Origin: a virus
Direction: 5' to 3' (one strand)
Length of the DNA stretch: 64,000 nt
IMG/VR virus record: IMGVR_UViG_3300023174_000058
Location: 62,001-126,000 of that record
In this document: positions 1 to 64,000 of the stretch, piece after piece
Layout of the letters: each line of letters begins with the position of its first letter
Numbering within the stretch: the first letter of the stretch is position 1
Notes under the pieces: model-generated
Databases searched by the model: none
What the model was told of the DNA's origin: nothing
Seen by the model: the letters and a program-made list of their open reading frames with translations, nothing else
Made by a program: the position numbers and the translations under genes

Positions 1-1
1 T

Positions 2-370
2 ATCCAACAAGCAATGGAAAAAACCGCTGAAGCATCAATCGCTGGGGTCGAAGCAAACTTGGGCGACATGAAAGATAAAACTGGTATTGATTTTGCCCGT
101 AAGGATGTCGAAACAGCTATTCCACAAGTCCTAGCTCTATATCCTCCATTAAGTGGCGAAAATATTTCTGTTACAGATAAAAAAGGTCAAACAAGACAAA
201 CAACGGATAAAAAAGATTTCAAAGATTTCGTTCTTGGCAATCTTGAATTACAATTTGATAATGCAATTAAAACCTCAAGATTGCCAAAAGCAGCTGCCGC
301 TTCACAAGCCGCCCCGTCGCCAGAAGCGCAACAAGTAGCAGCTGCGGCAATGCCAGAGCCAACAGTATAG
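2..370 (+). CDS. Hypothetical protein, 5'-truncated by window edge
   Basis: The frame is open from base 2, before the first ATG at 14, and that ATG has no Shine-Dalgarno sequence, so the gene probably starts outside the window. The visible 122 residues are a mixed charged region followed by an Ala/Pro/Gln-rich C-terminal tail, which looks flexible. I recognise no domain. It is followed after 9 bp by another low-complexity small protein, in the same orientation. Function is unknown. The call as a real gene rests on the open frame and the operon-like spacing. Confidence 0.6.
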   Translation: MQQAMEKTAEASIAGVEANLGDMKDKTGIDFARKDVETAIPQVLALYPPLSGENISVTDKKGQTRQTTDKKDFKDFVLGNLELQFDNAIKTSRLPKAAAASQAAPSPEAQQVAAAAMPEPTV

Positions 371-379
371 GAGTTTATT

Positions 380-619
380 ATGAACGCACACATGAGAAGA
401 AAATTAGCAAAGCTAGAACTTATTAGAAAATCACAACAACCTAAAATAGAAGAGCTAAAAATTGAAGAAAAAGTTACAGCATTAGAGCCAGCTGTAGAAC
501 CTGTTAAGGTTGAAGAAGTTAAGGCTATTGAGGAAGTGGCAGCCACACCAGTTGTAGTTGAAGAGGCACCAGTGGCAGCACCTGTTGTATCATCAGGCAA
601 GAAAAAGAAAAGTATTTAA
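380..619 (+). CDS. Small Glu/Val/Ala-rich hypothetical protein
   Basis: A 79-residue protein. Its basic N-terminus (Met-Arg-Arg-Lys, about residues 5-20) is followed by a Glu/Val/Ala/Pro-rich low-complexity stretch and a terminal Lys cluster. A GGAG Shine-Dalgarno sits about 6 bases before the ATG, overlapping the stop region of the upstream gene. The composition suggests an unstructured protein. No family is recognised and function is unknown. Confidence 0.6.
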   Translation: MNAHMRRKLAKLELIRKSQQPKIEELKIEEKVTALEPAVEPVKVEEVKAIEEVAATPVVVEEAPVAAPVVSSGKKKKSI

Positions 620-637
620 AAATAGTTAGGCTTGTAA

Positions 638-643
638 TATACT
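638..643 (+). promoter_or_regulatory. Putative -10 box (TATACT) of a leaderless gene
   Basis: TATACT lies exactly 6 bases before the ATG at 650, in a 30-bp gap after the preceding stop. Transcription from it would begin at or next to the ATG. No Shine-Dalgarno is visible between them. The -35 region is not recognisable. The same hexamer occurs at 4085 and 9462. Confidence 0.4.
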
Positions 644-649
644 CTTTTT

Positions 650-1006
650 ATGAGAACAATATATCAAGAGCAAGCCGATGAAATTGGTAATATCGTTTCA
701 CAAAAAAATGCTGCGTACGGATCTGCTTTTTCAGAAGCGCATCATATATTAAAAGTTCTTTATCCTAACGGAATAAGACCTGAACAATATACTGATGCGC
801 TTGCTATTATTAGAGTAGTTGATAAACTATTCCGTATTGCTACAAAAAAGGATGCATTTGGCGAAAATCCTTGGAAAGATATTGCCGGTTACGCTATACT
901 AGGAGTCGTGAATGGAATCACGAAAGCAAGTAAACCCGAATCGTTATCTACAGATAACAACGAAAAGGTGGTCGAGCCTCCTAAAAAAGCTAAGAAAAGA
1001 AAATAA
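650..1006 (+). CDS. DUF1599-like (nucleotide-modification-associated domain 1) protein
   Basis: 118 residues. The run KNAAYGSAF near residue 20, then VVDKLFRIA near 62 and DIAGYAILGV near 80, follows the pattern of DUF1599/Nmad1 proteins, small all-alpha proteins found in phages and linked by comparative genomics to nucleotide modification or NTP metabolism. The C-terminal 25 residues are a Lys/Pro-rich tail, part of which is dual-coding with the next gene. No Shine-Dalgarno precedes the ATG; a TATACT box 6 bases upstream suggests a leaderless transcript. The family assignment is by motif memory only, and catalytic activity is unproven. Confidence 0.6.
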   Translation: MRTIYQEQADEIGNIVSQKNAAYGSAFSEAHHILKVLYPNGIRPEQYTDALAIIRVVDKLFRIATKKDAFGENPWKDIAGYAILGVVNGITKASKPESLSTDNNEKVVEPPKKAKKRK

Positions 1007-1328
1007 AATAAATGAAGAGTTTGAAATCCTATTAGGAAATTTAACTCTTGAAGAAATTATAGCAATTAAATTAGAATTAAGTAGTAAAACACAAGGAAGT
1101 CCGCTTTACGGTTTACCACTTTGGCATTCGCTAAACAATATAGTACAGGATGCTGTACTAAAGTTCGCTATCTCTACTACTTATACAAGCAGTGAAGCGG
1201 CAAGATACTTAGGGTTAGATCAAGCAAATTTATATCCGCTTATTAAAAAATTTCATATTTTAGATTATTTTGGTAAGAAATATAAAAAGAAATGGTTAGA
1301 TAAAAATTTAAGTAAAGAAAAAAATTAA
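912..1328 (+). CDS. Helix-turn-helix (Fis-like) DNA-binding protein
   Basis: 138 residues. The C-terminal part (about 90-125) reads as a Fis-type helix-turn-helix: TSSEAARYLGLDQANLYPL is the SxxEAAxxLGxxxxxLY pattern used to bind DNA. The start at 912 is supported by AGGAG at 901-905, which implies a 95-bp overlap in a second frame with the gene before; the first 30 residues are therefore Arg/Lys-rich by constraint. No later ATG fits the frame. The stop is one base before tRNA-Thr. It may be a phage transcription regulator; the target is unknown. Confidence 0.6.
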   Translation: MESRKQVNPNRYLQITTKRWSSLLKKLRKENKINEEFEILLGNLTLEEIIAIKLELSSKTQGSPLYGLPLWHSLNNIVQDAVLKFAISTTYTSSEAARYLGLDQANLYPLIKKFHILDYFGKKYKKKWLDKNLSKEKN

Positions 1329-1329
1329 T

Positions 1330-1405
1330 GCATTCGTAGCACAATCGGTAGTGCAGCTGTTTTGTAATCAGCAGGTTGTAGGTTCAATTCCTATCGAATG
1401 CTCCA
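1330..1405 (+). tRNA. tRNA-Thr(TGT)
   Basis: Full cloverleaf with encoded CCA. The acceptor stem GCATTCG/CGAATGC is perfect, the D-stem is GCAC/GTGC, the anticodon loop TTTGTAA gives anticodon TGT (reads ACA), and the T-loop TTCAATT is normal. The lowest anticodon-stem pair is a T-T mismatch. It starts one base after the HTH gene stop and is followed by a UUCG-loop terminator, so it is probably co-transcribed with the upstream genes. Confidence 0.95.
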
Positions 1406-1407
1406 AA

Positions 1408-1962
1408 TTAAGCAGCGGCTTCTTCGGAGGTCGCTGTTTTTATTTTCCATTTACCGTCTTTGTTTAAAAAGTGTTCTTCCATGTGACAGTTTGGACAAAG
1501 AATTAATAAATTTTCTATTGTATTATTTTCTCTATTTCTATCTTGGTGATGGACTTCTAATATTTCTGGATGTTTATTGTAGGAACAGCGTTCGCATTTA
1601 CGTTCTTTTGAGCGAAAAGCAATTTCACGATAATGAGAATCCCCAGAGCCATAATGCGCTGGTTGTAAATCTTTTAATCCAAATTCAATTCTTTGAGCAA
1701 GATCTTTATGTTCTCTACAACAAAAATGTAAATTTTTTTTAGAATTTTGTTTTTGAGAACTGTTTTTATAAAACATTTTTTTACAATAAGAGCATTCTGT
1801 GTTGGGAATATTTAAAATAGCGCTTCTTTCCAGTAATTTATTTTTTACACCTTCTGCACTACATTTTTTTGAACAATATTTTCCATTGCCTCTATTTACT
1901 TCACGTAATTGTGCTTGAAAAAAGTTCTTACAATTCTGACAAGTTTGTGTTATAGTTTTCAT
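1408..1962 (-). CDS. HNH homing endonuclease with zinc-finger N-terminus
   Basis: The only convincing minus-strand gene in the window. The start at 1962 is chosen because AAAGGAG lies just upstream; an in-frame extension to 2016 would run into tRNA-Ala. The 184-residue protein has N-terminal Cys pairs (CQNC, CSKKC, CSYC) typical of zinc-binding DNA-recognition modules. The C-terminal HNH domain carries CERC, then LEVHHQDRNRENN, then CPNCH. HNH enzymes nick or cut DNA using a metal-bound His, and free-standing phage versions act as homing endonucleases. It sits between two tRNA genes, opposite to all its neighbours, which fits a mobile insertion. Its last codons overlap the + strand terminator of tRNA-Thr. 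Confidence 0.88.
   Translation of the reverse strand: MKTITQTCQNCKNFFQAQLREVNRGNGKYCSKKCSAEGVKNKLLERSAILNIPNTECSYCKKMFYKNSSQKQNSKKNLHFCCREHKDLAQRIEFGLKDLQPAHYGSGDSHYREIAFRSKERKCERCSYNKHPEILEVHHQDRNRENNTIENLLILCPNCHMEEHFLNKDGKWKIKTATSEEAAA
1411..1446 (+). terminator. Rho-independent terminator after tRNA-Thr
   Basis: A 12-bp stem (1411-1422 with 1427-1438, including G-U pairs) closed by a TTCG tetraloop and followed by a T-rich run. It lies inside the 3' end of the antisense HNH gene, so the same bases encode the endonuclease's last residues and a + strand terminator. Confidence 0.8.
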
Positions 1963-1977
1963 GTTTTCTCCTTTAAT

Positions 1978-2055
1978 GGGGCTTGGGATTGCATAGTGTG
2001 ATCGCCTGCTTTGCAAGCAGGAACCAGCAGGGGGCGGTACCCTGAAGCTCCACCA
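1978..2055 (+). tRNA. tRNA-Ala(TGC) with aberrant D- and T-loops
   Basis: The acceptor GGGGCTT pairs with AAGCTCC, with the G3-U70 wobble that is the alanine identity element. The anticodon stem CCTGC/GCAGG is perfect around TTTGCAA (anticodon TGC), and ACCA is encoded. The D-stem GATT/GATC and T-stem CAGGG/CCCTG form, but the D-loop (1991-1999) lacks the GG pair and the T-loop (2033-2039, GGCGGTA) lacks TTC. Both partners of the usual elbow contact are therefore missing. The variable region is 6 bases. It could be a functional non-canonical tRNA or a decaying one. It begins 15 bases upstream of the divergent HNH gene. Confidence 0.75.
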
Positions 2056-2189
2056 ACTAACTAGTGTATACTACCATATTTGCACCAAAGTTTTTAGTAT
2101 CCACCAAATTGCACGTTGCAAACGTGTCGTGACAATGAAAAGCCGACGCAACGATATGGCGTCCCCGTAAAGAGGTAAGCGGGATTTTT
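2056..2189 (+). other. Non-coding spacer with several hairpins
   Basis: No ORF is supported here. Visible structures are: GTATACT (2066-2072) facing AGTATCC (2096-2102) followed by ACCA, which resembles an acceptor stem with CCA but has an interior too short for a tRNA; CACGT/ACGTG at 2112-2126; GACGC/GCGTC at 2145-2163; and CCCG/CGGG at 2164-2183 followed by ATTTTTA. This could be tRNA remnants, processing signals or a small structured RNA. A TATACT box is part of the first arm. Confidence 0.45.
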
Positions 2190-2279
2190 AGAGGGTTGTG
2201 TGAGCGGTTGAAACAGCCAGACTTGAAATCTGGTATACCTTTACGGGTATCGGGGGTTCAAATCCCTCACCCTCTGCCA
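2190..2279 (+). tRNA. tRNA-Ser(TGA)
   Basis: A 90-base class II tRNA. The acceptor AGAGGGT/ACCCTCT is perfect with discriminator G and encoded CCA. The anticodon stem CCAGA/TCTGG encloses CTTGAAA (anticodon TGA, reads UCA). A long variable arm (TATACC...GGGTATC) and a normal TTCAAAT T-loop follow. It ends 16 bases before a strong terminator. Confidence 0.95.
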
Positions 2280-2295
2280 ATTTTAAAGTTTAAAA

Positions 2296-2339
2296 ACCGT
2301 TAATAGCTATGGTAAAGTAGTTGTTAACGGTACTTTTTT
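2296..2339 (+). terminator. Rho-independent terminator after tRNA-Ser
   Basis: ACCGTTAA at 2296-2303 pairs with TTAACGGT at 2324-2331, and the stem continues inward through TAGCTA/TAGTTG with G-U pairs to about 14 bp with an 8-base loop. A run of six T follows at 2334-2339. Confidence 0.85.
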
Positions 2340-2340
2340 G

Positions 2341-2355
2341 CGTCTGGAACAGACG
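2341..2355 (+). promoter_or_regulatory. Short hairpin directly before the ribosome-binding site
   Basis: CGTCTG and CAGACG form a 6-bp stem with a GAA loop that ends immediately before AAGGAG, the Shine-Dalgarno of the gene at 2367. It might protect the 5' end of a processed transcript or affect translation; this is inference from position alone. Confidence 0.4.
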
Positions 2356-2366
2356 AAGGAGCAAAA

Positions 2367-2612
2367 ATGAGTGAACTTTGGAAGAACGAAAGATACTTTT
2401 CTACATTTGAAGAAGCAGATGCACTAAGAAAATCATTACTCGGTGGGCCAAACGGCGCACTGCTACAAGTAAAAATCAAACGTTGTGGACTTGGCGGCTC
2501 GCAGTATGTTGTAAAATCACGCCAAACCCCAGAGCTAAAGGCTGCTGTTGAACAAGTTGAGCAACAATTAGCTGCTACGAAAGAAAAAAAAGAGAAGAAA
2601 GCTAAGAAATAG
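2367..2612 (+). CDS. Small hypothetical protein with Lys-rich tail
   Basis: 81 residues with a good AAGGAG site. The first about 50 residues look folded (a helix around FSTFEEADALRKSL, then strands including LLQVKIKRCG and QYVVKSR). The remainder is a Glu/Lys helix ending in a Lys-rich tail. I recognise no family. It begins the run leading into the ClpP-like protease after the tRNA-Ser terminator. Confidence 0.65.
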   Translation: MSELWKNERYFSTFEEADALRKSLLGGPNGALLQVKIKRCGLGGSQYVVKSRQTPELKAAVEQVEQQLAATKEKKEKKAKK

Positions 2613-2621
2613 AGGCATAAA

Positions 2622-3224
2622 ATGTATAGGCTTTCGGCTCAAATCGAAAATAAACCAATTAAGCTTGATGATGACAGTGAATCATCCTCTGTTGAGAGCA
2701 GCGGAAGCAGAATTTTCTTTTATAGTGATGTAACAAAAGATTCTATTCTTGCTTTAAATAAAGAAATCCGCGCAGTCTCTAATAGTTTACAAAACATTTC
2801 TCAAGTTTATGAGATTCCAGCCCCACCACTAAGATTGCATATCAATAGTTATGGTGGCTCATTGCTTGATTGCTTTTCAACAGTAGACTATATTCGTAAT
2901 AGCAAGACGCCAATTCATACAATCATTGAAGGTAGCGCAGCTAGCGCAGCAACAATTATCAGTGTGGTTGGTCATCGTAGATACATTCACAAGCACTCTT
3001 ACATGTTGATACACCAATTATCAACTGGCCTGTGGGGTAAATACGAAGAACTTGTTGATGATTTTAAAAATTCAACTGCTTTTATGGAACAAATACAAAG
3101 CATTTACAAATCGCACACTAAGATTCCGCCAAAAACTTTAAAAGAAATTTTAAAACGTGATCTTTGGTTCGACTCAGCAACCTGTCTCAAGTATGGCCTT
3201 GTAGACGAAATTATAGGAGAATAA
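2622..3224 (+). CDS. ClpP-like serine protease
   Basis: 200 residues with the ClpP/crotonase-like core. The catalytic triad is visible: Ser108 in GSAASAAT, His131 in MLIHQ (E. coli ClpP has MIHQP) and Asp195 in YGLVDEI. The oxyanion-loop glycines appear as INSYGGS near residue 75. ClpP enzymes form barrel-shaped peptidases that need an unfoldase partner; phage versions act as head-maturation proteases or as accessory proteases. No capsid gene is nearby, so an accessory role is as likely. The first 30 residues are Ser/Asp-rich and variable. The next gene starts one base after the stop. Confidence 0.9.
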   Translation: MYRLSAQIENKPIKLDDDSESSSVESSGSRIFFYSDVTKDSILALNKEIRAVSNSLQNISQVYEIPAPPLRLHINSYGGSLLDCFSTVDYIRNSKTPIHTIIEGSAASAATIISVVGHRRYIHKHSYMLIHQLSTGLWGKYEELVDDFKNSTAFMEQIQSIYKSHTKIPPKTLKEILKRDLWFDSATCLKYGLVDEIIGE

Positions 3225-3225
3225 A

Positions 3226-3459
3226 ATGAAAACTGTATTTGCTGCACTAATCGCACTATCACTAACCGCCTGTGGAAAGAAAGTAGAAAGCGTACCGGGA
3301 CCAGTAAATCCACAAATTACTGACGCTGTAACTCAAACCCCAACCCCAGTTGTCGCCGCTGATGCCGGTGTTGTTGCCCCAACTACTGCTGTTGTGCAAG
3401 ACCCAGCCCCAAAACCAGTAGAAGTACCAGCCGTACAAAGCGTTCCAGAAACTAAGTAA
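3226..3459 (+). CDS. Small proline-rich lipoprotein
   Basis: 77 residues. A basic N-terminus and hydrophobic stretch end in a lipobox LTAC with Cys16, the lipid-attachment site cut by signal peptidase II. The rest is Pro/Val/Ala-rich and probably extended. It is predicted to be anchored in the outer or inner membrane of a Gram-negative host. Small proline-rich lipoproteins include Rz1-like outer spanins, but no obvious inner spanin is adjacent, so that is only a possibility. Confidence 0.75.
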   Translation: MKTVFAALIALSLTACGKKVESVPGPVNPQITDAVTQTPTPVVAADAGVVAPTTAVVQDPAPKPVEVPAVQSVPETK

Positions 3460-3461
3460 AA

Positions 3462-3656
3462 ATGATCCCCTGTGAAGTTTGCGGTGAAGAATTTCCATCT
3501 GCAATAAAAGTAATCACCGACGATGAAATTTTTATTTGTTGCTCCGATTGCAAAAAGCAGATTGATGATTTTAACACCGCAAACTCCATAGGTAATTCTT
3601 TAAAAGATATTATTGATAAAGTATTTGAGAAGAAAAATAAAGATGAGTTGCAATGA
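3462..3656 (+). CDS. Small zinc-ribbon protein
   Basis: 64 residues. CEVC at residues 4-7 and CSDC at about 27-30 are arranged like a treble-clef or zinc-ribbon knuckle pair; a Lys/Asp-rich helix follows. It starts two bases after the lipoprotein gene and its end is overlapped by the next small ORF. Function is unknown. Confidence 0.7.
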   Translation: MIPCEVCGEEFPSAIKVITDDEIFICCSDCKKQIDDFNTANSIGNSLKDIIDKVFEKKNKDELQ

Positions 3657-3723
3657 TGTAGGAATTATGTTATTCTTGGCTTGTTCGGTTCTATTTATTC
3701 TTTTGCGACAAAAAGACGACTAA
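3643..3723 (+). CDS. 26-aa single-pass membrane peptide
   Basis: ATG at 3643 opens a 26-codon frame that overlaps the end of the zinc-ribbon gene and stops in a TAATG overlap with the ATG at 3723. The peptide has a hydrophobic core (IMLFLACSVLFILL) followed by RQKDD, a typical short transmembrane segment with a charged tail. An internal ATG at 3667 has a better site (AGGA). Coupling at both ends supports reality, but a peptide this short could arise by chance. Confidence 0.45.
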   Translation: MSCNDVGIMLFLACSVLFILLRQKDD

Positions 3724-3992
3724 TGAGCAAAGAAAAAGCGTTAGGCCTAATTAAAATTATTGAAATAAAAGATAACGATAACGGAACTTGTACCATCAAT
3801 TATGAAATACCCGAAGATTTAAAAACATTTTTTAAAAAATATTTTGGTTGGAAACGCTGGTCGTCAAAGAAGTTTAACGAGTTTTTCTTGGAGGCTTTGA
3901 CGAATTATGCAAAAACTTTGGAAAGAAAATCTGGGGTTATTTCTTCTAGCGACCAACATGGCTCTGATGTGTGTACTAATAAATCTCTTTAG
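3723..3992 (+). CDS. Small hypothetical protein
   Basis: 89 residues from the ATG at 3723, preferred over an upstream TTG because of the TAATG overlap with the membrane peptide. The core has a strand-like TCTINYEIP and a basic aromatic stretch (FKKYFGWKRWSSKKF) that could bind nucleic acid. The last about 25 residues are dual-coding with the next ORF. No family is recognised. A CTATTTATTC motif lies 32 bases before the ATG. Confidence 0.55.
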   Translation: MSKEKALGLIKIIEIKDNDNGTCTINYEIPEDLKTFFKKYFGWKRWSSKKFNEFFLEALTNYAKTLERKSGVISSSDQHGSDVCTNKSL

Positions 3993-4146
3993 CCAAGTAC
4001 TTGATAATTCTAATAGAACAACGACGATAGAAGAAGCACCACCACAAGCATTTTATAAGTGTGGACGTAGTAACAAGCACGATGTATACTGCCCAATCCC
4101 AACAAGGAGAACGCATGGCGCTGAGACACTACATTCTTCACGATAA
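3907..4146 (+). CDS. Putative small membrane protein (overlapping ORF)
   Basis: 79 residues. An N-terminal hydrophobic segment (about residues 8-28, GLFLLATNMALMCVLI) is followed by a polar tail with two Cys. A GGAGG lies about 12 bases upstream, which is far. It overlaps both neighbours in other frames (86 bp and 32 bp), so either its end or the neighbour's end is constrained. The membrane segment favours a real gene; the overlaps argue for caution. Confidence 0.45.
   Translation: MQKLWKENLGLFLLATNMALMCVLINLFSQVLDNSNRTTTIEEAPPQAFYKCGRSNKHDVYCPIPTRRTHGAETLHSSR
4085..4090 (+). promoter_or_regulatory. Possible -10 box (TATACT)
   Basis: TATACT 25 bases before the ATG at 4115, inside the preceding overlapping ORF. 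It is the same hexamer as at 638 and 9462. No clear -35 element is seen. Confidence 0.3.
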
Positions 4147-4339
4147 AAAAAATAAGCTTGTTGTTTATGAAGAAATGATTGATGGTAAAAGTTACATTTT
4201 TATTCAACAAGGTAGAGACTTAACACAGATTCCTGTTCGTCAATGGCGTAAAATCGCCTCTGCATGGCAAGAAAATGGTTGGAGTGAAAAGTGGGATATG
4301 TTAGAAGATTGTATCCCACCGCTAGAAACAGAAGTTTAA
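4115..4339 (+). CDS. Small hypothetical protein
   Basis: 74 residues from ATG 4115, chosen over an upstream in-frame ATG because AAGGAG sits 5 bases before it. The sequence has alternating strands (YILHDKKNKLVVYEEMIDGKS) and a Trp-rich helix. No family is recognised. It ends 7 bases before tRNA-Glu. Confidence 0.65.
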   Translation: MALRHYILHDKKNKLVVYEEMIDGKSYIFIQQGRDLTQIPVRQWRKIASAWQENGWSEKWDMLEDCIPPLETEV

Positions 4340-4346
4340 TATTATT

Positions 4347-4422
4347 GGCCCCTTCGTCTATTGGCTGAGGACAGAAGCCTTTCAAGCTTCAGAGACGGGA
4401 TCGATACCCGTAGGGGTCACCA
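4347..4422 (+). tRNA. tRNA-Glu(TTC)
   Basis: The acceptor GGCCCCT pairs with AGGGGTC (one G-U), the anticodon stem GAAGC/GCTTC encloses CTTTCAA (anticodon TTC), the T-arm is ACGGG-ATCGATA-CCCGT, and CCA is encoded. A strong terminator follows after 7 bases. Confidence 0.94.
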
Positions 4423-4429
4423 ATTAATA

Positions 4430-4461
4430 AAAACCCTCCTATTTATTTTAGGAGGGTTTTT
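4430..4461 (+). terminator. Strong terminator carrying the next gene's ribosome-binding site
   Basis: AAAACCCTCCTA (4430-4441) and TAGGAGGGTTTT (4449-4460) form a perfect 12-bp stem with a 7-base AT loop, ending in a T run. The 3' arm contains AGGAGG at 4450-4455, 8 bases before the ATG at 4464, so the same arm serves as Shine-Dalgarno. The loop region also reads CTATTTATTTTA, identical to the putative late promoter at 57950. Confidence 0.9.
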
Positions 4462-4463
4462 AT

Positions 4464-4649
4464 ATGCCTAAGAAAAGCCAAAATAATAGTAAAAAAATGT
4501 TTGATGCCGGTGTAATATTATTTGCTGCTGTAGTTGCTGGTTGTCTTTGCTATCTATTTTGGGACGCAGCCAGAACACACGAAATGGTTTGTACTGTTAA
4601 GATAGTGGATCAAATTACTGGACTTGTTAAATTAGATTGTGCGAGATGA
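4464..4649 (+). CDS. Small single-pass membrane protein
   Basis: 61 residues. A Lys-rich N-terminus (residues 1-11) is followed by a transmembrane segment (about 14-33, VILFAAVVAGCLCYLFW) and a short soluble tail with two Cys. The orientation is probably N-terminus in the cytoplasm by the positive-inside rule. Its Shine-Dalgarno lies in the arm of the upstream terminator, so translation should depend on an RNA started inside or read through that hairpin. Function is unknown. Confidence 0.65.
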   Translation: MPKKSQNNSKKMFDAGVILFAAVVAGCLCYLFWDAARTHEMVCTVKIVDQITGLVKLDCAR

Positions 4650-4831
4650 TTATGAAACTCCCAAATCCACACGGAACCGAAATTCATCAAGAGTTTACAA
4701 AACATAATGAATTTTTTGATGCTTATTATTGTGAGAAGTGTGATTTTTGGTTAGAAGATAAATGTTCAGATACACGTTGTAATTATTGCCCACAGAGGCC
4801 AGAAAAGCCTTCAAAAGCTTTTTATAATTAG
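4646..4831 (+). CDS. Small Cys-rich putative zinc-binding protein
   Basis: 61 residues from ATG 4646, which overlaps the previous stop as ATGA. Cys residues are spaced as CEKC, then CSDTRCNYC, a plausible zinc knuckle. The C-terminus is Pro/Lys-rich. No family is recognised. Confidence 0.65.
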   Translation: MIMKLPNPHGTEIHQEFTKHNEFFDAYYCEKCDFWLEDKCSDTRCNYCPQRPEKPSKAFYN

Positions 4832-4832
4832 A

Positions 4833-4838
4833 TATAAT
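4833..4838 (+). promoter_or_regulatory. Possible -10 box (TATAAT) for tRNA-Asn
   Basis: A consensus TATAAT 13 bases before the tRNA 5' end and just after the previous stop. The -35 region (about 4810-4816) is not close to TTGACA. The position fits transcription of the tRNA with a very short leader. Confidence 0.4.
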
Positions 4839-4851
4839 GAAGATAGTTTAT

Positions 4852-4926
4852 TGAGGCGTCGGCAAGCGGCAAGCCAGAAAGCTGTTAACTTTCCCATCGT
4901 AGGTTCGAATCCTACCGCCTCAGCCA
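4852..4926 (+). tRNA. tRNA-Asn(GTT)
   Basis: Perfect acceptor TGAGGCG/CGCCTCA with discriminator G and encoded CCA. The anticodon stem GAAAG/CTTTC encloses CTGTTAA (anticodon GTT). The T-arm GTAGG-TTCGAAT-CCTAC is normal. The D-stem is three pairs. Confidence 0.95.
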
Positions 4927-4936
4927 ATACAAGATA

Positions 4937-4997
4937 CTTGACCACCGGTTTTAGGAGTGCTACTATGCTCCTATAGCTTGGTGGTCAAGCTATTTTT
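4937..4997 (+). terminator. Nested-hairpin terminator after tRNA-Asn
   Basis: CTTGACCACC (4937-4946) pairs perfectly with GGTGGTCAAG (4980-4989), and T5 follows at 4993-4997. The 33-base interior contains a second stem, TAGGAG with CTCCTA, so the whole folds as a long two-tier hairpin. Confidence 0.8.
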
Positions 4998-5013
4998 AGC
5001 CTAGGAGGGCTGC

Positions 5014-5202
5014 ATGAGCGAAAAACTTAACTATGATGACATGAAGTTTCTTTATGAAACAGCCTACCAAGCCGCTATGAATAGTTTATTTCGTGATAAC
5101 CTTGACAAACACGGTTGGAAGTATGATGAATTTATGGAAGCCTATGGTTCTGAAGAGGAAGTTATTGACTTCGTGATTGATCCTAATGCAACCATCCACT
5201 AA
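5014..5202 (+). CDS. Small acidic hypothetical protein
   Basis: 62 residues, acidic and probably helical. AGGAGG lies 6 bases before the ATG within a small AGCC/GGCT palindrome that might modulate access. It starts a tightly packed operon running to 9434. Its last 17 bases overlap the next gene. No family is recognised. Confidence 0.65.
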   Translation: MSEKLNYDDMKFLYETAYQAAMNSLFRDNLDKHGWKYDEFMEAYGSEEEVIDFVIDPNATIH

Positions 5203-5410
5203 ATATGATGTAGGTGATATCATTTATCACTCTGGTCTTGGTATGTATTCGCTTATCGCGGATATTTTTATAAACAAATGGGACAAACAAAATGTTTGTT
5301 ATCGTTTTATAGACTTAACTTATCCTGAAGTGCGCGATCTTCTTAACGGCCAAGATTGGGATTTCGCAGAAAATATAGATAAGTCCAAACAAATAACAAA
5401 GGTGGCATAA
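5186..5410 (+). CDS. Small hypothetical protein, tandem paralogue A
   Basis: 74 residues from ATG 5186, which overlaps the end of the previous gene. It contains KYDVGDIIYHSGLGMYSLI near the N-terminus and ends in KVA. The gene directly downstream shares this layout (KYDVGDILYHRALEFYALI, then KW, an aromatic FxxFxxL stretch, and the same KVA ending), so the two arose by tandem duplication. The VGD-xxYH opening resembles small beta-barrel (SH3- or CarD/KOW-like) folds, but this is only an impression. Function is unknown. Confidence 0.7.
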   Translation: MQPSTKYDVGDIIYHSGLGMYSLIADIFINKWDKQNVCYRFIDLTYPEVRDLLNGQDWDFAENIDKSKQITKVA

Positions 5411-5619
5411 TGTACCATCTAGCCAAATATGATGTAGGCGACATCCTTTACCACCGCGCTCTTGAGTTTTATGCGCTAATAACAGAAATTTCTGTTGCTA
5501 AATGGGATGAAAAAACTTATTTTTATAAATTTATGTACTTAAACGATGATGGATATCGAGGCGAAGACAACCGCGTAGATCAAGTAGATCGATCTGCTTA
5601 CTGGATAAAGGTGGCATAA
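5410..5619 (+). CDS. Small hypothetical protein, tandem paralogue B
   Basis: 69 residues, starting in a TAATG overlap. It is homologous to the gene immediately upstream over most of its length, including an identical junction (the bases GGTGGCATAATG occur at both gene ends). It lacks about five residues in the middle. The next gene, TrmH-like, again begins in the TAATG overlap. Confidence 0.7.
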   Translation: MYHLAKYDVGDILYHRALEFYALITEISVAKWDEKTYFYKFMYLNDDGYRGEDNRVDQVDRSAYWIKVA

Positions 5620-6164
5620 TGGAAATCCCTCCCAACGCAAATATTATTGATAAGTACAAGTATGATCGACTCACAAAGTGGACTACGGAACTAATTAAGA
5701 AAGACCTACAGCAAAATAGCTTTCCTATTGCTGTGCTTATGGAAAATTTTGCTGGTGATTTTAATATTGGAACGGTGATTCGGAATTCAAATGCTTTTAA
5801 TGCCAAACAGGTTTATTACCTAGGAAACCGGCATTATGATCGAAGAGGTACTGTTGGTACTCATCATTATACAGATATTAGTCATTTACGATCTGTTGAA
5901 GAACTCCTAAAACTAAAGGAGAGCTACACCTTTGTTGGTCTTGAGAATAGTGTTGATGGCGCTATCTCTATGGATAAGTTTGAATGGCCTAGTAATCCTC
6001 TACTTATCATTGGTGAAGAGGGCGTCGGAATCACACCAGAAACGCTTTCCCTTTGTGACCGCTGCGTTTATATTCCTCAATACGGTAGCGTCCGAAGCCT
6101 TAATGCTGGCGTGGCTAGCGGGATTGCTCTAAACGATTTTGTCACCAAACACCAGAGGTCATAA
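5619..6164 (+). CDS. TrmH/SpoU-family RNA 2'-O-methyltransferase
   Basis: 181 residues with the SPOUT trefoil-knot motifs in order: motif 1 FNIGTVIRNS (Asn49 and the nearby Arg), motif 2 IIGEEGVG (about 130-137) and motif 3 SVRSLNAGVASGIA near the C-terminus. These enzymes use SAM to 2'-O-methylate tRNA or rRNA. The length is that of a minimal catalytic domain without an added RNA-binding domain. It is coupled by TAATG to both neighbours. With five tRNA genes nearby, phage or host tRNA is a plausible substrate, but this is inference. Confidence 0.88.
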   Translation: MEIPPNANIIDKYKYDRLTKWTTELIKKDLQQNSFPIAVLMENFAGDFNIGTVIRNSNAFNAKQVYYLGNRHYDRRGTVGTHHYTDISHLRSVEELLKLKESYTFVGLENSVDGAISMDKFEWPSNPLLIIGEEGVGITPETLSLCDRCVYIPQYGSVRSLNAGVASGIALNDFVTKHQRS

Positions 6165-7438
6165 TGATTTCCCCACTTGACGATAGATACTTTGAAAAAG
6201 TCCGTGAACTACATGAGTACTTTAGTGAAGATGCGATGCTTAAATTAAAAGCTCGCGTTGAAATTGATTATTTTATTGCTCTTTGTGAAGAATTAAAGCT
6301 ACCTTTTACAGAAGATGAGCGCATGTATATTGCGCAAATTTACGATACCATCGAAGCATACGAAATACGTTTGCTTGAAGAACAAACAAACCATGATATC
6401 AAGGCAGTTGAATATTACTTACGCCGTCGTTTCCAAGAATGGAAGATCCCGCACGACCATTTGCTGCACTTTGGCTTGACTAGCCAAGACATTAATAGTG
6501 TTGCTACAAGCATTATAATTGATCGCTTTAACCAAAGCGAAATGTCGTTCTATATGAGCGAAATGATTAACGCAATTTACACGTTTGCAGATAAAAACGA
6601 ATGTGTATTTCCAGCGCGCACGCATGGACAACTTGCTGTTCCAACTCTTTTTGACAAAGAGATGCTTGTTTACTTAACAAGAGTAGAAGAAGTGTGGTCA
6701 CAGATTATAGATCACCCATTCAAAGCTAAATTTGGTGGTGCTGTTGGTAATTTAAGTGCGCACTATCTTGCATATCCAGATCATAATTGGATAAACTTTT
6801 CAAATTTATTTCTAAAAAAATATGATATAGATAGAGAGCTTTCTACAACTCAAGTATCAAATAATATTTCTATCTGTAAATATTTTGACCAAATTCGCAT
6901 GATTAATAATATTTTAATTAATCTTTGCCAAGACATCTGGATGTACAATTCTTATGGCTATTTTAAACAATCTGTGACCGAAAAAGAGGTCGGTTCTTCT
7001 ACGATGCCACAAAAAATTAACCCAATTGCATTTGAAAACGCAGAGGGAAATCTTCAACTTTCTAACTGTCTTCTGGATTTCATGTCAAATAAATTAATTA
7101 TTTCTCGTATGCAGCGCGATCTAAGTGATTCAACCGTACTTCGCAATGTAGGTGTTGCTTTTGGACACGCAGTGGTGGCCTATAAATCGATTATGGCGGG
7201 CCTTAGCAAACTTTCCATCAATATACCCATAGTTAAACGTGACCTCGCTAGCAGCGGCCTATTGGCCGAGGCTTATCAAATCCTGCTAAAGAAAGAAAAT
7301 GTTAAAGATGGTTACGAACTAATTAAAAACATGGAGCGCAATGGTCAAGGAATAAATGACCTGAACATCTCAGAAACACTTAAAGAAAAATTAAAAAGTG
7401 TTACAATTGATGATTATGTAGCCCACATAAGGGATTAA
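6164..7438 (+). CDS. purB: Adenylosuccinate lyase (PurB)
   Basis: 424 residues; cellular enzymes are about 430-456. The superfamily signature GSSTMPQKINP is at about 277-287, and the THG box (catalytic His region) at about 153-155. The N-terminal PLDDRY is also typical. PurB cleaves succinyl-AMP to AMP and SAICAR to AICAR in purine synthesis. In a phage it may raise the purine supply. PurB activity is also needed in the 2-aminoadenine (dZTP) pathway, but no PurZ is in the window. It lies in a coupled operon between TrmH and PhoH. Confidence 0.93.
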   Translation: MISPLDDRYFEKVRELHEYFSEDAMLKLKARVEIDYFIALCEELKLPFTEDERMYIAQIYDTIEAYEIRLLEEQTNHDIKAVEYYLRRRFQEWKIPHDHLLHFGLTSQDINSVATSIIIDRFNQSEMSFYMSEMINAIYTFADKNECVFPARTHGQLAVPTLFDKEMLVYLTRVEEVWSQIIDHPFKAKFGGAVGNLSAHYLAYPDHNWINFSNLFLKKYDIDRELSTTQVSNNISICKYFDQIRMINNILINLCQDIWMYNSYGYFKQSVTEKEVGSSTMPQKINPIAFENAEGNLQLSNCLLDFMSNKLIISRMQRDLSDSTVLRNVGVAFGHAVVAYKSIMAGLSKLSINIPIVKRDLASSGLLAEAYQILLKKENVKDGYELIKNMERNGQGINDLNISETLKEKLKSVTIDDYVAHIRD

Positions 7439-7443
7439 AACGG

Positions 7444-8757
7444 ATGTCAAAAAAAATCTATGTTCTTGATACAAACGTACTGCTAAGTGATTTTAATGCT
7501 CTTTACGCTTTTAAAAGCAACGATCTTGTAATCCCATTAAAAGTTATCGAAGAAATTGATAAACATAAAAAACGTCAAGATGGAGTTGGAGCAAACGCTC
7601 GCCAAGTTATTCGTGAATTAGACAAGCTACGAGAAAAAGGTAGTCTTGTCGAAGGTGTCAAATTAGGTGCTCGCAAAGGAACGTTAACTATTGAAGATTG
7701 CGCCACAAATACTCCATTTCCTGAAGAATTGCCACTAAAAGACCCAGATAATTTAATTCTTGCTACAGTACACAAAGTACGGTGTAACAATTCCGGCGTT
7801 GATGTTATTCTAGTATCGCAAGATATCAATATGCGAGTCAAAGCCGATTCGCTTGGCTTTCCAGCAGAAGACTACACAACCAATCAAATAGTTGAAAAAG
7901 CTGAAGAAATCTACACTGGTTTTTCTCAATATTTAGTAGATGATGCATTAATCGATCGCTTTTACAGCGGCGAAAAAATAATGCTTGAAGAAAAAAATAT
8001 TAAATTATTTCCAAATCAATTTGTAATGCTTGTTTCAAACGCTAATGATAAAAAAACTGCGCTAGCAAGATTTAAAAATTATAATCACCCAATTTCTAAA
8101 GTTATTGAATACAAAGATGGTATTTGGGGCGTTAGAGCAAAAAATAAGGAGCAACAATTTGCTCTTGATATGTTAATGAACGATGACATAAAGATTGTTT
8201 CTCTTGTTGGTAAAGCTGGATGCGGTAAAACTCTTATCGCTCTAGCCGCTGGACTTCAACAAATAATGGAAACAAGAGCATATAAAAAATTGATTGTATC
8301 TCGTCCGGTACAGCCAATGGGACGTGATATTGGATTTCTTCCCGGCACATTAGAAGAAAAAATGTTACCTTGGATTGCTCCAATTCAAGACAATTTAGAG
8401 TTTCTAATGGGCGATGACAAGGAAAACTTAAAGCTTTTGCAAGAACAAGGTACAATAGAAATTGAAGCTTTAACATTCATTCGCGGTCGTTCAATTGCAA
8501 ACGCTTTTATTATTATTGATGAAGCACAAAATCTTTCAATGCACGAATTAAAAACTATCATTACTCGCGTTGGAGAAGGTACAAAAGTTGTATTAACTGG
8601 TGACGTAGAACAAATCGATAGCGCCTTTCTTGATGCCACGAACAACGGTTTGACTTATGCTGTTGAAAAGTTTAAACCATACGAGTTATCTGGTCACGTA
8701 ACTTTACAAAAAGGTGAGCGTTCTGCCGTCGCGACACTTGCTTCTCAGGTTCTATAA
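7444..8757 (+). CDS. phoH: PhoH-family ATPase with N-terminal PIN domain
   Basis: 437 residues. The N-terminal PIN nuclease domain (about 1-150) opens with VLDTNVLL (Asp9) and has later acidic residues, including LKDPDNLIL. The C-terminal PhoH/RecD-like ATPase has Walker A GKAGCGKT at 256-263 and Walker B IIIDEAQN near 356-363, then TGD as sensor. This is the PIN-PhoH (PhoH2/YlaK-like) arrangement, related in cells to RNA unwinding and cutting. PhoH genes are common in marine phages, though their role there is unsettled. The start has no strong Shine-Dalgarno. Confidence 0.93.
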   Translation: MSKKIYVLDTNVLLSDFNALYAFKSNDLVIPLKVIEEIDKHKKRQDGVGANARQVIRELDKLREKGSLVEGVKLGARKGTLTIEDCATNTPFPEELPLKDPDNLILATVHKVRCNNSGVDVILVSQDINMRVKADSLGFPAEDYTTNQIVEKAEEIYTGFSQYLVDDALIDRFYSGEKIMLEEKNIKLFPNQFVMLVSNANDKKTALARFKNYNHPISKVIEYKDGIWGVRAKNKEQQFALDMLMNDDIKIVSLVGKAGCGKTLIALAAGLQQIMETRAYKKLIVSRPVQPMGRDIGFLPGTLEEKMLPWIAPIQDNLEFLMGDDKENLKLLQEQGTIEIEALTFIRGRSIANAFIIIDEAQNLSMHELKTIITRVGEGTKVVLTGDVEQIDSAFLDATNNGLTYAVEKFKPYELSGHVTLQKGERSAVATLASQVL

Positions 8758-9434
8758 TGATCAAATATATAGTTGAATCAGCAACATACGCTAAAAATAA
8801 TAAAAAACAATATGTTTTGTATGATCAAGTTTATGTATTTGTACAAAATCCATTACCAAGCGAAGTATCTGTTGATAACGTCTTAAAAAAAGTTAAAGAA
8901 TTTATTCCCAAACACACAATACGTGATTTAGAAACAATTTATGTAGGAGATTTTAAGCCATTAAATGATCGTCAAGTTGATTCAATGTACGTTGATGGAT
9001 CAATAATGGTTAGTAATAAACATGAAAGCGATAAAGCTTTTTTTAACACGTTGATACACGAAATTGCTCACGCTACTGAGGATTGCAATAAAGAAAAAAT
9101 CTATGGCGATGGCGATCTCGCAAGAGAATTTTTAGCTAAAAGAACAGTTCTTTATAATTTATTAAAAGACGATTATAAATTAAATAAAAATGATTTCTTA
9201 AACATTGAGTTTAATAAGTCGTTTGATGATTTTGCTCATAAAACAATAGGATATGATAATTTAGGTATTATAACATCGGGCATGTTCATGTCCCCTTATG
9301 GCTGCACATCTTTGCGAGAATACTTTGCTAATTGCTTTGAACACTATTTTATTGACGGACCACAAGCTGTAGCAAAAATTGCACCAATTGCATATAAAAA
9401 AATAAAATTAGTCTTATCAAAAAAACAATTTTAA
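8757..9434 (+). CDS. Putative zinc metallopeptidase (HExxH)
   Basis: 225 residues. HEIAHATED at 101-109 gives the HExxH zinc-binding and catalytic motif, and a downstream SLREYFANCFEHYF (about 185-198) supplies a Glu suitable as third ligand, as in gluzincin-like and lethal-factor-like folds. There is no signal peptide, so it would act in the cytoplasm or be packaged. It starts in a TAATG overlap with phoH. A substrate cannot be inferred. Confidence 0.72.
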   Translation: MIKYIVESATYAKNNKKQYVLYDQVYVFVQNPLPSEVSVDNVLKKVKEFIPKHTIRDLETIYVGDFKPLNDRQVDSMYVDGSIMVSNKHESDKAFFNTLIHEIAHATEDCNKEKIYGDGDLAREFLAKRTVLYNLLKDDYKLNKNDFLNIEFNKSFDDFAHKTIGYDNLGIITSGMFMSPYGCTSLREYFANCFEHYFIDGPQAVAKIAPIAYKKIKLVLSKKQF

Positions 9435-9458
9435 AGTCTTTTTATTGTTTTACTTGTG

Positions 9459-9480
9459 TGGTATACTGCTCTGAAAGGAG
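9459..9480 (+). promoter_or_regulatory. Extended -10 promoter and Shine-Dalgarno
   Basis: TGGTATACT (9459-9467) is an extended -10 element in a 52-bp gap, followed by AAAGGAG (9474-9480) 6 bases before the ATG at 9487. The -35 is weak, which is tolerated with an extended -10. It should separate the PurB-PhoH operon from the nuclease and glycan genes. Confidence 0.55.
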
Positions 9481-9486
9481 TAAGTT

Positions 9487-10248
9487 ATGCCACACATTTC
9501 ATTTTCGGCATTAAAAACTTGGAAAGACTGCTCATACAAATATAAATTAAATTATATTGATGAAATTAAGCTGTTTAATGGTAACGAATACACTGTTTTC
9601 GGTACAGCACTTCACGAAGCATGCGAAAGAAAAGTACTTGATAACAGCGTTGACGAAGTTCAAGTCTTTAAAGATAAATTCAAAGAAGAAATTGACAAAC
9701 TACCATCCCATATTATATTAGAACAAAAGACGAAAGAGGATCTTGAAAAGCAAGGGATCATGCTTTCGGGAATGATTTTAGACGCACTTAAGCAATATTT
9801 CGGTAGTTTTAAAGTGGTTAGCGCCGAAGAAGAGCTAAGAACAAATCTAGAATCAACTGAGTTTGATTTTAAAGGATACGTAGATTTAATTTTACAAACC
9901 GATGATGGTAAATATCACATTATTGATTGGAAGACTTGCTCATGGGGCTGGGATGCAGCAAAACGAAACGATCCAATGACAAATTACCAATTAACTCTAT
10001 ATAAGCATTTTTTTGGAAAGATCAAAAATATTGATGCAAAACAAATTGAAACACACTTTGCTCTCTTAAAGAGAACGGCTAAAAAAGACAATGTAGAGAT
10101 TTTTAGAATTACAAGTGGCCCAAAAAAAATTGAAAACGCTCTTAAAATATTAAACAATGCAGTGCATAATATATCAACTAACAATTTTCCAAAAAATAAA
10201 TTAAATTGTAAAAATTGTGAATTTTATAAAACACAACATTGCCCATGA
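9487..10248 (+). CDS. PD-(D/E)XK nuclease, RecB/Cas4-like with possible Fe-S cluster
   Basis: 253 residues. The catalytic core is FKGYVDLIL (metal-binding Asp) and YHIIDWKT (D-x-K), with a following Gln in TNYQLTLYK, matching the PDDEXK_1/RecB family. An N-terminal ISFSALKTWKDC box with Cys15 and a C-terminal cluster (Cys241, Cys244, Cys252) give the four cysteines that hold a 4Fe-4S cluster in Cas4 and AddB. Such enzymes process DNA ends in recombination or replication. No CRISPR components are nearby. Confidence 0.85.
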   Translation: MPHISFSALKTWKDCSYKYKLNYIDEIKLFNGNEYTVFGTALHEACERKVLDNSVDEVQVFKDKFKEEIDKLPSHIILEQKTKEDLEKQGIMLSGMILDALKQYFGSFKVVSAEEELRTNLESTEFDFKGYVDLILQTDDGKYHIIDWKTCSWGWDAAKRNDPMTNYQLTLYKHFFGKIKNIDAKQIETHFALLKRTAKKDNVEIFRITSGPKKIENALKILNNAVHNISTNNFPKNKLNCKNCEFYKTQHCP

Positions 10249-10403
10249 ATAAGCGTATCGCATGTGTTATGTTAGATGATAAAGATTGTGCTTTACATTT
10301 AGAGATTATTTCTTGCGAAAAACAAATCAATGATTTAATTGAGTACTTAAGCAAAAAATATTGCATGAAAGAAATTTTTATAAATAAGGTAGATAAAAAA
10401 TGA
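10245..10403 (+). CDS. 52-aa coupled hypothetical protein
   Basis: The ATG overlaps the nuclease stop (ATGA) and its own TGA overlaps the gmd start (ATGA), so both ends are translationally coupled. The peptide (starting MNKRIACVMLDDKDC, ending in INKVDKK) has four Cys and a central amphipathic helix. No family is recognised. Confidence 0.6.
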   Translation: MNKRIACVMLDDKDCALHLEIISCEKQINDLIEYLSKKYCMKEIFINKVDKK

Positions 10404-11380
10404 AAACCGCACTTGTAACGGGAATATCAGGTCAAGACGGGAGCTATCTTGCTGAATTGCTGTTAGACAAAGGATATTTGGTAGTTGGAGTTGTTAGAAG
10501 ATCTGCAATGGAAGATAAAAAGCTGGTTAATATTGAGCATTTATTAAATAACCCTAATCTTATTTTAGAAAATGGTGACTTAACAGACAGTGCATCCATT
10601 TGGAGACTTACGCAACAGTATAAACCAAATGAATTTTATAATCTTGCAGCTCAAAGTCACGTAGGCGCATCATTTACTAGTCCAGAAAGCACTTTCGAAA
10701 TAAACGCCACTGGCGTTCTTAATTGCTTAGAAGCTATCAGAAGTGTAAGTCCAAAAACAAGATTTTATCAAGCCTCAACATCAGAAATGTTTGGGGATAA
10801 TACAAACGCTCCACAAAACGAACAAACCGAATTATCACCCGTATCACCATATGCTTGTGCAAAAGTAGCGGCACATAATCTTGTAATAAACTATCGTAAA
10901 TCATATGGGCTTTTTGCGTGCAGCGGTATACTTTTTAATCATGAAAGCCCACGACGAGGAGAGCAATTCGTTACTCGTAAGATTACAAAAGCCGCTGCAC
11001 GTATTAAACTCGGCTTACAGAAAGAATTACGTCTTGGCAATCTTGATGCAAAACGCGATTGGGGATATGCAAAAGAATATGTAGAAGCCATGTGGTTAAT
11101 GCTACAACAAGAAATTGCATCTGATTATGTAATTGGCACTGGAAAAACTCAAACAATAAAAGATTTTATTAATTGTGTATCTGAAATCTCTGGTTTTGAT
11201 TTGATGAAGTACGTTGTTATAGATGAAAAATTTAAACGTCCAAGTGAAGTCCCATTATTACTTGCTGATCCTTGGAAAGCAAAACAAGATTTAGGATGGC
11301 AATCAAAAACTTCTTTAAAAGAATTAGCTGAAATTATGTATAAAACAGACTTAGAAAAGGAAATTGTGAATGTCAAATAA
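10400..11380 (+). CDS. gmd: GDP-mannose 4,6-dehydratase
   Basis: 326 residues of an extended short-chain dehydrogenase. NADP-binding TGISGQDGSYL is at 7-17, the catalytic Ser/Thr is in ASTSEMFG, and YxxxK is in SPYACAKVAAH. ILFNHESPRRGEQFVTRKI is a typical GMD stretch. GMD converts GDP-mannose to GDP-4-keto-6-deoxymannose, the precursor of GDP-fucose, GDP-rhamnose and GDP-perosamine. Cellular forms are about 340-370 aa. It opens the glycan island; a dedicated fucose synthase is not seen. Confidence 0.93.
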   Translation: MKTALVTGISGQDGSYLAELLLDKGYLVVGVVRRSAMEDKKLVNIEHLLNNPNLILENGDLTDSASIWRLTQQYKPNEFYNLAAQSHVGASFTSPESTFEINATGVLNCLEAIRSVSPKTRFYQASTSEMFGDNTNAPQNEQTELSPVSPYACAKVAAHNLVINYRKSYGLFACSGILFNHESPRRGEQFVTRKITKAAARIKLGLQKELRLGNLDAKRDWGYAKEYVEAMWLMLQQEIASDYVIGTGKTQTIKDFINCVSEISGFDLMKYVVIDEKFKRPSEVPLLLADPWKAKQDLGWQSKTSLKELAEIMYKTDLEKEIVNVK

Positions 11381-12611
11381 GAAAAAGATATTAGTATTAG
11401 GTGATCACCCATTCTCACCATCTGGCGTTGGTACACAAATTAATTATTTTATCCAATCAATGTTAAAAACTGGTAAATATAGCTTTATTGCATTAGGTGG
11501 AGCAATAAAGCATCAAGATTATAGACCAGTTAAAACAGAACAATGGGGTGAGGATTTTATTGTTATTCCTATTGATGGTTATGGAACACCACAGATGATA
11601 CGCGATATGATACACGCTCACAAATTTGATGCAGTATGGTTCATGACGGATCCACGGTTTTGGACTTGGTTGTGGGCAATCGAACAAGAAATTCGCCCAA
11701 ATGTTCCCATGATCTATTATCACGTTTTGGATAACTATCCTTATCCAACATTTAATAAATCATTTTATGAATCAAACGACATGGTTGTAACAATGTCAGA
11801 GGTTTCCAGTGATATTGTTAGAACAGTAGCCCCGCAAATTGAAGAAAAGTATATTCCTTTATGTGTAGACACCGAAATATTTAAGCCGTTACCAGAAAGC
11901 GAATGGTCGCACTTAAAACCAAAAGGGAGGACTCTATTTTTCTGGAATAATAGAAACGCAAGGCGTAAGATGAGCGGCACCATTTTATGGTGGTTTAAAG
12001 AATTCTTAGATAAAGTAGGTCATGATAAAGCGCAGTTAATAATGCATACTGATCCAAAAGACGTACATGGGCAAGATCTTGAAGCAATTGCTAGAGAGTT
12101 GCAGCTAACAAGGGAACAATTTATGATCTCTGCAAATAAAGTCCCAGCCCAAGAATTAGCAAAATTTTACAATGCAGCAGATTGTATATTAAACATTAGT
12201 GATGCCGAAGGCGTTGGCATGGGTACAATTGAAAGCATGGCTTGCGAGACTCCTATTATTGTAAACATGACAGGTGGTTTACAAGAACAAGTAGTAGACG
12301 CGGAAGGAAATATGTTTGGAATTGGAATCACACCATCGTCAAAGGCAATAATTGGTTCTCAGGAGGTTCCGTTTATTTACGAAGATCGTGTAGCAAAACA
12401 AGATTTTATTGATGCACTTGTAAAAATGCATAGTATGAGCCGCGTCGAAAGAAAAGAAATGGGTAAAAAAGCTCGTGAATATGTGTTAAAAAAGTATAAT
12501 CTTAAGACTTTTGCCGAACAATGGGAGAAAACTATGGATTCTTTTATTGAAAAACATGGCGCTTGGGAAAATAGAAAAAATTATAAACGCTGGACCTCTA
12601 AGGAATACTAA
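11370..12611 (+). CDS. Glycosyltransferase, GT4-like (GT-B fold)
   Basis: 413 residues, overlapping gmd by 11 bp. The N-terminal Rossmann-like half begins with HPFSPSGVGTQINYF, a glycine loop typical of GT4. The C-terminal half has NISDAEGVGMGTIESMACETPIIV, corresponding to the EGxGxxxxEAxAxxxPVI donor-site motif. It should transfer a sugar from an NDP-sugar. Donor and acceptor cannot be read from sequence. Confidence 0.87.
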   Translation: MSNKKKILVLGDHPFSPSGVGTQINYFIQSMLKTGKYSFIALGGAIKHQDYRPVKTEQWGEDFIVIPIDGYGTPQMIRDMIHAHKFDAVWFMTDPRFWTWLWAIEQEIRPNVPMIYYHVLDNYPYPTFNKSFYESNDMVVTMSEVSSDIVRTVAPQIEEKYIPLCVDTEIFKPLPESEWSHLKPKGRTLFFWNNRNARRKMSGTILWWFKEFLDKVGHDKAQLIMHTDPKDVHGQDLEAIARELQLTREQFMISANKVPAQELAKFYNAADCILNISDAEGVGMGTIESMACETPIIVNMTGGLQEQVVDAEGNMFGIGITPSSKAIIGSQEVPFIYEDRVAKQDFIDALVKMHSMSRVERKEMGKKAREYVLKKYNLKTFAEQWEKTMDSFIEKHGAWENRKNYKRWTSKEY

Positions 12612-12613
12612 AA

Positions 12614-13822
12614 ATGAAAAAAATTTTAATTAATTCTCCAATTTTATCACGTTCTGGTTATGGCGAAATGGCGCGGTTTGCGCTGAATACCCTGCGCCAG
12701 CACGAAGATAAGTTTGATATTTATCTTGTTGTTTTAAATTGGGGACAAACAGGTTTTATTTTTGAAGAAACTGAAGAGTATAAGTATATTTCACAGCTTA
12801 GGTTAAAGACTGAGCAATATATAAAAGAGCATAACGGAAATCCCCCATTCGATATGTCGTTACAAATTACCATTCCAAACGAATGGAAGCGTATGGCCCC
12901 AGTAAATATTGGATATACCGCTGGTATCGAAACAACCCATATCTCGCCAGCTTGGCTAGAGCCATCACAGCAGATGGATAAAATTATTGTAATCAGTGAA
13001 CATGCTAAAAATGTTTTTTTAAACACAGCATTTCAAGATGACAAAGGACAACAATTTAAAGTTACAACACCGATTGAAGTTGTACATTTTCCTTGGAAAC
13101 AACTTGAAGATGCGCGAATTAATTTAGAATTACCATACGATTTTAATTTTTTAACAGTCAATCAATGGGGTCCAAGGAAAAACATTGAAGGTCTTATTTC
13201 TGCTTTTATTGACGAATTCCGTGATGAAGAAGTTGGTTTAGTAGTTAAAACAAATAGAGCAAACGACTCCACTACAGATAAATCATTCGTAGATAAACAA
13301 TTATCAGATCTTATTGCTTCAAAAGGGCCAAAAAAATGTAAAATTCATCTTGTTCATGGAACGCTAACAGAACAAGAAATGCATGGTCTTTATCGCCATC
13401 CAAAAATTAAAGCATTTGTAACAGCAACTCATGGTGAAGGTTTTGGTTTGCCAATCTTTGAGGCCGCCAATGAAGAATTACCTGTTATTGCCACGAATTG
13501 GAGTGGGCATCTAGACTTCCTATCAGCACCAGACAAAGAAGGCGTTGTAAAACCAATGTTTGCAAAAGTTGATTTTGAAATTAAACCAATACAAGAACAA
13601 TTTGTTTGGGCTGGCGTTATGGAAAAAGGTACCGGCTGGGCTTTTCCGTTACAAAGCAGCGTAAAAGCAAGAATGCGCGAAGTAGTAAAAGATTATCCAA
13701 GATTTAAAAGTTGGGCTAAAAAACTCTCAGCTTATAACAAGCAAAACTTTGAAAAACAAAAAATTTTCGATAACTTTATAAACTGCTTAGGAACAAGCGA
13801 TGACACAACAATCATTTTATAA
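12614..13822 (+). CDS. Glycosyltransferase, GT4-like (GT-B fold)
   Basis: 402 residues. SRSGYGEMARF near the N-terminus and HGEGFGLPIFEAANEELPVIA near residue 280 are the acceptor-loop and donor-site signatures of GT4 enzymes. An AAGGA site precedes the ATG, two bases after the previous stop. It is a second, divergent GT4 beside the first, which suggests consecutive sugar additions. Specificity is unknown. Confidence 0.86.
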   Translation: MKKILINSPILSRSGYGEMARFALNTLRQHEDKFDIYLVVLNWGQTGFIFEETEEYKYISQLRLKTEQYIKEHNGNPPFDMSLQITIPNEWKRMAPVNIGYTAGIETTHISPAWLEPSQQMDKIIVISEHAKNVFLNTAFQDDKGQQFKVTTPIEVVHFPWKQLEDARINLELPYDFNFLTVNQWGPRKNIEGLISAFIDEFRDEEVGLVVKTNRANDSTTDKSFVDKQLSDLIASKGPKKCKIHLVHGTLTEQEMHGLYRHPKIKAFVTATHGEGFGLPIFEAANEELPVIATNWSGHLDFLSAPDKEGVVKPMFAKVDFEIKPIQEQFVWAGVMEKGTGWAFPLQSSVKARMREVVKDYPRFKSWAKKLSAYNKQNFEKQKIFDNFINCLGTSDDTTIIL

Positions 13823-14831
13823 TTGTTCTTTTTTTAACAATAAAATTGATAATTTTAATTCTTTTTCCGTAGAACAAGAAGAGATAGTTCTTAAGAAAAT
13901 GATAAGTAAAGAAAAATTAGAATTTGAAATAAAAAAAGTTGAATATAAGTGTAAATTTATACAACATAAAAAATTTGATATATCTAAACCTTTAGCTATT
14001 ATTCCTATAAAAGATAATGTTAGCTTACTAGAGTTCACAATTAAAAATATTATAAACTATAAAATTTTAGATTCTTTAGATTTTATAGTTGTTGATGATC
14101 GATCCGATGAAGATATCTACTCTTTATGTAAACAAAATTCTATAAATTATCTTAGAGTAGATAATGATAAAGGTTTTAATTTTTCAATGCTAAACAATAT
14201 AGCAGCCAAATTAGCATATGAAAACGGATATGACACAATTGTTCTATGGAATAGCGATTTATGGGCTAATGACGAATCCACCATTCCAGAGCTAGTAAAG
14301 CTACACAAAGAAAACAACTCCACTATTAGCGGGACAAAATTATTATATCCAAATTTTTCTTGGGACGGTAAAGAAGTTTCTCATAACATAGAAACTATTT
14401 TCCCAAATAAAAAAAATAATTATAGAGGAACAATTCAATTCGGTGGTTCTGCATTTATTATTGCTAGTGTTTTTAATACTTATTTTCCAATCCATTCTTT
14501 TCGTTTTAAAGAAAAAGATTATTATAGAGCGAACGTTAACAAAATATGCGAATTCGTGACTGGTGCTTTCCAAATAATAAATTTAAAATGGTTTATAGAA
14601 TTAGGTGGGTTGAACCCAAGCTTATCAAAAAACTTTCAGGATGTAGACATCTGTCTAAAAGCTACAGAAGATAATAAAAAAGTTATGTATTTTGGAAAAG
14701 ATCTATTTTTGCTACATGATGAATCCGTTTTGTTATCTAAAAATAAAACCGACCAGCAATTTATTTCAGACAACGCTCTTTATTCTAGAATTTGGAATAA
14801 TCATCGTTTTTTAAAAATGATTGTAGAATAA
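13800..14831 (+). CDS. Glycosyltransferase, GT2-like (GT-A fold)
   Basis: 343 residues. The GT-A core starts near residue 60 (LAIIPIKDNVSLLEFTIKNI), and the nucleotide-binding acidic motifs are FIVVDDRSDED and IVLWNSDLWA (the DxD-like position reads NSD). LGGLNPSLSKNFQDVDICL is the ED-like region near the C-terminus. The first 60 residues form a Lys/Glu-rich extension of unknown role. It overlaps the previous gene by 23 bp. From here the base composition becomes markedly more AT-rich. Confidence 0.85.
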   Translation: MTQQSFYNCSFFNNKIDNFNSFSVEQEEIVLKKMISKEKLEFEIKKVEYKCKFIQHKKFDISKPLAIIPIKDNVSLLEFTIKNIINYKILDSLDFIVVDDRSDEDIYSLCKQNSINYLRVDNDKGFNFSMLNNIAAKLAYENGYDTIVLWNSDLWANDESTIPELVKLHKENNSTISGTKLLYPNFSWDGKEVSHNIETIFPNKKNNYRGTIQFGGSAFIIASVFNTYFPIHSFRFKEKDYYRANVNKICEFVTGAFQIINLKWFIELGGLNPSLSKNFQDVDICLKATEDNKKVMYFGKDLFLLHDESVLLSKNKTDQQFISDNALYSRIWNNHRFLKMIVE

Positions 14832-14832
14832 A

Positions 14833-15366
14833 ATGATTGAACCTATTTTAATAAAAACAAAAAAATTTTTTGATAATCGTGGAATTTTTTATGAAAGTTA
14901 TAAAAAAAGCCATCTAAAAGATGAATATGGCTTGGAAGTTGATTTCCTGCAAGACAATTATTCTATTTCTCATAAAAATGTAATAAGAGGCTTGCACTAT
15001 CAATGGGACAAACCAATGTCCAAACTTATAAAAGTTTCTTATGGTAAAATATTAGATGTAATTGTAGATATAAGAAAAAAATCTAATAATTTTGGCAAAG
15101 TTTATTATTATGAGCTAGATGAAGAAAACAATGATCAGCTCTTCGTACCAGAAGGGTTTGCTCATGGCTTTATTTGTTTAAGTGAAATAGCGCACGTTCA
15201 ATATAAATGCTCCTCCGAATATAATAAAAATGGTGAATCTGGTATTAATCCATTCGATAAAAATTTAAATATTGATTGGAAAATTGATACTATAAAGGCG
15301 ATTATATCTGATAAAGACAAAAATTCTAAATCATTAGAACAATATTTATTAGATCCAAAATTCTGA
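14833..15366 (+). CDS. rfbC: dTDP-4-dehydrorhamnose 3,5-epimerase (RmlC-like)
   Basis: 177 residues, the usual length. The cupin core has FFDNRGIFYE, VIRGLHYQ (the catalytic His lies in this stretch), LDVIVDIRKKS and LFVPEGFAHGF, all hallmarks of RmlC. The enzyme epimerises dTDP-4-keto-6-deoxyglucose at C3 and C5 on the way to dTDP-L-rhamnose; related 3- or 5-epimerases serve other sugars. It is followed by RmlB- and RmlD-type genes. Confidence 0.9.
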   Translation: MIEPILIKTKKFFDNRGIFYESYKKSHLKDEYGLEVDFLQDNYSISHKNVIRGLHYQWDKPMSKLIKVSYGKILDVIVDIRKKSNNFGKVYYYELDEENNDQLFVPEGFAHGFICLSEIAHVQYKCSSEYNKNGESGINPFDKNLNIDWKIDTIKAIISDKDKNSKSLEQYLLDPKF

Positions 15367-15373
15367 GGAAAAA

Positions 15374-16273
15374 ATGAAAATTTTAGTAACTGGCGGAAGA
15401 GGTTTCATAGGAAGTCATTTTGTTGAAGAGTCTCTTAAAAAGGGTTGGTCTATTATTGACATAGACAAATTAACATACGCTTCAAGTAAAAACCTACCTT
15501 GGGATAATAATAAAAATTATACATTTATTAAAGCAGACATAAGCGAAATTGATCATTTGCCATCGTGTGATGTAATTGTTAATTTCGCGGCAGAAAGTCA
15601 TGTAGATAATTCAATTAAAAGTTCTGAAATATTTGTTAAAAGTAATATTTTGGGAGTTCACAATCTTCTTGAATTAATAAGAGGTAAGCCTTCTTATGAT
15701 CGACCATTGTTTTTTCATATAAGTACAGACGAAGTTTATGGGGATAGAATAGAAGGTAAATTCACTGAAGAAGACAAATTAAAACCAAGTAATCCGTATT
15801 CATCTACAAAAGCTGCTGCTGAAATGTTAGTTATGTCATATCATAGGACTTACGGAATTGATTATCTAATAACGCGTAGTAGCAATAATTATGGAGAAAG
15901 ACAATTCGAAGAAAAACTTATTCCAAAATGTATCCAATGTATTAGTGATGAAAAACAAATACCAATTCATGGCGATGGAAGCTATGTTAGAGATTGGACT
16001 TACGTAAAAGATAATGTCGCAGCTATAATATTGCTAATAGAGAAGAAAATCAAAAATGATATCCTTAATATAGCAGCAGAAAATTATTTAACTAATTTAC
16101 AAGTCGCAAAACAAGTATTAGAGTGGCACGGTAAAGATGAAAGTTCTATTAAATTTGTAGAAAATCGCTGGGGTCAAGACTTGAGATATGCTGTTTCAAG
16201 TGAAAAAATAAGAAAATTAACTGGCTGGTCCCCAAAATATGATCAAGGGTTATACAAGTTTAAAACAAGCTAA
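15374..16273 (+). CDS. rfbB: dTDP-glucose 4,6-dehydratase (RmlB-like)
   Basis: 299 residues, about 30-50 shorter than typical RmlB. TGGRGFIGSHF at 6-16 binds NAD, HISTDEVYG carries the catalytic Thr-Asp-Glu, and YSSTK is the YxxxK motif. SSNNYGERQ and VRDWTYVKDN complete the family pattern. It makes dTDP-4-keto-6-deoxyglucose from dTDP-glucose. RmlA, which makes dTDP-glucose, is not in the window, so the substrate must come from the host or from elsewhere in the genome. Confidence 0.92.
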   Translation: MKILVTGGRGFIGSHFVEESLKKGWSIIDIDKLTYASSKNLPWDNNKNYTFIKADISEIDHLPSCDVIVNFAAESHVDNSIKSSEIFVKSNILGVHNLLELIRGKPSYDRPLFFHISTDEVYGDRIEGKFTEEDKLKPSNPYSSTKAAAEMLVMSYHRTYGIDYLITRSSNNYGERQFEEKLIPKCIQCISDEKQIPIHGDGSYVRDWTYVKDNVAAIILLIEKKIKNDILNIAAENYLTNLQVAKQVLEWHGKDESSIKFVENRWGQDLRYAVSSEKIRKLTGWSPKYDQGLYKFKTS

Positions 16274-16293
16274 TATTTTTAAATTTAATAAAA

Positions 16294-16977
16294 ATGAAAA
16301 TTTTACTAACTGGCGGATCTGGAACTTTAGGTAAAGAATTGATTAAGTTATTGATTAAATCTGAACATACGGTTGAATATCCTTCTTCGTCTGAATTAGA
16401 TATCTCCGATTATAACTCTTGCTTAAGAGCAATTGATAAATACCAACCAGAATTAGTTATTAATTCAGCAGCTTATACTGATGTCAAAGCAAGCGAAAAT
16501 AATCTTAGCAAAATAATTAAAATTAACGTTATTGGAACTTGTAATATTGTTTTGGCTTGTGAAATAAAAAACATAAGACTAGTTCATATCTCCACAGACC
16601 ATGTATTTGATGGCGAAAAAGGCAATTATAAAGTAGATGATCCAATAAATCCAATTACTAAATACGCCAAAAGTAAAGGTTCAGCCGAGTTGTGCGCTCG
16701 TATGTACAATAATGCTTTAATAATAAGAACTTCTTTTTTTACTCACTCATTTCCTTATGAAAAAGCGTTTGTTGATCAGTGGTCTTCTAAAGATTACGTT
16801 GATATTATAGCACCTAAAGTATTAGAAGCGGCTTTGTCTAATAAATTAGGAATCGTGCATTGTGTTAGTAAACGTAGAACTTTATTAGATATAGCAAGAG
16901 ATCGAAAACCAGAGGTTCAAGCAATTAGCAGAAACGATATAAACTTTCCTACTCCAAAGGACACAAGTTTAATATGA
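16294..16977 (+). CDS. rfbD: dTDP-4-dehydrorhamnose reductase-like SDR (RmlD-like), short
   Basis: 227 residues; RmlD is usually about 290. TGGSGTLGKEL binds the cofactor, NSAAYTDV and HISTDHVFDG are RmlD-type, and YAKSKGSAE contains the YxxxK catalytic pair. The middle of the substrate domain and the C-terminal helices look shortened, and the protein ends soon after FPTPKDTSL. It may be a compact reductase of dTDP-4-keto-rhamnose or of GDP-4-keto-6-deoxymannose from Gmd. No strong Shine-Dalgarno is seen. Confidence 0.8.
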   Translation: MKILLTGGSGTLGKELIKLLIKSEHTVEYPSSSELDISDYNSCLRAIDKYQPELVINSAAYTDVKASENNLSKIIKINVIGTCNIVLACEIKNIRLVHISTDHVFDGEKGNYKVDDPINPITKYAKSKGSAELCARMYNNALIIRTSFFTHSFPYEKAFVDQWSSKDYVDIIAPKVLEAALSNKLGIVHCVSKRRTLLDIARDRKPEVQAISRNDINFPTPKDTSLI

Positions 16978-17750
16978 AATATTATCTTACTATTTTTACT
17001 ATGTTTAAGAACGAAAAAAGGTATCTTAAAGAGTGGATTGATTTTCATTTACTTGTTGGTTTTGAACATATCTACTTGTGCGATGATTGCAGCACCGATA
17101 GTCCGTTTGAGATTCTAAAGCCTTATATAGATAGAAAATTAATAACATATTTTACTTGGAAAGATGAGCCAAAACCATCATTTTCATCAAGAAATTATTT
17201 TGTAGATACATTTAAAAACGAAACTTATTGGACTGCTTTTATAGACATTGATGAATTCTTATTTTGTTCTAACAAAGAAGATAAATTATCAGAAAAATTA
17301 AAAGAATATGAAGAATTTTCTGGATTGGGTATTAACAGTTACAGTTTTGGCAACAGTGGATTAAAAAAGTATGACGAAAGAATGGTTATTGAAAAATTCA
17401 TACATAGAAGCCCAGATGACCACCCAGAGAATACATATATAAAAACAATAAGTAAGCCGATTACTATGGCTGAGTCTAACAATCCTCATTATGCAAACTA
17501 TATTAGTGGATATGCTGTTAATGAAAACAAAGAAAAAATTAATGGATCAAATTGTTTAAACAAAAATAAAATTTTTAGAATTAATCATTATTCAAATAAA
17601 TCAGAGGAAGAATATTATAACTTTAAATTTAAACCAAATGAAGGTAGACTTCCTGTTGCAAAAAAAAATTATGATAAGTACAACAGCGAATGTATAGTTG
17701 AAGATAGATTAATACAAAGATATTTAAAGGATCTAAGTAATGCTAATTAA
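16974..17750 (+). CDS. Glycosyltransferase, GT92/Glyco_tranf_2_4-like
   Basis: 258 residues, starting in an ATGA overlap. FTMFKNEKRYLKEWIDFH and HIYLCDDCSTD near the N-terminus, then FIDIDEFLF, are the signature of GT92/DUF23-like and Glyco_tranf_2_4 families, with DID as the metal-binding DxD. C-terminal KIFRINHYSNKSEEEYY is also typical. The sugar transferred is unknown. Confidence 0.83.
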   Translation: MKYYLTIFTMFKNEKRYLKEWIDFHLLVGFEHIYLCDDCSTDSPFEILKPYIDRKLITYFTWKDEPKPSFSSRNYFVDTFKNETYWTAFIDIDEFLFCSNKEDKLSEKLKEYEEFSGLGINSYSFGNSGLKKYDERMVIEKFIHRSPDDHPENTYIKTISKPITMAESNNPHYANYISGYAVNENKEKINGSNCLNKNKIFRINHYSNKSEEEYYNFKFKPNEGRLPVAKKNYDKYNSECIVEDRLIQRYLKDLSNAN

Positions 17751-18768
17751 TTATGTAAAAAATAAAAAACCAAATTATGAAAATATACAAAAAATATTAT
17801 CTATTTCACAAGAAAAAAATCATTTTACAAATAATGGACCAGCAAAAATAAAGCTAGAAAAATTTTTGCATTCATTCCTTAAAATTGATACAAATAAAAA
17901 AATTTTATGTGTAGCTAATGGAACATTAGCTTTGCATGCTATAAATTTTTATTTTAAAATTAAATATGGAAAATTTAAGTGGCTAACTCCTGCATATACT
18001 TTTCCTTCAAGCGTTATAGGAGGGATGGAAACAAAAATTTTAGATATTAACTTGAATGATTATTCTTTCGCAAAAGAGGAAGTAGAAAAAGAAAAAGATT
18101 ATGATGGTTTAATAATAACAAACTTGTTCGGAACATACCCAGATATTGATTATTGGGAATCGTTTTGCAAAGAAAATAATAAAATTTTAATTTTAGATAA
18201 TGCAAGTTCTCCACTTAGTTCATATAAAGGAAAAAATATTTCAAATTATGGTAATTTTTCTTTTGGTAGTTTGCATCATACAAAAGTAATAGGATTCGGG
18301 GAAGGCGGATTCATTGTATGTCCAGAAGAAGATTATGAATTACTCAGTTCTATTGTTACATTTGGCTTTAAAGGTAATAGAATTTATAATGAAAATTCAT
18401 CAAATTATAAAATGTCCGATGTACAAGCTGCTTTCATTTTAGATCATTTAATGAATTTTAATTTAGAAAAATATGTAAAAACACAAAAAATTTTTTTAAA
18501 TGAATTAAACATTGATGGTGCCGAAATTTTTAACAAAAAAGAAGGCGTTGTATATGGAAATTTACCAATTATTTTTAAAAAACCAACAGACAATCTTTTA
18601 TTTAAAGATTTAGGCATAGATGCTTATAAGTATTATTTACCATTAAAGCAATTAAAAAATTCTGTTTATTTATATGAAAGAATGGTAAATTTTCCACTAA
18701 ATGAAAATCTAGAAGAAGAAGAGATTGAATTAATAATTAACAACATCAAAAGGCAAGCAAAAAAATGA
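17740..18768 (+). CDS. DegT/DnrJ/EryC1/StrS-type sugar aminotransferase
   Basis: 342 residues of a PLP-dependent fold-type I enzyme. VANGTLALHA at 58-67 binds phosphate, Asp153 in ILILDNASS contacts the pyridine nitrogen, and Lys182 in HHTKVIGFGEGGF is the PLP lysine. The family transaminates nucleotide-linked keto-sugars, commonly the product of RmlB. With RmlB and an acyltransferase in the same operon, formation of an N-acylated dideoxy amino sugar is likely. Confidence 0.88.
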   Translation: MLINYVKNKKPNYENIQKILSISQEKNHFTNNGPAKIKLEKFLHSFLKIDTNKKILCVANGTLALHAINFYFKIKYGKFKWLTPAYTFPSSVIGGMETKILDINLNDYSFAKEEVEKEKDYDGLIITNLFGTYPDIDYWESFCKENNKILILDNASSPLSSYKGKNISNYGNFSFGSLHHTKVIGFGEGGFIVCPEEDYELLSSIVTFGFKGNRIYNENSSNYKMSDVQAAFILDHLMNFNLEKYVKTQKIFLNELNIDGAEIFNKKEGVVYGNLPIIFKKPTDNLLFKDLGIDAYKYYLPLKQLKNSVYLYERMVNFPLNENLEEEEIELIINNIKRQAKK

Positions 18769-19430
18769 AACTAGCAATTATGCAACCCTATATATTTCCA
18801 TATATAGGGTATTTTCATTTGATAGATAGTGTAGATACGTTTATATTTTACGATGATGTAAATTTTATAAATTCTGGATGGGTCAATAGAAATAAAATAT
18901 TAGTAAACAATAAAGAATTTTTATTTACTATTCCAACAGACTGGTCGCAAAATAAAAAAATAAACGAGGTATTTGTTACGGGAGAATACGCAAAGTGGAA
19001 GAAGAAATTTTTTAGTACTGTTAAACATTCCTATGGAAAAGAAAAATATTATAAGGATGGCGTAACTATTATAGAACAGACCTTTGAACAATCCCAGAGT
19101 CTAAATCAAATATGTAAATCTTCAATTAAAAACGTTTTAGATTATCTAGAAATTGAAAAAAATATTATTGATTCTTCTGCCATATTTAATAATGAAAATT
19201 TAAAATCTGAAATTAGAATAAAAGATATATGTAAAAAAAACAAAACTAGCACGTATATCAATACATCTGGTGGTAAGGCTTTGTATTCTAAAGAAGATTT
19301 TGCTAATGATTATATAGAACTTTATTTTGTAAAGAGCAAAGAAAATTTAAATTTTTTGTCAATAATAGATACAATAATGAAGTACGGAAAAGAAACAAAA
19401 AAATTTATAAAAGAATACGAGTTAGAATGA
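18765..19430 (+). CDS. WbqC-like family protein
   Basis: 221 residues starting in an ATGA overlap. The N-terminus MQPYIFPYIGYFHLI, FIFYDDVNFINSGW and NRNKIL are the WbqC family signature. WbqC-like genes occur in O-antigen and amino-sugar loci, and a role in N-acylation of amino sugars has been considered, but the biochemistry is poorly defined. Its place after the aminotransferase agrees with that. Confidence 0.85.
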   Translation: MKLAIMQPYIFPYIGYFHLIDSVDTFIFYDDVNFINSGWVNRNKILVNNKEFLFTIPTDWSQNKKINEVFVTGEYAKWKKKFFSTVKHSYGKEKYYKDGVTIIEQTFEQSQSLNQICKSSIKNVLDYLEIEKNIIDSSAIFNNENLKSEIRIKDICKKNKTSTYINTSGGKALYSKEDFANDYIELYFVKSKENLNFLSIIDTIMKYGKETKKFIKEYELE

Positions 19431-20050
19431 TGCATTCACCAGAATCCCTAAAAGATCATTATGAAGAATGCTTTATAAAGCACGGGGACAATTATCTTGG
19501 CGCAGATTGGACTAAAGAAAAGGATCTTTATACAAGATATGATGTTATGCTTTCCATAATAGATAAAAGCATTAGCGAAAAAAAAGTTTTAGATTTTGGT
19601 TGTGGAACAGGAATGCTATACAATTATATTTTATCTAAGGACATAAATTATATAAATTATAGCGGAATTGACATAAATGATATATTAATAGAAAAAGCTA
19701 AAACAAAGTTTAAAAATATAAATTTTAAAACATCAGATATCTTTAAAAACCCAGAGTCGCTAGAGCAATACGATTATATTATCTGTAATGGTGTATTTAC
19801 CGAAAAGATAAATTTAACACATGAACAAATGTTCAATTTTTTTTCAAGTGTTTTAAACGTTCTCTTTAAAAAAACTAATATTGGTATTTCTTTTAATTTA
19901 ATGTCAAAACACGTTGATTACGAAAGAGAAGATCTATTTCATGTGAGCCATGATGAATTGGCAAGTTTTTTAACTAAAAATTTATCAAGAAATTATATTA
20001 TAAGAAATGATTATGGCTTATATGAATATACTACATATTTGTATAAATAA
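19427..20050 (+). CDS. SAM-dependent methyltransferase (class I)
   Basis: 207 residues with motif I VLDFGCGTGMLYNY at about 44-57, motif II acidic residue in YSGIDIND, and motif IV-like YDYIICNGVF. It is a Rossmann-fold methyltransferase without an added domain. In this setting a sugar O-methylation or modification of an acyl group is possible; DNA or protein targets are not excluded. Confidence 0.83.
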   Translation: MMHSPESLKDHYEECFIKHGDNYLGADWTKEKDLYTRYDVMLSIIDKSISEKKVLDFGCGTGMLYNYILSKDINYINYSGIDINDILIEKAKTKFKNINFKTSDIFKNPESLEQYDYIICNGVFTEKINLTHEQMFNFFSSVLNVLFKKTNIGISFNLMSKHVDYEREDLFHVSHDELASFLTKNLSRNYIIRNDYGLYEYTTYLYK

Positions 20051-20059
20051 TGGATAAAA

Positions 20060-20713
20060 ATGAATAAATTAATTATATTTGGCGATAAAGATTTAGCTGA
20101 GTTGGCTAATTTTTATATAAATAATGAAAAAAAATACGAAATAGAGTGCTTTACGGTACACAAAAGCTTTCTTACAAAAGAAACCTTCTGCGATAAACCG
20201 GTGATACCTTTTGAAGATATAGAAAAAAAATATTCTCCAAATGAGTATAAAATATTTGCACCAATGACAGGTGTAAGGATGAATGGCATTAGAACAAATA
20301 TTTATCAAGAAGCAAAGAATAAAGGGTATAAATTTATTTCTTATATAAGCCCGAAATGTACTAATTTTGCTTCTAAAATTGGAGAAAATTGTTTTATTTT
20401 AGAAGATAATACTCTACAACCATTTGTAGAAATAGGTAACAATGTTGTAATGTGGAGCGGTAATCATATAGGGCATCATAGCGTGATAAGAGACAATGCA
20501 TTCTTTACATCTCATGTTGTATTGTCCGGTCACTGCGACGTTGGAGAAAACTCTTGGTTTGGAGTCAACGCTACTATTAGAGATCAGATAAAAATAGGAA
20601 AATATTCTTTAATAGCTATGGGCAGTTTAGTGACAAAAAACACAGATGAAAATGGTTTCTACATGGGAAGCCCAGCTAAAAAACAAGAAAAAAAATCTAC
20701 AGAGGTTTATTGA
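20060..20713 (+). CDS. NeuD-like sugar O/N-acyltransferase
   Basis: 217 residues. An N-terminal PglD/NeuD-type Rossmann module (LIIFGDKDLAELANFY) precedes a left-handed beta-helix of hexapeptide repeats (about 110-200, e.g. IGENCFILEDN, IGHHSVIRDNAFF, VGENSWFGVNATI). His at NHIGHH may be the general base. These enzymes acetylate UDP- or dTDP-amino sugars (PglD, VioB) or sialic acid (NeuD). The pairing with a DegT aminotransferase favours an N-acyl amino sugar. Confidence 0.86.
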   Translation: MNKLIIFGDKDLAELANFYINNEKKYEIECFTVHKSFLTKETFCDKPVIPFEDIEKKYSPNEYKIFAPMTGVRMNGIRTNIYQEAKNKGYKFISYISPKCTNFASKIGENCFILEDNTLQPFVEIGNNVVMWSGNHIGHHSVIRDNAFFTSHVVLSGHCDVGENSWFGVNATIRDQIKIGKYSLIAMGSLVTKNTDENGFYMGSPAKKQEKKSTEVY

Positions 20714-21612
20714 TGTGGGAAAAGAAGGGCAATATTTTTAGTAAACATTGGGCACAATTACCAGTTGTAGATACCTCTTATGAAAATTTTTGGAGAATAT
20801 TTTATTCTCAAAGAATAGAAAACAAAAGTTATCCTATGTTTGTTGATATAAAAAAAGATAATCCAGTAGAAATTATAAATGAAAGTCAATTACCTATAGT
20901 AACTTTAGGAGAATTAGGAACTTTTGATCAAGCAGGTGTAATGCCTACGGAAATAGTAAGTTTTAATGATAAAAAATATCTTTATTATATTGGTTGGAGC
21001 AATAGAAAAGATGTTCCATATTTTAATACGATAGGGCTGGCAATAAGTGAAGATAACGGTAACACTTTTAAAAAATTTTCTACTGGGCCTGTTTTTGGGT
21101 GCTCTTATAAAGAGCCGGGATATACTGGCACTATAAAAATTTTAATAGAAAAAAATATATGGAAAGCGTGGTATTTATCATGCCGAAAATGGCAAGAAAT
21201 AAATGGTATTGTAGAACCTTTTTATGATATAAAATATGCAGAATCTACAAATGGAATAGATTGGGAACCTCATAATAAAACTTGTATTCATATGGATGAA
21301 GATTTTGCTGGGGTTTCACAAGCGTCTGTTTTAAAAATTGATAATAAATATCATATGTGGTTCTCAGCAAGAAAAAAAACTGATTATAGAACCAATCCTA
21401 ATAATAGCTACAGAATTTATAAAGCTATATCTCAGAACGGAATCGATTGGGAATATGATAAAACTCCTTCTCTGGATGTTTCTGAAACAGGTTGGGATTC
21501 TACTATGGTAGAGTATCCTTATGTAATTTTTGATAAACAAAGTTATTATATGTTTTATAATGGAAATGGGTTTGGCAAAGAAGGAATAGGATACGCAAAA
21601 ATAAAAAAATAA
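20713..21612 (+). CDS. Beta-propeller glycosidase-like protein (GH43/GH130-type fold)
   Basis: 299 residues from ATG 20713, in a TGATG overlap with the acyltransferase. Repeated blade-like units contain YLYYIGWSN, LAISEDNGNTF, KYAESTNGIDWEP, YHMWFSARK and YYMFYNGNGFG, as seen in five-bladed glycoside hydrolase propellers. Proteins of this type occur inside polysaccharide loci of bacteria and may act on sugars or as lectins. Catalytic acids are not certain, so hydrolase activity is unproven. Confidence 0.68.
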   Translation: MWEKKGNIFSKHWAQLPVVDTSYENFWRIFYSQRIENKSYPMFVDIKKDNPVEIINESQLPIVTLGELGTFDQAGVMPTEIVSFNDKKYLYYIGWSNRKDVPYFNTIGLAISEDNGNTFKKFSTGPVFGCSYKEPGYTGTIKILIEKNIWKAWYLSCRKWQEINGIVEPFYDIKYAESTNGIDWEPHNKTCIHMDEDFAGVSQASVLKIDNKYHMWFSARKKTDYRTNPNNSYRIYKAISQNGIDWEYDKTPSLDVSETGWDSTMVEYPYVIFDKQSYYMFYNGNGFGKEGIGYAKIKK

Positions 21613-21634
21613 TAATTTTTCTAAGCACAATAAA

Positions 21635-22381
21635 ATGAAAAAACAATTAAAAGAAGATGGTTATATATTATTAAAAAATTTTTTAGATTTATCTACTCTG
21701 AACGATCTTAAAAAAGAAGCGGAATTATTTTTTTTAAAACAATTTCAAAATCATATTTCAAAAAATATAAAAAAATTTGAAGAAAAATATATGTTTGAGT
21801 TGTTTGAAAAAAATTTTGAAACTTTTCAAAACTGCGGCAAACATATACAACATGGATCTATAAAACTACATTCTCTTGGAATTAATAATAAAATTTTAGA
21901 TATTTTAAAAGAATGTGGGCTAGAATATCCTGCAATAGCTACAAGACCAGTTCTTTTTTTTAATCACCAAAGATTAGCAAAAGATCAAGTATATTATAAA
22001 ACTCCACCTCACCAAGACTGGAACAGTATTAGAGGTTCTAATGATTGTATGATAGTTTGGATACCTTTAGTAGATGTAGATACAACTATGGGAGCATTAC
22101 GAATAGTACCAAAATCTCATACAAGTGGAAGTTTAATGTCTAATGTCGTTGGAGGTTTTGGAGCTGTTTCAAAATATTCTAAAGCAGACTTTATTAATGT
22201 TCCAATGAATAAAGGTGATATATTGATATTTTCTTCTTTTTTGGTGCACGAATCAGGGGAAATGAATACTGATAAAATACGTTGGTCTTGTAATTTTAGG
22301 TATAACAATATTAACGACGAAGATTTCATTAAAAGAAATTATGAATTTTCATATATTTATAAACCAAAAATTAAGGAATAA
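21635..22381 (+). CDS. Phytanoyl-CoA dioxygenase (PhyH)-family Fe(II)/2OG oxygenase
   Basis: 248 residues. The N-terminal KEDGYILLKNFL and the metal triad HxD at His126-Asp128 (PPHQDW) with distal His205 (FLVHESG) are the PhyH pattern; GALRIVPKSH is also typical. It should hydroxylate a small molecule using iron, oxygen and 2-oxoglutarate. In this operon an acyl group or sugar is a plausible substrate. Composition is very AT-rich. Confidence 0.85.
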   Translation: MKKQLKEDGYILLKNFLDLSTLNDLKKEAELFFLKQFQNHISKNIKKFEEKYMFELFEKNFETFQNCGKHIQHGSIKLHSLGINNKILDILKECGLEYPAIATRPVLFFNHQRLAKDQVYYKTPPHQDWNSIRGSNDCMIVWIPLVDVDTTMGALRIVPKSHTSGSLMSNVVGGFGAVSKYSKADFINVPMNKGDILIFSSFLVHESGEMNTDKIRWSCNFRYNNINDEDFIKRNYEFSYIYKPKIKE

Positions 22382-22383
22382 AA

Positions 22384-23109
22384 ATGAAAAAATTTGGGAT
22401 TGTTATTTGTACATATTATAGAAAAGATGGGTCTTCCTTTTTAAAAGTTTCAAGAGCAATAAAATCAATAGAAAATCAAACAAATAAAGAATGGAAAATT
22501 TTTCTTATTGGTGATCACTATGAAAATGAAGAAGAATTTAAAAAAATAACACAATTATTACCAGAAGAAAAAATTACAGCAATAAATTTGCCATTTGCGG
22601 CGGAAAGAGAATCTGGTTTATTTTCTGGTAATAGCTTGTGGTGTTCTGCTGGAGCTAATGCCTCTAATGCCGGAATTGAGCAAAGCGTAAAAGAAGAGTA
22701 TGATATTCATTGTCATCTGGACGATGATGACATTTGGCTACCAAATCATTTAGAGACTCTACAATTAGCTTACGATAATATGCCCGAGGCTGTATTTGTT
22801 TATACAAACGCTTTATACACCGATCGTGGCGGACACACTACAAGATACCCGGTTGAACAAGTTAGCAATGAAATATTTTATAATAATTTAATGCCAAGAC
22901 CAGAAAAGCTTATTCATTCAAGTGCATCTTGGAAGCTAAAAGTGTTCCCTTTTAGACACAGAAATACTATGGAGCAAGGAAGAATATTCCCCGGAGACGC
23001 AGATATGTGGGAGCGAATAAACTTGTTTTGTAGACAAAATAACCTAAAAACAATCTATGTACCAATTACAACAGTTGTAAAATTTGACGAAGCGAGCATT
23101 CTTAAATGA
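22384..23109 (+). CDS. Glycosyltransferase, GT2-like (GT-A fold)
   Basis: 241 residues. FGIVICTYYRK opens the GT-A fold and HCHLDDDDIWLPNHLE contains the metal-binding acidic motif of GT2 enzymes. A later FPGDADMWERI supplies the ED-like region. Codon and base usage return toward that of the phage core compared with the AT-rich genes just before. Donor and acceptor unknown. Confidence 0.86.
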   Translation: MKKFGIVICTYYRKDGSSFLKVSRAIKSIENQTNKEWKIFLIGDHYENEEEFKKITQLLPEEKITAINLPFAAERESGLFSGNSLWCSAGANASNAGIEQSVKEEYDIHCHLDDDDIWLPNHLETLQLAYDNMPEAVFVYTNALYTDRGGHTTRYPVEQVSNEIFYNNLMPRPEKLIHSSASWKLKVFPFRHRNTMEQGRIFPGDADMWERINLFCRQNNLKTIYVPITTVVKFDEASILK

Positions 23110-23519
23110 AAACGGCATTATTAGCTGGCAATTTTGATATAATTCATCCCGGCTATATTCACACATTTCGTAAAGCAAAAGAATATTGTGATTATTTTGT
23201 AGTTGCTCTACAAACAGATCCAACTATTGAACGTCCAAAAAAAATTAAACCAATACTTTCTTGGGAAGAACGTCAAAACATATTATTATCAATAAAATAC
23301 ATTGATGAAGTTATAAAATATACAACAGAAAATGACTTAATAAATATATTAAAAACTAATCGCTATGATGTTAGAATACTTGGAGATGATTATGTTGGAA
23401 AGTATGCAACTGGTCAAGAATATAGTGATGAAATAGTTTACATAGATCGAGAACACGGTTGGTCAACAACCAAATATAAACATCTTATTTGCAAAAGTTT
23501 ACACGGAGAAAATAAATGA
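23106..23519 (+). CDS. Cytidylyltransferase-family nucleotidyltransferase
   Basis: 137 residues in an ATGA overlap. LLAGNFDIIHPGYIHTF corresponds to the (F/W)D-x-xHxGH nucleotide-binding motif, here HPGY, and HGWSTTKYK to the ISTT signature of TagD-like enzymes. Members join CTP or ATP to glycerol-phosphate, heptose-phosphate or ethanolamine-phosphate. The final His of HxGH is Tyr, so activity should be checked. It closes the glycan island. Confidence 0.82.
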   Translation: MKTALLAGNFDIIHPGYIHTFRKAKEYCDYFVVALQTDPTIERPKKIKPILSWEERQNILLSIKYIDEVIKYTTENDLINILKTNRYDVRILGDDYVGKYATGQEYSDEIVYIDREHGWSTTKYKHLICKSLHGENK

Positions 23520-23698
23520 AGTTATCACAACAGGCAATGGCGTGCGTAATGATGGCACTACAAAAATCGCTTATGGAACAAAGCGATATCGTACCAGTTC
23601 TTTCCAGTTTTGAACTAGAGTTAGTTGGCGAAGAGTTAATGGTAAAAAATCCTCCAACTCAAATTAACGTTCAGCAATCTAAGTTTATGGTGGAATAA
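23516..23698 (+). CDS. Small conserved phage protein
   Basis: 60 residues in an ATGA overlap. A helix (MKLSQQAMACVMMALQKS) is followed by strands ending in VKNPPT. I recall similar short proteins in T4-like marine phages near sigma or structural genes, but cannot assign a function. Confidence 0.7.
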   Translation: MKLSQQAMACVMMALQKSLMEQSDIVPVLSSFELELVGEELMVKNPPTQINVQQSKFMVE

Positions 23699-23699
23699 G

Positions 23700-23948
23700 A
23701 TGCCATTTTACGCATACAAATGCGATACGTGCAAAAAAACATTTAAATCCTTTCATACTGCTGATGAATGTGAAACGAAATGTGTTATTTGTTCATCAGA
23801 CAAGATAAACAAACTTGTTGGCACATTACGAACAGTTGTAGAGCAAAATAACAATAGCTCTGCTAAAGAGCGCGTTGAAAAATTTATTGAAGATAGCCGA
23901 CAAACATTAAAAGAACAAATGCAAGAAGCAAGGAAAGAATACAAATGA
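23700..23948 (+). CDS. FmdB-like zinc-ribbon protein
   Basis: 82 residues. MPFYAYKCDTCKKTF with a second pair CVICSS near residue 30 matches the FmdB-type regulatory zinc ribbon (MPxYxYxCxxC). The C-terminal half is a charged helix. Its function in phages is unknown; it lies in the small-gene group before the sigma factor. Confidence 0.78.
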   Translation: MPFYAYKCDTCKKTFKSFHTADECETKCVICSSDKINKLVGTLRTVVEQNNNSSAKERVEKFIEDSRQTLKEQMQEARKEYK

Positions 23949-24355
23949 TTTATGTTATACTAACGTTATCTTTGGTCGCAAACGGGTTGCTTGTATGGTA
24001 TGTACGTAAATTACTTTCAAAATATTGGGCTGACGTTGAAGTCCGCGAAAAATTTACCGATTTATTAGATCAATACGCAGAATCCTTGCAATCAATATAT
24101 AAAATGGAAGAATTTTATGGCGAAGAAATCCTTAAAAAAGCAATCCAAGAAACGCGTTTTGTCGAAGAAGCGTGTAAAGAATACAAGAAAATCCTCGAAA
24201 CCGAAATTAACGAAAAAGATTATTTCGAAGAAGAAGGTTCTGGTCAAGAAGACACTCAAAACAAAAAAGAAAACAACACAATCCGCCTCAAAGAAGGCGA
24301 AAGTGTCTCGCAAAACGCGGCGGAATACAAAAGGGTCGTCTCGGACCCCTTCTAA
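23945..24355 (+). CDS. Small membrane-anchored coiled-coil protein
   Basis: 136 residues in an ATGA overlap. An N-terminal transmembrane segment (about 2-18, IYVILTLSLVANGLLVW) is followed by an acidic helical region and a polar tail. The last 239 bases overlap the sigma-factor gene in another frame, so the acidic tail (EEEGSGQEDTQ) and the sigma's Lys-rich start share the same DNA. Function is unknown. Confidence 0.72.
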   Translation: MIYVILTLSLVANGLLVWYVRKLLSKYWADVEVREKFTDLLDQYAESLQSIYKMEEFYGEEILKKAIQETRFVEEACKEYKKILETEINEKDYFEEEGSGQEDTQNKKENNTIRLKEGESVSQNAAEYKRVVSDPF

Positions 24356-25121
24356 GCTACCGCCAGAGCCATTACCAATTAAAGCTGCCGCTAAGATAGT
24401 AGCTAAGAAGAATGAATATTTTACAAAAATACACGAAGACGCAATTTTAAAATACGCTACAAGCACTGATAGGCATGAAAAATCAGTTCTTTATGTCACA
24501 TTAATACAGCCAGCTTTTAACGAGATGGTCGATAAGATTGTGTTTACGTATAAGTTTACTTCATTACCAAACATTGAAGATCTAAAAGAAGAATGCAAAA
24601 TATGGCTAACAACCATATTAGATAAATTTGATGTCTCTAAAGGATCAAAAGCGTTTTCGTATTTCTCAGTTATAACAAAAAACTGGTTTATCCATAAAGT
24701 TAAAAAAAATAGTAGCGGTAGAGAAGTTGGCTTAGAAGACATTTCCCAAGAATTTGAAGAAGATAACTTATTTATTCTTAATGAATATGATGAAAAACGC
24801 GAAAAAAAAGAGTTTTGGATTGCCCTATGGCAAGAAATTGACAGTTGGGATAGCGTTAATTTAAAACCAAACGAAAAAAAGGTCTACGAAGCGATAAGGA
24901 TGGTCTTAAAAGACCCTGAAAGTATTGAAATTTTTAATAAAAAAGCTATTTATTTGTACATAAGAGAAATTACTGGTCTTTCAACAAAACAAATAGTAAT
25001 GGGTTTGAAAAAATTTAAAACCAAATATATTTATTTTGTACAGAAATGGAACAGAGGTGGAGTTACGCACCTAAAGGTACAAGAAAATGGCATCGAAGAA
25101 GAAATTACAGGATTTAATTGA
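24117..25121 (+). CDS. T4 gp55-like late sigma factor
   Basis: 334 residues from ATG 24117 (GGAAG 6 bases upstream). The region 2-like core at about 123-200 contains LKEECKIWLTTILDKFDVSKG and AFSYFSVITKNWFIHKVKK, matching gp55 and sigma-70 region 2, which binds RNA polymerase and melts the -10 element. A C-terminal helical stretch (about 255-320) may act like region 4. Residues 1-90 are a Lys/Arg-rich extension encoded over the previous gene; a GTG at 24303 (residue 63) with its own AAGG site is an alternative start. It probably directs late transcription. Confidence 0.82.
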   Translation: MAKKSLKKQSKKRVLSKKRVKNTRKSSKPKLTKKIISKKKVLVKKTLKTKKKTTQSASKKAKVSRKTRRNTKGSSRTPSKLPPEPLPIKAAAKIVAKKNEYFTKIHEDAILKYATSTDRHEKSVLYVTLIQPAFNEMVDKIVFTYKFTSLPNIEDLKEECKIWLTTILDKFDVSKGSKAFSYFSVITKNWFIHKVKKNSSGREVGLEDISQEFEEDNLFILNEYDEKREKKEFWIALWQEIDSWDSVNLKPNEKKVYEAIRMVLKDPESIEIFNKKAIYLYIREITGLSTKQIVMGLKKFKTKYIYFVQKWNRGGVTHLKVQENGIEEEITGFN

Positions 25122-25383
25122 TAAAAGCATTACAAACATCGAAGATGATCGGGCGACAACCAATAAGTTGTTGACCGATCTTTTGATTTATATGGCTAAA
25201 ACTGGTGATGCCGCTCACAATACGCTTGGGCATGTTGCTGCACAATACCTAGAAACACTACAGCGTAGCAATGAGCAGCTTGTAAAAATAACAGGCATAG
25301 TACAAAAGCAAGAAAGCTCTGTTCGTGGTATGAGTGCTCAAGAAAGAGATGGTTTATTTGATATAATTAAAGAGGATAAATAA
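25087..25383 (+). CDS. Small helical protein next to the sigma factor
   Basis: 98 residues, overlapping the sigma gene by 35 bp. It is almost wholly helical (DLIDKSITNIEDDRATTNKL, then YLETLQRSNEQLVKI), suggesting a coiled coil. The position beside a gp55-like gene recalls late-transcription accessory factors such as gp33, but no sequence evidence supports that identity. Similar proteins appear in T4-like marine phages as far as I recall. Confidence 0.65.
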   Translation: MASKKKLQDLIDKSITNIEDDRATTNKLLTDLLIYMAKTGDAAHNTLGHVAAQYLETLQRSNEQLVKITGIVQKQESSVRGMSAQERDGLFDIIKEDK

Positions 25384-27321
25384 TTGTCTGTTTTTAATAT
25401 TTTCAACAAAATAAGACAAACTTCTGATTATGACGAATTAAAGCAAGTTTTATTTGATGCAAATAAAAGCATAATTGATCCAAATTCAAGAATAATTGTT
25501 GATCAAACAAATCAATCTTCATTAGCAAACTTTAGAAAATCTATAGAAAAAAATTACGAAGCTAAGGTTATCGAAAAAGATGAATACTTGGGCGTAGTTC
25601 TATTTGTGCCACCACCAGAAACAGATCCACTATCAGGCAGATTAATATATAAGGTTTACGTGGACGTTCCCGGCGTTGATATAGAGGGTATTCCACACCC
25701 AGATATATTTGCTGATGAAACCGCTGATCTTAGTTTTTTAGAACAAAAAGCATTTTACCCAGTTAGTGATTCATTGTTTTTATCAGATTATCCATCCGTT
25801 AATGATATAGTCAGAGTAAAGTTTTCAAAAAATTATTTTAATGGAATTTGTGGCAATCCAACTGACAATGTGTACCTTGGTATATCCATAAAAGGCACCT
25901 ATCTATTTCCAACAACCGATAAACAAATATCAAAACCGGCAGCTGCTTCGTTACAGCTAACTAAAGAAGTGAGAAGAGACTCGTTATTTCAAAAGAAACC
26001 ATCTAATAAACCAAGAGAAGAAGATTTATTAAGTCTTCCGTACAAAGGAGATTTTTTAATTTCAGGACTACCATCTCTTAGAATTAGACCAAATTATGGC
26101 ACATTACAAGGGCATTACGCTTTAGATATCGCCATGTCAGTTGGAACACCAATTTATTCTGTAAATGATCAAGAGGTAATAAACGTCTCAGAACAAAAAG
26201 AAGGCGCTGGAAAATTTGTAAAAACAACTAATGGCATATATAAATATTTATATTTTCATTTAAGCGAGCAAAAAGTTAAAAAAGGAGATATTTTAAAACG
26301 AGGCGATTTAATAGGCTTTTCCGGTAATACTGGCAATACCGAGGGGCCTCATTTGCATTTTGAAGTAAGAGAGATGAATGAAACAAAAGTTAATCCACTT
26401 TATTTATTAAAAGGTGAATTAAAGGTTGATGAAAAAGTAAAAAATACTTTTGGTTTAACCAGTTCTATTCTCAAAGTGCCTTTTCCTCTAGATGAAAATA
26501 TTAATTCTATTGATAAAGTTTCCGTAGATTTAAGCGAAGAGCAACCCACGCCATCAGCGGTCAATCAAAGCCGCCCAAACCAAAGTAACGCAACAAATAA
26601 AAGTAACCCAGTCAATCGACCAAAATTATTGTTAAAAGATTTTATAGTAGATAAAGCAAACGGTATAAAAACTACCGCTTATGTTGGGTCAAAATCTATA
26701 AGGGTAAGAGAAGATTTAATACCTGATTTAACATTAATAAAAGAAAAACTAAATCAATATAACATTGCTCTAACTTGCGAAGACCAAGATATTAAAATAA
26801 TAAACGATAAGTTGTCTTTACTAGGCAAAGCTGGACTAGAAATTAGATTAAATTCCAAAGCGGCTTTGTTTAGTGAAAACAATTTAGACATAGATGATTA
26901 TTTTGTAGGACCAGACTACAATCATCCAATTGGCAATGGTTATAAATTAATAGTTTATGGTAACGTTAGAAGAAACATTAAATATTTTGATGAAACCTAT
27001 GTGCCAGAGAAAAAAGTAATAGAGGTATATGATCCAAAGTCTCTTTCCCCTAATGGACCACCAAAATTAAAAAAGATCTTTAAAAGTGTTATAAATATTA
27101 CAAAAATTTTTGAGGATCAAGGATTCAAAAGCATAAATCCAAGTCAAGAATTCTTTTTATATAGCAATCTAGAAAAAAGCAACTGGAATATATTCCAAAA
27201 ACCAGCAAAAATTACTGTTGGGTATAGTTATAAAGAACTACTTTCAACCGTCTATTACAATAATGGTGAGCCAGCTTGGCAGCTACCAGATATAAAATGG
27301 GATGGTAATAAGTTTATTTAA
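25384..27321 (+). CDS. Tail/baseplate protein with M23 (LytM) peptidase domain
   Basis: 645 residues from a TTG start, supported by GAGG 8 bases upstream and an in-frame stop just before it. The M23 zinc peptidase domain (about 225-345) has His244 and Asp248 in HYALDIA and the second motif HLHF at 323-326, enough for metal binding and cleavage of peptidoglycan cross-links. Flanking regions are unknown, with a Pro/Asn-rich linker near 385-415. It should locally open the cell wall on infection, taking the role of gp5 lysozyme at the tail tip. Confidence 0.83.
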   Translation: MSVFNIFNKIRQTSDYDELKQVLFDANKSIIDPNSRIIVDQTNQSSLANFRKSIEKNYEAKVIEKDEYLGVVLFVPPPETDPLSGRLIYKVYVDVPGVDIEGIPHPDIFADETADLSFLEQKAFYPVSDSLFLSDYPSVNDIVRVKFSKNYFNGICGNPTDNVYLGISIKGTYLFPTTDKQISKPAAASLQLTKEVRRDSLFQKKPSNKPREEDLLSLPYKGDFLISGLPSLRIRPNYGTLQGHYALDIAMSVGTPIYSVNDQEVINVSEQKEGAGKFVKTTNGIYKYLYFHLSEQKVKKGDILKRGDLIGFSGNTGNTEGPHLHFEVREMNETKVNPLYLLKGELKVDEKVKNTFGLTSSILKVPFPLDENINSIDKVSVDLSEEQPTPSAVNQSRPNQSNATNKSNPVNRPKLLLKDFIVDKANGIKTTAYVGSKSIRVREDLIPDLTLIKEKLNQYNIALTCEDQDIKIINDKLSLLGKAGLEIRLNSKAALFSENNLDIDDYFVGPDYNHPIGNGYKLIVYGNVRRNIKYFDETYVPEKKVIEVYDPKSLSPNGPPKLKKIFKSVINITKIFEDQGFKSINPSQEFFLYSNLEKSNWNIFQKPAKITVGYSYKELLSTVYYNNGEPAWQLPDIKWDGNKFI

Positions 27322-27323
27322 TC

Positions 27324-28286
27324 ATGGCTGACGCATTAGTAAAAGATTCTTCAATCCCTCCAAATTTATCCGAAACAGTCTCCAAGATTGTGAGAGATGA
27401 ATTAACAAATTTTACAAACTATTCTGGTATTGCTAACAAAAATCAACTAGAAATAATAACAAACTTCCACCAAACAGACGGCGAAGTGGTTTTACGTGGG
27501 AAGACAAACTCTTTTATAGTGATTGGTCGAGATAGAACAGCTGGAATAGGAAGCGGCAAGGGAGGCTCTGGACACAACCAAGCATCCTCTATCGATCTTA
27601 TCGCTGGTCATGGCGGTACACGACCAGTTGATCAAGTTAATGGAACAAAAATCCTATCAGACAAAAACTTTTCAGCAGACTCAGCACGAATTTATATAAG
27701 CCAAAAATGCGATCTTGATAAAACGCTAGGATTGCCAAGGCAATCAGTTAAAGTTAGCGAAACAACAAAAGTAGACATTAACATCAACGACGGAAGATCA
27801 GGCATCGGCGCAAAAGCAGATTCTATATGTTTAGTTGGTAGAGAAAATATTAAGATTTGCACAATGCATCATGAGTCAAATGCTCGTGGAAAAGAAATTC
27901 ATCCGGGTGGCATTGATATTATTGCTGGTATTGATGATCTTAAAAAATCTTTAATTCCGCAGCCTATGGTTAAGGGCAATAATTTAAAAGAAATGCTTGA
28001 AAAAATACTTGTTTCGTTACAAGACTTACAAAGTTCTGTTACAAATTTTATTGATTTACAAAACTCTTTTAACAATTTAACAATTGATCACGCTCATCAG
28101 TTAATTTCAACAAGCGTTACGGATTCTCCTATACAAAAATCTCAAATGTCTTTAATAAACAAAGATTTATTAAATCAAACTACTTTTCATTTAACAAATA
28201 TGATTTCTTATCAAACACTAGCCGGAACTTATTTAACAGATGGCAAAGAAAAAAGCATCAATAGCCAATACAATAGAGTGAATTAA
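27324..28286 (+). CDS. Putative baseplate spike/hub-associated virion protein
   Basis: 320 residues. The central part is Gly-rich with short strands (IVIGRDRTAGIGSG, IDLIAGHGG, ARIYISQKCD, ICLVGRENIKI), which could form a beta-prism or spike. His-rich HPGGIDIIAG and a C-terminal helical third follow. The position between the M23 protein and the 1990-aa protein, before gp25, suits a central hub component. No direct family match. Confidence 0.6.
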   Translation: MADALVKDSSIPPNLSETVSKIVRDELTNFTNYSGIANKNQLEIITNFHQTDGEVVLRGKTNSFIVIGRDRTAGIGSGKGGSGHNQASSIDLIAGHGGTRPVDQVNGTKILSDKNFSADSARIYISQKCDLDKTLGLPRQSVKVSETTKVDININDGRSGIGAKADSICLVGRENIKICTMHHESNARGKEIHPGGIDIIAGIDDLKKSLIPQPMVKGNNLKEMLEKILVSLQDLQSSVTNFIDLQNSFNNLTIDHAHQLISTSVTDSPIQKSQMSLINKDLLNQTTFHLTNMISYQTLAGTYLTDGKEKSINSQYNRVN

Positions 28287-28287
28287 A

Positions 28288-31200
28288 ATGGATTTTTTAT
28301 ACCCAAAACTTGATAAACCAACGCATATAGTAAAAAAAGGATCTATAAACTCTATCGTTTATCCATCCAATGATTCATTTAATAATTCTATAAGTGTGCC
28401 TATTGCGGAAGATACAAAAGTTGTATTGATAAGAAATAATATAGGATTTGATTGCAAATGGGCGCAAGTAAAAATTATCGAAGGAGCAAGTCAAGAAAGA
28501 ATTCTGTACGTATTAAATTCTGAATTAATAAACACATCTTCAAAGGTCGATTATGTGCCTATCTGTACTTTTGAAAACAGTATAGATGAAGCAGTACCAG
28601 AAATAGATCCAAACATAAAAGAAGTGTTTGTGCCATATATTGATAAAAAAAATGGTTTGTTTTCTGTAAGAATTCAAACTGATTATGAAAAAGTTTTAGA
28701 TAGCTTTGTATTTGATAATTTATTGCAAGATGTTTTATTTGAAGGATTAAGTATATTATTTGCTAGCCGTGGTATTAAATCCGATAACGGTTATATTCAA
28801 CAATTATTAAATAAATTCCAGTCCATTGCATTTATAAACAATGATTTAGATTTAACAGTTAATAGAGATTGTGAGCCGTTAACGTTTACTGTTTCTACCC
28901 CGTTAAACTTTTTTAATGAACAAGAATTAACAAAACAAGAATCATTAATTGGCGAAGCAACTAAGGTAGTAGAATTTAATAATATAAACTATAACTCCTT
29001 AATTCGTAGATTAACAAGTATATTGTCTTCTATTAGGGAAGATGTAGAAAAACTTTTATATCCAAATAATTTTATTGAAAATTTTGTTATAGATTTTGAA
29101 TTGTCTGCAATTAAAGAATTTGATTTACAATTTAAAGAATATACTTCACTTCAAAACTACTCAGTAAACGATTTAAGTCTTTTTACAGATTACATGTTTG
29201 GGTTTGATGATAACTTAAACATCGCTTATATTAAATTTAAGAACGCTAACGGACAAAAAGTTCTTAATCAAGCAGAATTATCTTATTTTAAATTAAAGCC
29301 GAGCTTAAATTCAAAAAGAATATTTAATTACTTTCTAAATTTAGATCAAATGTCGGCAGACGCTGCGTCATTAGATGTAAAAGAATTTATTTTTAAATAT
29401 GTAAAATATCCAGATCCAAAAATAATAAAAGATACAATCATTATTAATGGAAAAGCTTTGCCAGAAGAAAAAGCAGAACAATTTAAAAAAGACCAAGCGT
29501 TAAGCAATGAACAATGCATTAATCTTTCTGACGTTTCTTCTATATCTAAATCCACTTTAAATATCATTAGTTATACTGATCCTCTATATCATATATTTGT
29601 TAAGAAAGATGTCGATAATTTAGAAGATTATAATACATATAAGTCTTTTATAAACGAAGGAAAAAGTGTGCAAGATGCACTAAAGTCATTAAAAGATTCT
29701 CAAAGCAAGCAAAAAAGTGAAGTGCAAAAGTTACTAGAAAAGAAAAACAAAGAAGAGCTACAAAGAAAAGCGGATGATAACATAAAAAAAGCAAAACAAG
29801 AAAGTGATGCTTTATCTTTAGAAAATTTAAAAAATCGCAAAGAGTTAGAAAATATTAATAATATTTTAAATCCAAACGAAGACGTAGAAGTTGAATCAGA
29901 ATTAAAACAAAAACTTTTAGACAAAAAATTTGAATTAGAACAAAAACAGCAAGAAATATCAGATAAATTAAAAATAGCTAAGTCTAACAATACTGAGCTT
30001 GAAAGACAAAAAAATTTAATACAATCAACACCAGCCGATAAGCTTGTTGATATTACAAACCCTGAAGAAGTTTTAGGCACTACTCAAGAGCAAATAGATG
30101 GCCTTTCGGCTGCATTTAATAAAATAAAAATCAAAGAAGAACTAAAAGAAACGCTAAACATATCAGCGCCAGTTAACTTTATGTATAGTAATGCTGCCGG
30201 TCAAATAGTGTATGACGACAGTAATAAATTATCTATTTCAACTGTTTTGTATATTTTGAATAGAATTAATGTAAATGAAGTTCTCTTTAAAAAGTTGCTT
30301 TGCACTTTAAAAGGAACAGACCCTAACTCTCCAGAAATAGCATCGATTCTTTCACAACTACCAGTTCAAATATTAAACTATTTTAATTATTTACAAGCAA
30401 ACTCTACACTTAACGGCACTGCTTATATAAGGGCATTGGAAGCCGGGGCTGTACCAGATATTAAATTGTACTGTTCGCAAAGCAATGGTTTAATCTATTT
30501 TGTTAAAGGGTTAAGACAAGTTTTAACAAACGTTGAAAAAGCAGAAGCAATAATCTTAAATATTTTGCCAAACCTTGGCAAATTACCAAAACCAACAACC
30601 AATCCATATGAAGTCTTTGTTAAAAATTTAATACAAAACTCTATACGGATTATTGCTTCTGTTCTTTTGGATGTTGTAAAAGAATTATTACAAACATCTT
30701 GCGAAGATCCAATTCTTGATTTAAACAATAATAATTTTTCTGATCCTTTTAACACACACTACCCTGCACAATCATTCGGTGGATCGTCAACAAATAGCGG
30801 TAATAATAATAACAATCCAAATATTTTAAACGATAATAGAAAAACTGTATTAGAGAATGTTTATCAAAATGAATTAGAGTTTGGTTTTGATAGAGAATAC
30901 ACTGTTGATCTAATTGGTAGACTATTAAACGATATTAATTGTATCCTAACCCCACTTGAAAGTGTTAATTTATTACGTGGTGAGCCAACAGAGCTAGTAA
31001 AAACATTAATAAAAAACATTATTAGGACAAAATATTCGGCTCCACCAAACGATCTAACTTTTCTTTTATCTGATGATGAAAAGCTAAAGCTGTTATTTAA
31101 ACAGTTAGGCTTAACTGTTGACCCCGGCTATATTGAAACTACAAACGAGATTGTTACAAACTATTTAGAACAATCTAATGTTTGTGACGAGCCTACCCTT

Positions 31201-34200
31201 AAAGCAAGAACTGATTTGCTAAAAGGAAAATTACCAAAAGAATTAGGGACACTTGATAGAAGACTTCAAACAAGAACACAGACTGCTAAAAAACTATTCG
31301 AAAGAATCAAAAATGGCGAAACAGTAATCGAGGTATCGCCACTGTGCCCCGATTTAACAAATGATGATGTTGAGGCGGCAAAAGATAAAATTTTGAATAA
31401 TTATGTTAACTTTGTAAACAGCTCATTTGCAAATATTTTAACAAATTTTACTCAAGAAGCAAAACAATTACCAGAAGTTTATAAAGATAAAAGAATACTA
31501 TTAAGAAAAGAAGGCGAAAATCCTTTTGATTCTATTGAGTACTATCTCTACAACTCAGAATTAGGTTTAAATTTAATTGGGCAAGGTGTAGGCGATAGTG
31601 TTTATATTGATCGCATAAACGAAAATACTACATCATATAGCTATAGATATGGTGTAAAAGGACTCAAAGATCAAATAAAAGACTTAGCAAAAATTTTAAT
31701 TCCAAGAAATGAAAATGTTTCGCTTACTTTCTGTCCAGAAAAAGAATTTAAATTAAGCGATGACTTTCAGACTGTTTTAGATAGTGGAAATATTTTAGTT
31801 GAATTTGCTGGCGCTTCTGGAGATTTTCAATTTGATGACAGAGGAGATGGCTCTGGAGATTTAGGTGAATATTATGATGGAAGTGATAGATCTAAGTTAC
31901 CTGATGCTGAGTATATAAAGCAAAAAGAATATATCATAACAATTTCTTTAAATAAAGACCCAGACCCTCTTGGGATTTTAGACTACGACGAAGTGTCTAT
32001 AAAATTTATCTATAATGATACCGATAATAGTTTGCTAAGAGTCCTTTCCAGCGTTAATTACGAAGAGGGCGAAATATCCAAAGATTTTATTTCTGACAAT
32101 GTATTAGACGCTATAGACGCAGTAACAGACAATGTACCAAACGATGAAATCTATTATTTAGATGAACAGCCCGCTGACATATTGCAAAACCCTTACACTA
32201 TTAAAAAAACGGTTGATGAAGAAATAAAAGCAGGAAAACTTGTAAACATAAACGACAGTGATGATATATACATCTTATCAAAATCTGTATTTGATAAGAT
32301 ACAAGACATAAGAGTAAAACAACTTTTACAAAAAATCTTTGAAGAAAAATTTAAGAAAGAAATTGAAAAAATAAATAATTTTAAAGAACTAAAAAGACAA
32401 TCAGAAAATCTTGAAAAGTTATTTGAAAGCAAAACTTTTGTTAATAAAAATGATGGTTATTTTAAAAAAGAAATCAATGCGGCTACCGGAAAATTTGATA
32501 GCATAACGAATCTTCCAGTTGTTTCTACAAAAAATTATGTCTCTTGGGAAGACATAACAATTAATAATAATTTTGAATATAAATTTGATAAATCATTTTA
32601 CGAAAATAACGCAAAATTAACTATAGATAATGTTCGTAAGCATGTTCTTAATAATAGTGTTAATTATTTTAAAACAAAATTTGATTATTCTGATTTCACT
32701 GGTAGGCTAAAGGACGGAAAGTGGGAATTTATAGATTCCAAAAAGATCGAAGAGCAAATAAATAATCCTTTATATAATATTGTTTATAATCCTCAAACAA
32801 ATACAACTGGTGAAAAATATAATCTTTATAGTTTATTGGACTTTCCAATAGACGAAAGATATAGAAAATGCAATCTCTATCCACATTATTTAAATTTACA
32901 ATATATTTTACAAAAAGCTAAACTTGTTAAACAAGGAGAGTTATGCAATTTAGAAAACTACGCAGCGGATGATATATTGAAGATCGCATTGGTTGAGTTA
33001 ACTTTTAGAACTCACGTCACTGATTTATTAGTGAAGTCAATTCCTTATCTTTCTTGCCTTTCAAAAAATAATCTATTGAATATGCATAAAAGGCAAACCT
33101 ATGTTGATGTCATAAGAGAATTTTTTATAAAAGAATTAGAAATTTTTAGTCCTCTTAATGAAGATGGAACAACTAAAGATAAATATTATAAGTATTTTTC
33201 AAAAATAACCAAAGAAGTATATCAAAAATACGCTTCTTCGACCCCACCAGAATTGAATAAGGAGTTTGTAGATAATTTTTCTATCAACGAAGAGGTTGAT
33301 TATTTTATTAAAAAAGAAATAAATAGATTTATTAAATATTCATTAGAAAAAGGAATTTTTAGTCCTAATTCTAACGAAAATGATTATTTTAATGTTGCCA
33401 AAAAGTTTGCATTTTTTGAAGGAGGAGGTTTTGGTATACAAAAACAACCAGATGATCCTTTTGGCAAATTTTTAAATGATTTATGGATTTTTGAATTTGA
33501 AAGTTATTTGGGCTATTTCATAATGTCTAACACCGTAGACGCTAACAAAAGAACCATATTTTATTCCACAAAAAGCGAATTGGCTAATATGTTTTTTGGG
33601 AATATCGGCGGCTTAACTGTCATTGATGAGGCTGATACTAACGTAGGCCAAAATTCTTTAAAATCACAAGAAGATGTAATCAAGTTTTTACAAAATCTCG
33701 CTTATAGCCCATCTCCAGCGGCTATGGTTCTACTAAAGCCAGAGTACTCTAAGTATGTTAAAAAATATTTAACATTAGTTTTGCAAACTACAAGGGATAC
33801 TCTTGCTTCCGTGGCTCAAGCAACAGATTTAAACATCTCTACTACAAGAAAAATTAGTCAAATATCTGCTTTTATAGCCACTACAACTTTTGCTTTCTTG
33901 GACGATGAATCAAAAGTAAAAGCAATTGTAGGGGATCCAACGTTAAGAGTTAAAAGGATATCAGACGGAAAAGCTCCTATTGAAGATCTTGCCGTTTCAT
34001 TAGGGTTATCAGCTTTTGGTATGTGGCCGACACTCTTAGGTTGGTCATATTTAACGGTTGATACAATACAAGAATCGATTTATCTAGCAAGTGCTCAAAA
34101 AGAAGTAGAACAATTAAGAAATTCTATAAAAACCGAGCAACCAATTGACCCATGCGCTATAACACCAAAACAGCAAGATGAAATTGCAAATAACACTAAA

Positions 34201-34260
34201 TGTACGCCAAACAACAAAAAAGCCCTAATACAAGAAATAAACCAATATGATAAAATATAA
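28288..34260 (+). CDS. Giant virion-associated protein (1990 aa)
   Basis: The largest gene in the window. Residues about 460-610 form a long Lys/Glu/Gln coiled coil (repeated EELQRK, NRKELENIN, KQQEISDKL). Near 830-860 there is an Asn/Ser-rich linker. Residues about 1900-1930 contain a hydrophobic stretch (LGLSAFGMWPTLLGWSYL), a possible membrane segment. The rest is mixed alpha/beta with no family I recognise. Its place before gp25 suggests a hub, tape-measure-like or ejected protein; a cell-entry role for the hydrophobic segment is speculation. Confidence 0.75.
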   Translation: MDFLYPKLDKPTHIVKKGSINSIVYPSNDSFNNSISVPIAEDTKVVLIRNNIGFDCKWAQVKIIEGASQERILYVLNSELINTSSKVDYVPICTFENSIDEAVPEIDPNIKEVFVPYIDKKNGLFSVRIQTDYEKVLDSFVFDNLLQDVLFEGLSILFASRGIKSDNGYIQQLLNKFQSIAFINNDLDLTVNRDCEPLTFTVSTPLNFFNEQELTKQESLIGEATKVVEFNNINYNSLIRRLTSILSSIREDVEKLLYPNNFIENFVIDFELSAIKEFDLQFKEYTSLQNYSVNDLSLFTDYMFGFDDNLNIAYIKFKNANGQKVLNQAELSYFKLKPSLNSKRIFNYFLNLDQMSADAASLDVKEFIFKYVKYPDPKIIKDTIIINGKALPEEKAEQFKKDQALSNEQCINLSDVSSISKSTLNIISYTDPLYHIFVKKDVDNLEDYNTYKSFINEGKSVQDALKSLKDSQSKQKSEVQKLLEKKNKEELQRKADDNIKKAKQESDALSLENLKNRKELENINNILNPNEDVEVESELKQKLLDKKFELEQKQQEISDKLKIAKSNNTELERQKNLIQSTPADKLVDITNPEEVLGTTQEQIDGLSAAFNKIKIKEELKETLNISAPVNFMYSNAAGQIVYDDSNKLSISTVLYILNRINVNEVLFKKLLCTLKGTDPNSPEIASILSQLPVQILNYFNYLQANSTLNGTAYIRALEAGAVPDIKLYCSQSNGLIYFVKGLRQVLTNVEKAEAIILNILPNLGKLPKPTTNPYEVFVKNLIQNSIRIIASVLLDVVKELLQTSCEDPILDLNNNNFSDPFNTHYPAQSFGGSSTNSGNNNNNPNILNDNRKTVLENVYQNELEFGFDREYTVDLIGRLLNDINCILTPLESVNLLRGEPTELVKTLIKNIIRTKYSAPPNDLTFLLSDDEKLKLLFKQLGLTVDPGYIETTNEIVTNYLEQSNVCDEPTLKARTDLLKGKLPKELGTLDRRLQTRTQTAKKLFERIKNGETVIEVSPLCPDLTNDDVEAAKDKILNNYVNFVNSSFANILTNFTQEAKQLPEVYKDKRILLRKEGENPFDSIEYYLYNSELGLNLIGQGVGDSVYIDRINENTTSYSYRYGVKGLKDQIKDLAKILIPRNENVSLTFCPEKEFKLSDDFQTVLDSGNILVEFAGASGDFQFDDRGDGSGDLGEYYDGSDRSKLPDAEYIKQKEYIITISLNKDPDPLGILDYDEVSIKFIYNDTDNSLLRVLSSVNYEEGEISKDFISDNVLDAIDAVTDNVPNDEIYYLDEQPADILQNPYTIKKTVDEEIKAGKLVNINDSDDIYILSKSVFDKIQDIRVKQLLQKIFEEKFKKEIEKINNFKELKRQSENLEKLFESKTFVNKNDGYFKKEINAATGKFDSITNLPVVSTKNYVSWEDITINNNFEYKFDKSFYENNAKLTIDNVRKHVLNNSVNYFKTKFDYSDFTGRLKDGKWEFIDSKKIEEQINNPLYNIVYNPQTNTTGEKYNLYSLLDFPIDERYRKCNLYPHYLNLQYILQKAKLVKQGELCNLENYAADDILKIALVELTFRTHVTDLLVKSIPYLSCLSKNNLLNMHKRQTYVDVIREFFIKELEIFSPLNEDGTTKDKYYKYFSKITKEVYQKYASSTPPELNKEFVDNFSINEEVDYFIKKEINRFIKYSLEKGIFSPNSNENDYFNVAKKFAFFEGGGFGIQKQPDDPFGKFLNDLWIFEFESYLGYFIMSNTVDANKRTIFYSTKSELANMFFGNIGGLTVIDEADTNVGQNSLKSQEDVIKFLQNLAYSPSPAAMVLLKPEYSKYVKKYLTLVLQTTRDTLASVAQATDLNISTTRKISQISAFIATTTFAFLDDESKVKAIVGDPTLRVKRISDGKAPIEDLAVSLGLSAFGMWPTLLGWSYLTVDTIQESIYLASAQKEVEQLRNSIKTEQPIDPCAITPKQQDEIANNTKCTPNNKKALIQEINQYDKI

Positions 34261-34273
34261 TTTTATTTTATAT

Positions 34274-34284
34274 CTAATTATAAA
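34274..34284 (+). promoter_or_regulatory. Putative late promoter motif
   Basis: CTAATTATAAA lies 16 bases before the gp25-like ATG at 34290, in a 29-bp gap with no Shine-Dalgarno, suggesting a leaderless or very short-leader transcript. Part of the recurring CTAWWTATW set of the virion block. Confidence 0.45.
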
Positions 34285-34289
34285 TTGAT

Positions 34290-34709
34290 ATGAGCAAAAT
34301 AAAATATGCGCCTAAATTACCATTAGAATTAGATTCTGATAATAATTTTATAAAAATTGATGATATTTTACAAAATACACGACAAAAATTAAAAATGTTG
34401 GTGATGACCAATCCCGGCGAAAAATTAATGGACCCGGAATTTGGAGTTGGAATAAGGAATTATCTATTTGAACCAGAAAACGGATTAGTTAATTACACTT
34501 ATTTTAATGGAAACATTTCAAGTATACAGATACAAGATTTTCAATCAACAATAAAGCAATCAATAAATGCACAAGTGGCGAAATATGCAAACGATATAAC
34601 AATATATGATGTAAAAGCCACTCTAGAAGAACAAACTCTATATTTAGAAATAGATTATAATTATAAAGGATTCCTACAAGATACATTGGAATTAAATATT
34701 ACAGTGTAA
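34290..34709 (+). CDS. gp25-like baseplate wedge protein
   Basis: 139 residues, the usual size of the GPW/gp25 family. The conserved stretch LVMTNPGEKLMDPEFGVGI followed by RNYLFEP is diagnostic. gp25 sits in the baseplate wedge at the start of the sheath and controls contraction. It is followed directly by gp6, as in many contractile tails. Confidence 0.93.
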   Translation: MSKIKYAPKLPLELDSDNNFIKIDDILQNTRQKLKMLVMTNPGEKLMDPEFGVGIRNYLFEPENGLVNYTYFNGNISSIQIQDFQSTIKQSINAQVAKYANDITIYDVKATLEEQTLYLEIDYNYKGFLQDTLELNITV

Positions 34710-34720
34710 GAGACAAACAA

Positions 34721-36517
34721 ATGAACAAATCTTTTAAAGTAAATTATTTAGCAAAAGATTTTCAAACAATCAAGAATGATTTGAAAGATTACGCAAAAAG
34801 ATATTATACAAATGAGTTTGCTGATCTTTCAGAAGCTAGCATAAATTCATTTATGATAGACATGGCTGCTTATGTTGGCGATGTTTTATCTTATTATACT
34901 GATTATCAAGCTAACGAATCGTTTCTTGCAACTGCTATTGAAACACAAAATGTATTAAAGTTAGCAAAATCAATGGGCTATAAACAGGTTTCTGCAACTA
35001 CAACGGCTGGTAAAGTTGCAATGTATATGCTTATCCCATCAGATGGATACAATAATCCAGACTATTCAAGTGTTCCAATTATTCGTAAAGGATCGACACT
35101 AAAAACAATAGATAGCACAAGAATTTATTTAATAAACGAAGATGTTATTATAAACGAAAATTTTATTGGTACAAATTATGTTGTAGCCAGAACAAACGAT
35201 GTCGGCAACCCAACTTATTATGCAATTAAGTTTTATGTTCCAGTTATTTCCGGCGAGATAACAGAAAAAAATATACAAGTTGGTAACTTTATAAAATTTA
35301 ATAGAATTTATTTAAATGACGTAAACGCCGTTGAAATTATATCTATTGTAGATAGTGATGGCAATGAATATTATGAAGTACCAAACCTTTCACAAAACAT
35401 AATTTATAAATCTGTTTTAAATAAAGATACTACTGATTTATCGGTACGTTATGCTTTAAAACCAATTTCTGCTCAAAGAAGATTTGTATTTGAATTAGAT
35501 AATTTAAACCCATCGATGGTGTTTGGTGGCAAGCAATATAAACCAGATGAAGACTTAACTGTTGATCCTGTCGCAGAACCAAGCAAATTTATATTAAACA
35601 GATACAACAACGATTACCTACAGGATGCTTATTTTGACCCAAATAAATTATTAAATGGTGATTCTTATGGAATAGGCCCTGAAAATACTACTTTAACTGT
35701 GACTTATAGAAAAAATCTAAATCAAATAAATACTGCCAACACTGGTGAAATTACAGTTATTGATAATTTATCATATGAATTTACAAAATCTGTTGCAAGC
35801 GATATTGTAAATACAATTATTAGCAGCGTACAGGTTATAAATGAAGAGCCAATAGTTGGAGAAAACCTACAACTAACAGTTGATGAAGTTAAAGATCTGG
35901 CTGGTATTATCTATCAATCACAAAATAGAGCCGTTACAGCGAAAGACTACGAAGCGCTTACTTATATGATGCCAGCAAAATATGGTACAATCAAAAGAGT
36001 AAAAGCAGAACGTGATCCAAAAAGCTTAAAAAACAATATAAATCTCTACCTTGTGTGCTCTGACATCAACGGGTTACTTTCAGCCCCAAATACGCAAATA
36101 AAAGAAAATTTAAAAGTTTGGCTATCTGGTTACAAAATGATAACAGATACTGTTGATATCATTGATGCTAAAATTATTAATTTTGGAATCGATTATACAA
36201 TTTTAGTTGATCCAAACTTCAATAAATTGGATGTATATAATTTAGTTCAAAAACAATTACAATTTGTGTTTTCTTCAAAGCCACAGATTGGAGAATCTTT
36301 TAATAAATTAGATATTTATAGAGAAATTCAAAAAATTGAAGGCGTTTTAGATATAAAAGATATAAATATACGTAATATTACAGATTCTGGGTATTCACAA
36401 ACCACTTTTAATATAGAAGAAAATACAACTGAAGATGGCAATGTTATTTTAATGCCACGAAATGCTATATACGAAGTAAGATTTCCTACAATTGACATAG
36501 CAGGGAAAGCTATTTAA
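34721..36517 (+). CDS. gp6-like baseplate wedge protein (Baseplate_J)
   Basis: 598 residues. The N-terminus (YLAKDFQTIKNDLKDYA, then MIDMAAYVGDVLSYYTDYQ and NESFLATA) matches T4 gp6, and the C-terminal half (AVTAKDYEALTYMMPAKYG, IKRVKAERDP) matches Baseplate_J. gp6 dimers link the wedges into the ring that holds the fibres and transmits the contraction signal. The stop overlaps the next start as TAATG. Confidence 0.92.
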   Translation: MNKSFKVNYLAKDFQTIKNDLKDYAKRYYTNEFADLSEASINSFMIDMAAYVGDVLSYYTDYQANESFLATAIETQNVLKLAKSMGYKQVSATTTAGKVAMYMLIPSDGYNNPDYSSVPIIRKGSTLKTIDSTRIYLINEDVIINENFIGTNYVVARTNDVGNPTYYAIKFYVPVISGEITEKNIQVGNFIKFNRIYLNDVNAVEIISIVDSDGNEYYEVPNLSQNIIYKSVLNKDTTDLSVRYALKPISAQRRFVFELDNLNPSMVFGGKQYKPDEDLTVDPVAEPSKFILNRYNNDYLQDAYFDPNKLLNGDSYGIGPENTTLTVTYRKNLNQINTANTGEITVIDNLSYEFTKSVASDIVNTIISSVQVINEEPIVGENLQLTVDEVKDLAGIIYQSQNRAVTAKDYEALTYMMPAKYGTIKRVKAERDPKSLKNNINLYLVCSDINGLLSAPNTQIKENLKVWLSGYKMITDTVDIIDAKIINFGIDYTILVDPNFNKLDVYNLVQKQLQFVFSSKPQIGESFNKLDIYREIQKIEGVLDIKDINIRNITDSGYSQTTFNIEENTTEDGNVILMPRNAIYEVRFPTIDIAGKAI

Positions 36518-37926
36518 TGCCAATTACAAAATATACTGCTTCGGCAGACACAACAATAGTTAATGCTTATTATCCTGATAGTTTAAATAGGGCTATATAT
36601 GCAAACTTAGGAGCAGCCGACTCTTTAGAGGTATTTTCTATTTATATTTCTGGCACTGAAACACAAAAAGCAAGAACTCTTGTTCAATTCCCAATTAGTG
36701 CCATATCATCAAGTAGAGTAGCCGGTTCAATACCAAGTTCAGGTAGTGTTAATTTTTATCTAAAGTTATTTAACGTAGAGCATCCTGAGACTTTACCTAA
36801 AAAATATTATGTTTCAGTAGATCCAATAACTGGTTCTTGGGATGAAGGATTCGGTTTAGATCTTGAAAACTATAGCGACAAAGGTCAAAGCGGCTCTATT
36901 GGCTATGGCTCCAACTGGAAATATAGATCGACAACTAATTCACCATATGTATGGGCAAGCGAAGGCGGTGATGTTGTTTCTGGCTATAACAAAACCTTTT
37001 ATTTTGATGAAGGTACCGAAGATTTAGACGTAAACATAACAGATATTGTTGAAGCTCAAATAAACGGCGTAATACCAAACAATGGCTTTATGATTAAACT
37101 ATCTGGTGCATATGAGGATGGTACAAACGCTACAACATATTATACAAAAAGATTCTCAGCAAGAAGCTCAGAATACTTTTATAAAGTACCAGTCATTGAA
37201 GCACGCTGGGAATCTGTTATAAAAGATGATAGAAATAACTTTTACTATGCAACGCCAAACTTAAGTTCAACCGATAATAATCAAAGCGTATATTTTTATA
37301 ATAAAGTTAATGGTATTTTAAAAGATATCCCAAGCTCAGTTGTTCCATTGGTTAATGTATATAATGAATCAGGAAATTTATTAACCGGTTCCATACAGTC
37401 GGTAAAAGTCTCAACTGGTACTTACAAAGCAACGATAAACATTACTGGGAGCTCAGAAGAATTACTACAAGATGTATGGTTTTCCGGTAGTAATGCGTAT
37501 TTTACGGGTTCTATTGATGCTAAGATTAGACAATTTGATGATTCAGCGATCCAGCCAGAATATATATTTGCTGTTACCAATTTAAAAAGCGTATATAGCT
37601 CTGAAGAAAAGCCAGCGATAAGAATCTTTGGAAGACAAAGAGATTGGTCGCCTAATATATATAAAGTTGCCTCTAAAGAAATTAATACCTTAACTTTTAA
37701 TAATTTATATTATAAAATAATAAGAATAGTTGATAACTCCACAATTATTGATTATGGCATTGAGCCAATTGCTTACACCTTATGTTCTTATGATAAAAAT
37801 GGTAATTATTTCGAGTTAGATATGTCAATGTTAGAACCGGGATACGCATACGGTATTAAGCTAATGTTATTAAATGGCGAGTTAAAGACAGAATTTAAAG
37901 ATATATTTAGATTTAAGGTTCAATAA
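36517..37926 (+). CDS. Baseplate/tail structural protein, DNRLRE-like beta-sandwich
   Basis: 469 residues, TAATG-coupled on both sides. The N-terminal region (SADTTIVNAYYPDSLNRAIYANLG, shortened here, then RTLVQFPIS and later TGSWDEG) follows the DNRLRE-type pattern of beta-sandwich surface modules. The remainder is strand-rich. In this position it is probably a wedge or fibre-attachment protein. The family assignment is tentative. Confidence 0.6.
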   Translation: MPITKYTASADTTIVNAYYPDSLNRAIYANLGAADSLEVFSIYISGTETQKARTLVQFPISAISSSRVAGSIPSSGSVNFYLKLFNVEHPETLPKKYYVSVDPITGSWDEGFGLDLENYSDKGQSGSIGYGSNWKYRSTTNSPYVWASEGGDVVSGYNKTFYFDEGTEDLDVNITDIVEAQINGVIPNNGFMIKLSGAYEDGTNATTYYTKRFSARSSEYFYKVPVIEARWESVIKDDRNNFYYATPNLSSTDNNQSVYFYNKVNGILKDIPSSVVPLVNVYNESGNLLTGSIQSVKVSTGTYKATINITGSSEELLQDVWFSGSNAYFTGSIDAKIRQFDDSAIQPEYIFAVTNLKSVYSSEEKPAIRIFGRQRDWSPNIYKVASKEINTLTFNNLYYKIIRIVDNSTIIDYGIEPIAYTLCSYDKNGNYFELDMSMLEPGYAYGIKLMLLNGELKTEFKDIFRFKVQ

Positions 37927-40340
37927 TGGCAAGCACAATAGATATTTTTAATTCCGCTAAGATAGATCAGGCTAAATTAACTGGTAGCCAAGGTTTTTAT
38001 AATAATATAGGTGAAATAACTGAATCAGCCAAACTGCAAGACAAATTTATTTCTAACGTAGACTACTCTGATCCGGCTAATTTTGCTAGATTTGGCTCCG
38101 CTGAAGAATATTATAAAAATGCAATTACATATATTGCGACAGATTATCCATACGATTCATCTTTTTATGAAAAAACAAAGTGGATAAACAATTTAAATGA
38201 ATTAGAATACTATATTTTTAAAGAAGAATTCCCTAAATATAAAGGTTACGTTGAACTAAGCTCATCTCAATATATTGGAACATTTTCTCCATCAAGAGAC
38301 ATCCCAGATACTGACACAAAAAGCATTTATGTTAACGGAGAAAGATACTTTGTTAACGAATCATTAAACTTTAGTGATGGCTTTACGTTTGAAAGCTGGT
38401 TGAAATTTGATAACGTAACAAACACTCCAAACATTCTAACAATTAATACTGTTGTTTCTGGCGGTTCTGGCATTAATAACGTTGTTTTGCTTAAAGTATT
38501 TGCTAGCGCCAGTAATCTTTATGTTTCCGGTAACATTTCTCAGACTAATTTTTCATATAATTTACAAAATGGCAGCTGGAATCATTATGCAATTTCATTT
38601 AATGCAAACAGTTGTTCATTATATGTAGATGGGGAACGCACACAGCAAATACAAACAGACACTTTATTAAATACTGGTAGTTCCTATGTTTTTTATAGAG
38701 CTGGTTTAGTCCCTACAACTCAAACTTCAAGCTATTCCTCACTTGGGACATACATAACTTCCTCAGTATTTACTTTAGGAAGTGGGTCATTGTTATCATT
38801 AGATGAAACAAGATTCTGGAATAAGGAAAGAACTCTTGAAAACGTAGGCCGTTACTGGTTTACGGCTGTTGATGGAAATGATTTTTCGGATCCAAATACA
38901 AGTAATCTTATCCTTTATTATAAATACAATGAAGGCTGGGATGATGTAAATGGAAGCATTTGCTTAGATTATTCCGGTTTTAAGAAAGATGCAATCATTT
39001 ATAATTATAATTTATACGATTGTAGAAAAAGCGGATCAGCAATAGATGATTCTGGTTTGATTGAAGATTTAGAGCCTTCAAGTATTATCTATGCGCCTGC
39101 TATAAGTTATTCAACAGCATCACTAGAAGCGTTTTATGATCAAAAAGTACAATCTGGTACTGATTATGATGAGTTAAATGGCAACGCTTTATATAAAAAG
39201 TTTCCATCTTGGATACTTGAAGAAGAACAATTAAACGAGACAAAGCACTTAAAGCAAGTTATACAGATAGTTTCTTCATATTTTGATGATTTATACAATA
39301 AAATATCAGAAATATCTAACTATAAGCATCAGCAAATAACAACAGATGTTAATAAGCTGTATCCATTTTATGATAAAATATTAACTTCAACTGGATTTGA
39401 TGTAACGGAACTATTTAACAACTTAGATATTATTGAAAAGATCTCATCAAGATCGGAAAATAATATTTTTGATCAAGATATTCAAAAGATAAAAAATAGT
39501 ATATTCCAAAATATATATAACAATTTATCCTTCATACTAAAGTCAAAAGGAACTGAGAAATCTATTAAAAGTTTTCTTAGAAGTTATGGCATAAATGAAA
39601 ACTTGGTTCGTGTTAATCTTTATGCCGATAAATCAAATTACGTTATTAACGATAAATACGTTGAAACAACAGTAAAAAAGAAAACAATAACTCTTACAGA
39701 TAACAAGAATATATTTTTATCTGGTACTGCCGTTGACGCACCAGTAAGCGGCAACTATTTAACGCTTGAAACTTCTGTTATATTTCCAAAAATACTTTTG
39801 TCAAATGCCCCAGCAACAGCATCCATACTTGGGTACTATATTGCCAACAATTCAACAACATTTGCTACAAGTAGTACAAAGCATAGAGCGCTTATAACAG
39901 CAGAAACAGATCAATATGGATCTACTATTTGTTTTTATACAGGTTCAAATGGTACTTCGAATTTTAATTTAGTTGCCTCATCGTCAAAGATTCCAAATTT
40001 ATATGATGATACTGTATGGAATTTCGCTATAGGGCAAAGACCAGACGTTGACACTACGCTTGGAGTGCCTAGCTACCCGTATAAAATAGATTTTAGAGCA
40101 GTTAATACTCAAAAAGAGAACACTCCGATCATAACAGCGTCAGTTGGCTCAATATATGCTAGCGGGTTTCTTTCTGACTACGCCAGATATTTTATTGGAG
40201 CTTTTAATCAAGAAATGACAGGTTCCACGATATATAATTCAAATGCCAAATATTTATATTGTAATTATTGGACAAAGTATTTGAGCGACGATGAACTTAT
40301 TGCGCACAACAAGGACATATTAAGCTATGGCGTTGAATAG
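37926..40340 (+). CDS. Tail structural protein with LamG-like domain
   Basis: 804 residues. A concanavalin/LamG-like domain at about 130-310 contains FTFESWLKFDN, GSWNHYAISFN and CSLYVDGERTQ, the usual strand pattern of a carbohydrate- or protein-binding jelly roll. A helical part follows (about 420-560), with further strands toward the C-terminus. It could contact the cell surface. It overlaps the next gene by 14 bp. Confidence 0.68.
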   Translation: MASTIDIFNSAKIDQAKLTGSQGFYNNIGEITESAKLQDKFISNVDYSDPANFARFGSAEEYYKNAITYIATDYPYDSSFYEKTKWINNLNELEYYIFKEEFPKYKGYVELSSSQYIGTFSPSRDIPDTDTKSIYVNGERYFVNESLNFSDGFTFESWLKFDNVTNTPNILTINTVVSGGSGINNVVLLKVFASASNLYVSGNISQTNFSYNLQNGSWNHYAISFNANSCSLYVDGERTQQIQTDTLLNTGSSYVFYRAGLVPTTQTSSYSSLGTYITSSVFTLGSGSLLSLDETRFWNKERTLENVGRYWFTAVDGNDFSDPNTSNLILYYKYNEGWDDVNGSICLDYSGFKKDAIIYNYNLYDCRKSGSAIDDSGLIEDLEPSSIIYAPAISYSTASLEAFYDQKVQSGTDYDELNGNALYKKFPSWILEEEQLNETKHLKQVIQIVSSYFDDLYNKISEISNYKHQQITTDVNKLYPFYDKILTSTGFDVTELFNNLDIIEKISSRSENNIFDQDIQKIKNSIFQNIYNNLSFILKSKGTEKSIKSFLRSYGINENLVRVNLYADKSNYVINDKYVETTVKKKTITLTDNKNIFLSGTAVDAPVSGNYLTLETSVIFPKILLSNAPATASILGYYIANNSTTFATSSTKHRALITAETDQYGSTICFYTGSNGTSNFNLVASSSKIPNLYDDTVWNFAIGQRPDVDTTLGVPSYPYKIDFRAVNTQKENTPIITASVGSIYASGFLSDYARYFIGAFNQEMTGSTIYNSNAKYLYCNYWTKYLSDDELIAHNKDILSYGVE

Positions 40341-43300
40341 TGACTTATTAGTATCATGGAATTTTGAGACTGTTACCGGATCAAATAGTAGTGGTCAATT
40401 TGAAGTTGCTGACGTGTCAACCACATATAGTGGTATAGGTACCGGCTTCGACGCCAATTCGCAAAATTTTATATTAAAAGAAGATATATTAACTGGTAAA
40501 AAACAACATTTTGAAACTCTTGAGGGATCTGACACAATACAGATTGTGGACTTTGATGACGAAAGAACCTCACAAATAAATAAACCAAGCTCAGTTAGAC
40601 TAGCGATTGAAAACAGCATGTATCAAATCGTTTCTGACGAGATGATGAACCTTTTTACCACAGTAAATTCGTATGCTTTCAAGTTTTCTGTACCAGATAA
40701 CAAATATCAACCAGAATACGATAAGCTTATTGAATTAAGAAAAGGCTTTTTTGAAAACATAGATGGCAAACCAGATTTAGAAAGATATATTGAATTTTAT
40801 AAATGGATCGATTCCTCACTAGGTGCGCTATTAGACCAATTAAAACCAGAAAATTCATCAGATATATCTGGATTAAAGGTAACTGTCGAAAGCCATATTT
40901 TAGAAAGAAACAAATATCAGCATCAATTACCTGTTACTATCGAGCCAAATAAAATTTTTTCTTCTGGAATTCAAGTAATAAAATCAAATGCTACAACTAG
41001 CTCAAATAAACAGGATTATTTAACTACTTCTGCCGATAATATTGCGGTTGATAATGATAAAGTTATCTCTGTTGGAAATATTTTAAACAAAAACTACTCC
41101 AGTAATACAGAAATTATTCAAACTGCTGGTAAGATTCATAATAATCGTGGTACAAAAGAAAATAAAACGGTTATACAAACAAAATTTAGCGCTGGTGACG
41201 GTCTTTCTGAGCAATTTAGAGATTCTTCGGAAGAATTTTCAGTATACAACGATACAAATCAACGCGCATTAAACCTTAGAACTGAATTTAATTTGTCCCA
41301 ATCGCAAGATAGAAGAATAGACCAAGGTACAAGCTCTAATGTTGATTTTGAAGATAATGCGTTTGTGCAGAGAAACGTACCTTATGCTGCTAGAAATTAT
41401 GCTCATACTGAATCAATAGATTATACAAGCATACCAAGCGAAGATATTTTACAACTAAGATATAATAATAGACTTATTTATGATCTAACAAACGGCAAAG
41501 AAGTAATAGAGCCTCCAATTCGATTTGCTGTATCAGCAAAACATAAAGTTAGAATGGTTGGTGCGTTTGAAGATATGGATATTGAATCTCCATATTATTC
41601 AAAGATTGATACTTTTACACCAAGAACACTAAACGCAACTGGTACTTCTGTTTATTTTGATAGAAGTGAGTTTGGTAGATTAGACGACGCTGATACATTT
41701 TATAAAAAAATTGATGGAGCTTCTACAAGCTCTATTGATATTAAACGTGTGGAAATTTTAGATAACATATTTCCACGTAAAGATATGATGGGACGCGCAG
41801 TAATACGTACTAAGTCAGACTATGAAGAAGAAAAAGGTACGTTTAGCAGCACAGAATTAACTTGGTCACAAAATAGCTATAATAATAACAGTGCAGATAT
41901 TAGAAGTTTTTGGAGAGATAATTATGAAGATCGAAAACGTACAAGAGGAGCAGATAACCCTACAAGTTACACTGGTTCAATAAATGCTCTTGGAAGTTAT
42001 AATTTGTCTGAAAGTAATTCATATCAACTTTCAAATCCCTCTAACTATTTGGTATTAACAGGTTCTAACTACTCTGGGACTTGCAATTTTACCACAAACA
42101 TATTTAATAATTATTATGATTTATTATCGACAGTAGAAGCAAGTAGTTCTGTGTCCGACAGGGCTGATCCTAGGATTTATATTGATTTAAGGTCTTCTGG
42201 GATTGGTGATATTTCTGCTTATTCACATGGGGAATTGAGCAAGTTTATAGTCTCTTCTTCTCTTGTCCCAAGAGCAAAACCAACTTTTATATTTAATAAC
42301 TTTCCAAGTTATATCTCTGATCGATATTACTATCCCGGCAGTTTTATATTTTCTGCGGGATACTACCCATCGGCTTCATTTGGATTTAATTTATCTTATC
42401 AAACAGGTTTAGACAGTAGAATAAAACCTTTTTATGATTCTTATAAATTATATTTTGAAAATATAAAGGGAAAATCTCATAATAGTTCCATAATCCCTGA
42501 ATTTCAAGTTTCAAATTTTGATAAACTGCTTTCACAAGATTTTAACGACCCATATGATAATGGAGAATATCTAAAAATACTAGGTAGAGAAAATACAGAT
42601 CAATATTATTCAAATATTTCCGATGCTCTTAATATAGACTTTAACAAATTTTTTGATAAAGACTCAAATAAGATAAAATTTAAATTTAATGGTATAAAAA
42701 AACTATTACCATATAATGGTTTTTATCCACAACAAGCATCTGCAAAGATTGTAAATTTATTTTCTTCTTCTTATTTTTCAGGCTCATCATTAGGAGAAGC
42801 ACAAAAGCAAACACTATTACAACCACTATTCGCCCCCGGTGTATTGTTCAACACAATAAAGGCCGGTATAGCAATGGATTATCCTGTTTGTATAACTTCA
42901 AGCTTAATTACAACAGCTAGTATTTATACCAACGTTTATAATAATACAAATACAGCTTCTTGCGATGAAAATATTAGAGTAATAAAGTCTGGTTCTATTA
43001 CAGATAGAGCGGCTTTTGAATCGTTGCTAGACCCAAAGAAATTTTATTTTGACTTATTTAGCGATTCGGATAAAAGACTTATTTATTTAGATCCGACTCA
43101 CTATAGCGATATTTTTACATATAATTCAGCTTCAAACGCTATTATTCCTTCGGCTTCTTATGCGGATATACAAGATTCATTTATAAACAATAAAGATGAT
43201 CAGTATAAAGCATATATAAACAACTTTTTATCAGAAATTCCAAATTTTTTCTTAAAAAATAACAATCTAACCTACTTCATATCACGCCCAGAAAGTGAAT

Positions 43301-44826
43301 TCCAAACACTAACAAATGGAAAAGAATACTCTTTTAATATTAGAATAAGAAAAAATAATAATTTTTCTATGTTCAAAAGAATTTCTAGTATTGGCAGTAA
43401 CGATCTACCAATCGAAAGTATATTTGGACCGCCAACACAAATTAAAAGTTCTGTTGTTAATAAAAACAATTTATTTAATAGAATAAGTTATTATCCATTT
43501 TGTCCTCCATATTTTGCGGATCGTTTTCTCGACATAGCATCAACTAATCCAAGCACAGATGTTTTAGATGTTCCTGTAACAGTATCATTTATTGCGAATG
43601 ACACAAGAAAATATTCGCTTGAAGATATTTTTAGTTCGGTAACATGTAAAACGTACATAGGTCCAGAGTATGGGCCTCCCGCTTATTATCCATATTCAAA
43701 TGGCATTAGGACGCTACTAGAAAATCTTTTAAATTTAAAAAATAAAATAAACTCAAAGCAAATTACTTTCAGCACAACTACTGGTTTACCAACTGATACA
43801 GTTGATAAAGATGATTTTAGATGGGTAATACAAACAAAGTTTGAAACGCCTCTTATTGATTATGACGATACAACAGAAGCGTCTTCTTCGGTAGGTTCTG
43901 CGCACGTAGGCACATATAGCAGCGCAGGATCCACGAACACTGGGCCTTTGTCTACTGAATTTCGATATAATTTGCTTGAAGGTATATGGTCTTCCTATGG
44001 AAATGTTCCAAAAGACGGTCAAAGTGTACAGATAATCATAGATGATGATGGAGCCGAAAATTCATTATTAGAAGCAGTAGGATTTAGACGAGAATCCAAA
44101 TCAATCGGTCAGCTAGCGACAAACAAAACAATACAAGAAGCAATTGTTTTAGCGCCTTTTGCTGTTAAAAATGCTGATACAAATATATTCACATATAACA
44201 CAACAGAGGATAAATATTTTATCAAGATCCCAGAATCAACCATAAACAGACTACTAAAAGTCCCAAATTATAGATTGATAGATAGAAACAACAATAGGCG
44301 TATGGATAAAATAAAAACAATCCTAAACACAAATCTAGAAATTGATAAAAACAATTCTATAGTAGATTTGATGATTAAAATGGTTAATTATAATATTCCA
44401 CCGCATCTAAATTGGCTGTTCGATACTAATATCGAACCATTTGTAATGTATATTGCTGAATTTAATCATGTATTATCCAAACAAGACCTAGCGGATATTT
44501 GGCAAGGAACAATGCCACAAATTGCTCAAGTTCCAGAAGAACAGCAAGTGACGTTGGAACATTCATTAGGGCCAGATCAGCTATTGGGGAATCTTGATTT
44601 GGGTAAATATGATCTAAAAATGAAAACGTTCAAAATCAAATATAGAGCAAATGGTAGCTATTATGATATGTTAGACGATATCGAAGATAATAAAAATTAT
44701 AAATATGTAAAAAGCGATACATCTATCCCTTGGTATACATATAACTGGCCTTATGATTACTTCTCCCTTGTAGAACTAGTTAATATACAAGCGGGCGAAG
44801 TATACGAAAAATCAGGTAGCGTATAA
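40327..44826 (+). CDS. Large virion structural protein (1499 aa)
   Basis: 1499 residues, rich in Ser, Asn, Tyr and Asp as is common in baseplate or fibre-network proteins. The opening LLVSWNFETVTGSNSS resembles the start of a jelly-roll strand. No catalytic motif is seen. It lies in the TAATG-coupled chain from gp6 to 50070, so it is very likely made with the baseplate. Function otherwise unknown. Confidence 0.68.
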   Translation: MALNSDLLVSWNFETVTGSNSSGQFEVADVSTTYSGIGTGFDANSQNFILKEDILTGKKQHFETLEGSDTIQIVDFDDERTSQINKPSSVRLAIENSMYQIVSDEMMNLFTTVNSYAFKFSVPDNKYQPEYDKLIELRKGFFENIDGKPDLERYIEFYKWIDSSLGALLDQLKPENSSDISGLKVTVESHILERNKYQHQLPVTIEPNKIFSSGIQVIKSNATTSSNKQDYLTTSADNIAVDNDKVISVGNILNKNYSSNTEIIQTAGKIHNNRGTKENKTVIQTKFSAGDGLSEQFRDSSEEFSVYNDTNQRALNLRTEFNLSQSQDRRIDQGTSSNVDFEDNAFVQRNVPYAARNYAHTESIDYTSIPSEDILQLRYNNRLIYDLTNGKEVIEPPIRFAVSAKHKVRMVGAFEDMDIESPYYSKIDTFTPRTLNATGTSVYFDRSEFGRLDDADTFYKKIDGASTSSIDIKRVEILDNIFPRKDMMGRAVIRTKSDYEEEKGTFSSTELTWSQNSYNNNSADIRSFWRDNYEDRKRTRGADNPTSYTGSINALGSYNLSESNSYQLSNPSNYLVLTGSNYSGTCNFTTNIFNNYYDLLSTVEASSSVSDRADPRIYIDLRSSGIGDISAYSHGELSKFIVSSSLVPRAKPTFIFNNFPSYISDRYYYPGSFIFSAGYYPSASFGFNLSYQTGLDSRIKPFYDSYKLYFENIKGKSHNSSIIPEFQVSNFDKLLSQDFNDPYDNGEYLKILGRENTDQYYSNISDALNIDFNKFFDKDSNKIKFKFNGIKKLLPYNGFYPQQASAKIVNLFSSSYFSGSSLGEAQKQTLLQPLFAPGVLFNTIKAGIAMDYPVCITSSLITTASIYTNVYNNTNTASCDENIRVIKSGSITDRAAFESLLDPKKFYFDLFSDSDKRLIYLDPTHYSDIFTYNSASNAIIPSASYADIQDSFINNKDDQYKAYINNFLSEIPNFFLKNNNLTYFISRPESEFQTLTNGKEYSFNIRIRKNNNFSMFKRISSIGSNDLPIESIFGPPTQIKSSVVNKNNLFNRISYYPFCPPYFADRFLDIASTNPSTDVLDVPVTVSFIANDTRKYSLEDIFSSVTCKTYIGPEYGPPAYYPYSNGIRTLLENLLNLKNKINSKQITFSTTTGLPTDTVDKDDFRWVIQTKFETPLIDYDDTTEASSSVGSAHVGTYSSAGSTNTGPLSTEFRYNLLEGIWSSYGNVPKDGQSVQIIIDDDGAENSLLEAVGFRRESKSIGQLATNKTIQEAIVLAPFAVKNADTNIFTYNTTEDKYFIKIPESTINRLLKVPNYRLIDRNNNRRMDKIKTILNTNLEIDKNNSIVDLMIKMVNYNIPPHLNWLFDTNIEPFVMYIAEFNHVLSKQDLADIWQGTMPQIAQVPEEQQVTLEHSLGPDQLLGNLDLGKYDLKMKTFKIKYRANGSYYDMLDDIEDNKNYKYVKSDTSIPWYTYNWPYDYFSLVELVNIQAGEVYEKSGSV

Positions 44827-45659
44827 TGGCAGCATTTTTAGATCAAAAAGAGGAAGTTTTATCAGTTGAGCTTACAAAACACGGCAGAAAGTTGCTTGGT
44901 TTGGGCCAACTTGAACCAGAATTTTTTTCTTTTTTTGATGATTCTGTTATTTATGACGCAAATTATGGCGATTTAACCGAACAACAAAACGAAATTCAAA
45001 ACCGTCTTTTAAACGAAGATCTAACTTTACGCGCATTAAATGTTACTGACGACATACAACTAGCCCCACTGGGGCGTTCAAGTCCGTCCTCAGATTATGC
45101 ACCAGCTTGGAATCTAAAAGTGTTAAATGGTTCTATAGATTCTTACAACTCTTCTAGTTCAAACTATCTTCAAAAAGAGTTTGATATGAAGGATATAACA
45201 TATACCGTTTCTCTTGAAAAAACAAACGTATCAAATATTCCAAATTTTAATCTCTCATCGTTTGAGCTAGAGGACGGAAGAATTGTAAAAGTTGATGATG
45301 ATTATATCTTACTAGAATTAATAGAAGAGAACGTGGAAGATGAATTTCAAAACTTTACAATAGAACTTTTCACATATGATGAGTTGGCTGGCGGTAAAAA
45401 CGGAGGTTTGGAGCGCCAGTTAATGTTTTTGCCAAAACAGACCAACATAATTGATGGTATCATTTATGATGAAAGCGAGCTTCCAAATAGATTCGCAGAT
45501 ATAAAATTAACAAAAAATGATGCAGAATTCTATTTAGATGTGCTTGTAGATAATGAGATAGATCAAGCGATCATTACAAAAGCCGCTAAAGCCGTCAACG
45601 AAGTTGTTAAAGCAACCTACACCACTACGTTTGAAGGCCCAACAGGATCAGACTGCTAA
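44826..45659 (+). CDS. Virion protein sharing an N-terminal module with the gene at 50106
   Basis: 277 residues. The first about 45 residues (FLDQKEEVLSVELTKHGRKL, then a phenylalanine-rich FFSFFDDS and YDANY) parallel those of the protein at 50106 (FLNNSGDIILDAVLTDYGRQ, then FAFGDDEIDY). The shared LTxxGRxLL and DD-xxxxDY pattern suggests a common attachment or trimerisation module. The rest is acidic and strand-rich. Both ends are TAATG-coupled. Confidence 0.65.
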   Translation: MAAFLDQKEEVLSVELTKHGRKLLGLGQLEPEFFSFFDDSVIYDANYGDLTEQQNEIQNRLLNEDLTLRALNVTDDIQLAPLGRSSPSSDYAPAWNLKVLNGSIDSYNSSSSNYLQKEFDMKDITYTVSLEKTNVSNIPNFNLSSFELEDGRIVKVDDDYILLELIEENVEDEFQNFTIELFTYDELAGGKNGGLERQLMFLPKQTNIIDGIIYDESELPNRFADIKLTKNDAEFYLDVLVDNEIDQAIITKAAKAVNEVVKATYTTTFEGPTGSDC

Positions 45660-47878
45660 TGTTTACAGTTGCTACAATTAACGACTCATCGCAAAATTTA
45701 ATAGCACCATCTGTATACATTGATGGTGTTGAAAAAGAAAACAATACTTACAAAATACACTATTCTCTTGTTGATAACAATAATTCTTGGATGAACAATG
45801 AAGATATTTTAAGTAATCTAAGCGTGTATATAAGCGATGGTATTTCTACAGAAAAAAGACTTTTAAATACAACAATTGCCGCAAATCAAATAAAAAATAA
45901 TACTGTAAAAGATTACGCTATTCTATTCAACACTGCTTCAACCGTAACTATAACCGCTTGGAGCGGAAATGAAAATATAAGCAGCAGCGTAGTCACGCAG
46001 TCTGTATTACTTCAATCTAATATTGTAAAGGCATCATATAACGGCGTAACGTATGATTATGTAAATAAAATAAAAGATTTTGATATTCTAAACTTTATAA
46101 ATACAATAAACTTAAATACAGGTTCGCAAGTAACTTCAAGCACACCACTAGAAAGCGAGCTATTGATATCTTATAATCCAATTAAAAAAGCTTCACTTGG
46201 TTTTATAATAAATTTAGAAAAGCTATTTACACAAAAATCATCATTTTATAATATTTTAAAAGGTAACGAAAATTATAAAAAGTTAATTTTAACAAATTCT
46301 AAAATTAATGATAATTTAAGCTATTTTTCGAAGAAAAACTTAACAAAAAAAGCAAAAGACTATACAAAAATAGCCAACCCTATTTCAGCAAGTATAATAG
46401 ATGCACAAACGTTTTTATATTATGTTGGCGTCGTTGATGATAACACGCAAATAGACGACAAAAGCTATTATGATATTAGCGCGCATATAGAATTTAATGA
46501 TTTTTCAAATGAATTTATTGGTGATAATATTAGAGAAAGTTTAAAGCAAGCGCAATCATTTTTAGAAAAATACAAAAATAGCTTTATAATATCTTGGAAT
46601 GATACTTCAATAAATGATCCAAATACTTTTGTATTTGAAAATTATTACGAGCAATATACCAAAAATATAGAATCATATATTAATGATTTATCACCTCTAT
46701 GTGCGTTGTTGTCTGGTCTTAGTACACAGAAGTTTGCTAGTTTATTTATGTCACTTTTGCACCCGCTAATGACAACACCAGAATTATTAAATAAACTAAC
46801 TGATTTTACTACGAAATTACAAGACACGATTGAATCTATATCTTCTTTGACGGCAAGAGGCGATGCAATTACAAAAAGTAATGTTATATATGATAAGATT
46901 TTTGGTAATTCGGAAGAAAATATCTTTTCTGCTGATTTAAATTATGATTATGACGCTAACACAGGCATTGAATTGCTATCTGCTGATAGTGTTTCTGATA
47001 GAGCAAAAGAAACAATAACGCCGTTAAAAGAGCTAACGCAAACTGATTTTGAAAGCAGAAAAATATTAGAAGCACGAAAATATTTTAGTAACCCAAGCGT
47101 TTCAACAATTAATCAGATAAATCTATTTTCAATAGCAAGTTTTGACATAAAAGGTACATCATTTCAATCTCTTATTGGATTAACGCAGACAGATGTTTCC
47201 CCATATAATGATGTTTACTTATCAATAAAAGAATATAATGATTTTAATTTTAGCTATAAAAAACCAGAAACTTATTTCTTTCAAATTTCAAAAGATGGCA
47301 TAAACATAAAAACATTATCTAACAGAGACAATAAATCTATTAATTCCTTGCAGAAGAGTACATTATTTGATTCAAACCGAGATACAAAACAATCTTCGCT
47401 TAAGTTTATGACTGATACAAACATTAAAAGCCTTTATTATGTATTAGATAATGAAATATTTATTTCTCTTGAAAACATAAAAGATACACAGCACTATAGA
47501 GCAGCCAATAACGATGGCACAGGCGAAGCCTCAGTGTTTAAGTACGCAGAATCTTATTTAGAAAATCCTGACTTAAAAGCAAAGACTTTCATATATTATA
47601 ATAATCTTTTTAGTATAACAAGCCTAACGGAAGCGAATACAACAGATTTAGACATTTATGAGCTACAAGATAATAAAACTAGCTGTGTTTCAGATCTTTT
47701 TACTAAAAAATTAAGACAATTTAATCGTTTTTTTGCCGTTCGTAAAGCCACTACTAAGCCAACGTACGTATTACCTGTATTAAATTTACAAAATGATATT
47801 AAATTAAATGTTCCCGCTATTTATCTTAGCAGAAGCACAACGCCAGCAAAAATTAATATATCAACATCTGAATTATAA
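45659..47878 (+). CDS. Virion structural protein (739 aa)
   Basis: 739 residues, TAATG-coupled on both sides. N-terminal third is strand-rich (an immunoglobulin-like impression: VYIDGVEKENNTYKIHYSLV, then VTITAWSGNENI); the middle is helical (about 290-400). No family is recognised. Assigned to the virion by position. Confidence 0.62.
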   Translation: MFTVATINDSSQNLIAPSVYIDGVEKENNTYKIHYSLVDNNNSWMNNEDILSNLSVYISDGISTEKRLLNTTIAANQIKNNTVKDYAILFNTASTVTITAWSGNENISSSVVTQSVLLQSNIVKASYNGVTYDYVNKIKDFDILNFINTINLNTGSQVTSSTPLESELLISYNPIKKASLGFIINLEKLFTQKSSFYNILKGNENYKKLILTNSKINDNLSYFSKKNLTKKAKDYTKIANPISASIIDAQTFLYYVGVVDDNTQIDDKSYYDISAHIEFNDFSNEFIGDNIRESLKQAQSFLEKYKNSFIISWNDTSINDPNTFVFENYYEQYTKNIESYINDLSPLCALLSGLSTQKFASLFMSLLHPLMTTPELLNKLTDFTTKLQDTIESISSLTARGDAITKSNVIYDKIFGNSEENIFSADLNYDYDANTGIELLSADSVSDRAKETITPLKELTQTDFESRKILEARKYFSNPSVSTINQINLFSIASFDIKGTSFQSLIGLTQTDVSPYNDVYLSIKEYNDFNFSYKKPETYFFQISKDGINIKTLSNRDNKSINSLQKSTLFDSNRDTKQSSLKFMTDTNIKSLYYVLDNEIFISLENIKDTQHYRAANNDGTGEASVFKYAESYLENPDLKAKTFIYYNNLFSITSLTEANTTDLDIYELQDNKTSCVSDLFTKKLRQFNRFFAVRKATTKPTYVLPVLNLQNDIKLNVPAIYLSRSTTPAKINISTSEL

Positions 47879-50070
47879 TGAGTAAAAAAGGCAAAAGAGC
47901 AATTTATATTAATTCAAATATATTTGCTCAAAATGTAAAACCAGAAAACTTTAATAAAGATTCGGCTGGATCGCAGATCCCTGATCCAATCCGTTATTAT
48001 TCTGGTAATTTTTGGACATTTAAGAATAACAATCTTACAAAAACAGACGTTGCTCCACTTTTCAATATCGCCAAAGAAAATTTTAGTCCTGACACAATCA
48101 CGCTAACTGTTGATCAAAGCAAATTTTATGAAGACACTTTTGAAAACGGCATACTTATAAAAAAATTTAATAAATCAAGTTGGTTAGATTTTATTGAACA
48201 AACCGTTCCAGCGCAAGAGCAAATATTTGAAGACTACTATGTAAATTTTGCAGAACCTATAAATATAGCAGAAAGTGGGCAAATTGCGGAAGGTGATATA
48301 AGTTTTTTAAATAGAGAATTTATATTTAATTTTTATTCTCCTTCTTACGAAGCTCTTCTATCCGACCAAACTTTTGATGTAACAATTTTACCAACAGTAT
48401 ATAACGTATTAAGAAACAATCAGGTCGATATAAGAACTGAGGAAGAAAATCTAATCTTATCTCTTGGTGGGTTTATAGAATCAAATTACGTTGATTCACT
48501 CACTACATCTAATAAAACAAACGATTTATTAAAAGAATATTTTAATCAATACGCAGAAACTTTTGTCCTACCAGACGTTGCACCTGTAAAAAAGCGCATA
48601 AGACAAACAAATTCAATTATTAATTTAAATACAGAAACATTATCACTAGTAAAAAAATTAAACAATAAATATGTTCCGTTTCCATTTTATATGCAGACAG
48701 AATTTAGTAATCTAGCTTCAGAATATAACAATCTAATTCATGTTTTAGATGATTTTGAAGGAACAAAAGACAATCTACTTTCATATATACAAAATCAATT
48801 CAGCATTAAAACAAAAAATTTTTTGTACAGTAGCGATGATGTTACACCAACAGAATTACAATTACAAGAGTTAGATATTAAAACTTGGATAGACAGTAAT
48901 ATAGCAAGAACCACAGCGACTGACGTTAATATCACTCCATCTGTTGCTATATCATTTAGCCAATTAATCGATTATCTTAAAGATAATATAAAAATAAAAA
49001 ATCGTAAATATGAAAATTTTGTAAAAGAATCATGCTTCTACGATGTTCTTTTTTATAAAATTGAAAAAAGGCAATTTAACTACAATAAACAAAATAAACC
49101 AATAAATACGTACTTTGTAACTCCAGATAAAGGTGATTTAATAAAGTTTATCGATACTCAAATAAAGTATGGGGTAGATTATTACTATACAATCACCGCC
49201 TATACAATGGTTATCGGTTCAGAATATAATTATACGCCATATTATAACGAAACAAACAAGCTAGAAAAGCAAAGGGATATAGAAAAAGGTAAATACAAAC
49301 TAAATGTAACTGCTAAACCAGCGTATAAAATACTTGAAATCCCATTTGCCAAATTCACAGGTGCAGTACATGAAAAACCATACACAAAACCTGTTATGAG
49401 CGTTTCACAGTTAGAAAATGAATTATTCTTTAGACTATTAGATTCGGATTTACAAAGCTCAGAAGAGTTTGAGATTGTTGAAAATAATGATTTTAAGTTA
49501 TTTGAAAATATAAGACTCTCTCAAGATAACGAAAATCCAAATGAAATTGTTTCTTCTATCAATAATAATGCTAATGTAAGATTACAAATTTACAAAACAA
49601 CAAATTATCCAACAAATTATTTATCTTTCCAAAATAAATTATATAAAACACTAATATTAGAAAATAACAATAAAAGCTTTATAGATACAATCCTAGACAA
49701 TACAAAATATTATTATATGTTCCGTTTTTTAAACGAGCATAATGTGCCTTCTAATGTTTCAAAAATTATAGAAGTTAAATTAATAAATGAAGAAGGCTAT
49801 TATTACTTAGAAACAAAAGACATAGATGTTAAGACGCCATATCCTAAGAAGAATTTTAAGGCTATGAAAAGATATCTTCTTGTTAGGCCAAGCGTTTTAC
49901 AAGTTCAGCCACATTTCGATAAAGACATAAAAACAATAGATGATGTTTATTTAGGAACAAATCAGCAAAATGTATGGGACAAACCGTTTGTTCTTAAAAT
50001 AACATCAAATAAAACAAATAGAGTTTTAAAATTTAACTTTACGGCAACATTAGATAAGAAAAAAGAATAA
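47878..50070 (+). CDS. Virion structural protein (730 aa)
   Basis: 730 residues, TAATG-coupled to the previous gene. It is rich in Asn, Lys, Tyr and Phe with no recognised motif; the C-terminal segment is strand-rich (YLLVRPSVLQVQPHFDKD) and ends in a Lys cluster. It closes the coupled baseplate run that begins with gp6. Confidence 0.62.
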   Translation: MSKKGKRAIYINSNIFAQNVKPENFNKDSAGSQIPDPIRYYSGNFWTFKNNNLTKTDVAPLFNIAKENFSPDTITLTVDQSKFYEDTFENGILIKKFNKSSWLDFIEQTVPAQEQIFEDYYVNFAEPINIAESGQIAEGDISFLNREFIFNFYSPSYEALLSDQTFDVTILPTVYNVLRNNQVDIRTEEENLILSLGGFIESNYVDSLTTSNKTNDLLKEYFNQYAETFVLPDVAPVKKRIRQTNSIINLNTETLSLVKKLNNKYVPFPFYMQTEFSNLASEYNNLIHVLDDFEGTKDNLLSYIQNQFSIKTKNFLYSSDDVTPTELQLQELDIKTWIDSNIARTTATDVNITPSVAISFSQLIDYLKDNIKIKNRKYENFVKESCFYDVLFYKIEKRQFNYNKQNKPINTYFVTPDKGDLIKFIDTQIKYGVDYYYTITAYTMVIGSEYNYTPYYNETNKLEKQRDIEKGKYKLNVTAKPAYKILEIPFAKFTGAVHEKPYTKPVMSVSQLENELFFRLLDSDLQSSEEFEIVENNDFKLFENIRLSQDNENPNEIVSSINNNANVRLQIYKTTNYPTNYLSFQNKLYKTLILENNNKSFIDTILDNTKYYYMFRFLNEHNVPSNVSKIIEVKLINEEGYYYLETKDIDVKTPYPKKNFKAMKRYLLVRPSVLQVQPHFDKDIKTIDDVYLGTNQQNVWDKPFVLKITSNKTNRVLKFNFTATLDKKKE

Positions 50071-50076
50071 AACGAC

Positions 50077-50087
50077 CTAATTATAAA
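50077..50087 (+). promoter_or_regulatory. Putative late promoter motif
   Basis: CTAATTATAAA, 29 bases before the ATG at 50106, in a 35-bp gap; AAAGAGG serves as Shine-Dalgarno downstream. Member of the CTAWWTATW set. Confidence 0.45.
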
Positions 50088-50105
50088 CAGTAAAGAGGAT
50101 AAATT

Positions 50106-51032
50106 ATGGCATCATTTCTAAATAATAGCGGCGATATCATCTTAGATGCCGTTTTAACAGATTACGGTAGACAACTATTAGCCAAAGGCGATGGTTCTTT
50201 TAACATAACAAAGTTTGCTTTTGGTGATGATGAAATCGATTATTCATTATGGGATGCAAATCAAACTACGGCCCTTAAAGATGTAGAGATACTAGGAACC
50301 CCAATTCTTGAAGCTTTTACAAATAATGCTGCTTCTATGAAAAGTAAGTTACTAACACTTAATATTGAAAATCTTTTATACCTCCCAATTCTTAAATTAA
50401 ATACAAATATCTTTAATACATCAAGTTTTAATTCTCAATTTACTGGTTTTGTTGTCCCAATCGATGACTCAAACAATACTACTACAACATCATTTACGCC
50501 AACAAATTCAGTTTATTTAACTGAGGGTCTAGTTAATTACAGCAATCTATTAACGATAGACCAAGGTATTGATTCAAGCGATACCGACAACAGAAAAAGC
50601 CTTGAGCAAGAAATTCCAGAGTTATATGAAAAAGAATATAACATTATTATGGATAATAGATTAGGTACTTTAGCATCTTCTATAAATGGCACACCAGAGA
50701 CGCCAGTAAGCATAGACGACGATAATATGGCAACATATAAAGTTTCTCTAACAAGCGCTGGCGGGTTTGTAACAAAAATCCCTGCAAACGGAACAAGCCC
50801 AACACAAAATGCAATTATAAATGGTTATCAAGGCACAAGACTACAATTTACTGTGTTACCAACAAGAACAGTTGAAAATAACAATATACTCGATAGATTG
50901 GGTGAACAGTTACAAATTAATCCAATTGACCCAACTGCTTATTATAGAACTGTTCGTACATCAGTCACAGTAGTCGGTATAACAACTGGTTATTCAGTAG
51001 AAATACCTGTTTTATTTGCTAAAAAAGTTTAA
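50106..51032 (+). CDS. Virion structural protein (308 aa)
   Basis: 308 residues. Its N-terminal module (LTDYGRQLLAKGDGSFNITK, then FAFGDDEIDY) is shared with the protein at 44826. The rest is Asn/Thr-rich with a strand-rich C-terminus (VRTSVTVVGITTGYSVEIPV). Probably a repeated tail or fibre-base component, perhaps abundant, as it starts a new transcription unit with a good Shine-Dalgarno. Confidence 0.66.
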   Translation: MASFLNNSGDIILDAVLTDYGRQLLAKGDGSFNITKFAFGDDEIDYSLWDANQTTALKDVEILGTPILEAFTNNAASMKSKLLTLNIENLLYLPILKLNTNIFNTSSFNSQFTGFVVPIDDSNNTTTTSFTPTNSVYLTEGLVNYSNLLTIDQGIDSSDTDNRKSLEQEIPELYEKEYNIIMDNRLGTLASSINGTPETPVSIDDDNMATYKVSLTSAGGFVTKIPANGTSPTQNAIINGYQGTRLQFTVLPTRTVENNNILDRLGEQLQINPIDPTAYYRTVRTSVTVVGITTGYSVEIPVLFAKKV

Positions 51033-51044
51033 TAGGAATATAAT

Positions 51045-52115
51045 ATGGCATCTTCATATAAATATCTTGGCACCAATGACCGTGTTGTTTCAACAACAAA
51101 TTTAACTGAGCAAGTAACAGAAGCGCAAGGATCCGCATGGTCTGCAACTGGCTTACCAGTGAGCTCTCCTGTTTTTGTTAAATATGCTTCCAGCAGTTTA
51201 AATGTATTTGACGTAACAATTGGTAGAAGCAGCGAAACAACAAGCTCAAATTCAACAACGTTAGCAAGAGAACAGGCAAACTATAACCAAATGGCAAAAG
51301 TGCTCCTTGGACACGATGCTAGCGGACAGATACTAAAGTTTAGCCTTGATGCCGATGCTAGCATCTCAAACAATATTTTGCACAATGCTATATTCCTAAA
51401 TTTCGCAAGAACGCAATTTAAAGATAAAATTAAAAGCGGCACATTTAAAATTTTAGTAAATGTAAGCGGTGCATCAGATGTATATCTTTCTGATACAAGC
51501 GGAACGGTTGGTCCAACTGTCAGAGAAGCGCAAACTGGGGAAGTTGGTCTTCTTTATGTAAGCGGTGCGGCTACAACTTCTGGCCTTACTTCATCACTAA
51601 ATGTTACTGGTGGGCTTGTATTTTATGAAGCCGGTATAGCAGTTATATCTCCTTATATCTTTTCTAAATATGGAATTAATGCGCCTCCCTCTTCTTCAAA
51701 TGATACTTTTGATACAAATTCAAGCGGAATATTAACTAATATTGGATATTTTAGTGGCAGTACTACGGTCGGTGCCACATTCGTAAGCAGCAGTACCCCA
51801 ATTTCTGCTTCCGCTTACGGTTTCAGTAGTAATCTATTAACTGCCAGCTTCCAAGCAGTAACAGAACTAAATTCAACTGTTTATTTCTGCCGTGCATTTA
51901 ATAATGAGTTTAACTATTCATCAAACCCAACCTATCTTAGCAGCAGCCAAATAATTGTCAAAGAAGGTGATCCAATGAACCAACCTGTTTCATATATAAC
52001 AAGCGTTGGTTTATATGATGACAATAACCAGCTCTTAGCGGTGGCTAAGTTATCAGAACCAATCAAGAAAACCCCAGATACAGAATTAATCGCGAGAGTT
52101 CGTCTGGACTTCTAA
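51045..52115 (+). CDS. Virion structural protein, paralogue of the gene at 52381
   Basis: 356 residues, Ser/Thr/Asn-rich. The C-terminal 40 residues (YITSVGLYDDNNQLLAVAKL, ending VRLDF) closely match the end of the protein at 52381 (YITKIGLYDKDKKLIGIASL, ending LKLDL), and both carry a central glycine-containing strand block. The shared end may be a docking or trimerisation tip. Short Shine-Dalgarno AGGA before the ATG. Confidence 0.65.
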   Translation: MASSYKYLGTNDRVVSTTNLTEQVTEAQGSAWSATGLPVSSPVFVKYASSSLNVFDVTIGRSSETTSSNSTTLAREQANYNQMAKVLLGHDASGQILKFSLDADASISNNILHNAIFLNFARTQFKDKIKSGTFKILVNVSGASDVYLSDTSGTVGPTVREAQTGEVGLLYVSGAATTSGLTSSLNVTGGLVFYEAGIAVISPYIFSKYGINAPPSSSNDTFDTNSSGILTNIGYFSGSTTVGATFVSSSTPISASAYGFSSNLLTASFQAVTELNSTVYFCRAFNNEFNYSSNPTYLSSSQIIVKEGDPMNQPVSYITSVGLYDDNNQLLAVAKLSEPIKKTPDTELIARVRLDF

Positions 52116-52116
52116 A

Positions 52117-52302
52117 ATGAAAAACATTAACGCAACAATAAAAAATGCAGCAAAAAATACAAATACAATAAAGTTTAATAAATGGAAAGGGGTAGTCAAT
52201 GGTAACATTTTTGATCCCACTCCTTATCCAACCGCTGCTGGCTGTGAAATACAACTAGATTTTAGCTGCGAAGACAATAGCCAATATATTGGGGTTGTTT
52301 AA
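52117..52302 (+). CDS. Small hypothetical protein
   Basis: 61 residues, one base after the previous stop. A basic Asn/Lys-rich N-terminus is followed by a short strand region with two Cys (GCEIQLDFSCEDN). No family is recognised. A clear terminator follows. Confidence 0.55.
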   Translation: MKNINATIKNAAKNTNTIKFNKWKGVVNGNIFDPTPYPTAAGCEIQLDFSCEDNSQYIGVV

Positions 52303-52319
52303 AAAGAAATAAAATATAG

Positions 52320-52355
52320 TAAGCGGTGCCCACAAAGCACCGCTTATTTTATTTT
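52320..52355 (+). terminator. Rho-independent terminator
   Basis: AAGCGGTGC (52321-52329) pairs with GCACCGCTT (52337-52345), extended by a T-A pair, around a 7-base loop, followed by TTTTATTTTG. It ends the transcription unit that starts at 50106. Confidence 0.88.
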
Positions 52356-52362
52356 GTGAAAA

Positions 52363-52373
52363 CTATATATTAT
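52363..52373 (+). promoter_or_regulatory. Putative late promoter motif
   Basis: CTATATATTAT lies 18 bases before the ATG at 52381, right after the terminator. No Shine-Dalgarno is visible, so the transcript may be leaderless. Member of the CTAWWTATW set. Confidence 0.45.
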
Positions 52374-52380
52374 TAGATAA

Positions 52381-53286
52381 ATGCCAAATTATATAATATA
52401 TAAAGACTCTTCTCGCGCAAGACCGCGAAACGTCTCAGAAGAAGCGTATAATTCAGCCAGCTATGGCACAGAATATGTGTATTCTCCAAATGATTCACGA
52501 TTTGATGCTTACTATTTTAGCAGTAGCGCACAATTTGCAAGCGAAGATCATAAAAAAATAAGATCATTAAAAAATATCGTAAATAGACATTCTGCTTACG
52601 ACGATATCTATAACATAAATAACTTTTATAATACAACCTCAAGTTTGTTAACAATAAATTCTTATTATTTGGGCTCCGGGATACAACCGGGGACAGTTCA
52701 ACTAACATTTTATTTTTCAGGTTCAATTTTAGATAGAGCCATTGATTCAAAAGAAAACGGTGTTTTATCAAGCAGTTTAAATGGTAAAGTAGGAATTGTT
52801 CTTTACAAAGAGGGCGTTATTCTATTAAACAATACTTCCTCTCTTACCGGCGTTTCTGTTAGCGTCAATAATTCAATTGATTATCCAAGGTGGACAAACT
52901 TTTTTGCTAATGATTCTCAAGACGACGACGGTCTATATTCAGATGTAGAATTCGCATATAACGAATCAGTACCAACAGCAATTTGGTATGCTTCAGCCGA
53001 TAAATATGATTTAAATCATTCAAATAATGAAACTTATATTCAATCTGGGAGCTATTCGTACGTAACAAACTCATTGGCATATTTTGAAAACAAAAAAATG
53101 GCAATAAAAAATGTAGTAAAATCGCCATTTACTAGTGGTTCTGCTCAATTTGAAAAAGAAACCTATATAACAAAAATAGGTTTATATGATAAAGATAAAA
53201 AATTAATTGGAATTGCGTCTTTATCAAACCCAGTTAGAAAAACCGAAAATAGAGAGTTTATTTTTAAATTAAAATTAGATTTATAA
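52381..53286 (+). CDS. Virion structural protein, paralogue of the gene at 51045
   Basis: 301 residues. A strand-rich centre (VQLTFYFSGSI, GKVGIVLYKEGVILL) and the C-terminal block YITKIGLYDKDKKLIG align with the protein at 51045. The N-terminus differs and is Tyr/Ser-rich. It is separated from its paralogue by a terminator and putative promoter, so the two are expressed from different units. Confidence 0.65.
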   Translation: MPNYIIYKDSSRARPRNVSEEAYNSASYGTEYVYSPNDSRFDAYYFSSSAQFASEDHKKIRSLKNIVNRHSAYDDIYNINNFYNTTSSLLTINSYYLGSGIQPGTVQLTFYFSGSILDRAIDSKENGVLSSSLNGKVGIVLYKEGVILLNNTSSLTGVSVSVNNSIDYPRWTNFFANDSQDDDGLYSDVEFAYNESVPTAIWYASADKYDLNHSNNETYIQSGSYSYVTNSLAYFENKKMAIKNVVKSPFTSGSAQFEKETYITKIGLYDKDKKLIGIASLSNPVRKTENREFIFKLKLDL

Positions 53287-53287
53287 A

Positions 53288-54370
53288 ATGGATAAAAAAG
53301 AACCTTTAATAGATTTAACTTATGCGTCATCCATAGAAAATGTTGATTTTGCTATCTACGATTGGTTAGATAGACAATTAAATTTATCTTGCGATACAAA
53401 AGATGGTTTTAAAAAAGTTCCAGTTATCTGGGTAACACCTGAAAGAGCTTTTCAAATTAAACAAAATAAAGAATTTAGAGATATTAATGGAACAATAAAC
53501 CCGCCGTTAATGACGATTGAAAGAACAAATATTTTAAAAGATGTTAGAAATAACGGAACATATTATACAAACCTACCACCGAAAGACAATAGGCAGATAA
53601 TTTCAAGAAGAATAAATCAAAAGAAGACTTCTGAATTTGCTAATGCTGATTATCAAAAGCAATACGGTTATGTACAGTTTGCTAGACCGCGTAAAAATGA
53701 AAAAGTAGTATATGAATTTAAAAGCATGTTATTGCCTGTGTATGCAACTTTTACATACAACATTAATGTATTTACACAGTTTCAACAGCAAATGAATGAA
53801 ATATTACAGCCATTCCTCGCAAAAACTGGCAGTACAAGATATTTCTTGGTTGAACGAGATGGCTACAAATACGAATGCTTTATTGAAGGAAATATAGATA
53901 ACAAAAATAATATAGCTTCTATGGAAGAAGAAGAGCGTAGATATATTTCTACTATTACTATAAAAGTATTAGCGAATCTTATTTCAGATGGGAAAAATCA
54001 AGAAGATACCATTATTAAAACATTTGAAAATGCGGTTGAGCTAAAAATACCAAGAGAGTCATTAATAATCGCAAAAGAGGAGCTTAAAGCCCCTAAAGAA
54101 ATAACTAAACCATTATCAGCAAATAGCGCACAATTAGTAACTTCAAATGTAGCAATTAAGAAAGTATTTACAATTGGTAATGGAATTGATTCTATTTATC
54201 AAGTTAATCACAATTTAGCTAGCAGGGATTTATATGTAATTGTAAGAGAAAATTTTGATGGTTATTCGACCGTTGAAGTTGCTATAGACTATACAGACTT
54301 AAATCATATAGATATAGACATGGGCGATGTAATTAATACTGATTCATATGTTGTTACAATAATCGGTTAG
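53288..54370 (+). CDS. Virion-associated protein (360 aa)
   Basis: 360 residues, starting one base after the previous stop. The N-terminal domain (about 1-240) includes FKKVPVIWVTPERAFQIKQ and FIEGNIDNKNN; the C-terminal 60 residues look like a separate beta domain (KVFTIGNGIDSIYQVNHNL, YVIVRENFDG). Such a two-part layout suits a connector. No family is recognised. Confidence 0.62.
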   Translation: MDKKEPLIDLTYASSIENVDFAIYDWLDRQLNLSCDTKDGFKKVPVIWVTPERAFQIKQNKEFRDINGTINPPLMTIERTNILKDVRNNGTYYTNLPPKDNRQIISRRINQKKTSEFANADYQKQYGYVQFARPRKNEKVVYEFKSMLLPVYATFTYNINVFTQFQQQMNEILQPFLAKTGSTRYFLVERDGYKYECFIEGNIDNKNNIASMEEEERRYISTITIKVLANLISDGKNQEDTIIKTFENAVELKIPRESLIIAKEELKAPKEITKPLSANSAQLVTSNVAIKKVFTIGNGIDSIYQVNHNLASRDLYVIVRENFDGYSTVEVAIDYTDLNHIDIDMGDVINTDSYVVTIIG

Positions 54371-54384
54371 TATAATTTATATAA

Positions 54385-54393
54385 CTATTTATA
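54385..54393 (+). promoter_or_regulatory. Putative late promoter motif
   Basis: CTATTTATA, 25 bases before the ATG at 54410, in a 39-bp gap; AGAGGA is the Shine-Dalgarno just downstream. Member of the CTAWWTATW set. Confidence 0.5.
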
Positions 54394-54409
54394 GGTTAGA
54401 GGAAATAAA

Positions 54410-55291
54410 ATGTCATTACCAGTAAAAGATGGAAATGGTTCGCTAACAGCACTAAAAACTACACTATCAGCCTCAGAACATCTACCACATCACATCGTAC
54501 AATCAGTCGCTAGTACGGTTTCTGTTACTGGTACTATTGGAGTAGGTAATTCATTAACGATTGGCACAATTTCTGATACTGTACAGCTAGAGGTAGATAA
54601 CTACTCTTATCCGGGTGGGACTTACGGTGCTTTAGTGACTAAAATAACAGCTTCAAGCGGAGATCCCGTACATGTTTCGGCTTCTAAGAGCAATCCAGTT
54701 TTCGTTGTTTCCGATAGTGATAAGCCAGTTTATGTATATAGCGAAGACGGTAAACCAGTTTTCGTTACAAGCTCAGAAGGTCGTGTTGTTTTCGTTTCAG
54801 CTTCAGCAAACAGCCCAGTTTCAGTTACTTCAAGCGCGAATAAGCCAATTTATGTTACAAATGATTCATATTATCCTGTTTATGTTACATCTTCAGAATC
54901 TTATCCTGTAACAACTAAAGAAAAGTTACCAAGCTTAATAGTAAGAGCCAATTTTTCAACTTTTGCTGGTACTATCAACTGGGCTGCAACCGGTTCTTCA
55001 AACATTAGCGGAACATTTATTTTAGCAGATTCTTCTTCTACTAGAAGGGGTCTTATGTTTGCCAACAACACAAACAAAGATTTGTATATTGCACTTGGGA
55101 ATACTGATTTTGCAAGTACGAATGGGTTTTTATTATCAAATACGGCTTCTGCCCCAATAGCCTATTCTTTTGTTCTTTATCCATCTGGGACGTATTTTGC
55201 AGAGCCATCTTTTGCTGGAATAAAGCATAGTGGTTTCTTTGTTAGCTCATCTAACATAGATGTTCAAGTCAACGTATTTAAAACAGAGTAA
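54410..55291 (+). CDS. Virion protein with nine decapeptide beta-repeats
   Basis: 293 residues. Residues 85-174 are nine consecutive 10-residue units of pattern xPVxVxSxxx (for example KPVYVYSEDG, KPVFVTSSEG, KPIYVTNDSY), a regular strand-turn array. The N-terminal part is Val/Thr/Ser-rich and the C-terminal 110 residues form a distinct domain (RGLMFANNTNKDLYIALGN). The repeat could build a narrow beta-stalk with a terminal head, as in short fibres. No known family is recognised. Confidence 0.68.
   Translation: MSLPVKDGNGSLTALKTTLSASEHLPHHIVQSVASTVSVTGTIGVGNSLTIGTISDTVQLEVDNYSYPGGTYGALVTKITASSGDPVHVSASKSNPVFVVSDSDKPVYVYSEDGKPVFVTSSEGRVVFVSASANSPVSVTSSANKPIYVTNDSYYPVYVTSSESYPVTTKEKLPSLIVRANFSTFAGTINWAATGSSNISGTFILADSSSTRRGLMFANNTNKDLYIALGNTDFASTNGFLLSNTASAPIAYSFVLYPSGTYFAEPSFAGIKHSGFFVSSSNIDVQVNVFKTE
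54662..54931 (+). repeat. 30-bp periodic coding repeat (nine decapeptides)
   Basis: The DNA encodes nine in-register decapeptides with period 30 bp. The DNA copies have diverged; conservation is strongest at the Pro-Val-x-Val codons. The array supports expansion by slippage or unequal crossover followed by selection on the protein. Confidence 0.75.
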
Positions 55292-55295
55292 AAAA

Positions 55296-55766
55296 ATGTC
55301 AATTTCATATCCAATCCCATCAGGCGGCGGCGGCACAGTAATTATAAGTCAACGCGCACAATATGCAATCCCCGCAACAATTAATACTAACTTTCCGATA
55401 GTAGTAAGCGGAGCTACTACTCCAACAGAGATAGCTACAATTTTTGTTCCTCCTACTTATCTTTACCAAATGTCCGGTAGCTACAATCTTATAGCTATTG
55501 GGTATATTACTGGCGCTTCTGGCATAACAGGCTCGCTTGAAATTACTTCATATGATACACATAACGTTTTTTTAACAGAATATGCTCCACTTGGCGATAA
55601 TTCTGCTATGGCTCTTAGGTTCACGGGCAGCTCAGATTATTTTACTTTAAACTATCCACTTAACATTGGGGCTGATTACGGAGCATCCCTCCCAGTAATG
55701 TTTTCTGGTTCTGTTTCAAACTACACGGCAAGCATTTATGGCTTTTATTTAAGCCCAACCGTATAG
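55296..55766 (+). CDS. Small virion/fibre-associated protein
   Basis: 156 residues from ATG 55296, five bases after the previous stop; an upstream in-frame start would overlap it. A Gly4 run near residue 10 is followed by strands (FPIVVSGATTPTEIATIFVP, NLIAIGYITGASGITGSLEI). The content resembles the C-terminal head of the previous protein, and the two may form one structure. Function unknown. Confidence 0.6.
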   Translation: MSISYPIPSGGGGTVIISQRAQYAIPATINTNFPIVVSGATTPTEIATIFVPPTYLYQMSGSYNLIAIGYITGASGITGSLEITSYDTHNVFLTEYAPLGDNSAMALRFTGSSDYFTLNYPLNIGADYGASLPVMFSGSVSNYTASIYGFYLSPTV

Positions 55767-55802
55767 TATATCATATCATTGGGAATAATTTAAATTTTAA
55801 TA

Positions 55803-55848
55803 CTAATTATTATAACGCTGGTAATTTGCGTAAGCAAGTTCTGGCGTT
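55803..55848 (+). promoter_or_regulatory. Late-motif-like box and two-tier hairpin in the leader of the fibre gene
   Basis: CTAATTATTATA starts at 55803, 79 bases before the ATG at 55882. It overlaps the start of a hairpin: AACGCTGG (55814-55821) pairs with CTGGCGTT (55841-55848) allowing G-U, and inside it TTTGC pairs with GCAAG around a GTAA (GNRA-type) loop. The hairpin could terminate upstream transcripts or stabilise the fibre mRNA leader. AGGAGG precedes the ATG. Confidence 0.45.
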
Positions 55849-55881
55849 TATTATTGCCTATTGGCAGGAGGATAACCATTT

Positions 55882-57876
55882 ATGGCTAATCCATTAAAAA
55901 TTTTAACACAGTTATCAGCAAGTGAAGCTGCTGAATTTATGAAAGAAGTTAAATTCAATGAAAAAATTACACTAGCTAACAAGAAAATCGTTGGCCTAGC
56001 AGAAGGTACAGTAAACGGTGATGCAGTTCGTTATGAACAATTATCATCAGAGGCTTCATTACGCGTCTCAGGCGATTCATCACTAGCTTCACGCCTATCT
56101 GTTGAAGAATCAAACCGTGAAGTAGCAGTTAGCTTAGAAACATCAAACCGTATTTCTGCTGATAATTCGCTCTCATCACGTATTTCATTAGAAGAATCAA
56201 ATCGCGCTTCAGCTGATAGCTCAGTAAGTACTTCATTAACAAACCGTATTTCATCTGAAGAATCAACTCGTGCATCAGGCGATGTTTCACTAACAAATCG
56301 CGTTTCATTAGAAGAATCAACAAGAATATCCTTAGATGTTTCATTAACAAATCGTGTTTCATTAGAAGAGTCAACTCGTGCAGCTGCAGTTAGCGTTGAA
56401 CAATCAGTCCGTGCATCAGCAGATATTTCATTAACTACTCGTTTATCAACAGAAGAAAGCAATTCACTTTCAGTTGATATAAGCCTCTCTAATCGTATAT
56501 CAACCGAAGAATCAACACGTGCTTCAGCTGATGGTTCAATCGCAGTTGCTTTTGCTGCAGCTGATACGTCATTAACAACACGTCTTGGTAACGAAGAATC
56601 AACTCGTGCATCAGGCGATCTTTCCTTAACAAACCGTATTTCAACCGAAGAATCAGCTCGCGCAGCTGCAATTATTGCAGCAAATTCTTCTATTGATACT
56701 CGCGTTTCAAACGAAGAATCAGCCCGTGCGGAAGGAGATGTTTCATTAACAAATCGTATATCAACCGAAGAATCAACACGCGCTTCAGCTGATGGTTCAT
56801 TAACAAATCGTGTTTCATTAGAAGAATCAACAAGAATATCCTTAGATGTTTCATTAACAAATCGTGTTTCATTAGAAGAGTCAACTCGTGCCTCATCTGA
56901 TGTCTCATTAGCAACACGTCTTGGAAATGAAGAAACAGCAAGAGGAAGTGCTGATACCTCGTTAACAACCCGCGTTTCATTAGAAGAATCAGTTCGCGCT
57001 TCAGCTGACGCAAGCATCGTAGTAGCACTATCAACCGAAGCACAAGCACGTATTGCGGAAGATCTACTCTTCCTCAAGCTTGATGGTTCACGCGCAATGA
57101 CCGGCGATCTTAATATGGGTACAAAGAGCATTACAAATGCTAAGAGCGGTTCATTCTCGGGTGATGTTACAATTGCTGGTCAATTAAAGGTTCAAGGTTC
57201 ATTAACTTACCTAGATACACAAAATCTAAAAGTTAAAGATAACCTAATTGAACTTAACGTTCCAGAAACTGGCGCAACAAGCAATGCAAATGCTGGTATC
57301 GTAATCAAGGGTAGCACCGCAAACAAAGACGTAAGCATGATCGTTGATACAGACGGCGGCAACCTTGTTGTTAACACCAAAGTCTCAGCTTCAGCGTTTG
57401 ATGCAGCTGGTGCTGTTGATGTTGGCGGTGCATTAACAGTAGATGGACAAGCAACAATTAGCTCAGATCTATTTATCTCAGGTGCTTCATACGGCGCAGC
57501 GGATACAATGATTGGTTACTCTGGCGGAGTATACAACGTTGAGAGCATGCTACGCGTATTGTTCAACAGAGGCAACACAAGCGTTGATGGTTATTCAAAA
57601 CTACGCCACGTTGCAGAACCAAGCCTTGTTGGTGGTACACTCACCTACGCTCTACCAGAAACAGCAATGTTTGCTGATAGCCAACTTGGTAAGGTTATGG
57701 TTGACGTTCTAGTAGCTTCAGGCGGCGGTTGGAGCAACGATCTAATCGCAGTCAAACTAGAAGATAAGGGCAACGGCTATCTACAAATTGTTATCGACGC
57801 TCCAGCCCACAACAACGGTAAAGTACGTATTATCGCTGTTAACGAAGGCATGGACCTAGAGACAGCTGGTCAATAA
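55882..57876 (+). CDS. Tail fibre protein with 18-residue repeats
   Basis: 664 residues. About residues 55-385 are repeats near 18 residues long, of the form SLTNRISxEESTRASxDx, compatible with a long trimeric helical or alternating shaft. The segment after 390 (GDLNMGTKSITNAKSGSFSG, then GSLTYLDTQNLKVKDN) is a common phage fibre motif, and the C-terminal 90 residues form a compact strand-rich tip. Likely a long fibre that contacts the host. Strong AGGAGG site, and a perfect terminator follows. Confidence 0.85.
   Translation: MANPLKILTQLSASEAAEFMKEVKFNEKITLANKKIVGLAEGTVNGDAVRYEQLSSEASLRVSGDSSLASRLSVEESNREVAVSLETSNRISADNSLSSRISLEESNRASADSSVSTSLTNRISSEESTRASGDVSLTNRVSLEESTRISLDVSLTNRVSLEESTRAAAVSVEQSVRASADISLTTRLSTEESNSLSVDISLSNRISTEESTRASADGSIAVAFAAADTSLTTRLGNEESTRASGDLSLTNRISTEESARAAAIIAANSSIDTRVSNEESARAEGDVSLTNRISTEESTRASADGSLTNRVSLEESTRISLDVSLTNRVSLEESTRASSDVSLATRLGNEETARGSADTSLTTRVSLEESVRASADASIVVALSTEAQARIAEDLLFLKLDGSRAMTGDLNMGTKSITNAKSGSFSGDVTIAGQLKVQGSLTYLDTQNLKVKDNLIELNVPETGATSNANAGIVIKGSTANKDVSMIVDTDGGNLVVNTKVSASAFDAAGAVDVGGALTVDGQATISSDLFISGASYGAADTMIGYSGGVYNVESMLRVLFNRGNTSVDGYSKLRHVAEPSLVGGTLTYALPETAMFADSQLGKVMVDVLVASGGGWSNDLIAVKLEDKGNGYLQIVIDAPAHNNGKVRIIAVNEGMDLETAGQ
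56291..56381 (+). repeat. 91-bp near-identical repeat, copy 1
   Basis: This stretch of the fibre gene matches 56801-56891 with one mismatch (base 56301 against 56811). Each copy is itself made of diverged 54-bp units. Confidence 0.85.
56801..56891 (+). repeat. 91-bp near-identical repeat, copy 2
   Basis: Second copy, 510 bp after the first. The near identity implies recent duplication or gene conversion within the fibre shaft. Recombination between the copies would delete 170 residues in frame. Confidence 0.85.
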
Positions 57877-57901
57877 TTAAAACTAAAATAATTTAGTTTG
57901 G

Positions 57902-57930
57902 GGAGCGGAGAGAAATCTCCGCTCCTTTTT
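57902..57930 (+). terminator. Perfect GAAA-loop terminator after the fibre gene
   Basis: GGAGCGGAGA (57902-57911) and TCTCCGCTCC (57916-57925) form a 10-bp perfect stem with a GAAA tetraloop, followed by TTTTT. Confidence 0.95.
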
Positions 57931-57949
57931 ATTTATCTTGTAAAACATA

Positions 57950-57960
57950 CTATTTATTTT
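57950..57960 (+). promoter_or_regulatory. Putative late promoter motif
   Basis: CTATTTATTTT, 28 bases before the ATG at 57978, between the fibre terminator and AAAGGAG. It is identical to the sequence in the terminator loop at 4439-4449. Member of the CTAWWTATW set. Confidence 0.55.
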
Positions 57961-57977
57961 AGTTAAAGGAGCCGAAA

Positions 57978-59108
57978 ATGAAAAAAATAAATATTGGTAT
58001 CTCTGTTTTAATTAACAAACCAACAGAATCTTTCTTTACAAATGGTATAAGACAAAATGCGATCATAATGAAAGACCTTTATGAGAAAATAGATTTTGTT
58101 AATAAAGCTTATTATATAAATTTTGGAAAACAAAAAGATTATTCACAATCACCTTGGAAACAATATGAACGAAACATTATACAATTTGAAGAAATGTTTG
58201 ATAAAATAGATGTTTTAGTCGTTTCTTGCGTAACGATTTCAAAAGAAATTGCTGATGCGGCAAAGAAAAAAGGCATTAAGCTTATACATCACATAATGGG
58301 AAATGAATATTACTCATACGTTGAAAGCGTTTTATTTAAAAAAGAAGAAAGCACTATACTAGCAAAAGAAGATTGGTATGACTCAGTATGGATTTCTCCA
58401 CACTTATATGAAATAAATAAAGATTTATTTGAAGCAATTTATGAATGTGATGCAAATGTTGGTGCATATGTGTGGTCACCACAATTTTTATTGGAACATG
58501 TGAATGCTTTATACGATACAAAAAAAATTAAAGAAAAAATCTATATTCCAAGCGATAAAAAACAAAAAAGAATTAATGTTTTTGAGCCAAATTTAAGTTT
58601 TATGAAAAATTCTATATTTCCGATTTTAATAGGTGAAAAACTAGAACTAAAACACCCAGAAATTTTTGATAGTTTAAATTTGTTTGGATCAGACACAATA
58701 AAAGAAAAAAAACAATTAATAGATCTTGTAAAAACTTTAAAAATACAAAAAAATAAAAAAATCTTTTTTGAAGACAGATATCCTATTGCTTGGTCACTTT
58801 TTAATCATACGGACATTGTTTTATCTCATACGCATTATTGCGACTTAAATTATGTTTATTTTGATGCTGCTTGGCTTGGTTTTCCATTAGTACACAATTC
58901 AAAGTTTATAAAAAAGCTCGGCTGGTATTATGAAAATTTTGATGCAGATGGAGCGATTAAGCAAATTAATAAAATAGCTAACACGTTTGACAAATTGCAG
59001 GTTAGAGAAAAATATCTAAAAGATTCGCAAAAGTTTATTTCTGATTATTTTCCAACACACGTCAAGAACGTTGAAGCATATAAAAAATTATTAGAAAAAC
59101 TATTTTAA
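57978..59108 (+). CDS. DUF2827-type glycosyltransferase-like protein, copy A
   Basis: 376 residues. The opening KINIGISVLINKPTESFFTN with GIRQNAIIM, and later YVYFDAAWLGFPLVHNS, match the DUF2827 family, which looks like a GT-B glycosyltransferase. The next gene is a clear paralogue. It lies between two fibre genes and is expressed from its own putative late promoter, so its substrate may be a virion protein. Strong AAAGGAG site. Confidence 0.8.
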   Translation: MKKINIGISVLINKPTESFFTNGIRQNAIIMKDLYEKIDFVNKAYYINFGKQKDYSQSPWKQYERNIIQFEEMFDKIDVLVVSCVTISKEIADAAKKKGIKLIHHIMGNEYYSYVESVLFKKEESTILAKEDWYDSVWISPHLYEINKDLFEAIYECDANVGAYVWSPQFLLEHVNALYDTKKIKEKIYIPSDKKQKRINVFEPNLSFMKNSIFPILIGEKLELKHPEIFDSLNLFGSDTIKEKKQLIDLVKTLKIQKNKKIFFEDRYPIAWSLFNHTDIVLSHTHYCDLNYVYFDAAWLGFPLVHNSKFIKKLGWYYENFDADGAIKQINKIANTFDKLQVREKYLKDSQKFISDYFPTHVKNVEAYKKLLEKLF

Positions 59109-59117
59109 AGGTTGATT

Positions 59118-60254
59118 ATGAAAAAAATAAATATTGGTATAACTTTATCTATAGATCCAACTGAATCTTTGTTTACTAATGGTATACGACAAAACATTCT
59201 TATTCTTAGAGAATTATATGAAAAATGCGAAGGTGTAGAAAAATCTTACATTATTAATACATCTGGAAAAAGCATCCCAGACGATCCAAAATTGCCACTT
59301 TATCCTTTTAGAGATGTCATAATAGATATCAAAGATGTAGTTAAATATTGTAATTTTGTTGTTGTTGCCCACGGTTCTTTGTTGCCAGCAGAGTATCAAG
59401 AATTGTCAAAAGCAGGAATAAAAATAACTAAACTTATTCTCGGACCATCAGTTAGTATTTTTAACGAAGGAATACTTTTTAAAGGCAATGATCAGCAACA
59501 AGGTAATTTTTATAGAAATAAAGGTAATGTTAGTAAAGTTTGGATGTCAAAACATTACTTTAAAGATAGATATTTTTTTGAAACAATCTATGGATGTGAA
59601 GCAAAAATTGCACCATATGTTTGGGATCCACGATTTATAGAAAAAAGCTGTTCAGATTTCCAAAATAACAATAAAAAAATAGCAGAATATATTCCAAGCG
59701 GTTTAAAAGAAAAAAGAATTGTTAATTTTGAGCCAAATTTAAATATGGTTAAGACTTCTACGCAATCTGTTGTAACTTTAGAAAGATTTTATCGGCAACA
59801 CCCAGAATATGTAGGAGATTGCTATTTTTTTAATACAGGCGTTATTAAGCAAAAAAAGGATTTTATTGATTTTGTAAAAGATTTAGATATTTACGTTTCA
59901 AAAAAACTTTCTTTTGAGGGCGGGATTGCGATAGTAAATGCTTTAGGTAATTATGGAGATGTAGTTTTAGCTAGTCAAAATCAAAATGAGCTAAATTATC
60001 TTTATTTAGATGCTGCTTGGATGGGATATCCAGTTCTACACAATTCAAGCATGATGAAAGAAATAGGATTTTATTATAAAGATAATGATGCTCAACAAGC
60101 TTCAAAAATATTATATAATATATGCAAAAATTTTGATAAAAATTACAAAAAATATAAACAAGAATCAAGAGAAAAATGTAAAAAGTATATGATTACAAAC
60201 GAACAACATATAAAAAATTATACAAAACTTATACATGAAGTAATGGATTCTTAA
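59118..60254 (+). CDS. DUF2827-type glycosyltransferase-like protein, copy B
   Basis: 378 residues from ATG 59118. It shares with copy A the start (KKINIGITLSID, then ESLFTNGIRQN), the central RIVNFEPNLNMVKTS (copy A RINVFEPNLSFMKNS) and the donor-site-like YLYLDAAWMGYPVLHNS. A tandem duplication with substantial divergence suggests that the two copies differ in donor or acceptor. Confidence 0.8.
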   Translation: MKKINIGITLSIDPTESLFTNGIRQNILILRELYEKCEGVEKSYIINTSGKSIPDDPKLPLYPFRDVIIDIKDVVKYCNFVVVAHGSLLPAEYQELSKAGIKITKLILGPSVSIFNEGILFKGNDQQQGNFYRNKGNVSKVWMSKHYFKDRYFFETIYGCEAKIAPYVWDPRFIEKSCSDFQNNNKKIAEYIPSGLKEKRIVNFEPNLNMVKTSTQSVVTLERFYRQHPEYVGDCYFFNTGVIKQKKDFIDFVKDLDIYVSKKLSFEGGIAIVNALGNYGDVVLASQNQNELNYLYLDAAWMGYPVLHNSSMMKEIGFYYKDNDAQQASKILYNICKNFDKNYKKYKQESREKCKKYMITNEQHIKNYTKLIHEVMDS

Positions 60255-60255
60255 A

Positions 60256-60465
60256 ATGAAGAAAAAAATTACATATTTAGTAAAATATATGGATGATGTT
60301 ATCAAAGAAGTATTAACGCATACAAAAGATATAAAAACTCAAGCAGAATTATTAAAAAATAGGCAAATGTTAGATGAAGCAATAAAAAAATTAGAAAAAA
60401 AATATGACAATATTATAAAAGACATACAAAACGATATAGAGGAAGAGCAAACGGATGAAAAATAG
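60256..60465 (+). CDS. Small coiled-coil protein
   Basis: 69 residues, one base after the previous stop. Lys/Glu-rich helix throughout (LLKNRQMLDEAIKKLEKKY), ending in an acidic tail. It could be a fibre-assembly helper by position, but nothing in the sequence proves this. Confidence 0.6.
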   Translation: MKKKITYLVKYMDDVIKEVLTHTKDIKTQAELLKNRQMLDEAIKKLEKKYDNIIKDIQNDIEEEQTDEK

Positions 60466-60706
60466 TTTTAATTTTTTACAATTTACTAATTGGTTATTAA
60501 TTTGTAGAGAAAATATTGGAAAAATAAAACAAGAAATTTTAGACGAAAAAATTACAAAGCAACAAGCAATTGAAAAATTATTAGCGGAAAAAAAAAGAAT
60601 ATCAATCTTAAAAGATGTTTTAGATAAAAAAGTCCGACTATTTGGTATTCAATCGCATTTTTTAAAGAATTTAAATGAGTTAAAAAAAAGATATGGAGTT
60701 GAATAG
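60455..60706 (+). CDS. Small helical protein
   Basis: 83 residues, overlapping the previous gene by 11 bp. Predicted helical, Lys-rich (ITKQQAIEKLLAEKKRI). Together with its neighbour it resembles a pair of small helical chaperone-like proteins lying before a fibre gene; inference only. Confidence 0.6.
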   Translation: MKNSFNFLQFTNWLLICRENIGKIKQEILDEKITKQQAIEKLLAEKKRISILKDVLDKKVRLFGIQSHFLKNLNELKKRYGVE

Positions 60707-60710
60707 CAAA

Positions 60711-60721
60711 CTATTTATTAT
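60711..60721 (+). promoter_or_regulatory. Putative late promoter motif
   Basis: CTATTTATTAT, 29 bases before the ATG at 60740, with TGAGGA as Shine-Dalgarno. Member of the CTAWWTATW set. Confidence 0.5.
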
Positions 60722-60739
60722 TAATTTGAGGATTGATAA

Positions 60740-62848
60740 ATGTCCACTGGCAATAGAAAACCGGTAAAAGTTTTGACCGATCTGCTTACAAAAAAGCAGA
60801 TCCTAAAAGAAGATTCTGACGGTAATATTCTTTTTAAAGTTTCTGGATCTCAAAATAATGGTATAATTAGTGCTTCTTTGCCAATAACAGGTACTGATGC
60901 TTATTTTAATAATGATGTAACGATCGATGGAGTTTTACGAGCAAGTCAAATAGAAGTTACAACATTAATTAATTCGTTAAATTATGAAACTTCCATATCC
61001 GCTTCTATTAATGCGCTTTTAGACGTTTCAGCCTCTACGGCAGAAGTGGATCAATTTTTAAAATGGGATGGCTCACAATGGGTTCCCGGTAATGTTAATA
61101 ATGGCTCAATAGGAGCAGCTGAGGATGGCGATTATACTGACGGTTTATTTACTGACTTTAATGATACCACGCCAGTTGGGACAGCTATTGATAGAATAAA
61201 TGAGGTTTTAAAAGGTCTAGCCCCCAAAGTTGCTCCCGATCTCACAAATTTAGAAAAAACATCCGGCGCAACTGGAACTAATATGCGTTTAGCTTTTGGT
61301 TCTTCATATTCGGTTGCAGGTTATACGAATGTCACTGCTTCAATTGGTGCAATATTATTAAATAAAGATTTTACGGAATCATTTACAACTATTAATGGAA
61401 ACGGCGGATATCCTATAAGACTAGGCGCGTATGCTACGCCTGTTGTCTTAACAATGTCGCTAAATAATAGTGTAGTATCAGACGCAGGAGCTTTTACAAA
61501 TTATCCGGCTAAGTCTTTTAATGTTTCGCAAAATGGTATCGGAAATTATATTTTAGAAGTTAATGGCGTACAAATAAATCCAACTGGTTCTACAAATAAT
61601 ACAAGTTTAGCAAATACAGAAACTTTTGCATTATCATTGGCTAATACTGCTTCTTTTATAGGATCCGGTCAAGGATTTGATTTATTTAGGCATAGAACTG
61701 GAACTGTAGGAATTCCTACGTCCCTATGGCAAAATGGTCATAACTATGTAAAAGTCATTCATAGCTCTTCTCTTGGAACACACGTTACCAACTATATAGA
61801 TTGGGTTTATGATCCTTCGGCAGCATCTGGAGTTGATTCTTATAGTTTTACCACGCCAATTTCAGCTTCTTTTACGGCAACTGGAACAAAACATCTATCT
61901 GGTATAAAATATTACACAAATATATCTTATAACTTTGCTACAACTGTTAGCAATTTCTTTAAAAATATATACCCAATTGCTGGTGGTTTAACTTTCAGTG
62001 GTTTAACATCAGGTTTAACTGTTAACAGCGTTACGATCCCAACTCCTACAACAAATCTTGATGATATCAATGTGAGTGTTGGACATACATTTAATGGTGC
62101 ATATAGGTTATTAGGTAGTTCGCTTGTGTCAACATTAAATTCTGCGAATGGTCTTGGAAAAGCTGGCTCTACTACATTAACAACCAATACTATTCTTTAT
62201 GACAACGTAAATACGGCAAATACGACAACAGCGGAAAATTTCTGCTTAGAAAATTATCGCGGTGAATCAGGTAGCTATGATACGCAAACAGCAGCTTTAA
62301 ATGCAATTGGGGCTTTCCCAAGCGGTTCTTCTTTAGGATCTAACGAATTGGCTGTTTATAATGATTCATTAAGATATCCAACCCAAATCTTAAACGGTGG
62401 TAACGTTAGTGGATCCGGTATTGTCCATATGATTTCAGGGCAGCCAAACTATTCTTCAGCATCCGGTAATAGAACATATCATCGTATCTTCCGCAATGGC
62501 TCAAGCTCTATAGCTGTATTTAATTTAGCAATTAATGGCGGAAGCGGTATTAATGTTGTACCTTTTGGCACAGCTTTAAACTCAAACAACGTTCATGTAT
62601 GGATCAAAATACCCGGAAAAACAGGCTGGCGTGATATAGCTACTGGTACCCCCGCCCCCGGCTATAGTGCCTTGGATAATAATTTAGGTGCTTTACAGGG
62701 TTCAAAAGTAACAACATCTACTTCTTCAACTCATACTATCAATTTATTAACCGAGGCGCTTGCTGTAAATGAATATTTTGTTTTAAGAATTGAAGCATCG
62801 GACGCTTGGACTAATAACATTGGTTCAATAACAATAACAGGATTGTAA
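60740..62848 (+). CDS. Tail fibre / virion surface protein (702 aa)
   Basis: 702 residues. The N-terminal part (GNILFKVSGSQNNGI, DAYFNNDVTIDGVLRASQIE, FLKWDGSQWVPG) is a usual phage fibre layout of strand-rich attachment modules. The rest is Ser/Thr/Asn-rich beta structure, with a C-terminal domain (VHVWIKIPGKTGWRD, LRIEASDAWTNNIGS) likely to form the distal tip. It is a candidate substrate for the glycosyltransferase-like genes before it. Confidence 0.78.
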   Translation: MSTGNRKPVKVLTDLLTKKQILKEDSDGNILFKVSGSQNNGIISASLPITGTDAYFNNDVTIDGVLRASQIEVTTLINSLNYETSISASINALLDVSASTAEVDQFLKWDGSQWVPGNVNNGSIGAAEDGDYTDGLFTDFNDTTPVGTAIDRINEVLKGLAPKVAPDLTNLEKTSGATGTNMRLAFGSSYSVAGYTNVTASIGAILLNKDFTESFTTINGNGGYPIRLGAYATPVVLTMSLNNSVVSDAGAFTNYPAKSFNVSQNGIGNYILEVNGVQINPTGSTNNTSLANTETFALSLANTASFIGSGQGFDLFRHRTGTVGIPTSLWQNGHNYVKVIHSSSLGTHVTNYIDWVYDPSAASGVDSYSFTTPISASFTATGTKHLSGIKYYTNISYNFATTVSNFFKNIYPIAGGLTFSGLTSGLTVNSVTIPTPTTNLDDINVSVGHTFNGAYRLLGSSLVSTLNSANGLGKAGSTTLTTNTILYDNVNTANTTTAENFCLENYRGESGSYDTQTAALNAIGAFPSGSSLGSNELAVYNDSLRYPTQILNGGNVSGSGIVHMISGQPNYSSASGNRTYHRIFRNGSSSIAVFNLAINGGSGINVVPFGTALNSNNVHVWIKIPGKTGWRDIATGTPAPGYSALDNNLGALQGSKVTTSTSSTHTINLLTEALAVNEYFVLRIEASDAWTNNIGSITITGL

Positions 62849-62850
62849 TC

Positions 62851-64000
62851 AATGGCTTTAACAGAAAAAAATCAGTTATTAATAGCATTTAAAAAACTTT
62901 ACGGTAAAAGTCACACAAGCGCTAAATTTGGCGTTTTCAATGAAAGTATTGGTTCATCCGTTCAATTAGGCGCTAGTACAATATTTGGTAGCGTAATACC
63001 AAGCAGCCCAAGTGGTTCGCTGTATAGTATTACGCAAAATATTGTAGAAAAAATTAAATTTGATCTCGTACCTATTTCGCTATCAACTTACGCCAGTACA
63101 TTAGGCTCTTTAGCTGGTACTACAATAGATGATGAAGGCGATACAGCGGTAAATGGTGTACATGCCTATCGTTTAGTTTTACCTTCTGATTATGTAATTA
63201 ACTCTTCCAATCCAAAGAAGGGCACTGGGTATTTTATAAATTCTGCTACAGCATCAGTATCTAATGGTGCCTTGCAGTTGGTTCCACCATCTTTTGGTGA
63301 CTTGTATACAGCAGAAATTAGTAGTTCTTCTGGTATTATTGGCGGTCTTGATGACGAAGATTATTATCTAGACTATTATTCCGGTATTTTATTTATACAA
63401 GATATTGGTAGAACTCCAACTGCCGTTACTGCTTATGCATATGTTGGCGACTTTGTTAGTGATATTATTTCGGATGTAGCAACTGATGTAATAACAGAAG
63501 TTATTGCTGGAACAAATTTAACTGGTGGCGGCACAAGCGGTTCTGTAACTGTAAGCTTAGAGGATAATATTTCTCTAACATCTGTAACGGCATCTTTATA
63601 CGGTACTGCTTCTTGGGCTACTACATCAAGTTATGCATTAAATGCTGCTACTGCAAGTTATGTTACTGCTTCTAATATTGATAATTTTACTTCTGATGTT
63701 AGAAGTCAATTTAGTGCTGGCACAAATATAAGCATAACTAGTGGCACTATATCAACAATTAATGTTCCCACTGTAACACAAGTAAGTGGAGCTATTTCAA
63801 ATTTTGCAACAAGAGCAGAAGTTACTGGTGCGCTTTCTCCATACGCTCTTTCAATAGATGTATCATCTTCGTTCACAACACCAGCACAAGTAACGGGAGC
63901 TTTTTCTGTTGTAACTGCAAAAAATGCAGAAACTGCAAGTTATGCATTAAATACAACATTTTCTACTACTAATATACAAAATGCTTATAACCGATTAAGA
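62851..64000 (+). CDS. Tail fibre-like protein, 3'-truncated by window edge
   Basis: ATG at 62851, two bases after the previous stop, opens a frame without stop to the window end (383 codons seen). Residues about 245-270 include SLYGTASWATTSSYALN and ATASYVTASN, the Ala/Thr/Ser repeats seen in phage fibre shafts, and the unit recurs near the end (ETASYALNTT). The first 200 residues form a folded N-terminal domain (DYYLDYYSGILFIQD). Likely another fibre. Confidence 0.75.

What the first reader, a model, noticed from the sequence alone, without database searches (positions are those of the whole stretch)
57978..60254. Tandem DUF2827 glycosyltransferase-like genes embedded in the fibre cluster
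Two diverged paralogues sit between fibre genes behind their own putative late promoter, apart from the glycan island. Late timing and position suggest they glycosylate fibre proteins, using sugars made by the island: a two-part virion glycosylation system. The functional link is inference.
Basis: partly seen in the sequence, partly recalled or inferred. Interest (0 to 1): 0.72.

Follow-up and report, generated by a model that had tools for sequence, protein, structure and literature searches.

The report
Paired sugar-adding enzymes beside phage fibres
Two neighbouring phage genes of an uncharacterised protein family are predicted to have the fold of sugar-transferring enzymes, and this family sits beside long three-stranded attachment fibres both in phages and in Burkholderia bacteria, which suggests that it decorates such fibres with sugar; this is a prediction that a simple mass measurement could test.

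Summary
ORF1 (57978-59108) and ORF2 (59118-60254) are full-length DUF2827 proteins (PF10933, E 5e-78 and 2e-71), 36% identical, between fibre genes. A strong terminator and a genome-enriched promoter-like motif (ACTATTTAT) precede them.

Both are predicted GT-B folds. ORF2's model (pLDDT 91, pTM 0.88) matches BshA, MshA and PimB'; O-GlcNAc transferases, including GtfA, are also among the listed matches.

New evidence for the fibre link: DUF2827 directly follows or flanks a fibre in three separate phage lineages. In Burkholderia, arrays of 2-4 copies lie 0.2-2.8 kb downstream of a YadA-type trimeric autotransporter in 8 of 10 records.

The pair is not a recent duplication. In all three phages that carry it, one copy has lost R267, and in two of them also H284. 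Both residues are otherwise near-invariant (56/58). Both copies are under equally strong purifying selection. This resembles the GtfA/GtfB pair that glycosylates Ser-rich adhesins.

The 'two-part' link to the sugar island is not supported: DUF2827 phages generally lack such islands, and the nearest relative's island has turned over.

Best reading: a dedicated fibre-stalk glycosyltransferase pair using a common host nucleotide sugar. Activity and target are inferred.

The parts
55882..57876 (+). Fibre gene directly upstream: 664 aa, Ser/Thr-rich 18-residue repeats (coiled-coil-like stalk). Most likely glycosylation target.
   Evidence: Translation; 18-residue periodicity, 32% Ser+Thr in the repeats; clusters with fibres upstream of DUF2827 in L010, L030, L033, L034, L036; weak tail-fibre PHROG hit, E 0.048
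57900..57927 (+). Intrinsic-terminator-like hairpin (12 pairs, 7 G-C, T tail) that separates the fibre from the DUF2827 unit
   Evidence: 15 terminator-like sites in the region against 6.1 +/- 2.2 in shuffles
57949..57957 (+). Promoter-like motif ACTATTTAT, 20 nt before the ORF1 start
   Evidence: most start-proximal 9-mer in the record; 9/13 plus-strand copies within 40 bp of a start, 0 on the minus strand
57978..59108 (+). ORF1, DUF2827, 376 aa; canonical copy (keeps R267 and H284)
   Evidence: E 4.7e-78; GT-B model pLDDT 80, pTM 0.80 with PDB matches; residues; dN/dS 0.086
59118..60254 (+). ORF2, DUF2827, 378 aa; non-canonical copy (R267G, H284S in ORF1 numbering)
   Evidence: E 2.4e-71; GT-B model pLDDT 90.9, pTM 0.88 with PDB matches; dN/dS 0.085
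60256..60465 (+). Small ORF (69 aa), no family; probably in the same transcription unit
   Evidence: 83% identical in L010; no credible family
60455..60706 (+). Small ORF (83 aa), no family; overlaps the previous one
   Evidence: 78% identical in L010
60710..60718 (+). Second copy of the promoter-like motif, before the next fibre gene; marks the end of the four-gene unit
60740..62848 (+). Fibre-like gene (702 aa) downstream; second candidate target
   Evidence: the related phage L011 has a shorter homologue directly after its DUF2827 pair
62852..64000 (+). Fibre-like gene, runs off the window; candidate target
10400..23519 (+). Glycan island (context, probably not required by DUF2827): Gmd-like and dTDP-glucose dehydratase-like enzymes, RmlC, RmlD, aminotransferase, WbqC, methyltransferase, acetyltransferase and several glycosyltransferases
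   Evidence: turnover in the sister phage

Best explanation
ORF1 and ORF2 are two diverged GT-B enzymes of the DUF2827 family, made from their own transcription unit inside the fibre cluster, that together attach sugar to Ser/Thr residues of the neighbouring trimeric fibre (first candidate: the repeat stalk of 55882). ORF1 is the likely catalytic subunit. ORF2 keeps the fold and the invariant E203-P204-N205...K210 and N291...H306-N307 residues but has lost R267 and H284, so it is more likely a partner that binds or orients the fibre, or an enzyme with another donor. The donor is probably a common host nucleotide sugar rather than a product of the phage's own island. Shown: the family, the predicted fold, the gene order, its recurrence beside fibres and trimeric autotransporters, the paired lineages, the residue losses and purifying selection. 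Inferred: catalysis, donor, hetero-complex, fibre as acceptor, timing.
For: GT-B fold: 43 PDB hits with E<1e-3 for ORF1, top BshA+UDP E 5e-8, with all or nearly all listed hits GT-B glycosyltransferases; 239 hits for ORF2, top BshA E 1.1e-11, with O-GlcNAc transferases and GtfA also among the 50 listed. Gene order: DUF2827 next to a fibre in window, L010 and L011; in L030 and L033 (a collagen-like fibre cluster); and in L034 and L036. These are three separate branches of the tree. Bacteria: arrays of 2-4 downstream of a YadA anchor in 8/10 Burkholderia/Caballeronia records, same strand, 0.2-2.8 kb; the adjacent passengers reach 45-49% Ser+Thr. A GT2 gene adjoins DUF2827 in L003, L007, L028, L034 and L036, as expected for glycan extension. 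Pairing: ORF1 and ORF2 belong to different supported clades; 56/58 members keep R267 and H284, but ORF2 and its orthologue lost both, and L011's partner copy lost the R. dN/dS is 0.086 and 0.085.
Against: No activity, glycan or complex has been shown. Many DUF2827 phages have no fibre beside it: the largest group follows a GH24 endolysin, with a LamG/Ig-like surface protein nearby in only some. The fibre, not only the enzyme, could drive co-location. The Caballeronia pair has no autotransporter on its replicon. The EX7E signature of GT4 enzymes is absent. A GT-fold neighbour of a trimeric autotransporter can lack activity: B. thailandensis BimC (PMC6439308). High Ser/Thr is not unique to autotransporters beside DUF2827 (difference not significant).
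Confidence: 0.6

Rival explanations
1. The two enzymes act with the glycan island: the island makes a special deoxysugar or oligosaccharide and the DUF2827 pair transfers it to fibres.
For: Island and pair occur together in G000 and in its closest relative G001.
Against: 13 of 14 other DUF2827 virus records have no NDP-sugar epimerase and none has RmlC (several are fragments). The island's content has turned over between the two sisters while DUF2827 stayed 78% identical. The island carries its own glycosyltransferases.
Confidence: 0.12
2. The enzymes modify the host cell surface (O-antigen or capsule) during infection, for superinfection exclusion, and merely sit in the fibre cluster.
For: Phage-encoded glycosyltransferases commonly do this (general knowledge). 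The endolysin-linked copies sit in a lysis region.
Against: The family lies beside trimeric autotransporters in bacteria and beside fibres in three phage lineages. The models show no extra membrane helices beyond the GT-B core. Position is within a structural-gene cluster.
Confidence: 0.13
3. DUF2827 proteins are GT-fold chaperones or assembly factors for trimeric coiled-coil fibres, without sugar transfer.
For: BimC precedent: GT-fold protein beside a trimeric autotransporter, interacts with it, no transferase activity found (PMC6439308). EX7E absent; ORF2 lost R267 and H284.
Against: E203, N205, K210, N291, H306 and N307 are invariant in all 58 members, as expected for a ligand or active site. 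A GT2 gene adjoins DUF2827 in five loci.
Confidence: 0.1
4. The enzymes glycosylate modified DNA bases, as T4 alpha- and beta-glucosyltransferases do.
For: T4 DNA glucosyltransferases are also GT-B (general knowledge), and this phage has T4-type portal and terminase homologues.
Against: No thymidylate-synthase/hydroxymethylase family gene in the 162-kb record, which may be incomplete. The family's bacterial copies sit beside adhesins. T4 glucosyltransferases are not among the listed structural matches.
Confidence: 0.03

Closest known systems
Streptococcal/staphylococcal GtfA-GtfB complex (O-GlcNAc priming of serine-rich repeat adhesins; PMC6973325, PMC5207161)
   Same: Two neighbouring GT-B proteins near a Ser/Thr-rich repeat surface fibre; one catalytic, one a substrate-binding partner; further GTs may extend the glycan. 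GtfA is among ORF2's structural matches.
   Different: No DUF1975 domain (no Pfam hit), about 10% identity, no accessory Sec system; here the fibre is a phage tail fibre, or a YadA-type autotransporter in the bacterial relatives.
Bacterial autotransporter heptosyltransferases (TibC/AAH, BAHT; PMC4358343) and BimC-BimA in Burkholderia (PMC6439308)
   Same: Dedicated GT-fold protein encoded beside the autotransporter that it acts on or binds.
   Different: No sequence match to any known glycosyltransferase family in Pfam. BimC is reported to lack transferase activity.
Virion glycosylation in mycobacteriophages Che8, Corndog and Myrna (cited in PMC12363180 and PMC11256854)
   Same: Phage-encoded glycosyltransferases that modify the phage's own structural proteins.
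   Different: Reported targets are capsid and tail-tube proteins, not fibres; no DUF2827 match in the annotated phage collection.
Pfam PF10933 (DUF2827)
   Same: Both proteins are full-length members.
   Different: Described only as 'unknown function'; the one paper in the held library that names it is a database paper on cysteines in DUFs.

Membership tests
DUF2827 (PF10933) | Full-length profile match over the curated cut-off | tested here: met
   ORF1 263 bits, ORF2 241 bits, cut-off 25, positions 1-362/362
GT-B fold glycosyltransferase | Two Rossmann-like domains as in solved GT-B enzymes | tested here: met
   Predicted models only: ORF1 pTM 0.80, ORF2 pTM 0.88; all or nearly all top PDB matches are GT-B glycosyltransferases, TM-score to BshA 0.59-0.66
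GT-B fold glycosyltransferase | Nucleotide-sugar binding and transfer activity | not testable with these tools
   Conserved polar residues (E203, N205, K210, N291, H306, N307 in 58/58) fit a ligand site but do not prove it
GT4 (Glycos_transf_1, PF00534) | Profile match and EX7E motif | tested here: not met
   No PF00534 hit; only D/E at position 296 is kept and there is no acidic residue 8 positions before it; hhalign against the window's own GT4 proteins finds nothing
GtfA/GtfB | DUF1975 (beta-sheet add-on) domain | tested here: not met
   No such Pfam hit in ORF1 or ORF2
GtfA/GtfB | Obligate pair of one canonical and one non-catalytic GT-B protein | tested here: inconclusive
   Pair of distinct lineages in three phages, one copy lacking R267; many relatives are single genes; physical complex and inactivity not tested
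GtfA/GtfB | Acceptor is a Ser/Thr-rich repeat surface protein encoded alongside | tested here: inconclusive
   Such a gene is alongside (32% Ser+Thr repeats in 55882; up to 49% in Burkholderia passengers); acceptor role not shown
T4-type DNA glucosyltransferases | A dCMP hydroxymethylase in the same genome | tested here: not met
   No PF00303 match in the 162-kb record; the record may be incomplete
Phage virion glycosylation systems (mycobacteriophage type) | Glycan shown on virion proteins and lost when the gene is removed | not testable with these tools
   Needs virions

The most novel reading that the evidence does not exclude
DUF2827 is a glycosyltransferase family specialised for trimeric coiled-coil stalks, shared by phage tail fibres and bacterial YadA-type adhesins. 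In this phage it works as a two-subunit complex (one canonical, one non-canonical GT-B) that O-glycosylates a tail fibre, a phage counterpart of GtfA/GtfB.
Probability: 0.33. Interest if true: 0.8.

Novelty: new variant of a known kind. Interest (0 to 1): 0.6.

Why it matters
If true, an uncharacterised family gains a function and a target class, and tail fibres, which decide host range, join capsids and tail tubes as glycosylated phage parts. A fibre glycan could affect receptor binding, stability or antibody escape and would change how fibre structures are read. The shared neighbourhood also predicts glycosylation of Burkholderia trimeric autotransporters, whose Ser/Thr-rich repeats have already prompted that suggestion for BCAM2418 (PMC7142374), and makes it testable by a gene deletion and one mass spectrum.

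Tried and rejected
No annotated phage relative: megablast of the region and tblastn with ORF1 and with a Burkholderia copy find nothing in the phage collection. No sequence-level match to solved structures with single sequence or profile. hhalign against the window's two GT4 proteins is uninformative. A search of bacterial relatives by kinship was not possible from a virus record, so the bacterial survey rests on the plasmid collection (mainly Burkholderia, related records, not independent), and one record (B. arboris, L048) was not scanned for YadA. Considered and rejected: a recent tandem duplication (the copies fall in different supported clades); ORF2 as a decaying pseudogene (dN/dS 0.085); DNA glucosylation. 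The Ser/Thr excess of autotransporters beside DUF2827 (mean about 0.37, n=9) over others in the same replicons (about 0.26, n=7) is suggestive only (rank test by hand about p 0.06, rows related). The 'YadA-tail' regular expression found one of nine and was replaced by the family search.

Full report
OBSERVATION. The two ORFs are real, complete and correctly named: ORF1 57978-59108 (376 aa) and ORF2 59118-60254 (378 aa; the listed TTG start at 59112 adds two residues) both match Pfam DUF2827 from end to end and each other at 36% identity. They are the only two DUF2827 genes in the 162,187-bp virus record that holds the window. Upstream lies a 664-aa fibre gene with 18-residue Ser/Thr-rich repeats, downstream two small ORFs and further fibre-like genes. 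A strong terminator-like hairpin closes the upstream fibre (57900-57927). It is followed by ACTATTTAT at 57949; another copy stands at 60710 before the next fibre gene. In a scan of the record this 9-mer is the one most concentrated just upstream of ORF starts (9 of 13 plus-strand copies within 40 bp; none on the minus strand). The four genes 57978-60706 therefore look like one transcription unit. Whether it is late is not known.

FOLD. No family library or PDB sequence search names a function. AlphaFold2 gives ORF1 pLDDT 80, pTM 0.80 from eight sequences and ORF2 pLDDT 91, pTM 0.88 from twenty. Foldseek against the PDB returns, in all or nearly all top places, GT-B glycosyltransferases: BshA with UDP first for both (E 5e-8 and 1e-11), then glycogen synthase, MshA, PimB', OtsA/TPS, plant UGTs, and for ORF2 also O-GlcNAc transferases and the streptococcal GtfA and GtfA/B complex. 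The fold is a firm prediction. The GT4 EX7E signature is not there, so this is not a plain GT4 member.

NEIGHBOURS IN PHAGES. A degenerate search of 2.9 million viral contigs gave 26 loci. In three well-separated branches of the tree DUF2827 directly follows, or flanks, a fibre: window, L010 and L011; L030 and L033, inside a collagen-like fibre cluster; and L034 and L036. The largest group instead follows a GH24 endolysin, in several members with a variable LamG/Ig-like surface protein in the same run of genes. In L003, L007, L028, L034 and L036 a GT2 glycosyltransferase gene adjoins DUF2827.

NEIGHBOURS IN BACTERIA. On Burkholderia replicons DUF2827 occurs in arrays of two to four. In 8 of 10 records tested, a YadA anchor domain lies 0.2-2.8 kb upstream on the same strand (annotations). 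The exceptions are an array broken by insertion sequences and a Caballeronia replicon without any YadA anchor. In three megabase-sized replicons that carry only two to four YadA anchors each, one of them sits at the array. The adjacent passengers reach 45-49% Ser+Thr in tandem repeats, but one of seven autotransporters elsewhere does too. The records are related, so this is one strong association rather than eight independent ones.

THE PAIR. ORF1 and ORF2 are not a recent duplication. ORF1 groups with its orthologue near L011's complete copy, and ORF2 falls in the larger phage clade (98/99 support). Among 58 full-length members, R267 and H284 (ORF1 numbering) are kept in 56; the two that lost both are ORF2 and its orthologue. 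The partner copy in L011, where the order is reversed, also has Gly for that Arg. By position both residues follow C-domain strands at the side that faces the inter-domain cleft of a GT-B enzyme (inferred from the secondary structure; coordinates were not inspected). Even so, ORF2 is as constrained as ORF1 (dN/dS 0.085 and 0.086). A conserved, non-canonical second copy suggests a division of labour: a partner, or a second donor specificity.

MECHANISM. The most economical reading is a dedicated glycosyltransferase pair for trimeric coiled-coil stalks: soluble GT-B proteins take a common nucleotide sugar from the host and place it on Ser/Thr of the neighbouring fibre before assembly. The precedent for the arrangement is GtfA (transferase) with GtfB (acceptor-binding chaperone) beside serine-rich repeat adhesins (PMC6973325). 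The precedent for self-modification of phages is capsid and tail-tube glycosylation in mycobacteriophages (PMC12363180). A warning comes from BimC, a GT-fold neighbour of a Burkholderia trimeric autotransporter reported to lack transferase activity (PMC6439308).

THE ISLAND. The window's sugar island is real. However, of 14 other DUF2827 virus records none has RmlC and only one, the sister phage, has an NDP-sugar epimerase. In that sister the island has a different gene set, with matches only 22-48% identical, while ORF1 and ORF2 are 78% identical. Fragmented records weaken the negative, but three exceed 100 kb. The two-part system is therefore not supported.

VERDICT. Observation confirmed; interpretation partly supported: enzyme class and fibre link strengthened, island link weakened, paralogue asymmetry new. 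It is a new variant of a known kind (dedicated adhesin glycosyltransferases; virion glycosylation). Interest 0.6.

Noticed in passing
window 10400-23519 against L061 (G001:1-14000): The glycan island sits at the same place in the closest related phage but has a largely different gene content (22-48% identity where genes match), like a swappable polysaccharide cassette.
   Followed up: partly
whole record G000 (window, L049-L054): ACTATTTAT is strongly concentrated 17-32 bp before plus-strand ORF starts and absent from the minus strand: a likely phage promoter element.
   Followed up: partly
BFVD A0A7L9AXF5 (Pyramimonas orientalis virus 01B): An uncharacterised protein of a giant algal virus is the closest viral structural match to ORF1 (TM 0.74, 20% identity), so the family may extend to eukaryotic viruses.
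   Followed up: no
L036 (JALRHN010000200.1, 3,597 bp): The only hit in bacterial genome assemblies is a short contig binned in a Candidatus Kapaibacterium MAG with fibre repeat, DUF2827 and GT2 in the same order as virus contig L034: probably a phage fragment that hints at the host.
   Followed up: no
L012-L018, L021-L023, L025-L027, L032: A second stable context for DUF2827: directly after a GH24 endolysin and an M15-like peptidase, in several members with a variable LamG/Ig-like protein starting MFFY. What DUF2827 does there is unexplained.
   Followed up: partly
window 56031-57131, minus strand: A 366-aa open frame opposite the fibre repeats mirrors the repeat and is almost certainly not a gene.
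   Followed up: no
L047, 13772-16116: Caballeronia DUF2827 pair among metabolic genes with no YadA anchor on the replicon: an exception to the adhesin link.
   Followed up: partly
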